DNA of 43,381 bases from a virus, in the IMG/VR virus record IMGVR_UViG_3300044732_001817, positions 1 to 43,381 of that record; one strand, written 5' to 3'. A program made the position numbers and the translations under genes. The notes under the pieces were generated by a model. The model had not been told where the DNA came from, did not search any database, and was given only the letters and a program-made list of their open reading frames with translations. Positions 1-43,381 of the stretch are shown here, piece after piece. How positions within the stretch are numbered: the first letter of the stretch is position 1; the number at the start of each line of letters is the position of its first letter.

Positions 1-706
1 TTTTAAGATTTTCTTCTCCATTAGCATCTCTATAAGATTGAGCTAAATAAAATAACCATCGTGGATCTTTCTTTGGATCGTTTGCAACGTATTCTTCTAG
101 GATTTTAGCATGTCCTTCGTATTTTTGTTGAATGCTTTCCGAAGTCCATGAATTACCGTCTGGAAGAACTAGTACCGTCAATCCTTCGGTGGTTGCAACT
201 TTAGTTTGAGAATCACATAGAAGAACTTCATGTACAGGACCATACCAATACCATTCAACATCTGTTTTGAAGAATTGCATGCGATAATAATTCTGGCCTC
301 CATAATTAATCATTACGTTACCTCCATCGCATTGACTAAGGTTTAGTTTGAAGGTGTTGATATTGAATCTAGGATCGATTTGTAATTGCTCATCGGCATC
401 TATCCAAAATCCAAAATCGCATTTGCCTTTAATTGATTGCAATGCTTTATTTCTAGCATCTTGGAAGTTTTTCCATGGATGGTCAATAACTTCACCAGGT
501 ATTCCTTTCTCTTCAAAAAACTTTCTTACAATTTCTTGAGTTCCGTCGGTAGATCCTGTATCGACAACGCAGTAATAATCTAATATAGGCCATACTGTAT
601 TAAGCATACGTTCAATGACGTTTGCTTCATTTTTAACAATAATACTCAATCCAATAGTAGCTGGCTTACCAAATTGCATTGTTGGTTTTGACTTAGTCTT
701 GTTCAT
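1..706 (-). CDS. Family 2 glycosyltransferase, 3' end cut by window edge
   Basis: Reading frame from an ATG at 706 stays open to base 1, giving 235 codons without a stop. The protein begins MNKTKSK and has a GT-A type start: LSIIVKNEANVIERML near residue 20, the nucleotide-sugar binding DTGSTDGT near residue 50, and the metal-binding WIDADEQL near residue 100. The segment after about residue 190 (YEGHAKILEEY, WLFYLAQSYRD) looks like the helical or TPR-type tail of the family of glycosyltransferases that act on cell-surface glycans. It overlaps the preceding gene by 14 bases, so translation is probably coupled. A second possible start is the Met at residue 10. Substrate is unknown. Confidence 0.85.
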   Translation of the reverse strand, partial: MNKTKSKPTMQFGKPATIGLSIIVKNEANVIERMLNTVWPILDYYCVVDTGSTDGTQEIVRKFFEEKGIPGEVIDHPWKNFQDARNKALQSIKGKCDFGFWIDADEQLQIDPRFNINTFKLNLSQCDGGNVMINYGGQNYYRMQFFKTDVEWYWYGPVHEVLLCDSQTKVATTEGLTVLVLPDGNSWTSESIQQKYEGHAKILEEYVANDPKKDPRWLFYLAQSYRDANGEENLK

Positions 707-887
707 TTATATCAGGTTTAATTTCATTTAGATAATCTTCTTTTCCTCGTATTTTACCTTCATCAAAAGTAAATCCAATAATATCATAGAAAAGCTCACG
801 ATCTCGTTGAGTCATGTCTAATCTTTCCGTATATAGCTGTATGCCCTTGTTAAGTGCAGGGGATAGCTCATTAAAGTGTTTAAACAT
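693..887 (-). CDS. Small hypothetical protein
   Basis: 64 residues, acidic at the C-terminus, no membrane segment or recognisable motif. It follows a clear terminator (911-943), so it is probably the first gene of a new transcript that continues into the overlapping glycosyltransferase. Function unknown. The 14-base overlap with a real gene and the A/T-rich leader support it being translated. Confidence 0.6.
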   Translation of the reverse strand: MFKHFNELSPALNKGIQLYTERLDMTQRDRELFYDIIGFTFDEGKIRGKEDYLNEIKPDINEQD

Positions 888-910
888 ATTTATATTTCTT
901 TATTATATGC

Positions 911-943
911 AAAAGACAAAAGGAAGATTTTCATCTTCCTTTT
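911..943 (-). terminator. Intrinsic terminator
   Basis: On the minus strand, an 11-bp perfect stem (AAAAGGAAGAT / ATCTTCCTTTT) closes on a GAAA tetraloop and runs into TTTTGTCTTTT. It begins right after the stop codon of the 947-1495 gene. Confidence 0.8.
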
Positions 944-946
944 TAA

Positions 947-1495
947 TTAATCTTGTTTGTCTAGTTGAATTTGCCAGAGTTCGTCTGGAGTAATTATCCA
1001 ATTGTATTCTTCGGACATTCGACGAGTGTTTAGATTTTGCGATATGAGAAAATCTAGAACTTCTCTAGTTGCCTTCTTAAATTCAGGTTCTTTTACTCGA
1101 TCATAATAACCAACTCCTATGTAATTCTTAATCACATAAAACATATACAAAGGATCTTTAACCGATTTGATTGAACGAGTCTCTTTATGAGCATCTTTAA
1201 CACTTATTGATTCGTTCAAAAATTCTTCAAATGATTCTAGAACTTTGTTGTTATCGGATTTTTTGTAAGTACCGAAGTCTTGATAAGGCAATGTTGATTT
1301 GTCTTGAACTTTTTTGGTAGGATGTATCATTTCAGTGCCTTTATAAGGATCTGTTTCTACGCCACGTTTTTTCCAATAATCAAAGAAGTTTTTCCATGTA
1401 CCGTGATAGTAACGGATAGTTTCTAGATCATTGTCTTGACCGTGTGTATTATCCTGCGACTCTACTTTGTTTGATCCTTTTAGTTCGTCCTTCAT
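947..1495 (-). CDS. Hypothetical protein with internal FEEFLNES motif
   Basis: 182 residues, hydrophilic. The N-terminal 30 residues are low-complexity (Asn/Gln/Asp-rich). Around residues 86-96 the segment LESFEEFLNES resembles the leader of T4 internal proteins, with Leu-x-Glu followed by Ser as in prohead protease cleavage sites; here it is internal rather than at the N-terminus. The C-terminal half is predicted helical with several aromatic residues. Its start overlaps the previous gene by 47 bases; the next Met is at residue 56, so the longer form is preferred. A terminator follows the stop. Function not recognised. Confidence 0.65.
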   Translation of the reverse strand: MKDELKGSNKVESQDNTHGQDNDLETIRYYHGTWKNFFDYWKKRGVETDPYKGTEMIHPTKKVQDKSTLPYQDFGTYKKSDNNKVLESFEEFLNESISVKDAHKETRSIKSVKDPLYMFYVIKNYIGVGYYDRVKEPEFKKATREVLDFLISQNLNTRRMSEEYNWIITPDELWQIQLDKQD

Positions 1496-1670
1496 TTGAA
1501 ATTACTTCGCCTTTTAGATAGACATTAGTTTTTTTAGTTCCGGCTAGATCTTCTTCTGTGACTAAATTAATTTTCTTAACTCTTAAGAAAACTCCTTCGG
1601 TGATTTCGATAATATCTCCTTCTTTCACATTATGTAAGATCAATTCGCCTTGTTTATGTAACCTTTCCAT
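1449..1670 (-). CDS. Small hypothetical basic protein
   Basis: 73 residues, Lys/Arg-rich at the C-terminus (TKRIKQSR). The middle (GDIIEITEGVFLRVKKI) has the alternating pattern of a small beta-barrel, of the kind found in nucleic-acid-binding folds, but no family is recognised. It lies in the same run as its neighbours and overlaps the downstream gene by 47 bases. Confidence 0.55.
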   Translation of the reverse strand: MERLHKQGELILHNVKEGDIIEITEGVFLRVKKINLVTEEDLAGTKKTNVYLKGEVISNEGRTKRIKQSRVAG

Positions 1671-1685
1671 GGCGAAAAGTTTTTT

Positions 1686-1889
1686 TTAAAGAGTAGGTCC
1701 TTCTGCTTCTTTGATTTCTTCTTCGATCGTTTCGTTTTTAACCGGTCCGTTAGATAAACTATGCAAAAAATCAATTGCAGATTTTGTAACTATAGCATCA
1801 TCGAAACTTAGAATTCCTTTTGCTTGTGCTAGTTCAGCCACCTGAACTAAAACTGAGATTGCTTCTCCTGGCGTTTTAACTTGATTCAT
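1686..1889 (-). CDS. Small hypothetical helical protein
   Basis: 67 residues, mostly amphipathic helix (PGEAISVLVQVAELAQAKG) with an acidic tail. It resembles small helical proteins common in T4-like phages, but no specific family is assigned. It lies between the collagen-like gene and the small basic protein with short gaps on each side. Confidence 0.55.
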   Translation of the reverse strand: MNQVKTPGEAISVLVQVAELAQAKGILSFDDAIVTKSAIDFLHSLSNGPVKNETIEEEIKEAEGPTL

Positions 1890-1934
1890 ATTTTTATATT
1901 TTAGTAATTATATGATGTATGAATAATCTGGTTT

Positions 1935-2444
1935 TTAGAAACCAGTTCCTAATACTCGTAACCAATTAGTTCCGTTATGAAAAAAGAATCCATTTCCGTT
2001 AATTGAGTATTCTCCTATATTTCCTGGAGATGACGGTGCAGTTGGAGCAATTGAAACGTAATATGATGGACCAGTAGGACCTACAGGACCTTGTGCACCA
2101 GTTGGACCCGGAGCAACAGTTGCTGAAAGGAAAATCCAGTTATCAGGCTCTATACAAACCCAAAGTCCATCTTCATTTGCAAAGATTTGACCAGGTTTTC
2201 CTGAATCAGTAGCTCCTGAAGGTCCAGAAGATCCTCCAATATATTCATACCAAAGACCGTTATAGAATACAGGTCCGGTTGGTCCTAAAAGACCATTTTG
2301 TCCAGTTTGTCCGATAGGTCCTAAAAGAACCGAGTCTTCATATTTGTTGTAATGTGAATCGAATACATCGTTAAACTTGGATTCCGTAGCGGCGGTTCCG
2401 GCTACAAATTCGGCTTTTAAGTCGTTTCTACTTTTTATTGACAT
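1935..2444 (-). CDS. Collagen-like virion or fibre protein
   Basis: 169 residues. After a 40-residue N-terminal helical segment come blocks of Gly-Pro-x/Gly-x-y repeats (GPIGQTGQNG, GPTGPV, GPTGAQGPVGPTGPS) interrupted by a short non-repeat domain, and the end (FFFHNGTNWLRVLG) looks like a small beta domain. Collagen-like Gly-x-y runs in phage proteins form trimeric rods in tail fibres or capsid decorations. The gene next to it (2460-2981) also looks structural, so the pair may form part of the virion surface. The precise role cannot be read from the sequence. Confidence 0.7.
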   Translation of the reverse strand: MSIKSRNDLKAEFVAGTAATESKFNDVFDSHYNKYEDSVLLGPIGQTGQNGLLGPTGPVFYNGLWYEYIGGSSGPSGATDSGKPGQIFANEDGLWVCIEPDNWIFLSATVAPGPTGAQGPVGPTGPSYYVSIAPTAPSSPGNIGEYSINGNGFFFHNGTNWLRVLGTGF

Positions 2445-2459
2445 TTTTTATTTGTTATT

Positions 2460-2981
2460 TTAGTATGCGTATAGAATTGATAATGAAACATTGTAAGGCG
2501 AACAGTTATTGATTAGCAAAGGTCCGTCTATTTTAGAACTTGTATTAATTTCAAAACGATCTCTTATTAGTGAGTAATTGAAAACCGCAGGTTCTGGAGT
2601 TTCTATATTGAATGGTATCGTAGATCCGATAACTCCTCCTTGCTGAATCATACCAAATTCAATATACTTTTGAGATTCTAATGAATTTGCTTCCCATTTA
2701 GCTTTTGCAAAGAAGTATAAAACATCATTTAGGAAAAGTTCAGCGGTTTCTCCAGGACTAAAATCAATTGTTAGATATGAATAATTCTCTACCGCTTGAA
2801 ACCATGAGCACATTGCTAGATCATCTGAACTAAATAAAGTTTTAGATCCTTTGAATATGCCTGGTTTACAACCTACCCACCTAACAACCTTAAGGTTGCC
2901 AGTGTCGCAACAGAAATCTTTCTGAAGGGCTAAATACTCAGCTGAGAACTGAGATCCTAAATTGCCATTAACATCTTGCAT
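2460..2981 (-). CDS. Hypothetical, probably structural protein
   Basis: 173 residues, rich in aromatic and beta-forming residues, with several Cys near the start (FCCDTGN, VGCKPG, AMCSW). No transmembrane segment. It lies between a collagen-like protein and a polytopic membrane protein. The composition and context suggest a virion or tail-associated beta protein, but no family is recognised. Confidence 0.6.
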   Translation of the reverse strand: MQDVNGNLGSQFSAEYLALQKDFCCDTGNLKVVRWVGCKPGIFKGSKTLFSSDDLAMCSWFQAVENYSYLTIDFSPGETAELFLNDVLYFFAKAKWEANSLESQKYIEFGMIQQGGVIGSTIPFNIETPEPAVFNYSLIRDRFEINTSSKIDGPLLINNCSPYNVSLSILYAY

Positions 2982-2984
2982 TTA

Positions 2985-3917
2985 TTACATTCCACCGAAA
3001 GTTCTACGTTCAGCATTGACGTTTGCAATGGACGAGCTTTCTGATTTGTTATATTTATCTTCTTCCTCTATCTTTTTAATCTCTTTAGAAAGTTTATCTT
3101 TCAAATCTGGATTTGTTGCGATAGCTTTTGCGATTTTCTTTTCAACCTCTTTAACCTTTTCACGATTTTCTTGAATTTCTTCTTGTTCAATATACTCTAA
3201 CCCGTCTTGAATAGTTGCTTCTAAATCTTCTTTAAGAGATTCCTCATCTTCGGATTCTTCTTCAATTTCTTTTTGATAGGCTTCCATTTCGGCTCTTTCT
3301 CTATAACCAGAATTTGCTAATGCGGTAGGTTCATCGGCTAAATCTTCTTCGGTGGGTTCGTATATTTCACCATTGGCTTTTCTTCTAGCAACATCTGCCC
3401 ATACTCTATCAATATCTTCTTGTAAACGAGTTTTAGGTTTTTCACTTGTAACTGAATCTGTTATTTGGTCATTAACGGTTGAAGGTCTGATATAATCAAC
3501 AAGTGATTTGATGAATCCTAAAGCAACTATCGGAAGAATTGCTCCAGAAACTATAGAAAGTATTCTTTTTTGAAAAATAGGTTCTTCTTCGTTGAGCGCA
3601 AAAAGTTCAGTCCAATTCTGAAAATCTTGAAGGTGTGAATATGCGTAATACATATTACCCATCATCTGCATACCTGTAATTAGTATGAAAAGCATCCAAA
3701 CTAACCATCGACTAGTTCTATCTAAAATAACGATAGCTCCTAAACAAGCAGCAGCTCCGACTTCAAATGCAATTGCTAATGTAATAGCTAGCCATTCAGG
3801 ATTTGATAATCGGAAGAAGTCTATTACGTGGATAGTAGAAATGATAGAAACCATTGCGTATAAGGCAACGAAAATACTAACAATTGACCATTTCACGATA
3901 TTGTCTCTTTTACTCAT
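2985..3917 (-). CDS. Polytopic membrane protein with long acidic coiled-coil tail
   Basis: 310 residues. Four hydrophobic segments in the first half (about residues 10-33, 40-65, 70-92 and 115-135) predict an inner-membrane protein. The C-terminal half is highly charged and predicted to be coiled coil (DEESLKEDLEATIQDG, EKVKEVEKKIAKAIA). The architecture, four membrane helices with a cytoplasmic acidic tail, would suit a host membrane protein altering entry, lysis or superinfection, but no family is recognised. An A/T-rich AGATAAATAA sequence lies 15 bases upstream of the start and includes the stop codon of the previous gene. Confidence 0.7.
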   Translation of the reverse strand: MSKRDNIVKWSIVSIFVALYAMVSIISTIHVIDFFRLSNPEWLAITLAIAFEVGAAACLGAIVILDRTSRWLVWMLFILITGMQMMGNMYYAYSHLQDFQNWTELFALNEEEPIFQKRILSIVSGAILPIVALGFIKSLVDYIRPSTVNDQITDSVTSEKPKTRLQEDIDRVWADVARRKANGEIYEPTEEDLADEPTALANSGYRERAEMEAYQKEIEEESEDEESLKEDLEATIQDGLEYIEQEEIQENREKVKEVEKKIAKAIATNPDLKDKLSKEIKKIEEEDKYNKSESSSIANVNAERRTFGGM

Positions 3918-3936
3918 ATATTTTGTTTTACTTTAT

Positions 3937-4170
3937 TTATCTCAAATTAATAACCACTGAGCCATAATTACCCCAAACATCTTCAATCTTACAATTATAA
4001 TCACTAGCAATCTCAGCTACCAATAATTTCATTGTTGGTGAGTTTCCTGTTATGATTGTGATCTCATGAGTTCCGGCTATAATATGTGCTCCTATAAATT
4101 GATCTACAACTCTAGGTACATCAATATACCTAAAGCCGTGTAGATCTAATTTATTTTCTATTCGATTCAT
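3937..4170 (-). CDS. Smr-domain protein
   Basis: 77 residues, almost exactly one Smr (small MutS-related) domain. It has the family LDLHG motif near the N-terminus followed by a helix, then EITIITGNS and MK where the canonical domain has the HGxGxG-type loop, and a final short strand. Smr domains in MutS2 and stand-alone proteins nick nucleic acid or bind ribosomes or RNA. The start overlaps the stop of the MazG-like gene by four bases, so the two are translationally coupled. Confidence 0.75.
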   Translation of the reverse strand: MNRIENKLDLHGFRYIDVPRVVDQFIGAHIIAGTHEITIITGNSPTMKLLVAEIASDYNCKIEDVWGNYGSVVINLR

Positions 4171-4469
4171 TGTTCTTTTACAAACGTACCATTGACCATT
4201 TGGCCTTTTCGTTTAGCGATTACTTGATAAGATCCATTGATGCAATCCTCGATGTTGTGTCCTTTAAGCTTTGCTAGGTTCGTTAGTACTACGACGCAAT
4301 CACCTATAGCATCACAGAATTCACCATCGTCATCTTTAAGAATTGATTGTGCTAGTTCACCAACCTCTTCCATTAGCTTAATGTATTGAGTTTTTGGATC
4401 TCCTTTTTCGTAGATTCCTTTTTTTTCAGCCCAATTCCTAATTGAGGCAAATTCATAATGTAAGTCCAT
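4167..4469 (-). CDS. mazG: MazG-like nucleotide pyrophosphohydrolase
   Basis: 100 residues, the size of a single all-alpha NTP pyrophosphatase domain. The metal-binding helix is visible as MEEVGEL near residue 33 (EExxE) and the second as DAIGDCVVVL near residue 54 (ExxD-type). Phage MazG proteins hydrolyse dNTPs or are proposed to lower (p)ppGpp to keep the host metabolically active. Located between a small membrane protein and the Smr gene. Confidence 0.85.
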   Translation of the reverse strand: MDLHYEFASIRNWAEKKGIYEKGDPKTQYIKLMEEVGELAQSILKDDDGEFCDAIGDCVVVLTNLAKLKGHNIEDCINGSYQVIAKRKGQMVNGTFVKEQ

Positions 4470-4476
4470 ATTGTTT

Positions 4477-4668
4477 TTAATTTTTATGTTCGTTTTTCCA
4501 TTCTAAATATAACCCAAACACTAGAAGTAAATCTAGACATGTTACGGTTGCGATTTCCATTATCCAATGCCAATCTGTTTGCGTCATTGTTATATGACCG
4601 CCTATTGCCATGAATCCACCCCATCGTTTAGTTCCTTCTATTATTAGATGCTCTAAAAATCCTTTCAT
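4477..4668 (-). CDS. Small single-pass membrane protein
   Basis: 63 residues with one hydrophobic helix near the C-terminus (IATVTCLDLLLVFGLYLEW) and a short basic tail. The size and topology would suit a small phage membrane protein of the holin or accessory type, but nothing specific identifies it. Its start overlaps the cupin stop, consistent with coupled translation. Confidence 0.55.
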   Translation of the reverse strand: MKGFLEHLIIEGTKRWGGFMAIGGHITMTQTDWHWIMEIATVTCLDLLLVFGLYLEWKNEHKN

Positions 4669-5018
4669 TAGTATTTAGCCTCGTCTCCTGAACGATCGTA
4701 TTTTTCGAATATGCAAGTGAACATACAGAATTCATCTTCGGAAGCATTTAGAACTCGATGGAAGTTTCCTTTAGGTATTAAGAACGTATCTCCAGGATTA
4801 GCTTCATATGCATCATCTCCAATAATCATCATTCCAGAACCACTAGTAAAGATGTAAATCTCTTCTTGAGATTCATGTGAATGTCCTCTAGTAGATTGTC
4901 CTGGTTTAAGAACTGTTTGACTTAGGGTCAGATGCTCTAAAAAATTATTATCAATTAATGTGTAAGTTTCGTTATCTTTAACGACTTCTCCTTGAATGTC
5001 TTCAATAAATACTTTCAT
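4668..5018 (-). CDS. Cupin-domain protein
   Basis: 116 residues, a single-domain cupin. Motif 1 is visible as GHSHESQEEIYIF (metal-binding His, His and Glu) and motif 2 as GDTFLIPKGNFHRV (His). Such small cupins bind a metal and act as sugar isomerases, epimerases or sugar-binding regulators. The phage carries many nucleotide-sugar genes, so a carbohydrate role is plausible, but it lacks the hallmarks of RmlC or of the FdtA ketoisomerase. Overlaps its neighbours by a few bases at both ends. Confidence 0.8.
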   Translation of the reverse strand: MKVFIEDIQGEVVKDNETYTLIDNNFLEHLTLSQTVLKPGQSTRGHSHESQEEIYIFTSGSGMMIIGDDAYEANPGDTFLIPKGNFHRVLNASEDEFCMFTCIFEKYDRSGDEAKY

Positions 5019-5374
5019 ATTTTAAAGTGTTTGGTTACGTAATGCGTTGATGTCATTTCATTTATTGCGGTGTTAACTAAACTGGTAGCACCTTCAAATA
5101 TCATTTTTAATTGGAAATTAACTCGGTTATTTCCTGTAGTTATATCCGGAGCGGATTCAAAACTTTCTACTTCAAATACTCCTAGTACTTTATTCCTCCT
5201 AACAGGAAATACGTACTTGATTTGTTTTGCTACATCTTCAGTCATTAACCACCATCCTTGAGATGCTTGTTTAAGATCAAATAGCGGATATTTACCATCA
5301 ATTGGTTTTGCTGAAAGCGTTACATTAACAAAGGTTGAGTTAATGTCAGTCGGAGTTTGTTGTTGTTTTTTCAT
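5015..5374 (-). CDS. Hypothetical protein
   Basis: 119 residues, soluble, beta-rich, no recognised motif. First gene after the A/T-rich promoter-like gap at 5375-5432, so it probably heads the transcript that carries the cupin, MazG and Smr genes. Confidence 0.6.
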   Translation of the reverse strand: MKKQQQTPTDINSTFVNVTLSAKPIDGKYPLFDLKQASQGWWLMTEDVAKQIKYVFPVRRNKVLGVFEVESFESAPDITTGNNRVNFQLKMIFEGATSLVNTAINEMTSTHYVTKHFKI

Positions 5375-5432
5375 GTTGTTTTAATTTTTATATACAAAAA
5401 ATTAAAAAAGTTTTCTGAAAGTTATTAACATT
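5375..5432 (-). promoter_or_regulatory. Short version of the repeated intergenic promoter cassette
   Basis: The minus strand reads GTTAATAAC (palindrome, 5418-5434 with flanks) right after the stop of the 5433-5774 gene, then an A/T-rich stretch with TTTTTTGTATATAAAAATT about 20-45 bases upstream of the next ATG. The palindrome is the same as in the four longer cassettes, but the spacer to the core is shorter. Promoter activity is inferred from the repetition and position. Confidence 0.5.
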
Positions 5433-5774
5433 TTAATACTTTGGTTTAACTACCATTAATTTAAGTTCTATATTTTCCACGGTTCCAAGTTCGACTAAAC
5501 TTGAATTTGTGAAATGTGTTGTCTCTAAGAATCCGCCTTTTCTTATTTGTTCAAGTAGGTCATGTGCAGCTTCTGTTTGAATTAATTGCATAGCCGTATC
5601 TTTTGTTAATCTACCAGCTCTAATCATTTCATCCAATTGCCGAGAAGTTACTTGATGTCTAGATCTCAAAGTAATTATTTCTGCAGGAACATTAATTACT
5701 CTATGTTCTATCGTATTAGGTCGTTCATCCTCGAATAACCAATTCCTTAATTTTTTCTTTAGCCAATTTTTCAT
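5433..5774 (-). CDS. Hypothetical protein with amphipathic N-terminal helix
   Basis: 113 residues. It starts with a Trp/Lys/Leu-rich amphipathic helix (MKNWLKKKLRNWLFEDE) that could bind membrane or carry a Leu-Phe-Glu protease-type site, followed by a helical middle (RQLDEMIRAGRLTKDTAMQLI). No family is recognised. It sits immediately downstream of the UDP-sugar dehydrogenase and ends before a promoter-like gap. Confidence 0.6.
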   Translation of the reverse strand: MKNWLKKKLRNWLFEDERPNTIEHRVINVPAEIITLRSRHQVTSRQLDEMIRAGRLTKDTAMQLIQTEAAHDLLEQIRKGGFLETTHFTNSSLVELGTVENIELKLMVVKPKY

Positions 5775-5775
5775 A

Positions 5776-6633
5776 TTAATCTTCGGATATTGCTCTACCT
5801 ACTTGTTTAGTCCAATCTAAATCTGTACGGACTTGTGTATTCTTAGATATTGTTGCAGTTAACATTGTGGTATCGACATTTAGTTGTTTTGCAAGGAATT
5901 GTAAAGCGGCAATATCTTTAGGGAAGCAATGTCCTCCAAAACCAAAGTCTCCATCTGGACCAGGAACTGACCAATGGGAATTACCTAAACGATCGTCATA
6001 ACGAGCATATTCAATTACTTTGTCGTAATCTATATTTAGTCCTTGACATAGTTGATAAATTTCATTTGCATACGAAACTTTCATTGCAAGAAATGTATTG
6101 GTTACATACTTGATAGTTTCTGCGATAGTTGATGATGTTTTAATAACCGGAACTTTAGGAAAAGCTTTCGAAAAGATACGTTTAACTTCAGTAGATCCAG
6201 GTCTTTCACCTCCAACGATAATTCGATTTTGATTCAAATAATCATTAACTGCATTTGCCTCTGTTAGGAATTCTGGATTGAAAACGATATCAAGCCATGA
6301 GTAAATTTTATTCAAATTTTCTGTTGTTCCTGGAGGAATTGTAGATTTGATAACTACAATGTAAGTATCTTTATTAAGTGCTTTTACGCATTGAGAAATT
6401 TCATTTAGCGCTGAGCAAAGTATACCTAAATCACATTCTCCTGATTTTTTCATTGGTGTTGGAACGCAAAGAAATGCAACATCGGTCATTTCAACAACTT
6501 CGAAAATAGATCCAACATTACTTGGTTTGTTTGGATCTTTATCAAAGCATTTTACATCAAAGTGGTTCTTCATACCTTCACGAACAGCTGAACCAACAAA
6601 GCCCTGTCCGATAATTCCTAATGTTTCTTTCAT
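5776..6633 (-). CDS. ugd: UDP-glucose/GDP-mannose dehydrogenase family, short form
   Basis: 285 residues. It oxidises a nucleotide-sugar to a uronic acid with NAD+. The Rossmann motif GQGFVG is near residue 9, with CVPTP near 56, STIPPGTTE near 98 and NPEFLTEA near 119. The catalytic Cys of GFGGHCFPKD is at about residue 236 with the conserved Lys and Asp at 239 and 240. Bacterial enzymes are about 390-450 residues; the C-terminal UDP-binding Rossmann domain is missing, so the protein ends about 45 residues after the catalytic Cys. Short forms are known in phages, but activity here is not certain. Confidence 0.9.
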   Translation of the reverse strand: MKETLGIIGQGFVGSAVREGMKNHFDVKCFDKDPNKPSNVGSIFEVVEMTDVAFLCVPTPMKKSGECDLGILCSALNEISQCVKALNKDTYIVVIKSTIPPGTTENLNKIYSWLDIVFNPEFLTEANAVNDYLNQNRIIVGGERPGSTEVKRIFSKAFPKVPVIKTSSTIAETIKYVTNTFLAMKVSYANEIYQLCQGLNIDYDKVIEYARYDDRLGNSHWSVPGPDGDFGFGGHCFPKDIAALQFLAKQLNVDTTMLTATISKNTQVRTDLDWTKQVGRAISED

Positions 6634-6634
6634 A

Positions 6635-6766
6635 TTATTTTGTTAAGAGATTGTAAACTATAACTAATTGCAGAACAAGAACTATGATTCCAATTCCAGT
6701 TCTGATTAATTCCATACGATGTTTGTATTTAGCTAATTTTTCTTCTATTGAATCTTTATTGTTCAT
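6635..6766 (-). CDS. Small single-pass membrane protein
   Basis: 43 residues from the ATG at 6766 (MNNKDSIEEK), which overlaps the thioredoxin stop by 11 bases; a longer reading to 6817 would run through the thioredoxin coding region and is less likely. The N-terminal half is charged and helical, and the C-terminus is a single membrane helix (GIGIIVLVLQLVIVYNLL). Function unknown; it could be a membrane anchor or regulator. Confidence 0.55.
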   Translation of the reverse strand: MNNKDSIEEKLAKYKHRMELIRTGIGIIVLVLQLVIVYNLLTK

Positions 6767-7037
6767 TTTTAATAGAGTTGATAATCTTTTCGATTTCGGA
6801 TTCCTGCATAACACCAATTTTTTTAGATACTAAAACTCCGTCTTTCATAAATACAAATGCCGGAATAGACATGATTTTATGTTCTTTAGCATACTCAGGA
6901 CTCGAATCGATATCAATAGAAGTGATTTGAGTATCAGATCCATCTACGTTATATTTCTTCTTTAAATTTTCGATCATCGGAGCAACCATTCTACAAGGTC
7001 CACACCAATCTGCACCAAATTTAATAACTTCTATCAT
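6756..7037 (-). CDS. trx: Thioredoxin
   Basis: 93 residues, slightly shorter than host thioredoxins (about 105). The redox site WCGPC is at residues 11-15, followed by the amphipathic helix; the cis-Pro loop is visible as SIPAFVFMKDG near residue 57. It likely reduces phage or host enzymes such as ribonucleotide reductase in the cytoplasm. Overlaps the RmlC-like gene by four bases. Confidence 0.93.
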   Translation of the reverse strand: MIEVIKFGADWCGPCRMVAPMIENLKKKYNVDGSDTQITSIDIDSSPEYAKEHKIMSIPAFVFMKDGVLVSKKIGVMQESEIEKIINSIKNEQ

Positions 7038-7738
7038 TTTGTATTTGTTTTATTTTTATATGAATCTAGTAGTTTTACATATTCATCTTTAGACATGTAT
7101 TGAGTATCTCCATTAGGAGCCATAACAATAAGATCATTTCCTCGGTCATCAATAACCTCTATTTCCCATTTCTTCAAATCAGAATAAGCCATTCGCATAA
7201 CTTCATCTAAACTCGGTTTCGTAGTTTCTTGGTAATGAATTAAAGATTTTGCTCTACTATCTTTTTCGGATATAACAATATCATCCATTAAGCACATGAT
7301 GTTGTTAATTTCCTTGATAGAATTCCATGCAATAGATCCTTCATATTCAGGTCTATAATCTTCATCAACCATATATTGAACGATCGTATCAGGTTCTCGT
7401 GTAAGAAATCCATGAGCAAATCCTTTAGGAATATAAACCGCATCTCCAGCATTAAGAACAAAGATATGAAATTCTCCAAATGTAGTTGGATGTAGATCAA
7501 CAGCAAAATCAATTATAGATCCTTGAATTACTTTTACCAGCTTGGTTTGCGGATGTGGATTTTGGTAATGCATACCTCTAAACGTATGCGCTTTTGGATT
7601 GATACTCAAATTAGTTTGTAACCAATCTTTTCTCAAACATAAATCATCCTTATGTGTGAATCTTATTGGAGTCGGTGTGAAAGTTCCTCTTTCATCATAG
7701 AAAACTGGAGACTTAATCACGAATGGTTTTTCTTTCAT
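7034..7738 (-). CDS. rmlC: dTDP-4-dehydrorhamnose 3,5-epimerase family (RmlC-like) with C-terminal extension
   Basis: Start chosen at the ATG at 7738, three bases after the previous stop; an upstream ATG at 7747 would lie inside the ABC gene. The RmlC core (residues 1-175) shows FRGMHYQ with the catalytic His, FAVDLH with the Asp of the dyad, IPKGFAHGF, and the C-terminal Tyr/Trp segment DYRPEYEGSIAWN. This enzyme epimerises the C3 and C5 positions of a dTDP-4-keto-6-deoxy sugar. About 60 extra residues follow (VMRMAYSDLKKWEIEV onward), absent from the usual 180-residue enzyme. With RmlB at 18125-19123 it could supply a rhamnose-type precursor. Confidence 0.88.
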   Translation of the reverse strand: MKEKPFVIKSPVFYDERGTFTPTPIRFTHKDDLCLRKDWLQTNLSINPKAHTFRGMHYQNPHPQTKLVKVIQGSIIDFAVDLHPTTFGEFHIFVLNAGDAVYIPKGFAHGFLTREPDTIVQYMVDEDYRPEYEGSIAWNSIKEINNIMCLMDDIVISEKDSRAKSLIHYQETTKPSLDEVMRMAYSDLKKWEIEVIDDRGNDLIVMAPNGDTQYMSKDEYVKLLDSYKNKTNTK

Positions 7739-7740
7739 AT

Positions 7741-8583
7741 TTAGCATTCTTTAGTTTTTAATCTACTTACAATATCTTGTATTCTTGCCCATATATCAAC
7801 ACCTATCGGAATTGACATGAGTGAAATTAAGAATTGGTTGATATATGCATACATGGATATTGATTGTCCTTGAGTTAGTCCTACATTTTTATGAGTAAAG
7901 ACTATTAAAGCCAATACCAAGAATATGGTTTTTGTTGAATTTAAAGTTGCCCAATTCTTACCTTGAAGTGTTGATCCGAATATAACAATTCTTCTTCGAC
8001 GTTCAAAAAAAGTTTTTTCTTTAGACGTATCTCCTTCGGTTAGTATATCAATTTTTTGTTCATAGTGAGAATTTGCTAATCTAGTACTTTGAGAAATCTT
8101 ACGATAGAATTTATACACAATCATACATATGAAGGGTATACAAGCCAAAACTACAAAGCCAGTTGGAATATGTTCAATAAATATAAAGAAAAGTGAACCA
8201 ATAATTGTCATTATTGACATAATATAGTAAGGAACGTAGTCTTCAAAAAATGCAACTAACCAATTAGACATTTCGGTTCTAGCAATTCTGGAAGATGCAT
8301 TAGAAGATTTATCATTTTCTAAATACTCAAAAACAATGTCATTGTAAATTCTAGTATAAACTTTGGTATCGTAAACCAGTCGTTTGTACATAAAAACGTT
8401 TGCTAGCAATTCTGTTCCTAAAAGAAACCAAATCCAAAAGTATTTCCCTGCTAACAAATCATCTATTGTTTTACCTAAAAGAAATGGCTCTATTAAGAAT
8501 AGCAATTGATAGCCTACCATATAAAAATAGATAATCGACAATTTGCATTTGTTGGCTTTAAGAATATCGTAAATATATTTCAT
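7741..8583 (-). CDS. ABC-exporter membrane domain without an ATPase domain
   Basis: 280 residues from ATG 8583, one base after the thymidylate synthase stop; the longer reading to 8640 lies inside that gene. It has about six hydrophobic segments (YFYMVGYQLLFLIEPFLLGK, IWFLLGTELLANVF, YYIMSIMTIIGSLFFIFI, FVVLACIPFICMIVY, IFLVLALIVF and a final one near residue 260) and the long helical linkers of type I ABC exporters (ITEGDTSKEKTFFERRRR resembles the intracellular loop). The protein ends where the nucleotide-binding domain should begin, with no Walker A or signature motif. Such exporters move lipids, peptides or glycans. Confidence 0.7.
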   Translation of the reverse strand: MKYIYDILKANKCKLSIIYFYMVGYQLLFLIEPFLLGKTIDDLLAGKYFWIWFLLGTELLANVFMYKRLVYDTKVYTRIYNDIVFEYLENDKSSNASSRIARTEMSNWLVAFFEDYVPYYIMSIMTIIGSLFFIFIEHIPTGFVVLACIPFICMIVYKFYRKISQSTRLANSHYEQKIDILTEGDTSKEKTFFERRRRIVIFGSTLQGKNWATLNSTKTIFLVLALIVFTHKNVGLTQGQSISMYAYINQFLISLMSIPIGVDIWARIQDIVSRLKTKEC

Positions 8584-8584
8584 A

Positions 8585-9712
8585 CTAGTTGCTAAGAGGT
8601 GCTTTAATAGTTGAATGTGATTGATAGTTTTCAATTTCAAAATCAGTATTATCTAAATGAGTCACTAATGAAACATCTTCCGATAATGATTTATAAAAGG
8701 CTTCAGTCTTCATATGTTTTAGTTTTGGTAATTCGTAAGGTTCTCTACCAATTTGTTTATCAACTTGTTCAAAGTGATCGTTATAAATATGAACATCTCC
8801 AAGTTGTCCTATAAGCTGATCAGGAACCATATTCACTGCTTTAGCAATGATTTCTAATAACAGGCCGTAAGATGCAATGTTGAATGGTAAACCTAAGAAT
8901 GTATCTACTGAACGTTGATTCCACATTAAAGAGATTGCTCGTTTAGGAACATTTAATTTATCTAAATTTTCATTATCAATATTATCTTCTGGGAAAACCG
9001 TATTACCATTTTTACCATACCAATAAAGATTTCTTTCCCTTAAACTCAACTCTCTTGTATAAACTTGAAATCCATAATGACAAGGTGGAAGTGTCATTTG
9101 GTCTAATTCACCTGGATTCCATGCACTAACCATTAATCGTCTACTATCAGGATTTGTTTTAAGGTCGTTGATTAGGTTTGCGATTTGGTCTATATAGGTT
9201 TCAGTATATTCTCCATTGCTGTATCTATATCCTCCAGGTATCTTTCGATTAGGATCTAACTCATCATTTATGGATACGGTCCAATGTCTCCATTGCTTAC
9301 CGTATATAGGTCCTAGATCTCCATACCACTTATTGAATTCATCATCGGTCATAATCTTCTCTTCGAATTCTTTTTGAGTAAGACGTTTTGGGTATGGTGC
9401 ACTAAATGGTGGATGTTCTCGGTCAAAATCTTTATCGTATACTCGATAAGCATCACCAGTCCATATATGACAGTTGTGTTCTAAAAGGTAACGAAGGTCA
9501 GTCCGTCCTTGTAGAAACCAAAGCATTTCGGTTACAATTCCTCTAAAGTACATTTTCTTTGTGGTTAGTAGAGGAAAACCTTCTGCCATGTTATGACGAA
9601 TTGTATATCCAAAAATAGAACGAGTTCCAGTACCCGTCCTATCTTCTTTACTAACACCAAATTCTTTAATAGTCTTTAGGAGATCTATGTATTGTTTGTC
9701 TAATGTATTCAT
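8585..9712 (-). CDS. thyA: Thymidylate synthase (ThyA type)
   Basis: 375 residues against 264 in E. coli. It methylates dUMP to dTMP using methylene-tetrahydrofolate. The dUMP-binding DRTGTGT is near residue 24, the catalytic Cys is in PPCHYGFQ (about residue 211), and RSVDTFLGLPFNIASYG is near 267. Extra length comes from an insertion near residues 88-130 (a common eukaryote-like insertion site) and another of about 40 residues just after the catalytic Cys region. It overlaps the vWA start by one base and its stop precedes the ABC gene by one base. Confidence 0.96.
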   Translation of the reverse strand: MNTLDKQYIDLLKTIKEFGVSKEDRTGTGTRSIFGYTIRHNMAEGFPLLTTKKMYFRGIVTEMLWFLQGRTDLRYLLEHNCHIWTGDAYRVYDKDFDREHPPFSAPYPKRLTQKEFEEKIMTDDEFNKWYGDLGPIYGKQWRHWTVSINDELDPNRKIPGGYRYSNGEYTETYIDQIANLINDLKTNPDSRRLMVSAWNPGELDQMTLPPCHYGFQVYTRELSLRERNLYWYGKNGNTVFPEDNIDNENLDKLNVPKRAISLMWNQRSVDTFLGLPFNIASYGLLLEIIAKAVNMVPDQLIGQLGDVHIYNDHFEQVDKQIGREPYELPKLKHMKTEAFYKSLSEDVSLVTHLDNTDFEIENYQSHSTIKAPLSN

Positions 9713-10410
9713 TATTTGTTAACGTCTTTACGATCTTCGTCATTGAAATTTAAAGCATCTTGAACTGCAGAATAATCGGATTCACTAAATTTAGCAGAAC
9801 GGAACATTGCAACTTTACTCGACATATTCATGTATACACTATTCACTGAATTGGCATTTGCATTGTAATTAATACTATTTCCTGCATTAATACCCATTGC
9901 TCCTCCAGCTGCAATTGCATCTTGATTAGCACCTAGGAATAAGAAATTCCATCCTGAACTTTTCTTCTTTTCGATAAGATCAAAAACTCCTTTTTGATTG
10001 AACTCTCTACTTGCATTTTCATGACCATCAGTAATGATTACAAATACAACATCGTCATCAGTTTTTAACTCATTGATAGTCTTACCAACTGCATCGAATA
10101 AGGCAGTAGTTGCACGAGGAACGAAAGTCTCTCCATCAATAAGATCCGCAACTTCCGAAATAGGTTTTGATTTGTAATCAATTTGATATTGATTGTCAAA
10201 TTGAACTAGAGTCATGTAAGCTTCACCTTCAGCAGCTTTTTGTTCTTTAATAAACGAATTCAATCCATTTACCGTAGCTTCTGAAATAGAACCCATAGAA
10301 CCGCTTCGGTCTAGAACTACTACAATCTGAGTAGGTTTTGTTGAATCGTTAACGATTTCTGTAACGACTTTAGTGGTTGTAGTCGTTGTTGTAATTTTCT
10401 TTTTAGCCAT
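9712..10410 (-). CDS. von Willebrand factor A (vWA) domain protein
   Basis: 232 residues. After a Thr-rich N-terminus (residues 4-12 are nearly all Thr) comes a vWA domain. The metal-ion site is complete: DRSGSMGS near residue 33 (DxSxS), the Thr in TTALFDAV near 100 and the Asp in ITDGHEN near 127. These proteins bind other proteins through the metal. Similar stand-alone vWA proteins occur with TerY or in AAA-vWA modules, but no AAA partner is seen in the window. The last 50 residues are Asn/Ser-rich and low-complexity. Confidence 0.85.
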   Translation of the reverse strand: MAKKKITTTTTTTKVVTEIVNDSTKPTQIVVVLDRSGSMGSISEATVNGLNSFIKEQKAAEGEAYMTLVQFDNQYQIDYKSKPISEVADLIDGETFVPRATTALFDAVGKTINELKTDDDVVFVIITDGHENASREFNQKGVFDLIEKKKSSGWNFLFLGANQDAIAAGGAMGINAGNSINYNANANSVNSVYMNMSSKVAMFRSAKFSESDYSAVQDALNFNDEDRKDVNK

Positions 10411-10418
10411 TTTGTATT

Positions 10419-11345
10419 TTATTTTATTTTATGACGTGGTGATGCATGGAGTACTACAAATCCATTGTTCATTTCTAGTCCTTGACGGTTTGCAACATAT
10501 TCAAGAAGATTTTTCGTAGCTCTCCAATTTAATAGAGTCTCTGTTTTCTTCCATTCCGATTCCGTATGAAGACCTTCATTTTTTCTTAAAGGAACGAATT
10601 GAATTTGATCCATATCTCCATCTACTATGAATTTAGCTAGATCTATAATTTTGATAGGTTCACCTCTACCTAAATCGAAGTTATGTCCTTTCCATTGACC
10701 TTCAGATATTTTAATCAATCCATCACATATATCATCAACATGAGTAAAATCTCTGGATTGTTGACCATCTCCTACAACCGTAAGTTTTTCGTTGTTGAGG
10801 TATTGTCTTAAGAATTTTTCAGTAACCGTTGCAAATTCACCATTTCGAGGTTCTCTAGGACCATATACATTGTAAAAGGTAGCCATTCCTATATTCATTC
10901 CATAGATTTCAGCATACATTCTACAAGCATCTTCTCCAACAACCTTGGAGAAAGTATAAGGAGTAATTAAGTGAGATCCATGATTTTTAGATGATGTAGT
11001 TGCATATACAAATGATTTGCAACCGGACTGTCTAGCAAAATCAAGAACTTCTACAGTTCCCATTGCATTTGACCAGAACCAATGTGCAGGAGCATCAAAT
11101 GAAGGTTGAATCCTAGCTTCTGCGGCTAAATGGAAAATAGTATCGAATTTTTTAGAACCCATAAGTTCTCTTATTTCTTGAATATCTCCATATACATATT
11201 CAACATTTTCATTTATGTATGATGATGAAGAGGAAATAGATGACATATTATCGATGACTATAACTTCGTTGCCTTGATCTACTAACTTATCAACTAAATT
11301 AGAACCGACGAATCCAAGTCCTCCGGTGACTAATACTTTTTTCAT
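10419..11345 (-). CDS. NAD-dependent nucleotide-sugar epimerase/dehydratase
   Basis: 308 residues, extended SDR family. The N-terminal GGLGFVGSNL is the NAD-binding GxxGxxG, with DIQEIRE and FHLAAEARIQPSFD in the usual positions. The catalytic motif is YTFSK (Tyr-x3-Lys) near residue 145, with the Ser/Thr before it in YATTSSK. A characteristic YNVYGPREPRNGEF follows. It acts on UDP- or GDP-sugars (epimerase, dehydratase or reductase cannot be told apart by eye). Overlaps the preceding gene by four bases. Confidence 0.9.
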   Translation of the reverse strand: MKKVLVTGGLGFVGSNLVDKLVDQGNEVIVIDNMSSISSSSSYINENVEYVYGDIQEIRELMGSKKFDTIFHLAAEARIQPSFDAPAHWFWSNAMGTVEVLDFARQSGCKSFVYATTSSKNHGSHLITPYTFSKVVGEDACRMYAEIYGMNIGMATFYNVYGPREPRNGEFATVTEKFLRQYLNNEKLTVVGDGQQSRDFTHVDDICDGLIKISEGQWKGHNFDLGRGEPIKIIDLAKFIVDGDMDQIQFVPLRKNEGLHTESEWKKTETLLNWRATKNLLEYVANRQGLEMNNGFVVLHASPRHKIK

Positions 11346-11593
11346 TTTTTAACAATTTTAGATTCTAATAAATTTAGTAGTGATTGTACTTCAGAAAAGG
11401 TATGAAATCTTATTGAAGGATCCGTATTGAAGATCTCAACAAACCATTGATTGCCTTTTTCTTCTGATTTTGTGTTTGTGATTAATGATAACCCATCTAC
11501 TACGTCAAGAGCATAGTAGTAATCATCGTCCCCTTCAAATTCGTTAATCATGCATTTTTCGAATCGTAGAAGATCTATTTCTCTTTCAGTCAT
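11342..11593 (-). CDS. Small acidic hypothetical protein
   Basis: 83 residues, acidic (EFEGDDDYYYALD), no membrane segment or known motif. It follows a strong terminator (11611-11640), so it probably begins a transcript that continues into the epimerase, which it overlaps by four bases. Confidence 0.6.
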   Translation of the reverse strand: MTEREIDLLRFEKCMINEFEGDDDYYYALDVVDGLSLITNTKSEEKGNQWFVEIFNTDPSIRFHTFSEVQSLLNLLESKIVKK

Positions 11594-11610
11594 TGTTTAT
11601 TTTTTATATG

Positions 11611-11640
11611 AAAAAAGCCAGGGATTTGATTCCCTGGCTT
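11611..11640 (-). terminator. Intrinsic terminator
   Basis: Minus-strand stem AAGCCAGGGA / TCCCTGGCTT (10 bp, perfect) with a six-base loop followed by TTTTTTC. It lies about 23 bases after the stop of the 11664-11954 gene. Confidence 0.9.
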
Positions 11641-11663
11641 ATAAAATTGTTAATAGAAATTGC

Positions 11664-11954
11664 TTATTTGCTTAGTGCATCAATTTCTTTATCGATTTCT
11701 GATTGTCGATTAACGTCGAGAATTTTACGATCAGTTGATTGTATCATTCGTTTTTCTGACTTAAGACCTTCAATTTGTAGTTCCTTTTTTGTTACCGTAA
11801 TAGCTTCTAGCGAATCTATTTTATTTGAAAGTGTATCGAGTCTTTTGTTAACTGTCTTTGTTGGATTTCCACAAGTATTGAAGAAAGTAACAATCAACAA
11901 AAATAAGGCTAATTTGTTAAAATGTTTTTCTACGAATTGTTCAAATTTATTCAT
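11664..11954 (-). CDS. Small membrane-anchored coiled-coil protein
   Basis: 96 residues from the ATG at 11954, which overlaps the previous stop by eight bases; a longer reading to 12032 would pass through that gene. A short N-terminal helix (MNKFEQFVEKHF) precedes one hydrophobic segment (LALFLLIVTFF) and then a charged coiled coil. A Cys follows the hydrophobic part (NTCGN), which could be a weak lipobox. Its size and shape would fit an accessory lysis or envelope protein, but nothing is diagnostic. Confidence 0.6.
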   Translation of the reverse strand: MNKFEQFVEKHFNKLALFLLIVTFFNTCGNPTKTVNKRLDTLSNKIDSLEAITVTKKELQIEGLKSEKRMIQSTDRKILDVNRQSEIDKEIDALSK

Positions 11955-12177
11955 TTTTCTTCTTTTTTGTTTTACCTTTTGGTGTGTATTGAGGAGTTTT
12001 TGCGTTGTAGTAATCATCAATATAACAATCACATACTTTCTCAGATTCTCCGCATTTTGGACATGTCATAGCTACTGAAGGATCAATTGGCGGCAAATCA
12101 GGTTTAACTTCCTCGATTTTATGAGCGTCGTTTTTCTTCTTTTCGCTAATGTACTGTATAAATTTCTTAAAAGGCAT
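11947..12177 (-). CDS. Small protein with zinc-ribbon-like Cys cluster
   Basis: 76 residues, basic. Near residues 40-52 it has CPKCGESEKVCDC, a CxxC plus CxC pattern that could bind a zinc ion. The remainder is Lys/Pro-rich, with a basic C-terminus (TKKKKNE). No family is assigned; nucleic-acid binding is a guess. A GGATAAATAA sequence that includes the upstream stop lies 14 bases before the start. Confidence 0.6.
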   Translation of the reverse strand: MPFKKFIQYISEKKKNDAHKIEEVKPDLPPIDPSVAMTCPKCGESEKVCDCYIDDYYNAKTPQYTPKGKTKKKKNE

Positions 12178-12195
12178 TTTAGTCTTTTAAGTTAT

Positions 12196-12732
12196 TTATC
12201 CTTGGAACGATGGATTTTGCTTTTGTAAACCTTCAACTAATTTCTCTACTGAGATTCCTTGTTCGGTAGCAACCAATTCTAAAGAAAGATCTTTAAGGTT
12301 TTGACGATCAGTATTAATTTCTGTCATTGAAATTGCAAATTGATCGCAAATTTGGCGGAAGAATCGAGCACTATCTACTCCAGTAGATACATGATTTTTC
12401 AAGAAGTGAAAAAGAGCCTCGATAATCTCAACTTTAACTTTACCATCAAGATTTCCTTTCTTGTTAACTTGAGATTTCAATGTATCATAAGTTTCAGAAA
12501 TTGCATATGATTCGTAACCTTTCCATTGGAAGTTAGGATATACTGATTCGAATAAATGAGTAGTTTGTTCTGCGTTTAATAACACAGCATACTCTTTAGA
12601 GTTCAATTGATTTTGTAACAAATCGAATTTTTCTGTCAATTCAGCAACTTTCTTTTTGTCGATTTTCGGTGCAGTTTGAGGTGCATTCGAGTTTTCTGAA
12701 GTTGGTACTTCGTTAGCTTTGATAACTTTCAT
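12196..12732 (-). CDS. Hypothetical soluble protein
   Basis: 178 residues. The first 30 are low-complexity (Asn/Ser/Pro/Ala), followed by a mainly helical body (KKKVAELTEKFDLLQNQL, EIIEALFHFLKNHVS). No motif or membrane segment recognised. Confidence 0.65.
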   Translation of the reverse strand: MKVIKANEVPTSENSNAPQTAPKIDKKKVAELTEKFDLLQNQLNSKEYAVLLNAEQTTHLFESVYPNFQWKGYESYAISETYDTLKSQVNKKGNLDGKVKVEIIEALFHFLKNHVSTGVDSARFFRQICDQFAISMTEINTDRQNLKDLSLELVATEQGISVEKLVEGLQKQNPSFQG

Positions 12733-12780
12733 AATTTACTTTTTATTTGTTTTTAAAGATTTTTAATTTATATGTTAGAT

Positions 12781-13317
12781 TTAGTTTGATGTTTCAAAAA
12801 TTTTTGCAATCAATATATCGTTTTTTCCTAGATCCGTATCAATCATTTCAAATTCATAATTCTCGTTGATTTCTTTAATCATTTTTTTGATAGAATCTAA
12901 AGGTAATATCCATTCAGTACCAGCCAATCTAATATCGTCAATCATGATTACATGGTTTTTTATCTTGTGAGATTTTATCCAATTTAGTTCTTCTTCTAAC
13001 GGACAGTATTTATCGCCTTTTGCAGTATTTCCTCCACTATAATGACCGTCCAACCAAAAGATAATCTTTTCGTTGATGTTTTTTATTACGGATCCTAATA
13101 TATCCGATGAACTTCCTAAGTGAATATGAACATTAGGATTGTTTTCGAATCGAGTTTTAACTAGGGAATGATAAAAATCAGACAATTCTATTGAATGAAC
13201 TTCTTTAAAATTACAAAGTGATGCACTATATGTAGTATCTCCTTGATATGATCCGGTTTCTACAAAGACTTGTGAATCTCCGGCATGAGTTTTGATAAAA
13301 TCGGTTGTTATTTTCAT
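12781..13317 (-). CDS. Class I SAM-dependent methyltransferase-like protein
   Basis: 178 residues with a Rossmann-type start: VFVETGSYQGDTT resembles motif I of SAM-binding enzymes, HSIELSDF is the acidic residue after beta-2, and IFWLDGHYSGG and HVIMIDDIRLAG follow. This is the pattern of short sugar or metabolite methyltransferases in polysaccharide clusters. Ends in a cluster with a fucosyltransferase-like gene and an FkbM enzyme; overlaps the former by four bases. Confidence 0.75.
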   Translation of the reverse strand: MKITTDFIKTHAGDSQVFVETGSYQGDTTYSASLCNFKEVHSIELSDFYHSLVKTRFENNPNVHIHLGSSSDILGSVIKNINEKIIFWLDGHYSGGNTAKGDKYCPLEEELNWIKSHKIKNHVIMIDDIRLAGTEWILPLDSIKKMIKEINENYEFEMIDTDLGKNDILIAKIFETSN

Positions 13318-14054
13318 TTAGATAGTTTTTTCCATTTTTTTCTTGCTGTATTCCAATTAAGATCTGCCGGAAACCAAACATCTGGACAAATAACATTTTC
13401 TGAATCAGAAAACCAAGAACCCCACCATCCAAATGAGCTGTTAGATATTACAAAGTTCTTGCATCCATACATATGTTGAAATTGCTCCCTTTCAGATCCT
13501 TGTATAAATTTCATATTTGGATAATCAAATGTTGACTTACACCATTCAATATCATCAGATGTAAAGTATATTGTATCGAAATCAAATTCCGAAATTGCTT
13601 TTTTGTACCAATCAATCGTACAATACTCATGTGCAGAGTTGTTTATGTAATCAGTACGTCTTACTTGAACTATAAGATCTCGTTCTCCAAGTTTTGCATG
13701 GTCTAATGCAAACTCTTCTCTTAATTCATCTATTACGTTCGAGAAGTAATTTTCATTTTGCCAATATCCTTGTACGACATAATTGCCATCGGGTAGATTA
13801 TCATATGCAGATTCGCAACCGTCAACATAAGGATGAGGTTCTTTAATATACATATTCCAATCAACATTCAAACCTTCGCTACAAGATATTCTAAACATTT
13901 TACCTAACATATAATGTCTAGGAACCGAAGCTCTATTCAATTCATTAATAGACACATGTAATTTTGCATTATATCTTTTTGCAAGAGATTTACCGAATGC
14001 ATATTGAAACATTTGATTTCCAAGGCCACCTTCAAGAACAATCTTAATCTGCAT
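13314..14054 (-). CDS. Family 11 glycosyltransferase (alpha-1,2-fucosyltransferase-like)
   Basis: 246 residues. The GT11 N-terminal signature EGGLGNQMFQYAFGKSLAKRY is complete, and the GDP-binding motif appears as VQVRRTDY near residue 125 (family HxRRxDY). The C-terminal ISNSSFGWWGSWFS is also typical. These enzymes transfer fucose (or a related GDP-6-deoxyhexose) to galactose in surface polysaccharides. The host would need to supply the GDP-sugar, as no GDP-fucose synthase is seen. Overlaps the FkbM gene by 11 bases. Confidence 0.92.
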   Translation of the reverse strand: MQIKIVLEGGLGNQMFQYAFGKSLAKRYNAKLHVSINELNRASVPRHYMLGKMFRISCSEGLNVDWNMYIKEPHPYVDGCESAYDNLPDGNYVVQGYWQNENYFSNVIDELREEFALDHAKLGERDLIVQVRRTDYINNSAHEYCTIDWYKKAISEFDFDTIYFTSDDIEWCKSTFDYPNMKFIQGSEREQFQHMYGCKNFVISNSSFGWWGSWFSDSENVICPDVWFPADLNWNTARKKWKKLSK

Positions 14055-14688
14055 AACTTTTATTTTTTAGAAGCACATCATCAGCATAAACATAAACGAT
14101 TTCCCAATTGGAACCAAGAATTTCTTGTATTTGATTCAAATTAAGTTGACCTTCGTACATTTCTTGATTGTTATATTCGGTGTAAAGATATTTAGTTCTC
14201 TTAAGAGTTTCCATAGATCCTTGAAATACTAAATCTTCTGCTCCTTGAACATCCATCCAAATAAAGTCAATTACTCTGTGTTCTATTGGTGAATAATCAT
14301 CTAATCTAATAGAATCAACTTCTATTGTTTCTTCGAATTTTATCCATTTATGAAAGTCTAGATGTACTTTAGGCTTCTTAAGTGAAGATGAAGCGGACCA
14401 ATCATTGCCTGTAAGTAGTGGATCTCCTGACCAATGACTACAATCACCGGCAGAAAGATAGAATTGTAGTTTTCCATTTTCATTAGATATTGCAACTTCT
14501 TCTATTTTGCATATTTTGTCTATTCCTCTATCTTTAAGTACTTTAAGATTTCTTGGATCCGGTTCAAAAGCGATAATTTCACAATTAGGTAGAAGTTCTC
14601 TAAATTTTTGAGTTTCTGTACCAAAATGTGCTCCTATTTCTAGAAGTAAAGATGGTTTAATTTGTTGTATGAATTCTAGTATATTCAT
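14044..14688 (-). CDS. FkbM-family methyltransferase
   Basis: 214 residues from ATG 14688, which overlaps the preceding TGA by four bases (ATGA); a longer reading to 14721 is less likely. Motif I is LLEIGAHFGTET, followed by IIAFEPDPRNLKVL and, later, IDFIWMDVQGAE, all typical of the FkbM family, which methylates hydroxyl groups of sugars or polyketides. Sits in the glycosyltransferase operon. Confidence 0.88.
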   Translation of the reverse strand: MNILEFIQQIKPSLLLEIGAHFGTETQKFRELLPNCEIIAFEPDPRNLKVLKDRGIDKICKIEEVAISNENGKLQFYLSAGDCSHWSGDPLLTGNDWSASSSLKKPKVHLDFHKWIKFEETIEVDSIRLDDYSPIEHRVIDFIWMDVQGAEDLVFQGSMETLKRTKYLYTEYNNQEMYEGQLNLNQIQEILGSNWEIVYVYADDVLLKNKSYAD

Positions 14689-15248
14689 TTTGTAAATACC
14701 ATTATTGTGTTTTTGAACCAAGGTGCAGTTGCTGCAGATCTCAATCTTTTAGAAGAATCCTCATCATATTTGAATCCTCGTTTCTGCATTTCGAAAATTA
14801 CATATTCGTTATCTTGACAGTTTACATGTCCATCTCCACCTTGCCCAACCACTGCCCAACTTAAAAGGACTTTAGATTTCGTATGTTTACAAATGTTATC
14901 TAGAAAGATTTGTTCAAATTCTTTTGGTATATGTTCACCAACTTCTAGACTCATTGAACAATCTGCAACTTCTCCTAAATCGAAGGTTTTAGAAAAATCT
15001 AGAACTGATCCAATTCCATTAGTAAGTTTTTCTGTGTTAGGGTTTCCGTCGTATGCTTTAACTTCAATTCCGTTAGATATGAAAGATTTTGCATAATCAC
15101 CCATTCCACAACCAAAGTCAAAGACTTTATTTAGGTCATTATTTCTTAAATAGTTAATGATACTCATACATAAAGGACGATCGTGGACATGTCCACTAGA
15201 ATCTATGGATTCCCAGAATCCTCTTTCGTTAATACTAAAATTTGTCAT
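14685..15248 (-). CDS. Class I SAM-dependent methyltransferase
   Basis: 187 residues. Motif I VFDFGCGMGDYAKSF near residue 40 and the post-II acidic residue in VKAYDGNP are clear; the middle has SMSLEVGEHIP, typical of the UbiE/Methyltransf_11 group. Acceptor unknown; the neighbours suggest a sugar. Coupled by four-base overlaps to the genes on both sides. Confidence 0.85.
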   Translation of the reverse strand: MTNFSINERGFWESIDSSGHVHDRPLCMSIINYLRNNDLNKVFDFGCGMGDYAKSFISNGIEVKAYDGNPNTEKLTNGIGSVLDFSKTFDLGEVADCSMSLEVGEHIPKEFEQIFLDNICKHTKSKVLLSWAVVGQGGDGHVNCQDNEYVIFEMQKRGFKYDEDSSKRLRSAATAPWFKNTIMVFTK

Positions 15249-15940
15249 AATGTTTTTTGTAGATTTGTTAAAAATTCATGATTTCGAGGATCCATATTCT
15301 TGGATAAACTCGTTGGGTTTAATCTTAATAGAAGTAGATTTTGTGATATATTTCTCAACTGCTTTCCGTTTCTTAACATTCGAATCCATAACTCGTAATC
15401 TTCGGCAAGTCCTTTAAGAGAAGTATCGTAACCTCCAATACTCATAACAGATTCCTTTCTAAACATAACCGTTGGATGGTTAAGGAACCAATGAGATCCT
15501 CTTGCAATATCCTTTGTGATTATTTCCGGATGTTGAGTTTCTCCAGAAATTGCCCATTCAGTTCCTGTCCAAAAAAGATATTGAAGGTTAGTACCCACCA
15601 AGTCAACTTCAGGATTTTCTTGAAGATATTTATATTGAGTAGTTAACCTATCAGGAAATGAATAATCATCAGAATCCATTCTAGCAATAATATCATATTT
15701 TGCATTTTCTATTCCGATATTAAGAGCTCCAGATATTCCAACATTTTTTTCTAATCTAATAACTTCTACACCTTCTTCTTTATCAAGAACATCTAGTAAT
15801 TTAATAGTTGTCGGATTTGTAGATGCATCATCTACTAAAATAATTTCAATATCTTTTAGTGTTTGAGATTGCATAGAATTTACTGCAATCTCTAACCAAT
15901 TATGATCGGTGTTATGAACCGGAATTACTACTGATACCAT
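15245..15940 (-). CDS. Family 2 glycosyltransferase
   Basis: 231 residues from the ATG at 15940, four bases after the previous stop; an upstream ATG at 16009 lies within the preceding gene. The start MVSVVIPVHNTDH is the classical GT2 opening, with ILVDDASTN at the nucleotide-binding position and the metal-binding ARMDSDDYS near residue 90. The late part (GLAEDYELWIRML) is the usual ED-type motif. It builds a glycan chain; sugar unknown. Confidence 0.93.
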   Translation of the reverse strand: MVSVVIPVHNTDHNWLEIAVNSMQSQTLKDIEIILVDDASTNPTTIKLLDVLDKEEGVEVIRLEKNVGISGALNIGIENAKYDIIARMDSDDYSFPDRLTTQYKYLQENPEVDLVGTNLQYLFWTGTEWAISGETQHPEIITKDIARGSHWFLNHPTVMFRKESVMSIGGYDTSLKGLAEDYELWIRMLRNGKQLRNISQNLLLLRLNPTSLSKNMDPRNHEFLTNLQKTL

Positions 15941-15944
15941 GTGT

Positions 15945-16574
15945 TTAAATGTTTTCGTATCCAAAAGTTGAACCCCATTTCTGATCTGCATAGGATTTTC
16001 CTGGTCCATTGTAAGTCCATCCAGTGTAATGTCTAGGAATAAAAACGAAGGCAGGATAGATTGATATTGGATATTTGAATTTCTTAATTACGTTAGTAAA
16101 GAAAAGAGGACCTACCGTCTCCCAAGACATTCGATTTGTATTTTTGAAGGTAAGATCAGGAGTATTAAAAATCTCATTAGTGCAATGACTCATTAACTGA
16201 CAGCCTTTAACGGCACCCATATAACCACATGCAACTAGATCTCCACGAAGTTCTTCATTTTCAAAACATGAAAAACTGTCATGATTAAGAAAATGCTCAT
16301 CTAAAGGATTTACGCAAATACAATCAGCATCTAGGAAAATTCCACCCATGTCATAGAGTATTTGATATCTCATTATATCGCATTTACCATTCCAACTGTC
16401 GTGTTCGTCGATATGATGTTGATTTCTAAATCCTTTAGGATATTTCTCTTTAATTAAATCTTCATTCCATAAAATATGTTCCCAATCAGGATGCGCATCT
16501 ATCCAAGTCTGAATCATTTTTTGTGGTGGAGGTTTAGGTCCAATCCACATTTGGTGTATAATCTTTGGTATCAT
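15945..16574 (-). CDS. Family 32-like glycosyltransferase
   Basis: 209 residues. The N-terminal PKIIHQMWIGPKPPP and the DxD-bearing ILYDMGGIFLDADCICV (near residue 80) are the hallmarks of the GT32/OCH1-type, capsular-polysaccharide glycosyltransferases. In this family the first Asp of the DxD coordinates the metal with a nucleotide-sugar. Followed after four bases by the GT2 gene. Confidence 0.9.
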   Translation of the reverse strand: MIPKIIHQMWIGPKPPPQKMIQTWIDAHPDWEHILWNEDLIKEKYPKGFRNQHHIDEHDSWNGKCDIMRYQILYDMGGIFLDADCICVNPLDEHFLNHDSFSCFENEELRGDLVACGYMGAVKGCQLMSHCTNEIFNTPDLTFKNTNRMSWETVGPLFFTNVIKKFKYPISIYPAFVFIPRHYTGWTYNGPGKSYADQKWGSTFGYENI

Positions 16575-16586
16575 ACTTATTATATG

Positions 16587-17315
16587 TTAGTTTTGAGGGT
16601 GTAATTCATGATATTGCAAAACGCATTTATGAAATTCATTAAACCAATTTTTGATTTCATCTTTAGTTAAAACAAATGTTTGAACCTCACCGGTTTCACA
16701 GCTTATCCAAATTTCGCATTGTTCAGGAAACACTCCGTATCGCTCATACATTGCAACTGAGTATGCAGAAATTTGTTTAAAGTAACCTTCAATCCATTCA
16801 CGTTTCTTGGGTTTTTTTGAGGTCTTAAAGTCGATGATTTTAGGAACCGAAGATTTTGAACGTATAGCTAAATCTAATCTACCAGCATAACCTCCACCTT
16901 TGAGTGACCAAACGGGAACTTCCTGAAATAGAATTTCTCCAATATCATCATAGAAATTAGAGTTGTTATGAAACTGTAAGAATAGATTTTTACCACATTC
17001 AAGTTCCTCTTTAGTAAGAGTATTGCATTCCGCCATAGCTCGTTGAAATGCAATTTGTAGAGGTTTTTCTAACTTTTCAATGAAATGAGCGTTGAGATAA
17101 TGCTCATGTAATGAATGCATAAACGTTCCTCTATTTGCAGAGAATTTTGATACTCTGGCTGCTTCTGCTTCACCTACACGCTTTTGCCATTCAATAAGTC
17201 CTGATTTGTCTGAAGTTTCGGATACGATTGTAGTGACAGAAGGAAGAGATAGTCCAGAACGTTCATCCACTACATAGTAACGACCGGTTCCGTTTTTACC
17301 AACTCTTGTTTTCAA
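16587..17315 (-). CDS. PD-(D/E)XK nuclease, probable TTG start
   Basis: 242 residues from a TTG at 17315 that overlaps the previous TGA by four bases; the first ATG (17408) would overlap the upstream gene by 97 bases and add about 30 residues that look like out-of-frame sequence. The RecB-type core has an early Glu (LFQEVPVWS), GRLDLAI with the metal-binding Asp near residue 160, and IIDFKTSKK with the Asp-x-Lys. It is related to RecB/Cas4/exonuclease-type enzymes and would act on DNA ends in replication, recombination or host DNA breakdown. Neighbouring genes are sugar genes, so its placement is odd. Confidence 0.82.
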   Translation of the reverse strand: MKTRVGKNGTGRYYVVDERSGLSLPSVTTIVSETSDKSGLIEWQKRVGEAEAARVSKFSANRGTFMHSLHEHYLNAHFIEKLEKPLQIAFQRAMAECNTLTKEELECGKNLFLQFHNNSNFYDDIGEILFQEVPVWSLKGGGYAGRLDLAIRSKSSVPKIIDFKTSKKPKKREWIEGYFKQISAYSVAMYERYGVFPEQCEIWISCETGEVQTFVLTKDEIKNWFNEFHKCVLQYHELHPQN

Positions 17316-17794
17316 AATAATGAGGTTATAAAGCCAATTGCTGAAGTTCCAAAAACCTTGGCAATCATGGCATTGATGAATACTAATGATAAAGTAAAGA
17401 TTCCGCAATTAAATAGCCATCTTAAAAATTTCTTAAATGATATGGATTCCGTTGATGGACTTAAAACTACTAGATATGCTGGAGATCCTTCAATTGGAGT
17501 AACCTCTGGATATACCAAATCATTTAGTCGTAATTCCATTAACAAATCATCTAATTCTCTTAACTGTTCTAGCATCCACGGCCAAACCATCTGACGTTTT
17601 TCATAAGGATATAGCTCTTCTGGGATATTAATAACTGTGTAAATTCTTCCTATACGATCAGTTCTTAATTCGTACTTAAAGGACCTAAGTCCTTCAATTA
17701 CTTCTGCTTCTGATTGAGCTTTTCTTACTATTCGCCATTGACTATAATCATCTAATACTTGTGATGGCCAAGTCCATATGTTCCATATATGCAT
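17312..17794 (-). CDS. Hypothetical protein with C-terminal membrane anchor
   Basis: 160 residues from ATG 17794, four bases after the previous stop; a longer reading to 17938 would pass through the coiled-coil gene. The N-terminal part (MHIWNIWTWP) is Trp-rich, the middle soluble, and the last 50 residues have a hydrophobic hairpin (WLFNCGIFTLSLVFINAMIAK and IGFITSLF). The organisation fits a tail-anchored membrane protein. Function unknown. Confidence 0.6.
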   Translation of the reverse strand: MHIWNIWTWPSQVLDDYSQWRIVRKAQSEAEVIEGLRSFKYELRTDRIGRIYTVINIPEELYPYEKRQMVWPWMLEQLRELDDLLMELRLNDLVYPEVTPIEGSPAYLVVLSPSTESISFKKFLRWLFNCGIFTLSLVFINAMIAKVFGTSAIGFITSLF

Positions 17795-17798
17795 TTTA

Positions 17799-18098
17799 CT
17801 AGATTTCAAGGTCCGTAATATCTTCATCTCCGAGTGCTTTTTGGAAGATTCCTTCTTTTTGTTTAACAATTTTGCTTTGATCGATAATTGCCTTTTTAAG
17901 CTCTTCTCTTTCAGCTTTATTTTCTTTGCCTGTTCCAATGAATTTCTTTTGTAACTCTTGTAATTTCAATTGTGCATCATGATATTCTTCAGTAGCTTTC
18001 ATTAATTTTTTGGAGGCCATTGCAGTAGATTCTTCTAATTTCTTTTGAGTATGTGCAGAACTGAATTTTCTAAAAGTTGTTATTTTTTCGTTTTTCAT
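17799..18098 (-). CDS. Small coiled-coil hypothetical protein
   Basis: 99 residues, almost wholly charged helix (YHDAQLKLQELQKKF, EREELKKAIIDQSKIVKQKEG) with an acidic tail. No family recognised. It lies between RmlB and the membrane-anchored protein. Confidence 0.6.
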   Translation of the reverse strand: MKNEKITTFRKFSSAHTQKKLEESTAMASKKLMKATEEYHDAQLKLQELQKKFIGTGKENKAEREELKKAIIDQSKIVKQKEGIFQKALGDEDITDLEI

Positions 18099-18124
18099 TA
18101 TATGATCGGATTTTCTCTATATAT

Positions 18125-19123
18125 TCAATCTTGGTTCATATACCAAGATACCGTCTGTATAAGTCCTTGTTTGATCGTCATTTTAGGAGTCCATCCCAAT
18201 TCTCGTGTTATTTTTGTGTGGTCAATAGCATATCTAAAATCATGACCGGCTCGGTCTTTAACGAATGTAAGCAAATTCATAGAATCCGATTCAACTCCGG
18301 TTTTTGCAGTTTGTATTTCATCGTAAATACGAATTAACATACCAACAACATCTAGATTAGATAATTCACAATCTCCTCCAACGCAGTAGGTTTCTCCAAA
18401 TTTACCATTTTTGAGGATATGAATAATTGCATCTGCATGATCTTCAACGTATAACCAATCTCTAACGTTCATTCCGTTTCCATAAACAGGGATCGATTCC
18501 TTTCTTTTAAGTTTATCAATAACAACTGGAATTAGCTTTTCGTTATATTGATTAGGTCCATAATTGTTACTGCAATTTGATAAAAGAACATTTAAACCAT
18601 ATGTATGAGCATATGCTCTAACAAAATGATCAGATGCTGCCTTACTGGCGGAGTAAGGAGATTTTGGATCGTATGGAGTTCTCTCATTAAATTTCGGATC
18701 TTCCATTTCAAGAGAACCAAAAACCTCATCAGTTGATACATGATAGAAGATAAAATCTGGATTCAATTTCTTATATTCAAGAGACAAATTAAGAAGGTTT
18801 ACGGTTCCCATAACATTAGTCTCAACGAATTCCAAAGGACTTTCAATTGATCTATCTACATGAGATTCTGCGGCTAAATGAATAATAGCATCTATTTGAG
18901 GGTAATGTTCAAGTAATTTAGAAATGGTTTCGGCATTCCTAATATCCATTCGGATAAAATTCGACCAAGTGCCGGCAACATTATCCATGTTACCGGCGTA
19001 AGTCAAACAATCAATTATGAAAACATTACAATCTGGCATTATGCGATTAATGGCTTTAACCACATGAGAGCCAATAAACCCGGCTCCACCAGTTACAATT
19101 ACATTTTTAAGCTTCCTGTTCAT
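18125..19123 (-). CDS. rmlB: dTDP-glucose 4,6-dehydratase (RmlB)
   Basis: 332 residues, close to RmlB size (about 350). It converts dTDP-glucose to dTDP-4-keto-6-deoxyglucose with NAD+. The Rossmann GGAGFIGSHVV is at residues 12-22, HLAAESHVDRSIE near 80, STDEVFGSLE with the catalytic Thr/Asp/Glu near 127, and YSASKAASDH with the Tyr-x3-Lys near 152. Its product is the branch point for rhamnose and many amino or deoxy sugars. The start overlaps the sigma factor stop by 17 bases, so the sigma gene and this operon are linked. Confidence 0.96.
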   Translation of the reverse strand: MNRKLKNVIVTGGAGFIGSHVVKAINRIMPDCNVFIIDCLTYAGNMDNVAGTWSNFIRMDIRNAETISKLLEHYPQIDAIIHLAAESHVDRSIESPLEFVETNVMGTVNLLNLSLEYKKLNPDFIFYHVSTDEVFGSLEMEDPKFNERTPYDPKSPYSASKAASDHFVRAYAHTYGLNVLLSNCSNNYGPNQYNEKLIPVVIDKLKRKESIPVYGNGMNVRDWLYVEDHADAIIHILKNGKFGETYCVGGDCELSNLDVVGMLIRIYDEIQTAKTGVESDSMNLLTFVKDRAGHDFRYAIDHTKITRELGWTPKMTIKQGLIQTVSWYMNQD

Positions 19124-19715
19124 ACATTTCTTTTATGATACGTTTTCCTCGCGCAACTCGATTTTTTACGGTATGCAAAGGAATGTTTAATTTTTTCGAT
19201 ATTTCATCGTATTGCAAATCATTAAAGAATTTTTCTTCGATTACTGATTTGTATTCTTCAGGAAGTGAATTAACGATGTTTCGCATTTTTGTTATTTCTG
19301 CTTGAGCTTCATCGTTTTCTTCCTTAGCAACCAAATGGTCTGCGTGATTTTCGATTGAATCGTATTCGATTTTAGATACCCAATTTTTGTTTTCGGAATT
19401 TTCGAAATAAGACATTGGTGTAGTTTTAGCAGCTTTTCTGTATCGAATAGCCATGCAAGCATGTGTATAAGCAATTCGATAGATCCATGTTGAGATGTGC
19501 CATTTTGGATCGTATTTATCAATTTTATCGTAAACCACGGACATTACTTGAGAAACGATGTGATCAGATTCCTCGGATTTTTGTAAGATGCCATTTACGT
19601 AATTGAATAATCCTGGACGGATTCGATAATAAAGTTCAGTGAATGCTTTTTCTGAACGAGTTTCCTTGAATTTAAGGCCAAGGTCCTTAAGAGAATCTGC
19701 TTTTTGTTTTGCCAT
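19107..19715 (-). CDS. ECF-type RNA polymerase sigma factor
   Basis: 202 residues, with two of the sigma-70 regions and nothing else. Region 2 (about residues 35-95) includes DPKWHISTWIYRIAYTHACMAIRYRK, matching the -10-binding part of ECF sigmas. Region 4 (about 150-198) has LPEEYKSVIEEKFFNDLQYDEISKKLN followed by the helix-turn-helix recognition segment PLHTVKNRVARGKRIIKEM. No anti-sigma partner is seen. It would redirect host RNA polymerase to phage promoters, and its own gene lies right after one copy of the repeated intergenic cassette. It may be a functional counterpart of T4 gp55, but no sliding-clamp-binding tail is obvious. Confidence 0.92.
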   Translation of the reverse strand: MAKQKADSLKDLGLKFKETRSEKAFTELYYRIRPGLFNYVNGILQKSEESDHIVSQVMSVVYDKIDKYDPKWHISTWIYRIAYTHACMAIRYRKAAKTTPMSYFENSENKNWVSKIEYDSIENHADHLVAKEENDEAQAEITKMRNIVNSLPEEYKSVIEEKFFNDLQYDEISKKLNIPLHTVKNRVARGKRIIKEMYEQEA

Positions 19716-19799
19716 AATATGATTGTTTAATTATTATGATATAAAAATAATAAAAGTTTTGGTAAAAGTAAAATTTTTGGATGGAAAGTTATTAACAAA
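19716..19799 (-). promoter_or_regulatory. Promoter cassette A upstream of the sigma gene
   Basis: On the minus strand, TTGTTAATAACTTT (19785-19798) lies immediately after a stop codon, followed by a spacer containing TTACC and then TTTTATTATTTTTATATC (19738-19756). TTACC is about 17 bases from TATATC, a possible -35/-10 pair. The same arrangement occurs at 21037-21119 and 22780-22862. No hairpin with a U-tract is present here. Confidence 0.6.
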
Positions 19800-20096
19800 T
19801 TAAAGACCTTGATCTATTAGCCTTTTTGTATTTTCGTCTAGAGCAGAAATTATCTTCTTAAGAGTTTCTCCTGAAGGGTCTGTAGAATTAAGCATTCGTA
19901 TTTGAGAAAGAACTCCTTCGATTTGAGGAGTTAGTCCCCATCCAGAAGAACATCTACTAGCCTGTTCCCCAAACATATCAATAAATTTATCTTCTACTGC
20001 ATCTCTTAATGGACCATCGCCTCCATATGCGATTTCTTTTCTTTGTACCGGACCTATTGTACAAGTCCAATATTCATATCTTTCTGGATCTATCAT
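19800..20096 (-). CDS. Hypothetical protein
   Basis: 98 residues, soluble, two-part: an N-terminal beta segment (YEYWTCTIGPV) with a Cys pair later (ASRCSSGWG), then a helix. No family recognised. Last gene of its transcript before the sigma-factor promoter cassette. Confidence 0.6.
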   Translation of the reverse strand: MIDPERYEYWTCTIGPVQRKEIAYGGDGPLRDAVEDKFIDMFGEQASRCSSGWGLTPQIEGVLSQIRMLNSTDPSGETLKKIISALDENTKRLIDQGL

Positions 20097-20099
20097 ATT

Positions 20100-20348
20100 T
20101 TAATTTATTAGGTCATCTATAACTATTCCATGGTCATCCATTAGCTCACGAATTCTACGAAATGCAGCATATACACCATCGGAAGGATCTGAATCTGCTT
20201 CAAAACCTTCTACTTCGTATTGTACGCTTTTTTCGAGATTTGTAACAATTTGCCATAAGACACTTGCCATATCCGTAGATTTAACACAACGTAAGTGTGC
20301 CATTCTGTCGTCTAGATCATCTAGATCAAATTCTAAAGTTGCTTTCAT
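20100..20348 (-). CDS. Small conserved-looking phage protein
   Basis: 82 residues from ATG 20348, one base after the preceding stop; a longer reading to 20441 runs through that gene. It begins MKATLEFDLDDLDDRMAHLRCVKSTDMASVLWQI, a pattern I recognise from many small phage proteins of unknown function (beta strand, Asp-rich turn and amphipathic helix). Role unknown. Confidence 0.75.
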   Translation of the reverse strand: MKATLEFDLDDLDDRMAHLRCVKSTDMASVLWQIVTNLEKSVQYEVEGFEADSDPSDGVYAAFRRIRELMDDHGIVIDDLIN

Positions 20349-20349
20349 A

Positions 20350-20736
20350 TTAGTATAATTTAATTTCAAATCTGTCTTCCATTTGTTCGATTTTATCGAC
20401 CGGTACTCCATGAACATTTTCACCTCCATGGCGATTTTCAACGATAATAGTTGAAATGCGATAATTGTACTTCAATGCCAAATCAAAATAATGTTGCATT
20501 TCCCATTCTTGAGTAAACGTATTAGCAACTCCTACTTTTGAAATTCCATCGTGCATAGATTTTTCAACATGAGCTTGGCACCATTGATGTGCATCTCGAA
20601 TTCGAGTAGGATCGAACATATATTCACCATGTTTTTCAAAAAATTGATCAGCTGACCATACTTCTTCGCAAAGTGATTCGGCCAAAGAGGATTTTCCACT
20701 ACCTGGTAGTCCTCGAAAAAGGATTAGTTGTTTCAT
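20350..20736 (-). CDS. P-loop kinase-like protein
   Basis: 128 residues. The Walker A is FRGLPGSGKSSLAE near residue 6-18, and a Walker B-like strand follows as VGVANTFTQEWEM. The spacing and the W-S-A-D-Q-F segment (VWSADQFF) resemble small AAA_33-type polynucleotide or 5'-kinase domains, as in N4BP2-like proteins and T4 PNK. It could phosphorylate nucleic-acid ends, but the phosphatase half of PNK is absent. Followed by the small gene above. Confidence 0.8.
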   Translation of the reverse strand: MKQLILFRGLPGSGKSSLAESLCEEVWSADQFFEKHGEYMFDPTRIRDAHQWCQAHVEKSMHDGISKVGVANTFTQEWEMQHYFDLALKYNYRISTIIVENRHGGENVHGVPVDKIEQMEDRFEIKLY

Positions 20737-20745
20737 ATAGATTGA

Positions 20746-21036
20746 TTAGAAGTTACTATTGTTAGGTTGTTTAGTTCGTGGATATTTCTCGATGATTGCA
20801 AAAATATCGGTTACTTTAAGAGCGAGTTCTACATTCTCAAATGTTAGTTTAGCGAGTGCATCAGATTTTATTACGATTTCTGAATAATCGTAACCATCGA
20901 ATGAACCGTATAAGTAGTTTTCTAATGTAAATGTGTCACACTCGCATTTGTAAGAAAGTTCTTTGATAAGATCAAGGATCTTAAAACGAGTTTCCGAATC
21001 CATGTTTTCGTGACGATTGAAGTAAGTTACTTGCAT
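20746..21036 (-). CDS. Hypothetical protein
   Basis: 96 residues, acidic, with two Cys early in the sequence (YKCECD). Mostly helical, no motif. First gene after promoter cassette B at 21037-21119. Confidence 0.6.
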   Translation of the reverse strand: MQVTYFNRHENMDSETRFKILDLIKELSYKCECDTFTLENYLYGSFDGYDYSEIVIKSDALAKLTFENVELALKVTDIFAIIEKYPRTKQPNNSNF

Positions 21037-21119
21037 ATTATGTTTATTAAATTTATAGTATAAAAATAATAAAAAAGATTGGTAAAGTAAAATTTTTGTT
21101 CAAAAAGTTATTAACAATT
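21037..21119 (-). promoter_or_regulatory. Promoter cassette B
   Basis: Minus strand: TTGTTAATAACTTT (within 21104-21120) directly after the lipoprotein stop, a 30-base spacer that contains CAAAAATTTTACTTTACCA, and TATTATTTTTATACTATAAATTTAATA (21046-21077) about 25 bases upstream of the next ATG. TTACC sits 18 bases from TATACT. The spacer segment AAAAATTTTACTTT is shared with cassette A. Confidence 0.65.
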
Positions 21120-21524
21120 TTACTTATGCTTAGGAGAAACAAAACCTTTCAGAATATCACCTTTTGAATATCTTTTATCTGCATAAAAGAGAATTCCACA
21201 TTCAGTAGTAATCGCATATTGATTTCCTTCTCTTTCACAAAGTTCTACTATACAATCAAAGTGTTTTTCTGTTGTATCTATTGCAGAGGATTCGTGAATA
21301 GGATTTTTACAATTACCTTTATGAGAACCCCATCTACCGTTTCCATATCCAACCGCAATATATTCGCATCCGTCTAATGTATAAATCTGATAATTTTGGT
21401 CACGATATATGGTAGCAGTATCGAGTTCTAATCTTAGATCTTCAGGAGCTTTAGGTCGTTTCTTTTCAGGTCCACATGAATACATCAATACCAATGCACT
21501 GATTAAGATTAAAGTCTTCTTCAT
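21120..21524 (-). CDS. Phage-encoded lipoprotein
   Basis: 134 residues. The N-terminus MKKTLILISALVLMYSCGPEKK is a type II signal peptide with the lipobox Cys at residue 17 (LMYSC-G). The mature part has a small beta domain with several Cys (DGCEYI, KGNCKN, FDCIVELCERE, TTECGI), probably disulphide-bonded. It should be exported and lipid-anchored to the envelope. Phage lipoproteins often block superinfection by masking receptors or blocking DNA entry, but nothing specific identifies this one. Overlaps the upstream gene by one base. Confidence 0.8.
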   Translation of the reverse strand: MKKTLILISALVLMYSCGPEKKRPKAPEDLRLELDTATIYRDQNYQIYTLDGCEYIAVGYGNGRWGSHKGNCKNPIHESSAIDTTEKHFDCIVELCEREGNQYAITTECGILFYADKRYSKGDILKGFVSPKHK

Positions 21525-21739
21525 TAGTTTAAGTTTATTGGATATCTTTCGAAATAGAATTTAAAGGTCAAATCGCATACTTGTTGACGCATTTCATAAA
21601 TAATAGCCTTTTCATTAGGCTGAGATTTCTCCAAGTTATCAACCAATTTAGTAGCTAATCCCATTTGATCTATCGAATTACATGTATCGATAAATTCGTT
21701 TACCAAGTTGATTTCTTGGATTTTTGTCATTGTTGTCAT
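21524..21739 (-). CDS. Small hypothetical helical protein
   Basis: 71 residues, helical, with aromatic residues at the C-terminus (FKFYFERYP). No motif. Start could be the first Met or the one at residue 4. Ends at the lipoprotein start. Confidence 0.6.
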   Translation of the reverse strand: MTTMTKIQEINLVNEFIDTCNSIDQMGLATKLVDNLEKSQPNEKAIIYEMRQQVCDLTFKFYFERYPINLN

Positions 21740-21756
21740 ATATTTGTTTTTAAAGT

Positions 21757-22494
21757 TTACAATTCAAAAGTGGGTTTCAACCATAACCCTTTAGAGAATA
21801 CTAATTCGAAGAATCCTGGTATAAGTTTAGAATCAACCTCAGTTAACAATTTAATAGAAGCAATAGTATCGTGTTTCATCATTTTGAAAACCTCATCTCT
21901 TATTCTTTCAACTGAAACCGTAGTTTTAAGTTTTTCAAGAATTTCCGGTTGAGCCATTGCATCAAATATAGATTGGTCAATATCAAAACCTTTTGTGATG
22001 GAAAATCTTAATGCTCTAAGTATTCTTAAAGGATCATCCATCATAGTTTGAGCAGCCGGAAGAGGAGTTCTAAGTAATTTCCTTTCCAAATCGGCCTTAC
22101 CTTCAAAAAGATCAATTAGATTTCCATCAAAGTCTACTGCTAATGCGTTTAAAGTAAAGTCTCTTCTTAAGAGATCATCTTCCAAAGTTCCAATTTCTAG
22201 TATTGGTTGTCTGGTTCCTGGTTTGTAACCAACCTCTTTTCTAGCCATTACAAAATCGGCAACCATTCCTTTATTGATAGAACTATCTGGAAATTTTGCT
22301 CTAATAGTAAAACAATCAGGAGTAGATAAGAAGATTTTGTAACCTTCAGCTTCCATCCATTCGGTCATTTTTTGGAATCCTTCCTCGACCGTTATATCGG
22401 TTCTATCAAGAACGAAAGTAAAGTCGATATCTTTTGAATCGATACCTATAATTTCGTCTCTTACGCAACCTCCAACTTTAAAAATTTCTGGCAT
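21757..22494 (-). CDS. CCA-adding enzyme/poly(A) polymerase head domain
   Basis: 245 residues against about 400 for host enzymes. The nucleotidyltransferase head is complete: FKVGGCVRDEI near residue 5, the metal-binding DIDFTFV near 23, LLRRDFTLNALAVD near 112, and the neck motif DDPLRILRALRFS near 158. After the neck only part of the body is left. The family adds CCA to tRNA 3' ends, or poly(A) to RNA. A phage copy could repair tRNA ends during infection. Activity of a shortened version is uncertain. Confidence 0.9.
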   Translation of the reverse strand: MPEIFKVGGCVRDEIIGIDSKDIDFTFVLDRTDITVEEGFQKMTEWMEAEGYKIFLSTPDCFTIRAKFPDSSINKGMVADFVMARKEVGYKPGTRQPILEIGTLEDDLLRRDFTLNALAVDFDGNLIDLFEGKADLERKLLRTPLPAAQTMMDDPLRILRALRFSITKGFDIDQSIFDAMAQPEILEKLKTTVSVERIRDEVFKMMKHDTIASIKLLTEVDSKLIPGFFELVFSKGLWLKPTFEL

Positions 22495-22495
22495 A

Positions 22496-22765
22496 TTATT
22501 TGTTTTTACGTTGACCTAATTTTCTTTTTCCTTGTGAAATTGTAACTTCTGTATAGCTTACCTCGTTTTCGAAGTTGTATTTGTCAAATTGAATAATTCC
22601 TTCTCGAGTAAACCGTTCGATTGTTTGTCCGGATTGAAGATTGAGAAATGTTTGTTCATCAACCGTGATGGAATCACCAACTTTGTAATGTACCGGTTTA
22701 GTTGAGTATCCTGCAGATTCGAGGATTGGTTTTTTTACGATGAGTTTGAATTCTGTATGTGTCAT
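22496..22765 (-). CDS. Small hypothetical basic protein
   Basis: 89 residues, Lys-rich at the C-terminus (GKRKLGQRKNK). Beta-rich middle (TVDEQTFLNLQSG). No family recognised. First gene after promoter cassette C; followed one base later by the CCA-adding enzyme. Confidence 0.65.
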   Translation of the reverse strand: MTHTEFKLIVKKPILESAGYSTKPVHYKVGDSITVDEQTFLNLQSGQTIERFTREGIIQFDKYNFENEVSYTEVTISQGKRKLGQRKNK

Positions 22766-22779
22766 GATTTGTATTGTGT

Positions 22780-22862
22780 ATTAAATTTATAGTATAAAAA
22801 TAATAAAAAAAGGGGTAAGTTGTATCAACTCACCCCAAAAAGTTATTAACAATTTAATACAA
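22780..22862 (-). promoter_or_regulatory. Promoter cassette C with built-in terminator
   Basis: The minus strand has GTTAATAAC (22839-22855 with flanks) after the phosphoesterase stop, then a perfect 11-bp hairpin and T-tract (22805-22836), and TATTATTTTTATACTATAAATTTAATA (22780-22811). The second half of the terminator hairpin supplies the TTACC that stands 17 bases from TATACT, so the terminator and the promoter overlap. Confidence 0.65.
22805..22836 (-). terminator. Intrinsic terminator in cassette C
   Basis: Minus strand GGGGTGAGTTG / CAACTTACCCC (11 bp with one G-U) with an ATA loop followed by seven T. It ends the transcript of the phosphoesterase and PhoH genes. Confidence 0.88.
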
Positions 22863-23363
22863 TCAAGATTCTTTATCGGACTTTGTAATGTCTTTAATAA
22901 ACTCGAAATCTATTGGTGACCAATTCCAATTTTTTATGTTTGCACAAAAACGGTTAGGAATCTGATCTAATTTGGTTCCTCCATGTATATGAATAGAACC
23001 TTCATCTTTATTGGCCCAATTCTGTAAAGCCCAATGAGAGAAAACCGCATTAATTTTAGGGATTTCGGCAATTGGTGGTAGTAAAACATGTTTTCCACCT
23101 TTGATCAGGGATACTTCAGATAAATGCTTATCATAAGTTCCACCAACAAAGAAGATCTTTCCATTCAAATGAATGATTGCAGATTCTGAGGAAATTGGAT
23201 CCCAACCAAAGTTTCCTAAATGGTATACAATATCAGTAGGCTTAACTTTGGAATTCCAATTATCTATGATTTGATCTTCCATATCTTCTACATTTTCAAA
23301 TCCTCCATCAACCGCGGCTAAATTCCTACCGAAAAAAGTGTCGCTTGTTACAAATATATTCAT
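22863..23363 (-). CDS. Calcineurin-like metallophosphoesterase, degenerate active site
   Basis: 166 residues, with the overall order of phage calcineurin-like phosphoesterases: SDTFFGRN (residues 7-14), IDNWNSKV, YHLGNFGW (48-54), LNGKIFFVGGTYDKH (66-80), FSHW (108-111) and HIHGG (125-129). In active enzymes these read SDxHFGHxN, GDF, GNHD and HGH. Here the first His is Phe10, the LGDF Asp is Asn51, GNHD is GTYD and the final His is Gly129. Only Asp8, Asp78, His110 and His127 remain. The fold is therefore probably kept while metal catalysis is likely lost or altered. Located next to PhoH. Confidence 0.75.
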   Translation of the reverse strand: MNIFVTSDTFFGRNLAAVDGGFENVEDMEDQIIDNWNSKVKPTDIVYHLGNFGWDPISSESAIIHLNGKIFFVGGTYDKHLSEVSLIKGGKHVLLPPIAEIPKINAVFSHWALQNWANKDEGSIHIHGGTKLDQIPNRFCANIKNWNWSPIDFEFIKDITKSDKES

Positions 23364-23376
23364 ATTTATTATATGC

Positions 23377-24129
23377 TTAGTTTTTTCTCTTGGTTCCTGG
23401 AATCAATCCAGCAGCTAAAGCTTTTTCGTAATTATCGATGATTTTTACCAATAAAGGATCTCTGACGATGTCTCCACGCTCAAATCTGAAATGAAACATT
23501 TGGTCATCTTCTCCTAGAATCTCTTTGATAAAAAATTCAAGAGCAACATACTTTTCATTGATGTCATTTTGACGACTATCACCAATTATAGCAATTTTAG
23601 ATCCTTGACCGAAACGAGTTACTGTAGTCATTAATTGTTTAATATCTGCATTTTGCATCTCATCACAAATGATAAAAGAATCCTTAAAAGTTCTACCTCT
23701 CATATAGGCAATAGGCTCAAATTTGATTGTGCCATTATCTATAAACATTTTAAGAGTTTTTCCGTCAATCATTTCTACCAGATTGTCTAAGAAAGATTCC
23801 ATAAAAGGCTGAACTTTATCCTTTTCGGAACCGGGTAAAAATCCAAGATCTTCACCCGAAGTCTCTAAAGGTTTAACAAGAATTATTCTTTTAATCTCTC
23901 CTTTTTGTAGAGCTTTAATTGCAGCCCAACATGCGGTGAAGGTTTTAGAAGTTCCTGGAGGACCAACAATAGTACAAATTCTAGAATTTTTAATTCCATT
24001 AAAAAGTTCATATTGTTTATCCGATAGCTTAACTGTCTTGTAAGAACCAAACTCTCGATTGATTGCTTCGTTTTCTAAATACTCATCGTAAGCTTCTTGA
24101 GTATTAACTTTTCCTTTGCGTTTTGTCAT
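23377..24129 (-). CDS. phoH: PhoH-like ATPase
   Basis: 250 residues. The P-loop is VGPPGTSKTFTA near residue 55, followed by RIILVKPLETSGEDLGFLPGS, the strongly conserved PhoH motif, and IICDEMQNAD (Walker B) near 161. Ends with the conserved IAIIGDSRQND. PhoH ATPases are common auxiliary genes in marine phages, possibly RNA helicases, often linked to phosphate stress in hosts. The start overlaps the tape-measure stop by one base. Confidence 0.94.
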   Translation of the reverse strand: MTKRKGKVNTQEAYDEYLENEAINREFGSYKTVKLSDKQYELFNGIKNSRICTIVGPPGTSKTFTACWAAIKALQKGEIKRIILVKPLETSGEDLGFLPGSEKDKVQPFMESFLDNLVEMIDGKTLKMFIDNGTIKFEPIAYMRGRTFKDSFIICDEMQNADIKQLMTTVTRFGQGSKIAIIGDSRQNDINEKYVALEFFIKEILGEDDQMFHFRFERGDIVRDPLLVKIIDNYEKALAAGLIPGTKRKN

Positions 24130-27100
24130 TAATTAATTTTCTTAAATTCAACATCTAACTTGGAATAATCAACCATATAGTAACCATTTTCATCTATCAA
24201 TAAGGCATTTTCAAATTGAGTATCTAATAGATCTTGTGCCATTACACCTTGATATACAATTCCTGGTTTGTTGATGTATTGATATTCGTAAATAGTTAAA
24301 CCATAGTTTGATTTTCCTATTTCTTTTATGAACATTTTTAATCGACGGTCTGATGATTTGTTTGCGATTGCGGTTGCTAATTCATTTATAACTGAAGGAT
24401 TCATAGATGTAATGGAAACCTCTCTAGATCCAGCAGGAGCAGGTGTAGATTTACCTCCTTTAGATTTATCATCTTTACCGCCAGTTCCTTTTCCACCATC
24501 TCCTCCAGATCCACCAGATCCAGCAGCAGGAGCGGCAGCAACTGGAGCATTTGCTTTTGCTAGTTCTTTAAGTGCTTCAATTAATTCTTTGAAAGACTCT
24601 TCAATAGAATTTGTAACCGCTTTAGCAATTGCTTCTGGATTTTTAGAAAGCATTGCAATAGATTTCATCATTGAATCAGTAAGAGTCAATTTCTTAAGAT
24701 CCATTCCATTGATGTGTTGTTGCATCAATTTCATAGATTTCTGAATTCTATCGTAATTATTAGCAACTTTATCGAATGCGGAAGCTTGTTGTCCTACCTT
24801 TTCAGAGTTAGTAGCGAATTGAGTAAAGTACCAAGAAGTCATATTCATGTCTTTATTCTTCTTGGGGTCAAATACGTCTTTTATAGCACCAAAATAATCA
24901 GTAATCATTTTAGTAGTTTTATCGGAATCTTTAACTTTTGCCCATACCTCAAGTGGTTTAGCAGCATTAGCAATAACATCTGTCATTGATGGTAATGTAG
25001 AAGTTGCGGATTCTATATAACTACCATTTTCGTCAATCCATTTACCAAAGCTATTCATCTCTCTACCAACAAGACTAATAATATCTCCAATAAGTCTACC
25101 GGCAGCCATTACCATTGCTTTATTAATCTTTAGTGGCTTTCCAGGTACTAATTTAGCATCTTTAGTTCCGGGATTGATAAGATCAAATGTTTGAATTTCT
25201 CCGGTAGCGAATTTAATAACTGCTTCAGTTATTTTAGCAACAGTATCTCCTAATCCTGCAAGAGCTTCAGTACCTTTTGTAACGTAACCATCAGAGAACC
25301 ATCCTTCAGAATTAGCTTCCATTCTACCAACCTCAGCAATACCGTTAACTACAACTCCAAGAATATCCATAATGGTATTTGCAGCTTTAGTAAGATCAGC
25401 GTCAGATACTATTAGAGGTTTAGCAGGTACAAGTTTAGCATCTTTAGTTCCTCCATTTATTAACTCAAATTGAGGAACTTGGCGATTAGCCATAGATAAA
25501 ACTGCATCCGTTATGTTCTTAAGATTTTCGCCAACTCCAGCTAAAGCTTGAACTCCTTTTGATACATAACCACCAGAGAAAAAACCTTCACCGGCAGCTT
25601 CTTCTCTACCAATTTTAGCGAATGCCATACCAACTACGCTAATAATAGACGCGATATTTTTACCGGCATTTTCGAGATCAGCACCTGTTAATTGTTTAAC
25701 GCCTTTTGGAACTAATTTAGCATCTTTAGTTCCTGCGTTAATTACTTCATATTCAGTAATTCGAAGATTAGCAAAAGCTTTTACACCATCAGCTAAACCA
25801 ACTAAAGTACCACCAGCTCTTGATAGCGCATTAATACCAGTTGAAACGAATCCTCCTCCAAATATAGCATCAATTAAAGGATTCCCGGACATTCCTGCCT
25901 TTTCTTGTCTACCAACATCTGCGAATGGTTTTGATATTGCAGTTATCACTTGAGCCATACCATATGCAGCATTCTCAAAATCAGTTTTTGTAAGTTTTCG
26001 TTTATTTTTGATTACTAATTTAGCATCTTTAGTACCTGGATTAACTACCTCCCATTCACTAACTTCTAGATTTGCCCAAGCTTGAACTCCTTCAGCTAAT
26101 CCAGCAAGTACTCTACCAGCTCCGGAAAGCGATTGAATACCGATCATTAGATCCCATGGGTTAACGTAGAATCCCATTTTCTTTTGTCGTTCGTAATCAG
26201 TTACGATACCAAATGCTCTAACAACCGAACCCATTACATATTCTAGATTGTCTGCATCTGATTTGCCAAATTTTATTTCCTTGAATCTTTTTAGAGAATG
26301 AGATATAGGTAGTAACGCAAGACCGGCGGCTGTCATTACTGCAGCACCGGCAAGAATAAAGAAAGATCCAAATCCGAGAAGTCCAAATTCAACTCCAATC
26401 ATCGCAATCGTAGCACCTAGAGTACCAACATCTTCCATTTTAACTTTAGCGGATGTCCATATTTTCAATCCAGTTGCAATTAATATAACTGCAACTGAAG
26501 CTAAAATTAATGCAACAGATCCAGCCATAATAAATCCAGGTATAGGTCCAAGACCAGCAACTAAACCAATAGCGGCCATTCCAACAATTGCAACTCCTAG
26601 AATAGCAAGATCTTCCCATTTAACTTTTGCACCCATCCAAACGGATAATGCAAATGATAGTATTAATATAGAAAGAGAAGCAGCAGCTATTGCAAATGCT
26701 CCTTTAAGAACATCGGCAAATACTTTACCGGTCAAGTAGAATATGAGAGCTAATGCACCTAAAGTTAATGTAACTAGTAGCACATCCCATGGAGAAACAG
26801 TTCCGGCAAAAGCTTTAACTGCCAATCCAACAAATATCATTCCGAGTACCCAAAGACCCATAACCAGTACGGTTTTAATCATTTTACCAACGTTGGAATC
26901 CACGAATTTAGAAATTAATATAGCGGTTAGTGCAATGGCTGCTGTAATCGTACTGAATATAATAACATCTAATAAAGCCTGTATACCAACTCCTCTAGCA
27001 AACCAAATTACTAAAGATGATAGGAGTATCAATCCAGTTATTAAAACTAATAGACCCATTACCGATGTTAACTTAACTCTATTTGCAAATTTACTTATTA

Positions 27101-29213
27101 GAACCATATTCAAAGAAAGCATTAACATCATTGCTCCGAATAGTAGAACATCTTGGAATGATTTTGGCGGATTCTTCATAGCTTCTGATGCAATAACTAG
27201 AGTCACCGCTTGGACTAGATTTGTTAATGCCATAACAAACATATCCATTTTCGAAACATCCATCTTCTTGATTAGTACACCAATTCCTATTAGCATTAAT
27301 GCCATCATCGTAGTTAACACTGCCATCATTCCAATCTTCATAAATGTTCCTCCTATATCTTTAACTGCTTCCGCGGCAACTACAAGAGTTATAAGTCCGA
27401 CGATACCAGTCATTGCAAGAACAAATGCATCTATTTTAGACATTAGCATTTTTTCGTCAACTTTCTTCATTTTCTGAGAAATTTTGACTATGGTGTTCAT
27501 CATAAAGCCAATTACTAGAGATCCTATAAGAACTAAAGGAGCTGCTATACCGGCGATACTTGTTATTAGAACTAAAGTTCCTATCGTAGAAGAAAGAAGA
27601 ACTAAGTATATACCGGATGCAATAATCGTTTTAGCGTCTTTAGAAACGTCATTAACTGCAGTCAATAAAGATTTCAATGAGAATTGCATAACTTTAACAC
27701 CTATAATTACTAGAGGTGCAAGTAATGCTGCCATTGAAAGATTTTTTACTAATTTACTTATAGACAAACTAGTAAGAAACAACATAAGAACCGATTTCAA
27801 AGCGGTTGCTGGTTCAATACCTTCACTAGTTTTTAGAAGTATTCTAGTGGCATCTCTTAAAGAAATTGCTCGTTTTACAAATTTATCTCCAAATAAATTT
27901 TGCATAAATGTACCGGTCAGAGCTTTAGTAAGTTCGGTTAGCTTTGAATGGCCTAATATAAAAAAGTAAAGAGCAGAAAGTAAAGCATCCTGCGGAGTAA
28001 CTGGATCTATCGATCCAAAAAGACCCGATTTCATTGGTTTATCACTACCGGTGGATAATAGTATTCTAGCAGCCTGTGCTAATGATCTAGCTCTTTTAAC
28101 TAAAGGATCTCCGAATATACCCTGAACTCCAACTGACATTGCTAATGCCTCTGTCAATTTATCTAACCCAGCTATAGTTAACAATTTGAAATAACCAACA
28201 GAAAGTAAAGCATCTATGGGTTTAATAGGTTCATCTCCAAAGAATCCTTTCTTTTCCATATTACCTACACCTAATAGTATTCTAGTTGCTGATGCGATTG
28301 CTTTAGCTCTTTTAACTAGTGGAGAACCGATCCATCCAGCAACTCCTATAGAAACAGATAAAGCTTCGGTCAATTTACCCAATTCACCCATTCCTAATAG
28401 ACGGAAATATGCAACTGAAAGTAAAGCATCAACCGGTTTAATATCGCTAGAGTAACTTAGGAGCAATTTAACCGCTCTAGTCAAAACCCAAGCTCTTATT
28501 AGAAGACCAAGACCAAACATAGGTCCGGTATTCATTATAGATTCTGCTATTGCTTGCAATCCTCTACCTAATCCGGTAAGAGTTGATTCTACTTTTTTAC
28601 CGTCAATTAGAGTCAGTAAAAAAAGAACTGGTATTCCATCTATGAATTTATTAAGACCTCTAGCCACCCAAGGTAACATAGCAGCACCAACAAATACTTT
28701 AACACTTGCAAATTTCTTTAGATTTTCGGCAATATCTCCGAATTTGATAATAGCCAGTCCTTTGAAATAAAGAAGCGAAATAGCTGCCTTTGCAGGATCT
28801 ACCCCATTAGCTAAATTAAGGAGTTCTCTAATACTCTGTGCGATTGCTTTGGCTCCGTCAACTAATATATCAGTCAGCAATCCGGCAACCGCAAGTACTT
28901 TAATCATATCCATTAAAATCTTAGGAATTTCTCCTACGGCTTTCATGAATCCTCCACCTCCTCCACCAGAATCTCCTCCACCACCTCCGCTTCCGGCTTG
29001 GCCTAGTTTTTCTATTTTAGATTCGATGTTCATTAAAATCTTAGTCTGCTTTTTTAGCTCAGCACCAAGATCATCCCGCATAACTCCCTCTATATTTCCA
29101 AGGACTACTAATGATTGTTCGTAAGTTCTTTCAGTTGAATCTAGCATCATATCCATCTTTTTAAGGATGGATAGCATTGCACCATTTACTTCTTCTTGTC
29201 TAGCTCCTGCCAT
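24129..29213 (-). CDS. Tail tape measure protein with C-terminal S74-like domain
   Basis: 1694 residues, the longest gene in the window and directly after the gp26-like assembly genes, the position of a tape measure. The N-terminal 110 residues are coiled coil and Gly-rich; residues about 200-560 hold tandem repeats; about 560-1050 is a long run of hydrophobic helices; about 1060-1420 has a second set of tandem repeats around GTKDAKLV. A low-complexity Gly/Ala/Ser linker precedes the last 74 residues, which begin SDRRLKMFIKEIG and continue to GVMAQDLLD. That pattern matches the peptidase S74 (intramolecular chaperone) domain of phage spikes. T4 gp29 is only 590 residues, so a very long tail would be predicted if the length rule holds. 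Confidence 0.85.
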   Translation of the reverse strand: MAGARQEEVNGAMLSILKKMDMMLDSTERTYEQSLVVLGNIEGVMRDDLGAELKKQTKILMNIESKIEKLGQAGSGGGGGDSGGGGGGFMKAVGEIPKILMDMIKVLAVAGLLTDILVDGAKAIAQSIRELLNLANGVDPAKAAISLLYFKGLAIIKFGDIAENLKKFASVKVFVGAAMLPWVARGLNKFIDGIPVLFLLTLIDGKKVESTLTGLGRGLQAIAESIMNTGPMFGLGLLIRAWVLTRAVKLLLSYSSDIKPVDALLSVAYFRLLGMGELGKLTEALSVSIGVAGWIGSPLVKRAKAIASATRILLGVGNMEKKGFFGDEPIKPIDALLSVGYFKLLTIAGLDKLTEALAMSVGVQGIFGDPLVKRARSLAQAARILLSTGSDKPMKSGLFGSIDPVTPQDALLSALYFFILGHSKLTELTKALTGTFMQNLFGDKFVKRAISLRDATRILLKTSEGIEPATALKSVLMLFLTSLSISKLVKNLSMAALLAPLVIIGVKVMQFSLKSLLTAVNDVSKDAKTIIASGIYLVLLSSTIGTLVLITSIAGIAAPLVLIGSLVIGFMMNTIVKISQKMKKVDEKMLMSKIDAFVLAMTGIVGLITLVVAAEAVKDIGGTFMKIGMMAVLTTMMALMLIGIGVLIKKMDVSKMDMFVMALTNLVQAVTLVIASEAMKNPPKSFQDVLLFGAMMLMLSLNMVLISKFANRVKLTSVMGLLVLITGLILLSSLVIWFARGVGIQALLDVIIFSTITAAIALTAILISKFVDSNVGKMIKTVLVMGLWVLGMIFVGLAVKAFAGTVSPWDVLLVTLTLGALALIFYLTGKVFADVLKGAFAIAAASLSILILSFALSVWMGAKVKWEDLAILGVAIVGMAAIGLVAGLGPIPGFIMAGSVALILASVAVILIATGLKIWTSAKVKMEDVGTLGATIAMIGVEFGLLGFGSFFILAGAAVMTAAGLALLPISHSLKRFKEIKFGKSDADNLEYVMGSVVRAFGIVTDYERQKKMGFYVNPWDLMIGIQSLSGAGRVLAGLAEGVQAWANLEVSEWEVVNPGTKDAKLVIKNKRKLTKTDFENAAYGMAQVITAISKPFADVGRQEKAGMSGNPLIDAIFGGGFVSTGINALSRAGGTLVGLADGVKAFANLRITEYEVINAGTKDAKLVPKGVKQLTGADLENAGKNIASIISVVGMAFAKIGREEAAGEGFFSGGYVSKGVQALAGVGENLKNITDAVLSMANRQVPQFELINGGTKDAKLVPAKPLIVSDADLTKAANTIMDILGVVVNGIAEVGRMEANSEGWFSDGYVTKGTEALAGLGDTVAKITEAVIKFATGEIQTFDLINPGTKDAKLVPGKPLKINKAMVMAAGRLIGDIISLVGREMNSFGKWIDENGSYIESATSTLPSMTDVIANAAKPLEVWAKVKDSDKTTKMITDYFGAIKDVFDPKKNKDMNMTSWYFTQFATNSEKVGQQASAFDKVANNYDRIQKSMKLMQQHINGMDLKKLTLTDSMMKSIAMLSKNPEAIAKAVTNSIEESFKELIEALKELAKANAPVAAAPAAGSGGSGGDGGKGTGGKDDKSKGGKSTPAPAGSREVSITSMNPSVINELATAIANKSSDRRLKMFIKEIGKSNYGLTIYEYQYINKPGIVYQGVMAQDLLDTQFENALLIDENGYYMVDYSKLDVEFKKIN
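24132..24353 (-). other. S74-like intramolecular chaperone domain at the tape-measure end
   Basis: Residues 1621-1694. The order SDRRLK (self-cleavage Ser-Asp), a helix, LTIYEYQYI, a Gly-rich turn and GVMAQDL follows the S74 family, where the domain assists trimer folding and then cuts itself off. It is shorter than most copies (about 100 residues). The assignment rests on motif order only. Confidence 0.6.
25046..26290 (-). repeat. Tandem repeats inside the tape measure, C-terminal set
   Basis: Four copies of a unit centred on GTKDAKLV. The coding segments start near 26021, 25718, 25436 and 25154, spaced 303, 282 and 282 bases (101, 94 and 94 residues). Each unit also contains a Gly-Tyr-Val-ser/thr-Lys-Gly type segment and an NAxxI(M)xxI helix. 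The DNA is also repeated around TAGCATCTTTAGT (plus strand). Confidence 0.9.
27780..28460 (-). repeat. Tandem repeats inside the tape measure, N-terminal set
   Basis: Three close copies, plus a diverged fourth, of a 72-75 residue unit beginning P-x-DALLSV and ending K-R-A-x(3)-A-x-R-I-L-L. The GATGCTTT-type codons for the start of the unit (plus strand AAAGCATC) lie near 28423, 28207 and 27982, spaced 216 and 225 bases. Confidence 0.85.
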
Positions 29214-29224
29214 TTATTAGGCTA

Positions 29225-29491
29225 TCATATTTTTAGAGATGAGGGTATCGAAGGGAAGTTAGCTCCAGAGAAGCTCGGTATCGATGGCATTTTGAATCCT
29301 GCAGAATTAAGGTCTTTTGGAACCATTTTTCTTGCATTTTTCATGGTTTCGTTAGTGTCCATGTTACTTTGTTGTCCTTCTTCGGCCTCTTGTTTCTCTT
29401 TTAGTATATTTATCAAGTTCTGAACGATATACTCGTACTCATAATACGGCATAACCTCCACTTCTGAAGGTTGTAGCCGTAAATGATACAA
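29225..29491 (-). CDS. Small tail-assembly protein; start or frameshift undecided
   Basis: The reading frame stays open from upstream of 29491 to 29225 and contains YHLRLQPSEVEVMPYYEYEYIV, which resembles small phage tail-assembly proteins encoded next to tape measures. There is no good ATG before this block: the ATG at MPYY (29452) would cut it off, and the first ATG (29605) lies in the shadow of the gp26-like gene. A TTG at 29491 would preserve it. Alternatively a +1 ribosomal frameshift at CTT TAA (about 29508-29513) would join it to the gp26-like protein, as in other tail chaperones (see findings). Its C-terminal half is Ser/Pro-rich (PSIPSFSG, FPSIPSS). Confidence 0.7.
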   Translation of the reverse strand: MYHLRLQPSEVEVMPYYEYEYIVQNLINILKEKQEAEEGQQSNMDTNETMKNARKMVPKDLNSAGFKMPSIPSFSGANFPSIPSSLKI

Positions 29492-29507
29492 TAAATAAGT
29501 TTTAGTC

Positions 29508-30470
29508 TTAAAGAAGTTCTCCAGCGATATCTGAAACAACGAAAAGACTTTTGATTCCTCCGGGAAACGTGATCTGTGTGCGCACCTCCGTACCGCACTT
29601 CTCACATTCTTTGAATAGTTGCTCTTTAACGCCTATTTTACACATTTCAGTTAACGCATTGAATGTTTGGTATTTTGTAGTATTCCACTGCATAAATTCA
29701 ATTTCCAAATTTTTGATTTTTTGTTCATTGAATCCTCTCCAATCGGTTGTCATGTAAGGAAGGTTCTTAATAAATGAAGGATCTAATTTCTTTCCTTCTT
29801 GCTCTTGAACTCTTCTGATGTAACGAGTTACTTCTCCCATAACACCAATTGATGGCGGAGCCATTTCAATTGTTCCTGAAGTTTTTGTAGGAATCACATA
29901 CATTTTTCTTTCTTCGTTGTAGTATTTAGCTAATTGCTCTGGAATCTCGTTAGTTTCGAAAGATTGATTATTAATCAAGATTTCGTTATCATGATTACAC
30001 TCTCTACAAGGAACTGTGATTGCTAATTTATTTTCTCCGTTAGCAAAAGTAAGATCTCTAATAGTCATAATTACATGGATACGATCTTCCTCACGCAAAT
30101 CTTTGAAAGATGCTTGTTTTCCAGGAAATCTCATCATTAAACATCCTTTAATGATTTCATTTAAAGCTTCATCTACTGAAAATGGATCTTTTTCATCGAT
30201 AGTAGAGAAATGACGAATTTCTTTAACTGATGCAGCGCGGATAAAGAATCTAGCTCCCTCTGCATAGTAAAGTCCTTTAGATGGGAAATTTGATGGCCAA
30301 ATTTCATGATAACCAGGTAGTAATGCGGGTTCATCATCTCGATCAGTATATGCTGAAGCTTTACCGAGTGATGTAGGTTTAATTGGCTCTTCACTAATAG
30401 GTTGGTTTGCATGGAATTCTCTGCTTTCTAGATCTCCAGCTGCATTTTCATAGTTGTTTTCGTTACTCAT
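29508..30470 (-). CDS. T4 gp26-like tail/baseplate assembly protein
   Basis: 320 residues. After a low-complexity acidic N-terminus (about 50 residues) comes a domain with FFIRAASVKEIRHF and EALNEIIKGCLMMRF that has the look of the T4 gp26 and related tail assembly chaperone family; a four-Cys site is formed by CRECNH near residue 150 and CEKCGT near 292, probably zinc-binding. It ends GELL just before the small overlapping frame and the tape measure, the position of a tail assembly chaperone. Homology is judged by pattern, not by search. Confidence 0.75.
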   Translation of the reverse strand: MSNENNYENAAGDLESREFHANQPISEEPIKPTSLGKASAYTDRDDEPALLPGYHEIWPSNFPSKGLYYAEGARFFIRAASVKEIRHFSTIDEKDPFSVDEALNEIIKGCLMMRFPGKQASFKDLREEDRIHVIMTIRDLTFANGENKLAITVPCRECNHDNEILINNQSFETNEIPEQLAKYYNEERKMYVIPTKTSGTIEMAPPSIGVMGEVTRYIRRVQEQEGKKLDPSFIKNLPYMTTDWRGFNEQKIKNLEIEFMQWNTTKYQTFNALTEMCKIGVKEQLFKECEKCGTEVRTQITFPGGIKSLFVVSDIAGELL

Positions 30471-30711
30471 TTTCTATTTTGTTTTTTTGTTCTAATGTTT
30501 TTTGAATAATTTTTTTTACGTCTTCATTAACAAACGAAGATTGTTCTCCTTCATATTCTTTTATATGACTGAGTATTAACTCACGTACATACGAAGATAC
30601 AGTCACTAACTTTCCGCTTTGTATTGCATATTGCAAAATGATATTTTTAAGTTTGTGATGGTCTGTGGATGAAAGAAGAACCTGAATCTTTTCGTCTTTA
30701 GGTGCCTTCAT
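30463..30711 (-). CDS. Ribbon-helix-helix-like DNA-binding protein
   Basis: 82 residues. An N-terminal beta strand (EKIQVLLSST) is followed by two helices (HHKLKNIILQYAIQSG and VSSYVRELILSHI), the arrangement of RHH/CopG-type dimeric regulators, and then an acidic coiled-coil tail. It precedes the tail-assembly genes and follows an A/T-rich gap with inverted repeats. It could be a phage regulator; the target is not known. Overlaps the next gene by eight bases. Confidence 0.6.
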   Translation of the reverse strand: MKAPKDEKIQVLLSSTDHHKLKNIILQYAIQSGKLVTVSSYVRELILSHIKEYEGEQSSFVNEDVKKIIQKTLEQKNKIENE

Positions 30712-30847
30712 GATTTTTCATCTTTTTTACTATATATCTGGATTATCTGATTATTTTATTAAAAGAGTATAAAAATATGTTAATCAAAATAGTTGCCATT
30801 TAGGGATACTAATTTTTCCTAAAGTATTACCTTATTAAAAGAACAAT
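30712..30847 (-). promoter_or_regulatory. Promoter region upstream of the tail-assembly genes
   Basis: Minus strand contains CATATTTTTATACTC about 60 bases before the ATG; the TATTTTTATACT part is identical to the core in cassettes B-D. Upstream is an inverted repeat TTTAGG-x13-CCTAAA, a possible operator. There is no GTTAATAAC here. Confidence 0.5.
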
Positions 30848-30874
30848 GGTTCACTAGAAATCATCTAGTGAACC
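30832..30874 (-). terminator. Probable intrinsic terminator
   Basis: A perfect 11-bp minus-strand stem GGTTCACTAGA / TCTAGTGAACC with a five-base loop, followed by ATTGTTCTTTT. The T-tract is broken, so termination may be partial. It lies about 25 bases after the glycosyltransferase stop. Confidence 0.7.
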
Positions 30875-30899
30875 ACAGGGATAAAGCTTTTATTATTTA

Positions 30900-31778
30900 T
30901 TAGAATTTACCTTCGGAATTACGATACTTGGTAGTTAGTTTTGGAACATAAATCATTTGATGGTCGTTCTTCTCATCTTCAACAACTCGTTTGATTCTTT
31001 CTGTATTATCCCAATCTCCAGGAAAACATTCCTTTCTACGAGGGTCTGTTGATTTTTGTTTATCCCAAGTACGGTATTTAATGTACTTGAGCGGTTCCAT
31101 TTTCCAAGTCATAGCAGAGTGACATTGTCCTCCAAGACCTAATGTGTAATTGTTTTCTTCGATTGGAAATTTACCCTTTTCCGGAAAATACATGTAAGAA
31201 CCTGCATCTCCTTTAACTCTTTTCTTTCTTGCTTGAGTTAAACAATAGATAACATCAGGGAATTGAGTATATGCTTGTGCATGTACTTTAAGATGATCTT
31301 TTTGCCATGCATCATCATGATCCAATCGAGAAAAGTATTTAATACCATCTTTTTTCATTTGATCTATGATATGATTTGCTGCAGTATTACCGCCAGTCAA
31401 ATGTGGAATAGATCCTTCATATTTGTCACGTTCTCCTGGAGTTTTCATGTTATCCATCCAATACTTGTCTTTAGGAAGAATAGATGCAACTAGCTTTTCA
31501 ATTTCAGGCCATTCATCTTGAGGATATCCATCACCCATAATGTATGCCTTCCATCCAGGAAATGATTGTTCTTTGATTGAATTTAGACAATCAGTAAGTA
31601 CCTTTTCGGTAGTCATGTGATTACCTCTTTTACCACCGTCTATTTTGTAAGTGGTTATACAAACACCAAATTTGATGTCTTTATTAGGGGTTTCGGTTAA
31701 TGCAGCTTCGTTTATAGATTGTAGCTGAACGAATTTAGATTGTTCGAATAAAAAATCTTCGTATTTCAAAAATTCCAT
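30900..31778 (-). CDS. GT-A glycosyltransferase with capsid-targeting-like leader
   Basis: 292 residues. The catalytic domain begins near residue 37 (FGVCITTYKIDGG), followed by AYIMGDGYPQDEW and the metal-binding SRLDHDDAWQ near residue 148, so it is a GT-A fold enzyme of the GT2 type. The N-terminal 15 residues, MEFLKYEDFLFEQSK, resemble leaders of T4 internal proteins, with Leu-Phe-Glu as a possible prohead protease site. An AAGATAAATA sequence including the upstream stop codon lies 20 bases before the start. Substrate unknown. Confidence 0.82.
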   Translation of the reverse strand: MEFLKYEDFLFEQSKFVQLQSINEAALTETPNKDIKFGVCITTYKIDGGKRGNHMTTEKVLTDCLNSIKEQSFPGWKAYIMGDGYPQDEWPEIEKLVASILPKDKYWMDNMKTPGERDKYEGSIPHLTGGNTAANHIIDQMKKDGIKYFSRLDHDDAWQKDHLKVHAQAYTQFPDVIYCLTQARKKRVKGDAGSYMYFPEKGKFPIEENNYTLGLGGQCHSAMTWKMEPLKYIKYRTWDKQKSTDPRRKECFPGDWDNTERIKRVVEDEKNDHQMIYVPKLTTKYRNSEGKF

Positions 31779-31801
31779 TTAGGACTAGCTTATTTTGATA
31801 T

Positions 31802-32419
31802 TTATCTTACTTTTCTTGCAGGAACACCAACATAAGTTCCTGGTTCATTTATATCTTCTATGACTACTGCACCAGCACCAACAACAACATCATTACAAAT
31901 TTTGATATTTGGTAATATAGTTGCACGAGTACCTATTCTACAAGATCCACCAATTTCAGCACCTCCGAGGATTTCAGCTCCTGGCATGATTTCACAGAAA
32001 TAACCAATTTTAGCATCATGATGTATTGAGGCAGATGTATTAATTAAACATCCAGCACCTATAACAGCTCCTGGTTCTATAATTACATTAGACAAAATAA
32101 GATTTCCTGGTAGGATTTCGTTTCTAATATCTTCAAACACGTTTGCATTTTCTGATATAACCGTCATTGGAGTTCCTTCTATTTTAATTAATTCAACAAA
32201 GAAAAATTCTCTCCATTTTGGGTCTCCTACGCATACCGCAAATGAGAATGGTTCATTTATTTCTTCTAATGAGTTTATAACTCTATGTCCATAAAAACTT
32301 TCAGGAGCAGTTTCCGTATTATCAAAGAATACTAGGTCATCTAGTGTAGATCGGTTTTTATTTTTAAGATCTACTAACGCTTGTTTAGCAAGACCTCCAG
32401 TTCCAATAATTAATTGCAT
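31802..32419 (-). CDS. PglD/NeuD-like sugar acyltransferase
   Basis: 205 residues. The N-terminal half is a Rossmann-like sugar-binding domain (MQLIIGTGGLAKQALVDL), and the C-terminal half is a left-handed beta helix of hexapeptide repeats (GAVIGAGCLINTSASI, GTRATILPNIKICNDVVVGAGAVV) ending in GVPARKV. PglD and NeuD family members N- or O-acetylate amino or acid sugars with acetyl-CoA; the catalytic His is probably the one in SIHHDAKIG. With the aminotransferase (36774-37799) and RmlB it could complete a 4-acetamido-sugar pathway. Confidence 0.92.
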   Translation of the reverse strand: MQLIIGTGGLAKQALVDLKNKNRSTLDDLVFFDNTETAPESFYGHRVINSLEEINEPFSFAVCVGDPKWREFFFVELIKIEGTPMTVISENANVFEDIRNEILPGNLILSNVIIEPGAVIGAGCLINTSASIHHDAKIGYFCEIMPGAEILGGAEIGGSCRIGTRATILPNIKICNDVVVGAGAVVIEDINEPGTYVGVPARKVR

Positions 32420-32421
32420 TT

Positions 32422-33795
32422 TTATTTAGCTATTTTTTTGCGAAGTTCTTTTAGATCATCCGTGTACATTTGTACAGGTTCTAATTTCGAGATTCTAATC
32501 GATTCTTCAGTATTTGCTTGAACTTCCTTAAGTAATTCTTCATAATTTTCTTTCGTTAACGAATGAATCGCCATTGAAAGTAGATATGAATATGTATCAT
32601 TAACTTTATCGAATTTCATTTTTTCAAGATCAGTAATAATGTCATTCTTAGGTCTGTTATTGATTTTTAGCTTACCATCAATTATTGATTTGATAAATCT
32701 AGCACGATTTGAAAGATAAATGTTTCTTTTACTTAATTCAGAAAGCAAATAATCTTTTCTTTTTTGATAGAAGCTTAATCGAAACTTAACGAAATAATTG
32801 ATTAGTTCGATAACATTTTTGAAGATAATCAATTTGCCATTTTCGTCAAGACATGTTAGATTTTCAGTTTCTGCTTCAATTAAACGAAGAGTTCCTTCAA
32901 GTTGACCCTTTTTAATTCTATCAGCTAATTCAGTTCTAGAAAACTTAACTACATAATTAATTCCTTTTGAACAATTATCATCGTAAAATTGCACGATTCC
33001 TTTGTCCATTAATTGGTTTAACCAAGATTCGTATTTTTGATAGGTTGTACTAGGAGGCAGTTCAGTAATTTCAACAGTATTTGTATTTTTTACTTGATGA
33101 ACTCCTTTAATTACGAATGAATTTTCTGTACCTGCAACCTTTTCAACCGGACCATTAAAATCTTTCCACCAAGGAAGAGGTTCATCGAATTTCTTACCAC
33201 TAAGAGATTTTAGACAAGCATCAATTAAATCAATTGGATTTCGATTAAGGATATTAGTAGCAAATCCTACTGCAATACCTGAAGATCCGTTAAGAAGAAC
33301 TGTTGGAATGATAGGAAGGAAGAATTTAGGTTCAATTTCAGAACCTTCTTCATATTGAGATTCTACCAATTCAAAATCTTTATAGATCAAACGAAAGTTA
33401 CCATTCAATTTTGTACTGATATATCGAGCAGCACCAGGTTCAGGAGAACGAAGAGAACCAAATTGACCAATCTCATCTAGAAGTGGCATTGAGTTCTTAA
33501 ACGATTGAGCCATACCAATGATAGCTGCATTAAGAGAAGCATCACCATGATGGTAATGTGCATCAGCTGCAATTCTACCACCAAGTTGAAATACTTTAAC
33601 CGGTTTTTCAGAACCTGATTTCCATACTCGATTTGCAACATGAATGATTTTTCGTTGAGTTGGTTTGAATCCATCGATAACCGAAGGTATTGCTCGGTTT
33701 TCAATCGTGTACATACCATAGGTTGCATATTCATCTGATAGATATGCAGTTACTTCCTTTTCAGTTGCTTTTTTAAGCGTTTCTTCCTTTATCAT
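32422..33795 (-). CDS. DNA topoisomerase II medium subunit (gp52/GyrA-like)
   Basis: 457 residues, close to T4 gp52 (441). It starts in the breakage-reunion domain with VTAYLSDEYATYGMYTIENRAIPSVIDG and PTQRKIIHV; the catalytic Tyr is in AARYISTKLN near residue 131. It ends with a coiled-coil part and has no GyrA beta-pinwheel domain. It acts with the gene at 33897-35738 to relieve supercoils during phage replication. Confidence 0.95.
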   Translation of the reverse strand: MIKEETLKKATEKEVTAYLSDEYATYGMYTIENRAIPSVIDGFKPTQRKIIHVANRVWKSGSEKPVKVFQLGGRIAADAHYHHGDASLNAAIIGMAQSFKNSMPLLDEIGQFGSLRSPEPGAARYISTKLNGNFRLIYKDFELVESQYEEGSEIEPKFFLPIIPTVLLNGSSGIAVGFATNILNRNPIDLIDACLKSLSGKKFDEPLPWWKDFNGPVEKVAGTENSFVIKGVHQVKNTNTVEITELPPSTTYQKYESWLNQLMDKGIVQFYDDNCSKGINYVVKFSRTELADRIKKGQLEGTLRLIEAETENLTCLDENGKLIIFKNVIELINYFVKFRLSFYQKRKDYLLSELSKRNIYLSNRARFIKSIIDGKLKINNRPKNDIITDLEKMKFDKVNDTYSYLLSMAIHSLTKENYEELLKEVQANTEESIRISKLEPVQMYTDDLKELRKKIAK

Positions 33796-33807
33796 ATTTA
33801 CGTTTGT

Positions 33808-33900
33808 TTAGAATTTACCGAACATCATATGTTCTCTACATTTTTGAACTTCTTTATTGATGAAGTCCATCCATTTCCAAAGTTGTTTTAGTTTTTTCAT
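33808..33900 (-). CDS. Tiny 30-residue gene between topoisomerase subunits
   Basis: The ATG at 33900 overlaps the large-subunit TGA by four bases (ATGA) and the frame runs 30 codons to TAA at 33808: MKKLKQLWKWMDFINKEVQK and a short tail with CREHMMFGKF. It is amphipathic with Trp and Lys. Too short for standard gene finding. Overlap-coupled position argues for translation; function unknown. Confidence 0.5.
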   Translation of the reverse strand: MKKLKQLWKWMDFINKEVQKCREHMMFGKF

Positions 33901-35738
33901 TTTTGTAAAAGCATTTTTTTACGAGGAGCAGAATCTCCACCAAACCAAGCTTTAAGAGATTCTTTGTATAGTTTATCATTTTTAATTCTGATTAATCTAG
34001 GATTTTTTATGATTTCTTCATACTCATAATCTTCTAAAGATGCAAGTCCTTTCTTGTATTCGATTTCCCATTTTCTAGGATCATTTTTAGTTTCCCATGT
34101 ATTGTATTCGTCATTTGAATAGAAATAAAGAATTTCTTTTGATTTTTTAGCAACAACCAAAGGAGTTAGTACTTTGTAAATTCTTCCTTGGTCAAATAAC
34201 TCTGGCCAATATCTATTAAAGAAATTTATTAGCAAAGCAGCAATTGCATCACCATCAGGATCTGCATCTGTGTAAATTAGTACCTTACCATATCGAAGAT
34301 TTTCCGGATCTTCTCCTAATTTCAAACCAATAGATGCCATTAAATTAATAACTTCGTCGGATTTGATTACTTCGGTATTTTTCATTTCTGATACATTAAG
34401 AAATTTACCTTTAAGAGGGAATGCTCCAAATGATTGTGCATCTCTAAATTTACGAACTGCAGATAATGCAGACATTCCTTCAAAAATTCCTAAAGTGCAA
34501 TTTCCACGTTCAGTTCTTGATTTTGCATCGATTAATTTCAAAATCTTACTTGTAGAAAGAGACGAATTTAATTTTCTTAATTGAGCTTTTTCTTCAGCAT
34601 TTTTCTTTTTATCAATCCAATCTAGAATAGATGCAACAATTTCGGATGCAAATACTTGTTTGATTAGTTTATCGGAAACTGTATGAGTAGATCCAAAATC
34701 TTTAGGTTCGGTGATTAATCTTTCTTTAGTTTGAGATGAGAATGCTGGATTGATAATCGTACAATTAACAAACAACATCATATGATTTCTAATGTCGGAT
34801 GGTTTGATTTCGACTTTATGTTTTTTCTTCATTAATAAACGAATGGCATCTACAATTTGAAGCATTACGTGATTAACGTGATTACCAGCTTCCTTAGTCT
34901 CGATTGAGTTAACATAAGAAATTGTTTGATAACCATTACTTGAAGGAGCAACCGCAATTTCCCAACGTTCAGATCTTTCGTAAAAAGGAGCATCTACATA
35001 AAGTTCAGCATATTCTTTGAAATTTCTGAATCGGATTTTTTCACCATTGAATTGAATCTTCAAATTAGTATTACACGCTGCAATTTCTACTAGACGTTTA
35101 CGCATTAGATCCATATAGATTTTGGTAATTCCGGTCATTCCGAAATAAGCATAATCTGGAGTATAAGTAATTTCAGTAAATCTTTTGTCAGATGCTTTAA
35201 TTTTTGGTTCAGTTCTTTCACTCATTCCGTTAAGAAATGTCTGATCAAATTGATTTTTACCATCTGCGGTTAAAATTCTAAAAGAAGTTGAGAATATATT
35301 TGTTAGTGTAGAACCAACACCATTTGTTCCGGCTACATCGCGTTCTTCACTATCATCGAAGTTAGAACCTGCACGGAGATTAGAAAAGATTAATTCAGGA
35401 ATCCAAATGTTTTGAACATCGTGAATAACAACAGGAATACCTCCATTATCATAAATTGATACAGAACCAGTAGATTCGTTAACTTTAACGACAATAGAAT
35501 CTAATTTAGGATTTCTTTTTGATTCGTCTACCGAATTTGATACGATTTCATCGAATAACTTCATAAAACCTGGTATGTATTCAACATCAGTTTTTTCGAA
35601 TTTCTTATCTTCGTTTTGAAGCCATTCAGTAGCATTATTTAATTTAATAGAACCAACATACATTCCGGGACGTAATCTAACATGTTCAACGTCTGTGAGT
35701 ACTTGATACTTAGAGGATATTGTTTTTTGTTTGCTCAT
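33897..35738 (-). CDS. DNA topoisomerase II large subunit (gp39+gp60/GyrB-like)
   Basis: 613 residues. The GHKL ATPase part shows LRPGMYVGSI, LFDEIVSNSVDES and IYDNGGIPV, with GTNGVGSTLTN as the lid motif. The TOPRIM part follows, with GIFEGMSAL (catalytic Glu) and LIYTDADPDGDA (DxDxD metal site) near residues 410 and 490. In T4 these two parts are split into genes 39 and 60; here they form a single reading frame. Works with the medium subunit 33 bases downstream of a tiny intervening gene. Confidence 0.96.
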   Translation of the reverse strand: MSKQKTISSKYQVLTDVEHVRLRPGMYVGSIKLNNATEWLQNEDKKFEKTDVEYIPGFMKLFDEIVSNSVDESKRNPKLDSIVVKVNESTGSVSIYDNGGIPVVIHDVQNIWIPELIFSNLRAGSNFDDSEERDVAGTNGVGSTLTNIFSTSFRILTADGKNQFDQTFLNGMSERTEPKIKASDKRFTEITYTPDYAYFGMTGITKIYMDLMRKRLVEIAACNTNLKIQFNGEKIRFRNFKEYAELYVDAPFYERSERWEIAVAPSSNGYQTISYVNSIETKEAGNHVNHVMLQIVDAIRLLMKKKHKVEIKPSDIRNHMMLFVNCTIINPAFSSQTKERLITEPKDFGSTHTVSDKLIKQVFASEIVASILDWIDKKKNAEEKAQLRKLNSSLSTSKILKLIDAKSRTERGNCTLGIFEGMSALSAVRKFRDAQSFGAFPLKGKFLNVSEMKNTEVIKSDEVINLMASIGLKLGEDPENLRYGKVLIYTDADPDGDAIAALLINFFNRYWPELFDQGRIYKVLTPLVVAKKSKEILYFYSNDEYNTWETKNDPRKWEIEYKKGLASLEDYEYEEIIKNPRLIRIKNDKLYKESLKAWFGGDSAPRKKMLLQK

Positions 35739-35764
35739 TAAAATGATTTTTAATTAATATGTAT

Positions 35765-35947
35765 TCAGTCATTTTTTGGTTTCGAAGGGATGTAATCATA
35801 GATATACGAAAGTGCCAATAAAAGACGATCTAATCTGATTTGATAGACTTGTTCTTTGGCGGTTAATCGCTTATAAGATCCGTTTCCTTTATACTCGTAA
35901 TGATATTTACCTTCACTGTCCGAGTGCCAATAGTTTTCTGGAGGCAT
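35765..35947 (-). CDS. Small hypothetical protein
   Basis: 60 residues, aromatic-rich N-terminus (WHSDSEGKYHYEYKGNGSYKR) followed by a helix (RLDRLLLALSYIYDYI). No family recognised. First gene after cassette D, upstream of the topoisomerase operon. Confidence 0.6.
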   Translation of the reverse strand: MPPENYWHSDSEGKYHYEYKGNGSYKRLTAKEQVYQIRLDRLLLALSYIYDYIPSKPKND

Positions 35948-35967
35948 AGTTTTTTATTTATGTGAGT

Positions 35968-36048
35968 ATTAAATTTATAGTATAAAAATAATAAAAAAAG
36001 CCGAGATTAAAAAATCTCAGCTCATAAAGTTATTAACAATTTTACTTT
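35968..36048 (-). promoter_or_regulatory. Promoter cassette D with built-in terminator
   Basis: Minus strand: GTTAATAAC (36026-36042 with flanks) shortly after the methyltransferase stop, a terminator hairpin (35993-36022), then TTTTTATTATTTTTATACTATAAATTTAATA (35968-36000). The core matches cassettes B and C over 30 bases. The TTACC element is not present in this copy. Confidence 0.65.
35993..36022 (-). terminator. Intrinsic terminator in cassette D
   Basis: Minus-strand stem AGCTGAGATT / AATCTCGGCT (10 bp with one G-U, TTTT loop) followed by seven T. Ends the sugar aminotransferase-methyltransferase transcript. Confidence 0.88.
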
Positions 36049-36777
36049 TTATTTCTTCTGAATAATGAATTCATTCAAATTTTTCAATCCAAGTTCATCA
36101 TGTGCTTTAGCTGCATTTTCAAAGTTACCAATAACGTTCCATCCATCGAAAGAACCATCTCCACACATTTCATCAACCGCTTTTTTCACACCAGGGGAGT
36201 CTTTATGATCTTCATAATCATCAAAAACGATGAATCCTCCAGGCTTAACAAGTTCGTTGTAATTTTTAAAGTCCTTCTTAACTACTCCATAAGCATGAGA
36301 TCCATCAATAAATAACATATCAACACCTTCGCCAATAGCCTTTTTAACTGATTCAACCATTTTCTCATCATCAGAGAATCCAACAAATTTCTTAACTTCT
36401 TTACCTTCTTTGATGTAATTTTTGATGTTATTATCGAATTTTTCCTCTTGTTTAGGAATGGCTTTGAAAGGATCTATAGAATAGTATTTCTTGGCATTTG
36501 GATTTTGTAACATTAAGCACATAGATCCACCGCAATAAGATCCGATTTCCATATAACTTTCAAAGGTCTCTCCGCACATTTCACCTAATGTATGTAGTAC
36601 ATGTATATGATGATGAAAAGTCTTACCTTCAATACTTTCAGCAATTTCTTTAACCATATCATTGCCTTTTTTATAGCTCGCGTGATTCAGAATATCTTCT
36701 TTGGTATACATTTTAGGACCTGAAGATTTCTTGGATTCGAACAACATCCAATCGTTAAAGTTCAAAATTTTTTTCAT
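36049..36777 (-). CDS. Class I SAM methyltransferase with capsid-targeting-like leader
   Basis: 242 residues. The catalytic part shows YMEIGSYCGGSMCLM (motif I), KKYYSIDPFKAI, VDMLFIDGSHAYGVVKKDF (motif II/acidic post-II region) and GGFIVFDDYEDH, the pattern of the Methyltransf_24 group, which methylates small molecules or sugars. The N-terminus MKKILNFNDWMLFESKK precedes it and resembles T4 capsid-targeting leaders with Leu-Phe-Glu followed by Ser. The start overlaps the aminotransferase stop by four bases. Confidence 0.85.
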   Translation of the reverse strand: MKKILNFNDWMLFESKKSSGPKMYTKEDILNHASYKKGNDMVKEIAESIEGKTFHHHIHVLHTLGEMCGETFESYMEIGSYCGGSMCLMLQNPNAKKYYSIDPFKAIPKQEEKFDNNIKNYIKEGKEVKKFVGFSDDEKMVESVKKAIGEGVDMLFIDGSHAYGVVKKDFKNYNELVKPGGFIVFDDYEDHKDSPGVKKAVDEMCGDGSFDGWNVIGNFENAAKAHDELGLKNLNEFIIQKK

Positions 36778-37799
36778 TTCGGAAGTTCATTTATTATTTT
36801 TTTGAGTGTAATTTCATCTAATTCTGAATGACATGGAATACAAAGTATTCTTTTATAGAGATCTTTTGCTACTCTCGTTCCTTTAAGAGGAACATAATAC
36901 TTTTTAATTTCAGCAGTACTATATTGAGGAATACTAACTGGTTTGTCATAAACTACAGTAAAGCAATTAACAAAGGTATTGCTAGGATCTGCATAATTTG
37001 ATAAAGTTTTAAGTCCAGCCTTCTTTATCAATTTTAGGAAAAGCGTATATAGTTTCTTGTGATGATTAACATATCCATCAAAGTTTCTTTTTACATGTTG
37101 GAATATAAAAGCGGCAGAAATATCGGACATTCTAAGATTCGATGCATTACGATTCCAAACTCCCATATCAAAGCCAAAATTTAAAGCTTTTCTGATATCA
37201 TCTTCAAATTCAACATCACATATAATAAGTCCACCTTCACCGAAACCTAAGGGCTTTGTATGATGTAAACTTACAAATGTGGCGTTTCCGCAATTCAAAG
37301 AGTTACGTCCTTTATAAAAAGTCATAGGAACCGTAGCATTATCAAATATAAGTAACTTTCCATTATCAGCAGCCCATTTCTCGTATTTCTCAATATCACT
37401 TACCAATCCAAATAGATTAGTAACTACGATACCATCTTCATTACCTTTTATCGAATTAAGATCAAAAGAAAAATCGTCTGGAGTTATATCGACTATATGA
37501 GTACCTTCAAAAGGTCCTTGAACCGAAGATGGAAAAGAATAGGCTTGAGTTGCCCATTTATGTTTCTTTCCTCTTTTTCGGTTTATACCATGACCGATAG
37601 CATGTAAAGCTGCACTTCCATTACCTGCAAGTATACAAGCTTTATTGGATTCTATTTTAAGTATCTCTCTGAAGTAATCTTCGAGTTTAGATACTAAAGG
37701 ACCGAAATTAGTGTAGTGATTTCTGTCCTTAGATTGCTGCAAAAGGTCTTCCACCATCGGGAAGTCTATATCCTTTCTATTTAACCAATTGATATACAA
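36774..37799 (-). CDS. DegT/DnrJ/EryC1-type sugar aminotransferase
   Basis: 341 residues, slightly shorter than usual (about 370). It transfers an amino group from glutamate to a keto sugar via PLP. Visible features: the substrate loop ACILAGNGSAALHAIGHGI near residue 52, the conserved Asp in LLIFDNATVPMTF near residue 150 and the PLP Lys in FVSLHHTKPLGFGEGG near 180. Likely substrate is a dTDP-keto sugar such as the RmlB product. Neighbours include a methyltransferase and an acyltransferase gene further along. Confidence 0.92.
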   Translation of the reverse strand: MYINWLNRKDIDFPMVEDLLQQSKDRNHYTNFGPLVSKLEDYFREILKIESNKACILAGNGSAALHAIGHGINRKRGKKHKWATQAYSFPSSVQGPFEGTHIVDITPDDFSFDLNSIKGNEDGIVVTNLFGLVSDIEKYEKWAADNGKLLIFDNATVPMTFYKGRNSLNCGNATFVSLHHTKPLGFGEGGLIICDVEFEDDIRKALNFGFDMGVWNRNASNLRMSDISAAFIFQHVKRNFDGYVNHHKKLYTLFLKLIKKAGLKTLSNYADPSNTFVNCFTVVYDKPVSIPQYSTAEIKKYYVPLKGTRVAKDLYKRILCIPCHSELDEITLKKIINELPK

Positions 37800-37959
37800 A
37801 TGTAGTATCTTTATTTTGTAGTGGAAGTGAATTACCAGACTTACCAGAATTACCTGAAAATCTATTTACTTTCAACTGTTTCAACCAGTAATGGTTATAT
37901 GATAAATTGAGGTAGTCAGTTTCACAGTCCATTTTTGGATCATTTTTATATTTATCCAT
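37777..37959 (-). CDS. Small hypothetical protein
   Basis: 60 residues from the ATG at 37959; a longer reading to 37986 starts inside the terminator tail. The protein is polar and Asn/Ser/Gly-rich in the second half (FSGNSGKSGNS), with no motif. It overlaps the aminotransferase start by 23 bases, which supports coupling, but the gene itself is not certain. Confidence 0.45.
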   Translation of the reverse strand: MDKYKNDPKMDCETDYLNLSYNHYWLKQLKVNRFSGNSGKSGNSLPLQNKDTTFVYQLVK

Positions 37960-37972
37960 CACTACATATAAT

Positions 37973-38017
37973 AAAAAAGACAACAAAACCTCAGATGATA
38001 GCGAATCTCTGAGGTTT
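37973..38017 (-). terminator. Intrinsic terminator
   Basis: Minus-strand stem AAACCTCAGA / TCTGAGGTTT with a 12-base partly paired loop, followed by TTTTGTTGTCTTTTTT. Confidence 0.82.
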
Positions 38018-38075
38018 CTATTGCCGTAGCAATAATCGGTCCTAAGTCCAATGTTATTGAATGTTTAAGTCTGTA

Positions 38076-38103
38076 GAAAAAGGGAGAACTTTCGAACTCC
38101 CTT
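38076..38103 (-). terminator. Intrinsic terminator after the tail tube gene
   Basis: Minus-strand stem AAGGGAG / CTCCCTT (7 bp) with a ten-base loop followed by TTTTTC; it stands 60 bases after the tail tube stop codon. Confidence 0.75.
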
Positions 38104-38162
38104 CATTCACATTGTTATATGAATTGATCTCTAATTTTCCCGAGACCCAGGCTACTAGTTTA

Positions 38163-38717
38163 TTAAACGATGTTTTCTGTCCACCAGTCACATCTCCAAC
38201 CGATTCCAGAGAAGTCGATTTTCTCTCCTCCACCGTAATCAAGACCCATTTCAGGTAGGTCTCCTTTAGGAACACAATCATGGAAAGTTCTTTGCCAGAA
38301 GATGTCTCCTTTTCTATTGAAGTTTGTAACAATGATAGTACCAACGTAACTACTTTTAAGTCCTTGTTCACCAGTAAGTGGATTCCAAACTAATCTCCAC
38401 CAATCACGAAGTGTTTTGTAGACATAAAGTTCGTTAGCATCATTTAAGTTCAAAGAGAAGTCGATCGTTAAGTCAACTGTAGTTCCTGAAGGAACACCAG
38501 AAGCATACGAACGAGTTGCCCATTTATATTTTTGTTCAACAACCTCTGATCCTTTATCTTGAGTCAAACCGCCAATTTTGTTAACATGTTCGATCAAAAT
38601 ATCAGAACCGGATATCCCATTAGGGGCTAATACGGTTACCTCGAAGAGGTTTTGATACATTGGTTCGTAATACTTAGTAGCGGCTTTGCTATTTAAGAAA
38701 TGTGATAAACCTGCCAT
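38163..38717 (-). CDS. Tail tube protein (gp19-like)
   Basis: 184 residues, near T4 gp19 length (163). It forms the hexameric rings of the inner tail tube. Visible features: NLFEVTVLAP, TIDFSLNLNDANELYVYKTLRDWWRLVWNP and a conserved-looking end FSGIGWRCDWW. Follows the tail sheath gene after an 86-base gap with a long hairpin, in the T4 order 17-18-19. Confidence 0.92.
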   Translation of the reverse strand: MAGLSHFLNSKAATKYYEPMYQNLFEVTVLAPNGISGSDILIEHVNKIGGLTQDKGSEVVEQKYKWATRSYASGVPSGTTVDLTIDFSLNLNDANELYVYKTLRDWWRLVWNPLTGEQGLKSSYVGTIIVTNFNRKGDIFWQRTFHDCVPKGDLPEMGLDYGGGEKIDFSGIGWRCDWWTENIV

Positions 38718-38744
38718 TGTATGTTTTTGTTTATTTTCGTTTAA

Positions 38745-38754
38745 TTATTTATCT
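38745..38754 (-). promoter_or_regulatory. T4-late-promoter-like AGATAAATAA upstream of tail tube
   Basis: The minus strand reads AGATAAATAA 27 bases before the tail tube ATG, one base from the TATAAATA consensus of T4 late promoters. Unlike three similar sites, it is not part of a stop codon. In such A/T-rich DNA it could occur by chance, so confidence is low. Confidence 0.35.
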
Positions 38755-38756
38755 AA

Positions 38757-38797
38757 GTGATCCCGGAAGAGATCCATAAGAATCTCTTCCAAGTCAC
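38757..38797 (-). other. Long hairpin between sheath and tube genes
   Basis: Minus-strand RNA would fold into GUGACUUGGAAGAGAU / AUCUCUUCCGGGAUCAC with an eight-base loop: 16 paired bases with one bulged A and two G-U pairs. There is no U-tract after it, so it is not a usual terminator; it may protect the 3' end of the sheath message or mark a processing site. Confidence 0.7.
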
Positions 38798-38803
38798 AAA
38801 TTG

Positions 38804-41800
38804 TTATATGAAGTTACCTGTTGCGATAGCTCCAGTTTTTAGAATTGTTGTTCTGTGTACTAGAATACCCATTCCTCTAACAGGTTCGATGTAAGTATCT
38901 AAGATACCAATATTAGAATCAATTACCTCGTTAGTGTTATTAGTACTATCCATGATGTTTTGGAAGTCGAATACACCTCCATCAGAAAGAATCTGAGTTA
39001 AGAAGTTATCTGCCAAAGTTTTAATTTCTAAACGATTTTGAGCAGTATTGAATTCCCAACGGTAATTTTTAAGAATAGCTTCAATTCCATCTTGAATGTA
39101 AATTAATAACTCTCTAACGTGAATTTGAGAAAGAGCAGATTTTACATTTTGTTGAGCAGTTTGGTTAGCATTAATAACTAGTCCAAATCCACGTTTGTTC
39201 AAGATTGCATTGTAACCAAATGGTTCGATGAAGTCTAGATCTGTACGATCGAATGCATATTCAACTCCAACAATACCTTGACCTGTAACGATACCTCTAC
39301 GAGGACCAGCTACAATCGAATAAGGAAGAGCTAAATTATATTTGTCGATATACAAGTTAGATATCTGAGCAGCAGGTGGAATTGACATATTTCTTCCAGC
39401 CTCTCTTATAATTAAGTTAGGACCGTAGAATGCTGAGTAGTTAGCTCCATCTGCAATACCAGGAAGTGTAAACACATTTGATGGGTTAAGATCAAGATTA
39501 CCTCCAGTTGCAATATACTTAGGATCAAAAGATGATGTAGAATCAAATTTGAATAGAGGGTTAACTGAATCTCTGAATTCTTTCACCGATGGCATATTAC
39601 AAATTGCTAAAGAAGACATTTGTCGTTTAGCCAAACGAGTTAGACGAATTTTTGAAGCAGGCTCGATTCCACCTTCGAACGAATCGACGATGTAACGATA
39701 TGTGATAACATCTCTATCAGTTAATGTAGCTGCAATGTTTGTATCATACATTACGTCTAGAATTTCATTTTGACGAGTTAACGTTCCATCAGGAACTTGA
39801 GCAGCTCTTAAAGTATATCCAGAAAGTGCATGAATATGGTAATGATTAACGAAGTTTTCTACTGCTTTATATCTTTCGATTTCGTATTTAGCAGTTAAAG
39901 AATTGAATCTTAGGAAGATAGGATCGTTAGTAATTACTTTGATTTTTTTGTAATCAACCGATGTAGGATCTTTAATCTCAGAAACCGTAATGATTTTAGT
40001 TAAACGAGATTTTCCAGTTACAGGAGATGTTTCAGTAGCAGCTCCGGTTCCTCCAAAGTTCATTACTAAATAATCACCAACTGCAATTTTACCATTGTAA
40101 TCTCCGTTTGTATTGTCTAACCAAATCGTAGTTACTGGATCTGTATAAGAACCATAAACCTCAAGAGATTCATTGATAGCTCCGGTAAATGTATTAACCG
40201 TATAAGTAGGTTGAATTGCGATTGGAACAGGTAAAGTTAAAGCCTCATCAGAATAAGCATTAACCACTACGTAATTAATTACTGATGAGAAGATTGGAGC
40301 TTCGGCTCCAAATACGTTTTCATTTGAACATATAGTTCCAATAGCGGTTGTATCGAAATTAGTTTCGTTGAATCTAGAGAATTCAGCATAAGCAAAAGCA
40401 GTTCCTCCAATAGTAATTCTATCTGCATCAGTAATGATACCTGAAAGATTATCTTGGTACATATCAGATTCAACTAGTGCGAATACATCGGTTGCATCTC
40501 CAAAAGTATGAACTAATGAAGGGATGATAGGTAAAGAAGCAGTTCCGGTAAGTGGACCAGAAACTCCAGATTCGATTACATAGAAGCTAGAAGAAGTTGC
40601 CGTAGGACCAGTAACTCCTGTATCTGCTTTAAGAGATATTTTAAGAGTTAACGTATCTAAAGCTTCATCATATTTTTCAGAATTAACTTTTACGAAATTA
40701 GCGTATTGAGCCATTCCTACAGTTTCTGCTTTGATGAAAGTTTTGTTAGGAGCAACAGAATTTCTGAAGTCTAAGAAAGATTGTGCACTTGGGAATGCAC
40801 ATGTGTAATTTGCTGGTAGTGTAGCAGCAGGACCGTAGATAGTAATTGTATCATAATATCCAGATCCAGGAGCATAACCGGTAGCTCCGATTAATCCGGA
40901 AGAAGCAGTAACTAATGCATTAGCACCAGTTTGTCCAGCAGTTGCAGCGATAACTAAAGAAGTTACTCCTTTAACGGTTGCATATGGTAATGAATCTACG
41001 ATAGGACCATAATAAGAAAGGTAATCTAAAGTTGTAGGAGCTTCACTTTCTAATGTGTGACCTACAAGGTCAATTAAATCTCCTGAAATTTCTCCAGGTT
41101 CGTCATCTAATTTATCGTTATCGAATCCTAAAAGTAAACCGGTTTTTGAAGTTTCTAGATTAACTAGATCTTCGATATACAAATTAGATCCGTTTTTATC
41201 TTGGAATTCCGGAAGTAAAGCTCCAGTATAAACTCCTAATACATTAACAGTATCAAGGTTTAAGAATGATTCAAGACCGTCTCTTTCAAAACCGTATTGA
41301 TCTACGTAAGTCTTTTTAAGACCTTGTGCATCGAAATAAGGTCCAAATACAGGATCTATTGCAAGTACTGTGTAATTAGAAAAATCTCCTTCTACGATGA
41401 TTAAATCGATCATATAATCACTAATATAATCATTTTCGTTCATGTATTCTGGGATTTGTCCAACTGCAAACCATTCTTTTGCAAGTATATTAAATCCTAG
41501 AATGTCAGATTTTCTTGCAATTACAGAAATAGTTTTTCTACCAACGTTAGCAACGTTAAGTAAACGTTGTTTAGTAACTGATTGAGAAGATCCGTTATTT
41601 GCATAATCAACTAAAGCATTAGGATCGACAAACCAGAATTTATCTTGGTTAAAGAAACTAGAAACTGGAGAAGATACAGTTGGTGAGTTAGTCATTGATG
41701 CAGAAGTCGAGATAGACTTAAATTGTGATTTGTCTGCATCTGTTAAATTAAGAAGGTTCAATACAATAACCGGACCTCTATCTAGACATGTAAGAACGGT

Positions 41801-42031
41801 TCTATGAAAATAAGATCCTTTTCTTTCAAGCGCGGTATCAATATCACCAAAAACTGTTCTAAAGAAAGTTGAATCCTGAACGAATACTGGAGTATTGAAA
41901 GGACCTTTCTTAGAGAATCCGATGATTAATCGAATAGTCTCAGAAGGGATACTGATAATTTGGCTCTTATCAAATTCTAGACGATATACGCCAGATGACT
42001 TGAATTGTTGTAAACTTGGTGAAAGTGCCAT
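38804..42031 (-). CDS. Tail sheath protein (gp18-like), oversized
   Basis: 1075 residues compared with 659 for T4 gp18. It forms the contractile sheath around the tube. The N-terminal part (SPSLQQFKSSGVYRLEF) and the C-terminal segment (FLTQILSDGGVFDFQNIMD, GMGILVHRTTILKTGAI) are in the usual places of the conserved core; the middle (residues about 130-770) appears to contain additional domains. The start MALSPSLQQF is preceded by an A/T-rich leader and is 51 bases after the terminase stop. Confidence 0.93.
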   Translation of the reverse strand: MALSPSLQQFKSSGVYRLEFDKSQIISIPSETIRLIIGFSKKGPFNTPVFVQDSTFFRTVFGDIDTALERKGSYFHRTVLTCLDRGPVIVLNLLNLTDADKSQFKSISTSASMTNSPTVSSPVSSFFNQDKFWFVDPNALVDYANNGSSQSVTKQRLLNVANVGRKTISVIARKSDILGFNILAKEWFAVGQIPEYMNENDYISDYMIDLIIVEGDFSNYTVLAIDPVFGPYFDAQGLKKTYVDQYGFERDGLESFLNLDTVNVLGVYTGALLPEFQDKNGSNLYIEDLVNLETSKTGLLLGFDNDKLDDEPGEISGDLIDLVGHTLESEAPTTLDYLSYYGPIVDSLPYATVKGVTSLVIAATAGQTGANALVTASSGLIGATGYAPGSGYYDTITIYGPAATLPANYTCAFPSAQSFLDFRNSVAPNKTFIKAETVGMAQYANFVKVNSEKYDEALDTLTLKISLKADTGVTGPTATSSSFYVIESGVSGPLTGTASLPIIPSLVHTFGDATDVFALVESDMYQDNLSGIITDADRITIGGTAFAYAEFSRFNETNFDTTAIGTICSNENVFGAEAPIFSSVINYVVVNAYSDEALTLPVPIAIQPTYTVNTFTGAINESLEVYGSYTDPVTTIWLDNTNGDYNGKIAVGDYLVMNFGGTGAATETSPVTGKSRLTKIITVSEIKDPTSVDYKKIKVITNDPIFLRFNSLTAKYEIERYKAVENFVNHYHIHALSGYTLRAAQVPDGTLTRQNEILDVMYDTNIAATLTDRDVITYRYIVDSFEGGIEPASKIRLTRLAKRQMSSLAICNMPSVKEFRDSVNPLFKFDSTSSFDPKYIATGGNLDLNPSNVFTLPGIADGANYSAFYGPNLIIREAGRNMSIPPAAQISNLYIDKYNLALPYSIVAGPRRGIVTGQGIVGVEYAFDRTDLDFIEPFGYNAILNKRGFGLVINANQTAQQNVKSALSQIHVRELLIYIQDGIEAILKNYRWEFNTAQNRLEIKTLADNFLTQILSDGGVFDFQNIMDSTNNTNEVIDSNIGILDTYIEPVRGMGILVHRTTILKTGAIATGNFI

Positions 42032-42082
42032 TTGTTATACTATTTTTTTAGGTATATATCTTCGTTCCGAAATTATTTTAGA

Positions 42083-43381
42083 TTAGAAGAAATCATAGTT
42101 TCCATCATCCCTATCTGTGCTTTCTAACACTTCGTCGATGGCTTTTTGGTAAAGAGGATCAATAAAATCATAATACTCTTCAATAATTTCCATAAAATCT
42201 AACGTATCAAAGAATGAAGAACTGTTGATTATAGTCATCATAATATCGTCGTTTCCTGTCTGTGCTGAATAGGTTCCATTAGGATTTCTTGAGAATAGCT
42301 CGGCTTCTTGTATAGATCGTTTCTCTTTAACGATTATTCTTCCTTGAGATATTAACTTTTTAGCTTTCTCGCAATAAAGCTTTTTGGAATCTTTTTGAAT
42401 TCGCAATCCAGGATTCTTGGTTTTAGCACCAACTCTGTGATAGTATCTAACAATAACTTCTTCATCGAAATCATTGCTTGACGGATATAAAGTGACCATG
42501 TTTTTTAGAAGATGAGATCCGTATGTATTGTATTCAACAATCAATCGAAGGTTTTCTTGATTAAAAACATCAACTGTTAACGAATAAAGTATTTTAGAAA
42601 CATCATCTATGTTATGTAAATTAGAACGGAATATGCCAACTTGTTCAATTCCGAAAAAATCAGATATTGAGCTCGGAGAGGTTACTTTTTTGATTTCATC
42701 TTCTGATAGGCAATTCACTTGGAATATATTGAAAACCGTATAATCTCGTCCGATACCTTCGGAAAGATCTATTGTCATTACAAAGAAATTTTCTTCGTTG
42801 TTGATATCAGCAATATCAAATTCAGGATCCCATCGTAAACCAGAATAGTCAATACAAATATCATCTAGTGGATCGATTTCTCTAAATTCAAAATCTCTTT
42901 CAAATCTCTTAAGTCTTAGTAACTCTTCTGATGAAAGGAGCAACGAAGATGATGATAAGAATTGACATCCGTATTGTTGATTGAAGGCTTCTTCTGATCC
43001 TAAATTGGCTATCTCTCGAGCCTTCCAATCTTCATCTCTTCCGGGAACTTCCCACCAATCTACTCGGATTGCAGTGTACTCATTCATATTACTTATAGCT
43101 CCTTCATACAAATCATGGAATAGGTCATATCCATTAGGTGTACTTGTTATGATAACTCGAGAGATCGTAGATGATGAAAGCGTAGGATAAACGTTCTCAT
43201 AAAAAGGACGCTTAATACTTTCCATAATATGAGCAAACTCATCCAGGAATAATACGTGAATGGTAAAACCGATACCTCCAGTCTTGGTTGTGTTTTGACC
43301 AATGATTCGACATTTATTATCGAACATCATAGTCATAACGTCTTTCTTAATTACGCCTGGCTTAAGAAAGAATGGAAGACC
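42083..43381 (-). CDS. Large terminase subunit (gp17-like), 5' part missing
   Basis: The frame is open to the right edge, giving 432 codons; the ATG at 43336 is internal, and in-frame codons upstream read GLPFFLKPGVIKKDV, matching the T4 gp17 region before Walker B. VLFLDEFAHI is Walker B, ITSTPNGYDLFHDL is the coupling motif (III), and the nuclease domain shows MTIDLSEGIGRDYTVF (first Asp), LIVEYNTYG (Asn/Glu in place of the usual second site) and GNDDIMMTI (final Asp). Packages DNA into the prohead and cuts it. Walker A is beyond the window. Confidence 0.96.
   Translation of the reverse strand, partial: GLPFFLKPGVIKKDVMTMMFDNKCRIIGQNTTKTGGIGFTIHVLFLDEFAHIMESIKRPFYENVYPTLSSSTISRVIITSTPNGYDLFHDLYEGAISNMNEYTAIRVDWWEVPGRDEDWKAREIANLGSEEAFNQQYGCQFLSSSSLLLSSEELLRLKRFERDFEFREIDPLDDICIDYSGLRWDPEFDIADINNEENFFVMTIDLSEGIGRDYTVFNIFQVNCLSEDEIKKVTSPSSISDFFGIEQVGIFRSNLHNIDDVSKILYSLTVDVFNQENLRLIVEYNTYGSHLLKNMVTLYPSSNDFDEEVIVRYYHRVGAKTKNPGLRIQKDSKKLYCEKAKKLISQGRIIVKEKRSIQEAELFSRNPNGTYSAQTGNDDIMMTIINSSSFFDTLDFMEIIEEYYDFIDPLYQKAIDEVLESTDRDDGNYDFF

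Follow-up and report, generated by a model that had tools for sequence, protein, structure and literature searches.

A phage-encoded ECF-type sigma factor and its predicted middle-gene promoters in large T4-type phages of Bacteroidota-type bacteria

A virus record of 43,381 bases (GC 33.8%; the whole stretch is called the window below) encodes an ECF-type sigma factor. From motif and domain patterns we consider it fairly likely that this protein, together with the host core polymerase, reads middle genes through promoters of the form TGAAAC-N15-17-CATATAA(T/C), that its own gene is transcribed from a host-type early promoter, and that gp55 reads the late genes. Domains, motif classes, spacing, strand bias, gene classes and co-occurrence are visible in the sequence; from them we infer the pairing of classes and a temporal order that would run from host sigma (early) through the ECF-type sigma (middle) to gp55 (late). 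At phage entry, host holoenzyme would read the class E cassettes and the sigma would be made; the phage sigma would then bind the host RNA polymerase core and direct it to the class M promoters of replication, nucleotide and other middle-type genes, and the gp55 ortholog would take the core to the -35-less GATAWATA late promoters (class L) of virion genes. The sigma's link to the repeated cassettes of the window is probably different from the one proposed in the sequence-only reading, in that the gene would lie under a host-type promoter while the sigma reads another.

Nearly all predicted genes of the window lie on the minus strand. Pfam and PHROG-type searches identify T4-type genes (topoisomerase subunits, a baseplate-like protein and a terminase), and the tail sheath and tail tube genes were named via homologs in relatives; the virus is a large, T4-type phage of Bacteroidota-type bacteria. 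A run of sugar-nucleotide or glycosyltransferase-like genes occupies approximately 5776-19123; the nucleotide-sugar dehydratase at 18125 was assigned by Pfam and the other genes only from the look of their translations. This run perhaps serves decoration of the virion or of DNA. The coordinates of the features discussed are collected in Table 1.

Table 1. The sigma gene and the predicted promoter elements of the window.
Feature	Position	Strand	Remarks
ECF-type sigma factor gene, 202 aa, regions 2 and 4	19107..19715	-	recognition helix HTVKNRVARGKR; from Pfam, PHROG, structures and alignment
Cassette A, class E, host-type promoter before the sigma gene	19716..19799	-	box TGTTAATAACTTT 19785-19797; -7-like TATTTTTA 19742-19749
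Cassette B, class E, before ORF 20746 (kinase-like group)	21037..21119	-	box 21104-21116; -7-like 21061-21068
Cassette C, class E, before ORF 22496 (CCA-enzyme group)	22766..22862	-	box 22839-22851; -7-like 22795-22802; terminator hairpin 22805-22836 nested between them
Cassette D, class E, before ORF 35765 (topoisomerase group)	35948..36048	-	box 36026-36038; -7-like 35983-35990; terminator hairpin 35993-36023
Fifth TGTTAATAACTTT box, before ORF 5015	5375..5432	-	box 5418-5430; lacks a good -7 at the standard spacing
Class M promoter candidate (GAAAC-N16-CATATAA), before ORF 12196-12732	12768..12795	-	the phage sigma is predicted to read it
GAAAC-N17-CATATAA with a conserved non-coding stretch (CCATTACTGG...) after it	37895..37923	-	promoter or part of an RNA/DNA element
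Class C site CATATAAT	16579..16586	-	12 nt before start codon; -35 weak or absent
Class C site CATATAAT	23368..23375	-	12 nt before ORF 22863-23363; weak -35 GGAACC
Class L GATATATA, before tail sheath gene 38804-42031	42053..42060	-	
Class L GATAAATA, before tail tube gene 38163-38717	38746..38753	-	
Class L GATATATA, before ORF 30463-30711	30731..30738	-	"tail-assembly" cassette of the sequence-only reading
Class L GATAAATA, before ORF 30900-31778	31799..31806	-	

The description of the protein as a compact sigma with regions 2 and 4 only was borne out (Pfam Sigma70_r4_2, 3.6e-12; Sigma70_r2, 1.3e-5), and Pfam found no further sigma region in its 202 residues. Its PHROG match is 1740 (2.3e-21), and the solved structures nearest by sequence are ECF sigmas, led by B. 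subtilis SigW (5wuq, 1.6e-12) and including RpoE (7.7e-12). Region 4 matches SigW domain 4 on -35 DNA (6jhe) with an rmsd of 0.9 and 39% identity; the AF2 model is of modest confidence (pLDDT 70, pTM 0.39), which makes a full-length fold comparison weak, so the model was used for region 4 only and the argument is based on this region and on sequence. With regions 2 and 4 only, a length of about 200 residues and agreement in sequence and region-4 fold, the protein is of the ECF type (sigma-70 group IV). ECF sigmas commonly, if not universally, have a cognate anti-sigma encoded next door, and autoregulation is usual for them without being obligatory; Pfam detected no anti-sigma among the scanned ORFs neighbouring the sigma gene. 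The possibility that the protein is gp55 itself was rejected, as its best PHROG, shared with the sigmas of three relatives, is 1740 and not 234, which holds T4 gp55, and relatives carry a separate gp55-type gene. It had also been remarked that descriptions of phage-encoded ECF sigmas of such a size are uncommon; this is right in part, yet homologs occur in 45 phage records, some crAss-like ones being annotated as sigma-W. Group-2 jumbo phages all encode sigmas and gp33, according to the available part of a review (PMC7824862). A third sigma-like gene, present in one relative only (G004:165602-165814), has the strongest Pfam region-2 match among the records searched (5.4e-16).

Only two class M sites lie in the window, and the motif was characterised in relatives; the near-copy of the window (G001) was left out of the motif statistics, and G007 and G008 entered in part. 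Unsupervised 8-mer enrichment in non-coding DNA of seven relatives recovered CATATAAT 83 times against 6.6 expected, and CATATAA is preceded, at 15-17 bp, by a second box, TGAAAC (or TGAATC). When the search was made de novo in intergenic DNA, CATAT was the best partner of GAAAC, with 7 pairs at gap 16 and 6 at gap 17, each against 0.36 expected. Removal of five sites of a conserved non-coding family and 15 homologous duplicates left 106 non-redundant CATATAA sites, of which 7 have an exact TGAAAC at 15-17 (other offsets average 0.02 each) and 18 have one with at most one mismatch (0.66 each), so that most CATATAA sites have no clear -35. It should be noted that at least 88 of the 106 CATATAA sites of close relatives lack even a one-mismatch TGAAAC, which counts against the explanation that we prefer.

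The genes behind strict M sites are few (21 of 22 scanned, one falling out through piece borders or length); they include a clamp loader, a dUTPase and a translation initiation factor, and are mostly unnamed. Behind CATATAA sites without a good -35 (44 genes) are clamp loaders (3), dUTPases (2), thymidylate kinases (2), UDP-glucose dehydrogenases (2), DnaB (1), thymidylate synthase (1) and baseplate hub proteins (2). Ten genes scanned behind M sites in contig G023 include a dUTPase, a PRPP-synthetase type protein and two phosphoesterases, and ARAGORN placed tRNAs downstream of M sites at one of 17 loci. In a subgroup of relatives' sites, as in the class C sites of Table 1, CATATAAT lies 12-13 nt before the start codon, often abutting the stop codon of the gene upstream. 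An ordinary leader would not fit into so short a distance, and CATATAAT may serve another purpose at these sites, perhaps marking a leaderless start or acting as a translation-level element.

A conserved non-coding stretch, CATATAACC[A/C]TTAC.GG.TTTCAGGTAAAG..GAATACAGT, follows some M-type promoters (window 37850-37925, minus strand), with homologs in G002, G003 and G004, on both strands in the latter two. Rfam assigned it to no known RNA family in six sources. Several perfect M sites fall in this family, which could be an RNA or a DNA element. The M promoter GAAACTGGATAACTTTCCATCATATAA recurs at G009:114197, G006:55345 and G071:15753, and in G009 and G006 it is followed by more than 120 nt of similar sequence without ATG, possibly a phage small RNA.

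The same 8-mer enrichment in seven relatives yielded a second class, with GATAAATA found 38 times against 6.4 expected and GATATATA 43 times against 6.9, and neither of them in reverse. GATAWATA, which occurs 11 times on the gene strand of the window and never on the other, mostly stands 24-30 nt before starts and has no -35; it resembles the T4 late box, TATAAATA. The genes behind it (48 of 53 scanned, the other five lost to piece borders or length) include four head maturation proteases, four tail tubes, three sheaths, one portal and two endolysins. Orthologs of gp55 (phrog_234) are present in G003, G004, G006, G008 and G009 (E 1.5e-11 to 2.0e-12) and in LR756500, and are too short for region 4; none was found in the window, which is a fragment.

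These observations bear on an alternative in which CATATAA and GATAWATA are variants of a single late promoter read by gp55, and the ECF-type sigma acts elsewhere, on host genes or other sites. In its favour, both boxes are AT-rich, -10-like and often 24-30 nt from starts, and many CATATAA sites have no -35. We nevertheless regard it as unlikely: only CATATAA, and not GATAWATA, is accompanied by GAAAC at 15-17, the gene classes differ (head protease, tube, sheath, portal and endolysin for class L; clamp loader, dUTPase, DnaB and thymidylate enzymes for classes M and C), and T4 and pf16 contain no M motif at all.

The strongest evidence for the predicted target of the sigma comes from comparison across phages. 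LR756500.1, the top match in the phage collection, encodes a sigma that is 29.7% identical to that of the window and has the recognition helix in common. Its whole record contains 13 GAAAC-N15-17-CATATAA sites, all on the sigma strand, with none in the reversed control, and in the first 400 of its 462 kb, 23 of 33 non-coding CATATAA sites have AAAC at 15 or 16 (other offsets average 0.15). A profile search gave 36 new loci, 35 of which (all except L350) were searched for the motif. These sigma-bearing contigs hold 71 M matches, 65 of them on the sigma strand, against none for the reversed pattern, counts that are not all independent because G055 and LR756500 are evidently one phage. At least one exact match is present in 21 of the 35 contigs, and many of the remaining 14 are short fragments. 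In G023, 12 of 45 non-coding CATATAA sites have GAAAC at 16-17.

The M motif is in excess in phages with the helix TVKNR.xRG[K/R]. Among phages with other helices, LR745206, LR756502, LR756504 and Lak-B1 have 3, 2, 3 and 3 matches on both strands together, which is no clear excess over reversed controls of 1, 2, 0 and 0. No match is present in crAss cr50_1, T4, pf16 or LR756501. Eight contigs with E cassettes have no match to the sigma profile: six of them lack M sites, and the M sites of the other two (G060 and G071) are identical to those of sigma-bearing relatives (G023 and G006/G009, respectively). No M site was found in three near-identical 271-kb contigs with E cassettes in which the sigma is represented by a distant homolog only. 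The M motif co-occurs with the sigma subfamily, or its recognition helix, across phages. An AAC-containing -35 element (TGAAAC or GGAAC) is typical of ECF sigma promoters. SigW itself reads TGAAAC-N16,17-CGTA, as given in the accessible text of PMC2375139.

Host ECF sigmas, rather than the phage protein, might also be proposed as readers of the M promoters, as Bacteroidota hosts have several (seven in F. psychrophilum, in the part of PMC9723704 available). We consider the chance of this slim, since the M motif tracks the recognition helix of the phage sigma and the F. psychrophilum ECF motif described there has a CGT -10 box that is absent here.

The gene of the sigma itself is probably read from a host-type early promoter, cassette A. 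The repetition of cassettes before the sigma, kinase-like, CCA-enzyme and topoisomerase gene groups had been recognised from the sequence, and it is real. The four share a core, TTATTATTTTTATA[C/T], at 19739-19753, 21058-21072, 22792-22806 and 35980-35994, and a TGTTAATAACTTT box. The core alone is not beyond chance (5 occurrences with up to two mismatches against 2.9 expected). The 13-mer box, a shared element that the earlier description had left unnamed, is beyond chance (5 on the gene strand, 0 on the other, 0 in the reversed control), and in each of the four cassettes it precedes the -7-like box by about 35 bp. Other parts of that description did not hold. The site before the tail-assembly group, taken for a partial cassette, has no TGTTAATAACTTT box and belongs to a different motif class (GATATATA, Table 1), and the TTACC reported about 17 bases before TATAyT in cassettes A-C is not conserved: a whole-window search for TTACC-N16-19-TATAYT found it before two genes only (the reversed pattern occurs once), and cassette A, reading TATATC, falls outside the pattern. 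As a promoter box TTACC was rejected; in cassette C it lies within the terminator stem GGGGTGAGTTG..CAACTTACCCC-T7, and it stands at the corresponding place in 1 of 51 homologous promoters of relatives.

The TGTTAATAACTTT box is found in nine of ten records searched, always on a single strand within each record, with one control match overall. Among 75 boxes with up to one mismatch in seven contigs, 68 have a -7 matching TATATTTG at six or more of eight positions; the window's TATTTTTA differs from TATATTTG by one base, at the last position. TATATTTG itself occurs 38 times in non-coding DNA of seven relatives, against 3.7 expected. The gap from box to -7 in the 68 is 34-36 in 52, 44-47 in 14 and other in 2, and terminator hairpins within the gap leave its length unchanged. 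Because the two modes lie one DNA turn apart, a protein probably reads the box in register with the polymerase.

The same layout is found in cells. A scan of one genome per species for box-N33-47-TATATTTG returned 104 stretches, and 71 of the 80 matches listed have Bacteroidota titles, although phage contigs may stand among those titled bacterial (a single 254-kb MAG contig carries three boxes inside 6 kb). Spacing among 105 cellular matches, a count that takes in orthologous sites, is 33 in 1, 34-37 in 72, 38-44 in 11 and 45-47 in 21. With the gap widened to 28-58 in 12 genomes, which were picked by the first scan and so provide no independent test, 18 matches were obtained against none in the controls, with total lengths of 46 (1), 54-57 (9), 61 (1) and 65-67 (7). 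In both phages and cellular Bacteroidota, TGTTAATAACTTT is thus placed approximately 35 or 45 bp from TATATTTG, a spacing quantised by about 10 bp. Sigma-A of F. psychrophilum recognises TAnnTTTG at -12 to -5 (PMC9723704, in the part available), and the -7 boxes of the cassettes are TAnnTTTG-like, as in Bacteroidota housekeeping promoters. This -7, together with an upstream box that cellular Bacteroidota place at the same spacing, makes a host-type promoter the best reading of the cassettes, and the suggestion that they are host-sigma promoters carried in multiple copies is supported.

Upstream regions of the sigma genes point the same way. Of 37 distinct regions, 31 have a host-type TATATT[T/A][G/A] (6.8% in random windows) and none has CATATAA; the cassette before the sigma gene would be a copy of a bacterial promoter. 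The 53 genes scanned behind class E promoters include two sigmas, two primases and a ligase, and are mostly small unnamed ORFs. Least probable of all is recognition of the repeated cassettes, cassette A among them, by the sigma: cassettes do precede three gene groups besides the sigma gene, and a fifth box lies elsewhere, but this regulon with self-activation is unsupported, because the M core is absent before all 37 sigma genes, half of 16 contigs picked for E cassettes have no match to the sigma profile, LR756500.1 has the sigma and no E-type cassette, the -7 box is the published host consensus (PMC9723704, available part), and the layout precedes housekeeping genes in cellular Bacteroidota (a gyrase-B type subunit, an AhpC-family protein and a permease).

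Taken jointly, these patterns would fit a T4-type Bacteroidota phage lineage that acquired an ECF sigma as a dedicated switch for middle genes, placed between host sigma and gp55, and whose early promoters copy a host element, TGTTAATAACTTT, at two positions one DNA turn apart, hence bound by a polymerase-touching protein (alpha-CTD or a host activator), with the terminator of the upstream gene folded into the spacer. To this combined scenario we give somewhat less than an even chance. The literature searched did not mention TGTTAATAACTTT as a host promoter element, and a search with its letters listed matches that look unrelated by title. Titles and opening lines of abstracts on phage sigmas, huge phages and Bacteroidetes promoters assign no promoter to an ECF-type sigma of T4-type phages. 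The analysis offers a concrete and testable code of early, middle and late promoters for large Bacteroidota-type phages known here almost only as uncultured contigs, gives a phage ECF sigma a predicted target and directs attention to an upstream element in promoters of Bacteroidota; the sigma and its promoter could also be used as an orthogonal expression part for Bacteroidota.

Several known systems can be compared. PeSLs are mobile promoter/stem-loop cassettes of T4-type phages, and the class E cassettes likewise repeat an early promoter and a terminator hairpin between small genes; here, however, a Bacteroidota-type promoter is involved, whose fixed 35-bp spacer encloses the hairpin. With B. 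subtilis SigW, the nearest solved structure by sequence, the predicted system has in common a TGAAAC -35 and a spacing of 16-17, and it differs in that its -10 is CATATAA and not CGTA, that a neighbouring anti-sigma was not found, and that the sigma would not activate its own gene. Sigmas of group-2 jumbo and crAss-like phages are homologs of the window sigma by sequence, but the M motif is without clear excess in Lak-B1 and absent from crAss cr50_1; the available part of the jumbo phage review assigns no promoters to the group-2 sigmas (PMC7824862). In SPO1, gp28 and gp34 regulate middle and late genes (PMC9429907, as far as its available text goes). The SPO1-type cascade (gp28 middle, gp33/gp34 late) resembles the one proposed here in its succession of host sigma early, a phage sigma middle and another late, a timing that we infer for the present phages; in contrast to SPO1, these are T4-type phages whose middle sigma is ECF-type with a TGAAAC -35 and whose predicted late sigma is a gp55 ortholog. 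The T4 programme uses host sigma70 for early, MotA/AsiA for middle and gp55 for late genes. Our phages are of T4 type and share with it a gp55 ortholog and, before virion genes, the late box GATAWATA, which is TATAAATA-like, while their middle class would, unlike that of T4, have its own phage sigma and a -35/-10 pair.

Follow-up and report, generated by a model that had tools for sequence, protein, structure and literature searches.

A predicted +1 frameshift at UUU_C, downstream of a conserved hairpin, in the tail assembly chaperone locus of large contractile-tailed phages

The window analysed here is the whole of a 43 kb virus record (IMG/VR IMGVR_UViG_3300044732_001817; 43,381 nucleotides), in which a gp26-like gene and a downstream open frame lie on the minus strand (Table 1). 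The gp26-like ORF (29508-30470, minus strand) ends in GGAGAACTTCTTTAAGAC, also given as GGAGAACTTCTTTAAG. An open +1 frame extends from 29605 to a TGA at 29227-29225, and 11 nt separate this TGA from the ATG (29213) of a 1694-aa ORF. The 3' end of the gene and the +1 frame down to 29225 are as an earlier sequence-only reading had described them. No tRNA genes were found in the window, and an Rfam search returned nothing above threshold.

Table 1. Positions of the genes and of the observed or predicted signals at the locus, numbered along the window
Feature	Position	Strand	Description or basis
gp26-like 0-frame gene, short form TAC-N	29508..30470	minus	320 aa; PF12322, phrog_150 and phrog_36717 matches
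0-frame TAA stop of TAC-N	29508..29510	minus	read from sequence; the CTT TAA of the sequence-only reading lies here
Overlap apparently translated in both frames	29508..29567	minus	frozen synonymous choice and codon-position rates
+1-frame extension, TAC-C domain	29225..29563	minus	112 aa and TGA; alignment A8
Predicted slip site UUU_C	29564..29567	minus	in-frame TTT-C conservation; A-site codon CCC
Spacer from hairpin to slip codon, constant 10 nt	29568..29577	minus	A6/A7 alignments ungapped over this stretch
Inferred 5' stimulatory hairpin	29578..29598	minus	folding energy against recoding, and compensatory changes
Conserved GGAG loop motif, Shine-Dalgarno-like	29586..29589	minus	alignments A6/A7
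Putative tape measure protein, 1694 aa	24129..29213	minus	position, length, composition

The gp26-like protein matches PF12322 (E=7e-6), phrog_150 (E=2e-8) and phrog_36717 (E=1e-26). On the first two of these matches the gene, which lies upstream of a presumed tape measure, retains its earlier identification as a tail assembly chaperone gene. In profile comparison, T4 gp26 matches phrog_150, and T4 gp51 matches phrog_150 over the whole protein and phrog_634 in the C-terminal portion. Of the 38 family members, 16 have +1 extensions that match phrog_634, the T4 gp51 family (best E=9e-9; the window member, E=0.02), and one extension hits a phrog whose name is tail assembly chaperone. On the phrog_150 and phrog_634 matches, the gp26-like protein is assigned as TAC-N and the predicted fusion of about 414 aa as TAC-NC, the counterpart of T4 gp51; both products would presumably act as chaperones. 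When TAC-C was compared directly by hhalign with individual sequences of T4 gp51 or P2 E', no match was significant, and Pfam and NCBIfam gave no meaningful match to TAC-C. The predicted structure of the TAC-C domain alone is mostly helical, with moderate confidence (pLDDT 70).

The 1694-aa product is putatively the tape measure protein on account of its position, size and composition; it has no tape-measure profile match. Its C-terminus carries an S74-type intramolecular chaperone domain (phrog_6121, E=6e-11, and a weak Pfam S74 match), and several internal repeats occur around NPGTKDAKLV. Both the S74-type end and the repeats are unusual for a tape measure.

Relatives were collected by tblastn in a phage collection, which yielded Lak phages, PAU, Tenacibaculum pT24/PTm1/PTm5, Chryseobacterium MA9V-1/2, Flavobacterium MaF61 and huge uncultured phages. 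Two IMG/VR scans contributed 160 further loci, which fall into two clades. The comparison set thus comprised about 170 relatives, with 108 distinct sequences for the slip-site count; kinship among the sequences inflates some counts, and the pattern is nonetheless seen in isolates as well as in both clades. The sequences of the broad alignment A2 diverge too much to be scanned for a pattern. The region of S-PM2 that was examined held neither gp26 nor gp51, and cyanophages lie outside the comparison.

In all relatives with enough sequence except one (L019), the open +1 frame reaches back 62 nt or more from the gp26 stop and runs about 160-320 nt past it, and in the same relatives the +2 frame mostly closes within a short distance. 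In the Lak phages the open +1 frame requires TAG to be read as glutamine. The Lak-B5 extension (L006) is open only under this reading, and the extensions of the Lak phages (L006/L007) are longer and hold additional conserved blocks. The +1 products form a conserved family with the pattern xVFSLFQISLxNFFK...LxLQPSExDxxPFYEYEY..., followed by a charged coil and a KMPxMPxF tail. Judged from these sequences, the open +1 frame is beyond chance, and the same arrangement, encoding a conserved protein, recurs across the relatives. The sequence-only proposal of a +1 programmed frameshift joining the gp26-like gene to the next frame is borne out to this extent.

Gene overlaps are common in phages, and the locus could in principle consist of two unrelated overlapping genes, or owe its shape to a sequencing error, with no recoding at all. 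This has a negligible probability, as the arrangement recurs in about 170 loci, drawn from isolates and from numerous metagenomes, and synonymous choice in the overlap is frozen. Sequencing error, in particular, is refuted by the recurrence of the arrangement in about 170 loci.

Within gp26, synonymous choice is ordinary upstream and nearly frozen from exactly the TTT codon of the slip site through the stop, in both clades, which indicates that both frames code in this stretch. The two overlapping peptides of the window are ITFPGGIKSLFVVSDIAGELL, ending at the stop (0 frame), and TFPEESKVFSLFQISLENFFK (+1 frame). In the gp26 body, difference rates by codon position have the usual third-position pattern (0.41); within the overlap they are low at every position (0.02-0.12), and past the stop they take on a +1 pattern, with 0.39-0.44 at the +1 third position. 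Together, the freezing and these rates indicate that translation of the +1 frame begins at about the TTT; a main shift at CTT TAA is thereby excluded, as is a start at 29491.

A shift at CTT TAA (29513-29508) had been proposed as a prfB-like event, in which the P-site CUU would slip to UUU while the stop codon waits in the A site. CUU_U ahead of a stop is indeed a known RF2 site (PMC5009743), and CTTCTTTAAG occurs in the window and many closer relatives. Conservation in relatives, which holds for the +1 frame, fails for CTT TAA outside the subclade of the window, however; other relatives end in GTT TGA, GAA TAA, TTA TGA, AAG TAA or GAG TGA, and CTT TAA is retained only where the two overlapping frames chance to dictate it (ELL-stop/NFFK). 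The GGAG five bases before CTT TAA is likewise confined to this subclade, and a conserved CUU before the stop with a Shine-Dalgarno-like element just upstream, as in prfB, is not found across the relatives. The product of such a shift would lack the conserved VFSLFQISLENFF, which the standalone gene of L019 has, and the synonymous freezing from 29567 onward would be left unexplained. CTT TAA is thus very unlikely to be the principal site, and it may serve as a minor second one.

L019 (3450-3864) is a relative that appears to have abandoned the frameshift and to carry the TAC-C domain as its own gene. Its gp26 has no UUU_C, no GGAG element and no overlap, and the +1 frame is closed; the downstream domain follows a terminator-like hairpin as a separate ATG gene. 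The standalone product includes VFKAFQIDLRAFYKNRVYVQHHLHIQPSEID and so covers the residues that other relatives encode in the overlap with gp26. The 0-frame stop of L011 and L038 precedes the VFSLF-like motif, which is therefore not overlapped there; the motif and the TTT-C site are both retained.

The separate gene of L019 also bears on whether the downstream frame could be a gene of its own with an internal start, whether at TTG 29491 or elsewhere. The second clade has ATG codons in the overlap, and the MA9V, PTm1, PAU and pT24 records annotate short ORFs downstream; both point the same way. Against it, the clade of the window shares no start codon at any position, in line with the earlier remark that the downstream frame has no convincing start, and the conserved +1 sequence begins upstream of all candidate starts. 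The TTG at 29491, offered as the other possibility, is not conserved, and its product would be without the conserved VFSLFQISLENFFK carried by the standalone L019 gene. An internal start would also leave UUU_C and the hairpin without a role, and it is considered improbable.

The slip site favoured here, UUU_C at 29567-29564, lies 57 nt upstream of the gp26 stop in the window and 57-63 nt upstream in most relatives. As at a PA-X-like site, an in-frame UUU followed by C is conserved, being found as TTT-C in 105 of 108 distinct sequences against a background of 8.8% among the Phe codons of gp26 bodies. TTT is followed by a Pro, Gln or Arg codon (CCC 69, CAA 14, CGT 7, CCA 7, plus others, among the 108), and the first base C is the sole shared feature. 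As this C is kept while the amino acid varies, selection appears to act on the base and not on the residue. CCC, the commonest codon after UUU, is scarce (1.2 per 1000 codons in the window, 0.9 per 1000 in gp26 bodies) and may be decoded slowly in the A site, yet CAA, a common codon, stands there in 14 sequences; a rare A-site codon is thus not universal. The E-site codon is ACG in the window and TCC in 14 sequences, so the UCC of a PA-X-type site is not general.

Three of the 108 distinct sequences (L009, L019 and L090) have no TTT-C at the aligned place; L090 carries TTT-T. In L009, CCC is present there. The slip site is displaced in MA9V (L005/L010), where TTT CTA lies much nearer the stop, and in PTm1 (L014), where TTT CAA lies further upstream. 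A slip of tRNA-Phe from UUU to UUC seems to be the only single-tRNA +1 re-pairing compatible with all variants, and the same slip has been proposed as the mechanism for influenza PA-X (PMC3498833). A -2 shift at the locus would lead into the same frame. Since the family-wide site is UUU_C with an upstream hairpin, the predicted junction becomes ...TQITF-PEESKVFSLF... and replaces GELL-KTKTY, which followed from a shift at CTT TAA.

A second frozen synonymous island (GAG GTC), about 15-24 nt upstream of TTT, forms a hairpin. In the window this is GUGCG(g)UAC-GGAG-GUGCGCAC, of 8 bp with one bulged G and with GGAG in the loop; its 3' arm ends 10 nt before TTT. The Glu codon of the GGAG motif is almost always GAG, even though Glu is usually encoded by GAA. 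In clade B, 98% of the cells of a 6-bp stem are paired, with UA/CG and GC/CG exchanges, against 19-65% in slid controls. The 8-bp register of clade A has a covariation of 0.372 against 0.07-0.25 in slid versions; RNAalifold gave no consensus hairpin in that clade, even though the named structure scores above the slid controls. The minimum free energy in the window is -10.3 kcal/mol against -1.5 kcal/mol after synonymous recoding, and the mean energies against synonymous recodings are -7.8 versus -2.9 (clade A) and -8.6 versus -3.2 kcal/mol (clade B). The gain in stability is about 5 kcal/mol, with about 30% of clade A sequences folding no better than their recoded versions. The most likely role of the hairpin is to stimulate the shift.

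Ribosomes of Bacteroidia usually hide the anti-Shine-Dalgarno sequence behind bS21, whereas the GGAG loop looks like a Shine-Dalgarno sequence (PMC9976891 for the ribosomes). Beyond pushing the ribosome, the hairpin might be a regulatory element whose loop senses whether the anti-Shine-Dalgarno sequence is free, an unlikely idea under which the ratio of TAC-NC to TAC-N would be coupled to ribosome remodelling by the phage late in infection. Phage-encoded bS21 was seen in two of 16 related records (those of L168 and L087).

Taken together, the locus most probably encodes a tail assembly chaperone pair, made through a +1 shift at UUU_C with an upstream hairpin, in a large contractile-tailed phage; this reading is given a probability of close to 0.9. 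The phage appears to be a large one of the Bacteroidota type. The comparison supports a shared +1-frame product, a dual-coding overlap that starts at UUU, the conservation of UUU_C and the hairpin, and from these patterns we infer the ribosomal shift itself and its efficiency. Most ribosomes would terminate at TAA and yield TAC-N, the 320-aa gp26-like protein, while some would skip one base at UUU_C, as the P-site UUU re-pairs to UUC, and yield TAC-NC. In one possible mode of action, the GGAG-loop hairpin would refold at the mRNA exit and favour forward movement. TAC-N and TAC-NC would then coat the tape measure and recruit the tube protein, as in lambda G/GT.

The tail chaperone pair is thereby placed for Lak, PAU-like and many uncultured large phages, in which the downstream half is unannotated or labelled as a short hypothetical gene. 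The locus would also be a natural and widely conserved case of the UUU_C +1 class, which influenza PA-X had led others to predict. With its covarying 5' hairpin at a constant 10 nt, it provides a model in which one can test how RNA structure behind a ribosome may promote slippage in the forward direction, and this in hosts that make scarcely any use of Shine-Dalgarno sequences.

Frameshifted tail assembly chaperones are a known kind (PMC5009743). As in lambda G/GT, a short chaperone and a frameshift-extended form are encoded just upstream of a presumed tape measure, and the downstream frame has no start of its own; lambda and P2 shift by -1 (P2 record), whereas the phage studied here would shift by +1 with a dual-coding overlap of about 60 nt. 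The proteins belong to the same families as T4 gp26 (phrog_150) and gp51 (phrog_150 and phrog_634), which in T4 are separate genes on opposite strands, in contrast to the frameshift pair proposed here. Vladimirov, Gautam and Davidson reportedly inferred frameshifting in several other T4-like groups in 2022 (Virology 566:9-15, as cited in PMC10885494), so frameshifting at gp26 genes would not be new in itself.

The influenza A PA-X site, UCC_UUU_CGU, shares the P-site slip from UUU to UUC that is proposed here, and has a slow A-site codon (PMC3498833), which the phage site may have as well; some relatives here have TCC TTT CNN or TTT CGT. The present case differs in its unrelated gene, bacterial ribosome, variable E-site codon and conserved 5' hairpin. 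The +1 sites of Listeria phage PSA likewise lie in structural genes of a low-GC genome where CCC is rare, but there CCC occupies the P site before UGA or UCC (PMC5009743), whereas in the present phages it follows UUU as one among several A-site codons. Stem loops of T4 gene 60 and BYDV are stimulators upstream of, or including, the recoding site, as is proposed here for the hairpin, although they serve other events, a 50-nt bypass and a -1 shift (PMC5009743). The frameshift trick itself is thus known from other phages, while its trigger, a PA-X-like UUU_C with a 5' hairpin, looks unusual; as far as checked, a +1 site of the form UUU_C, a 5' hairpin that covaries and a dual-coding overlap of this length are apparently new in this phage group.
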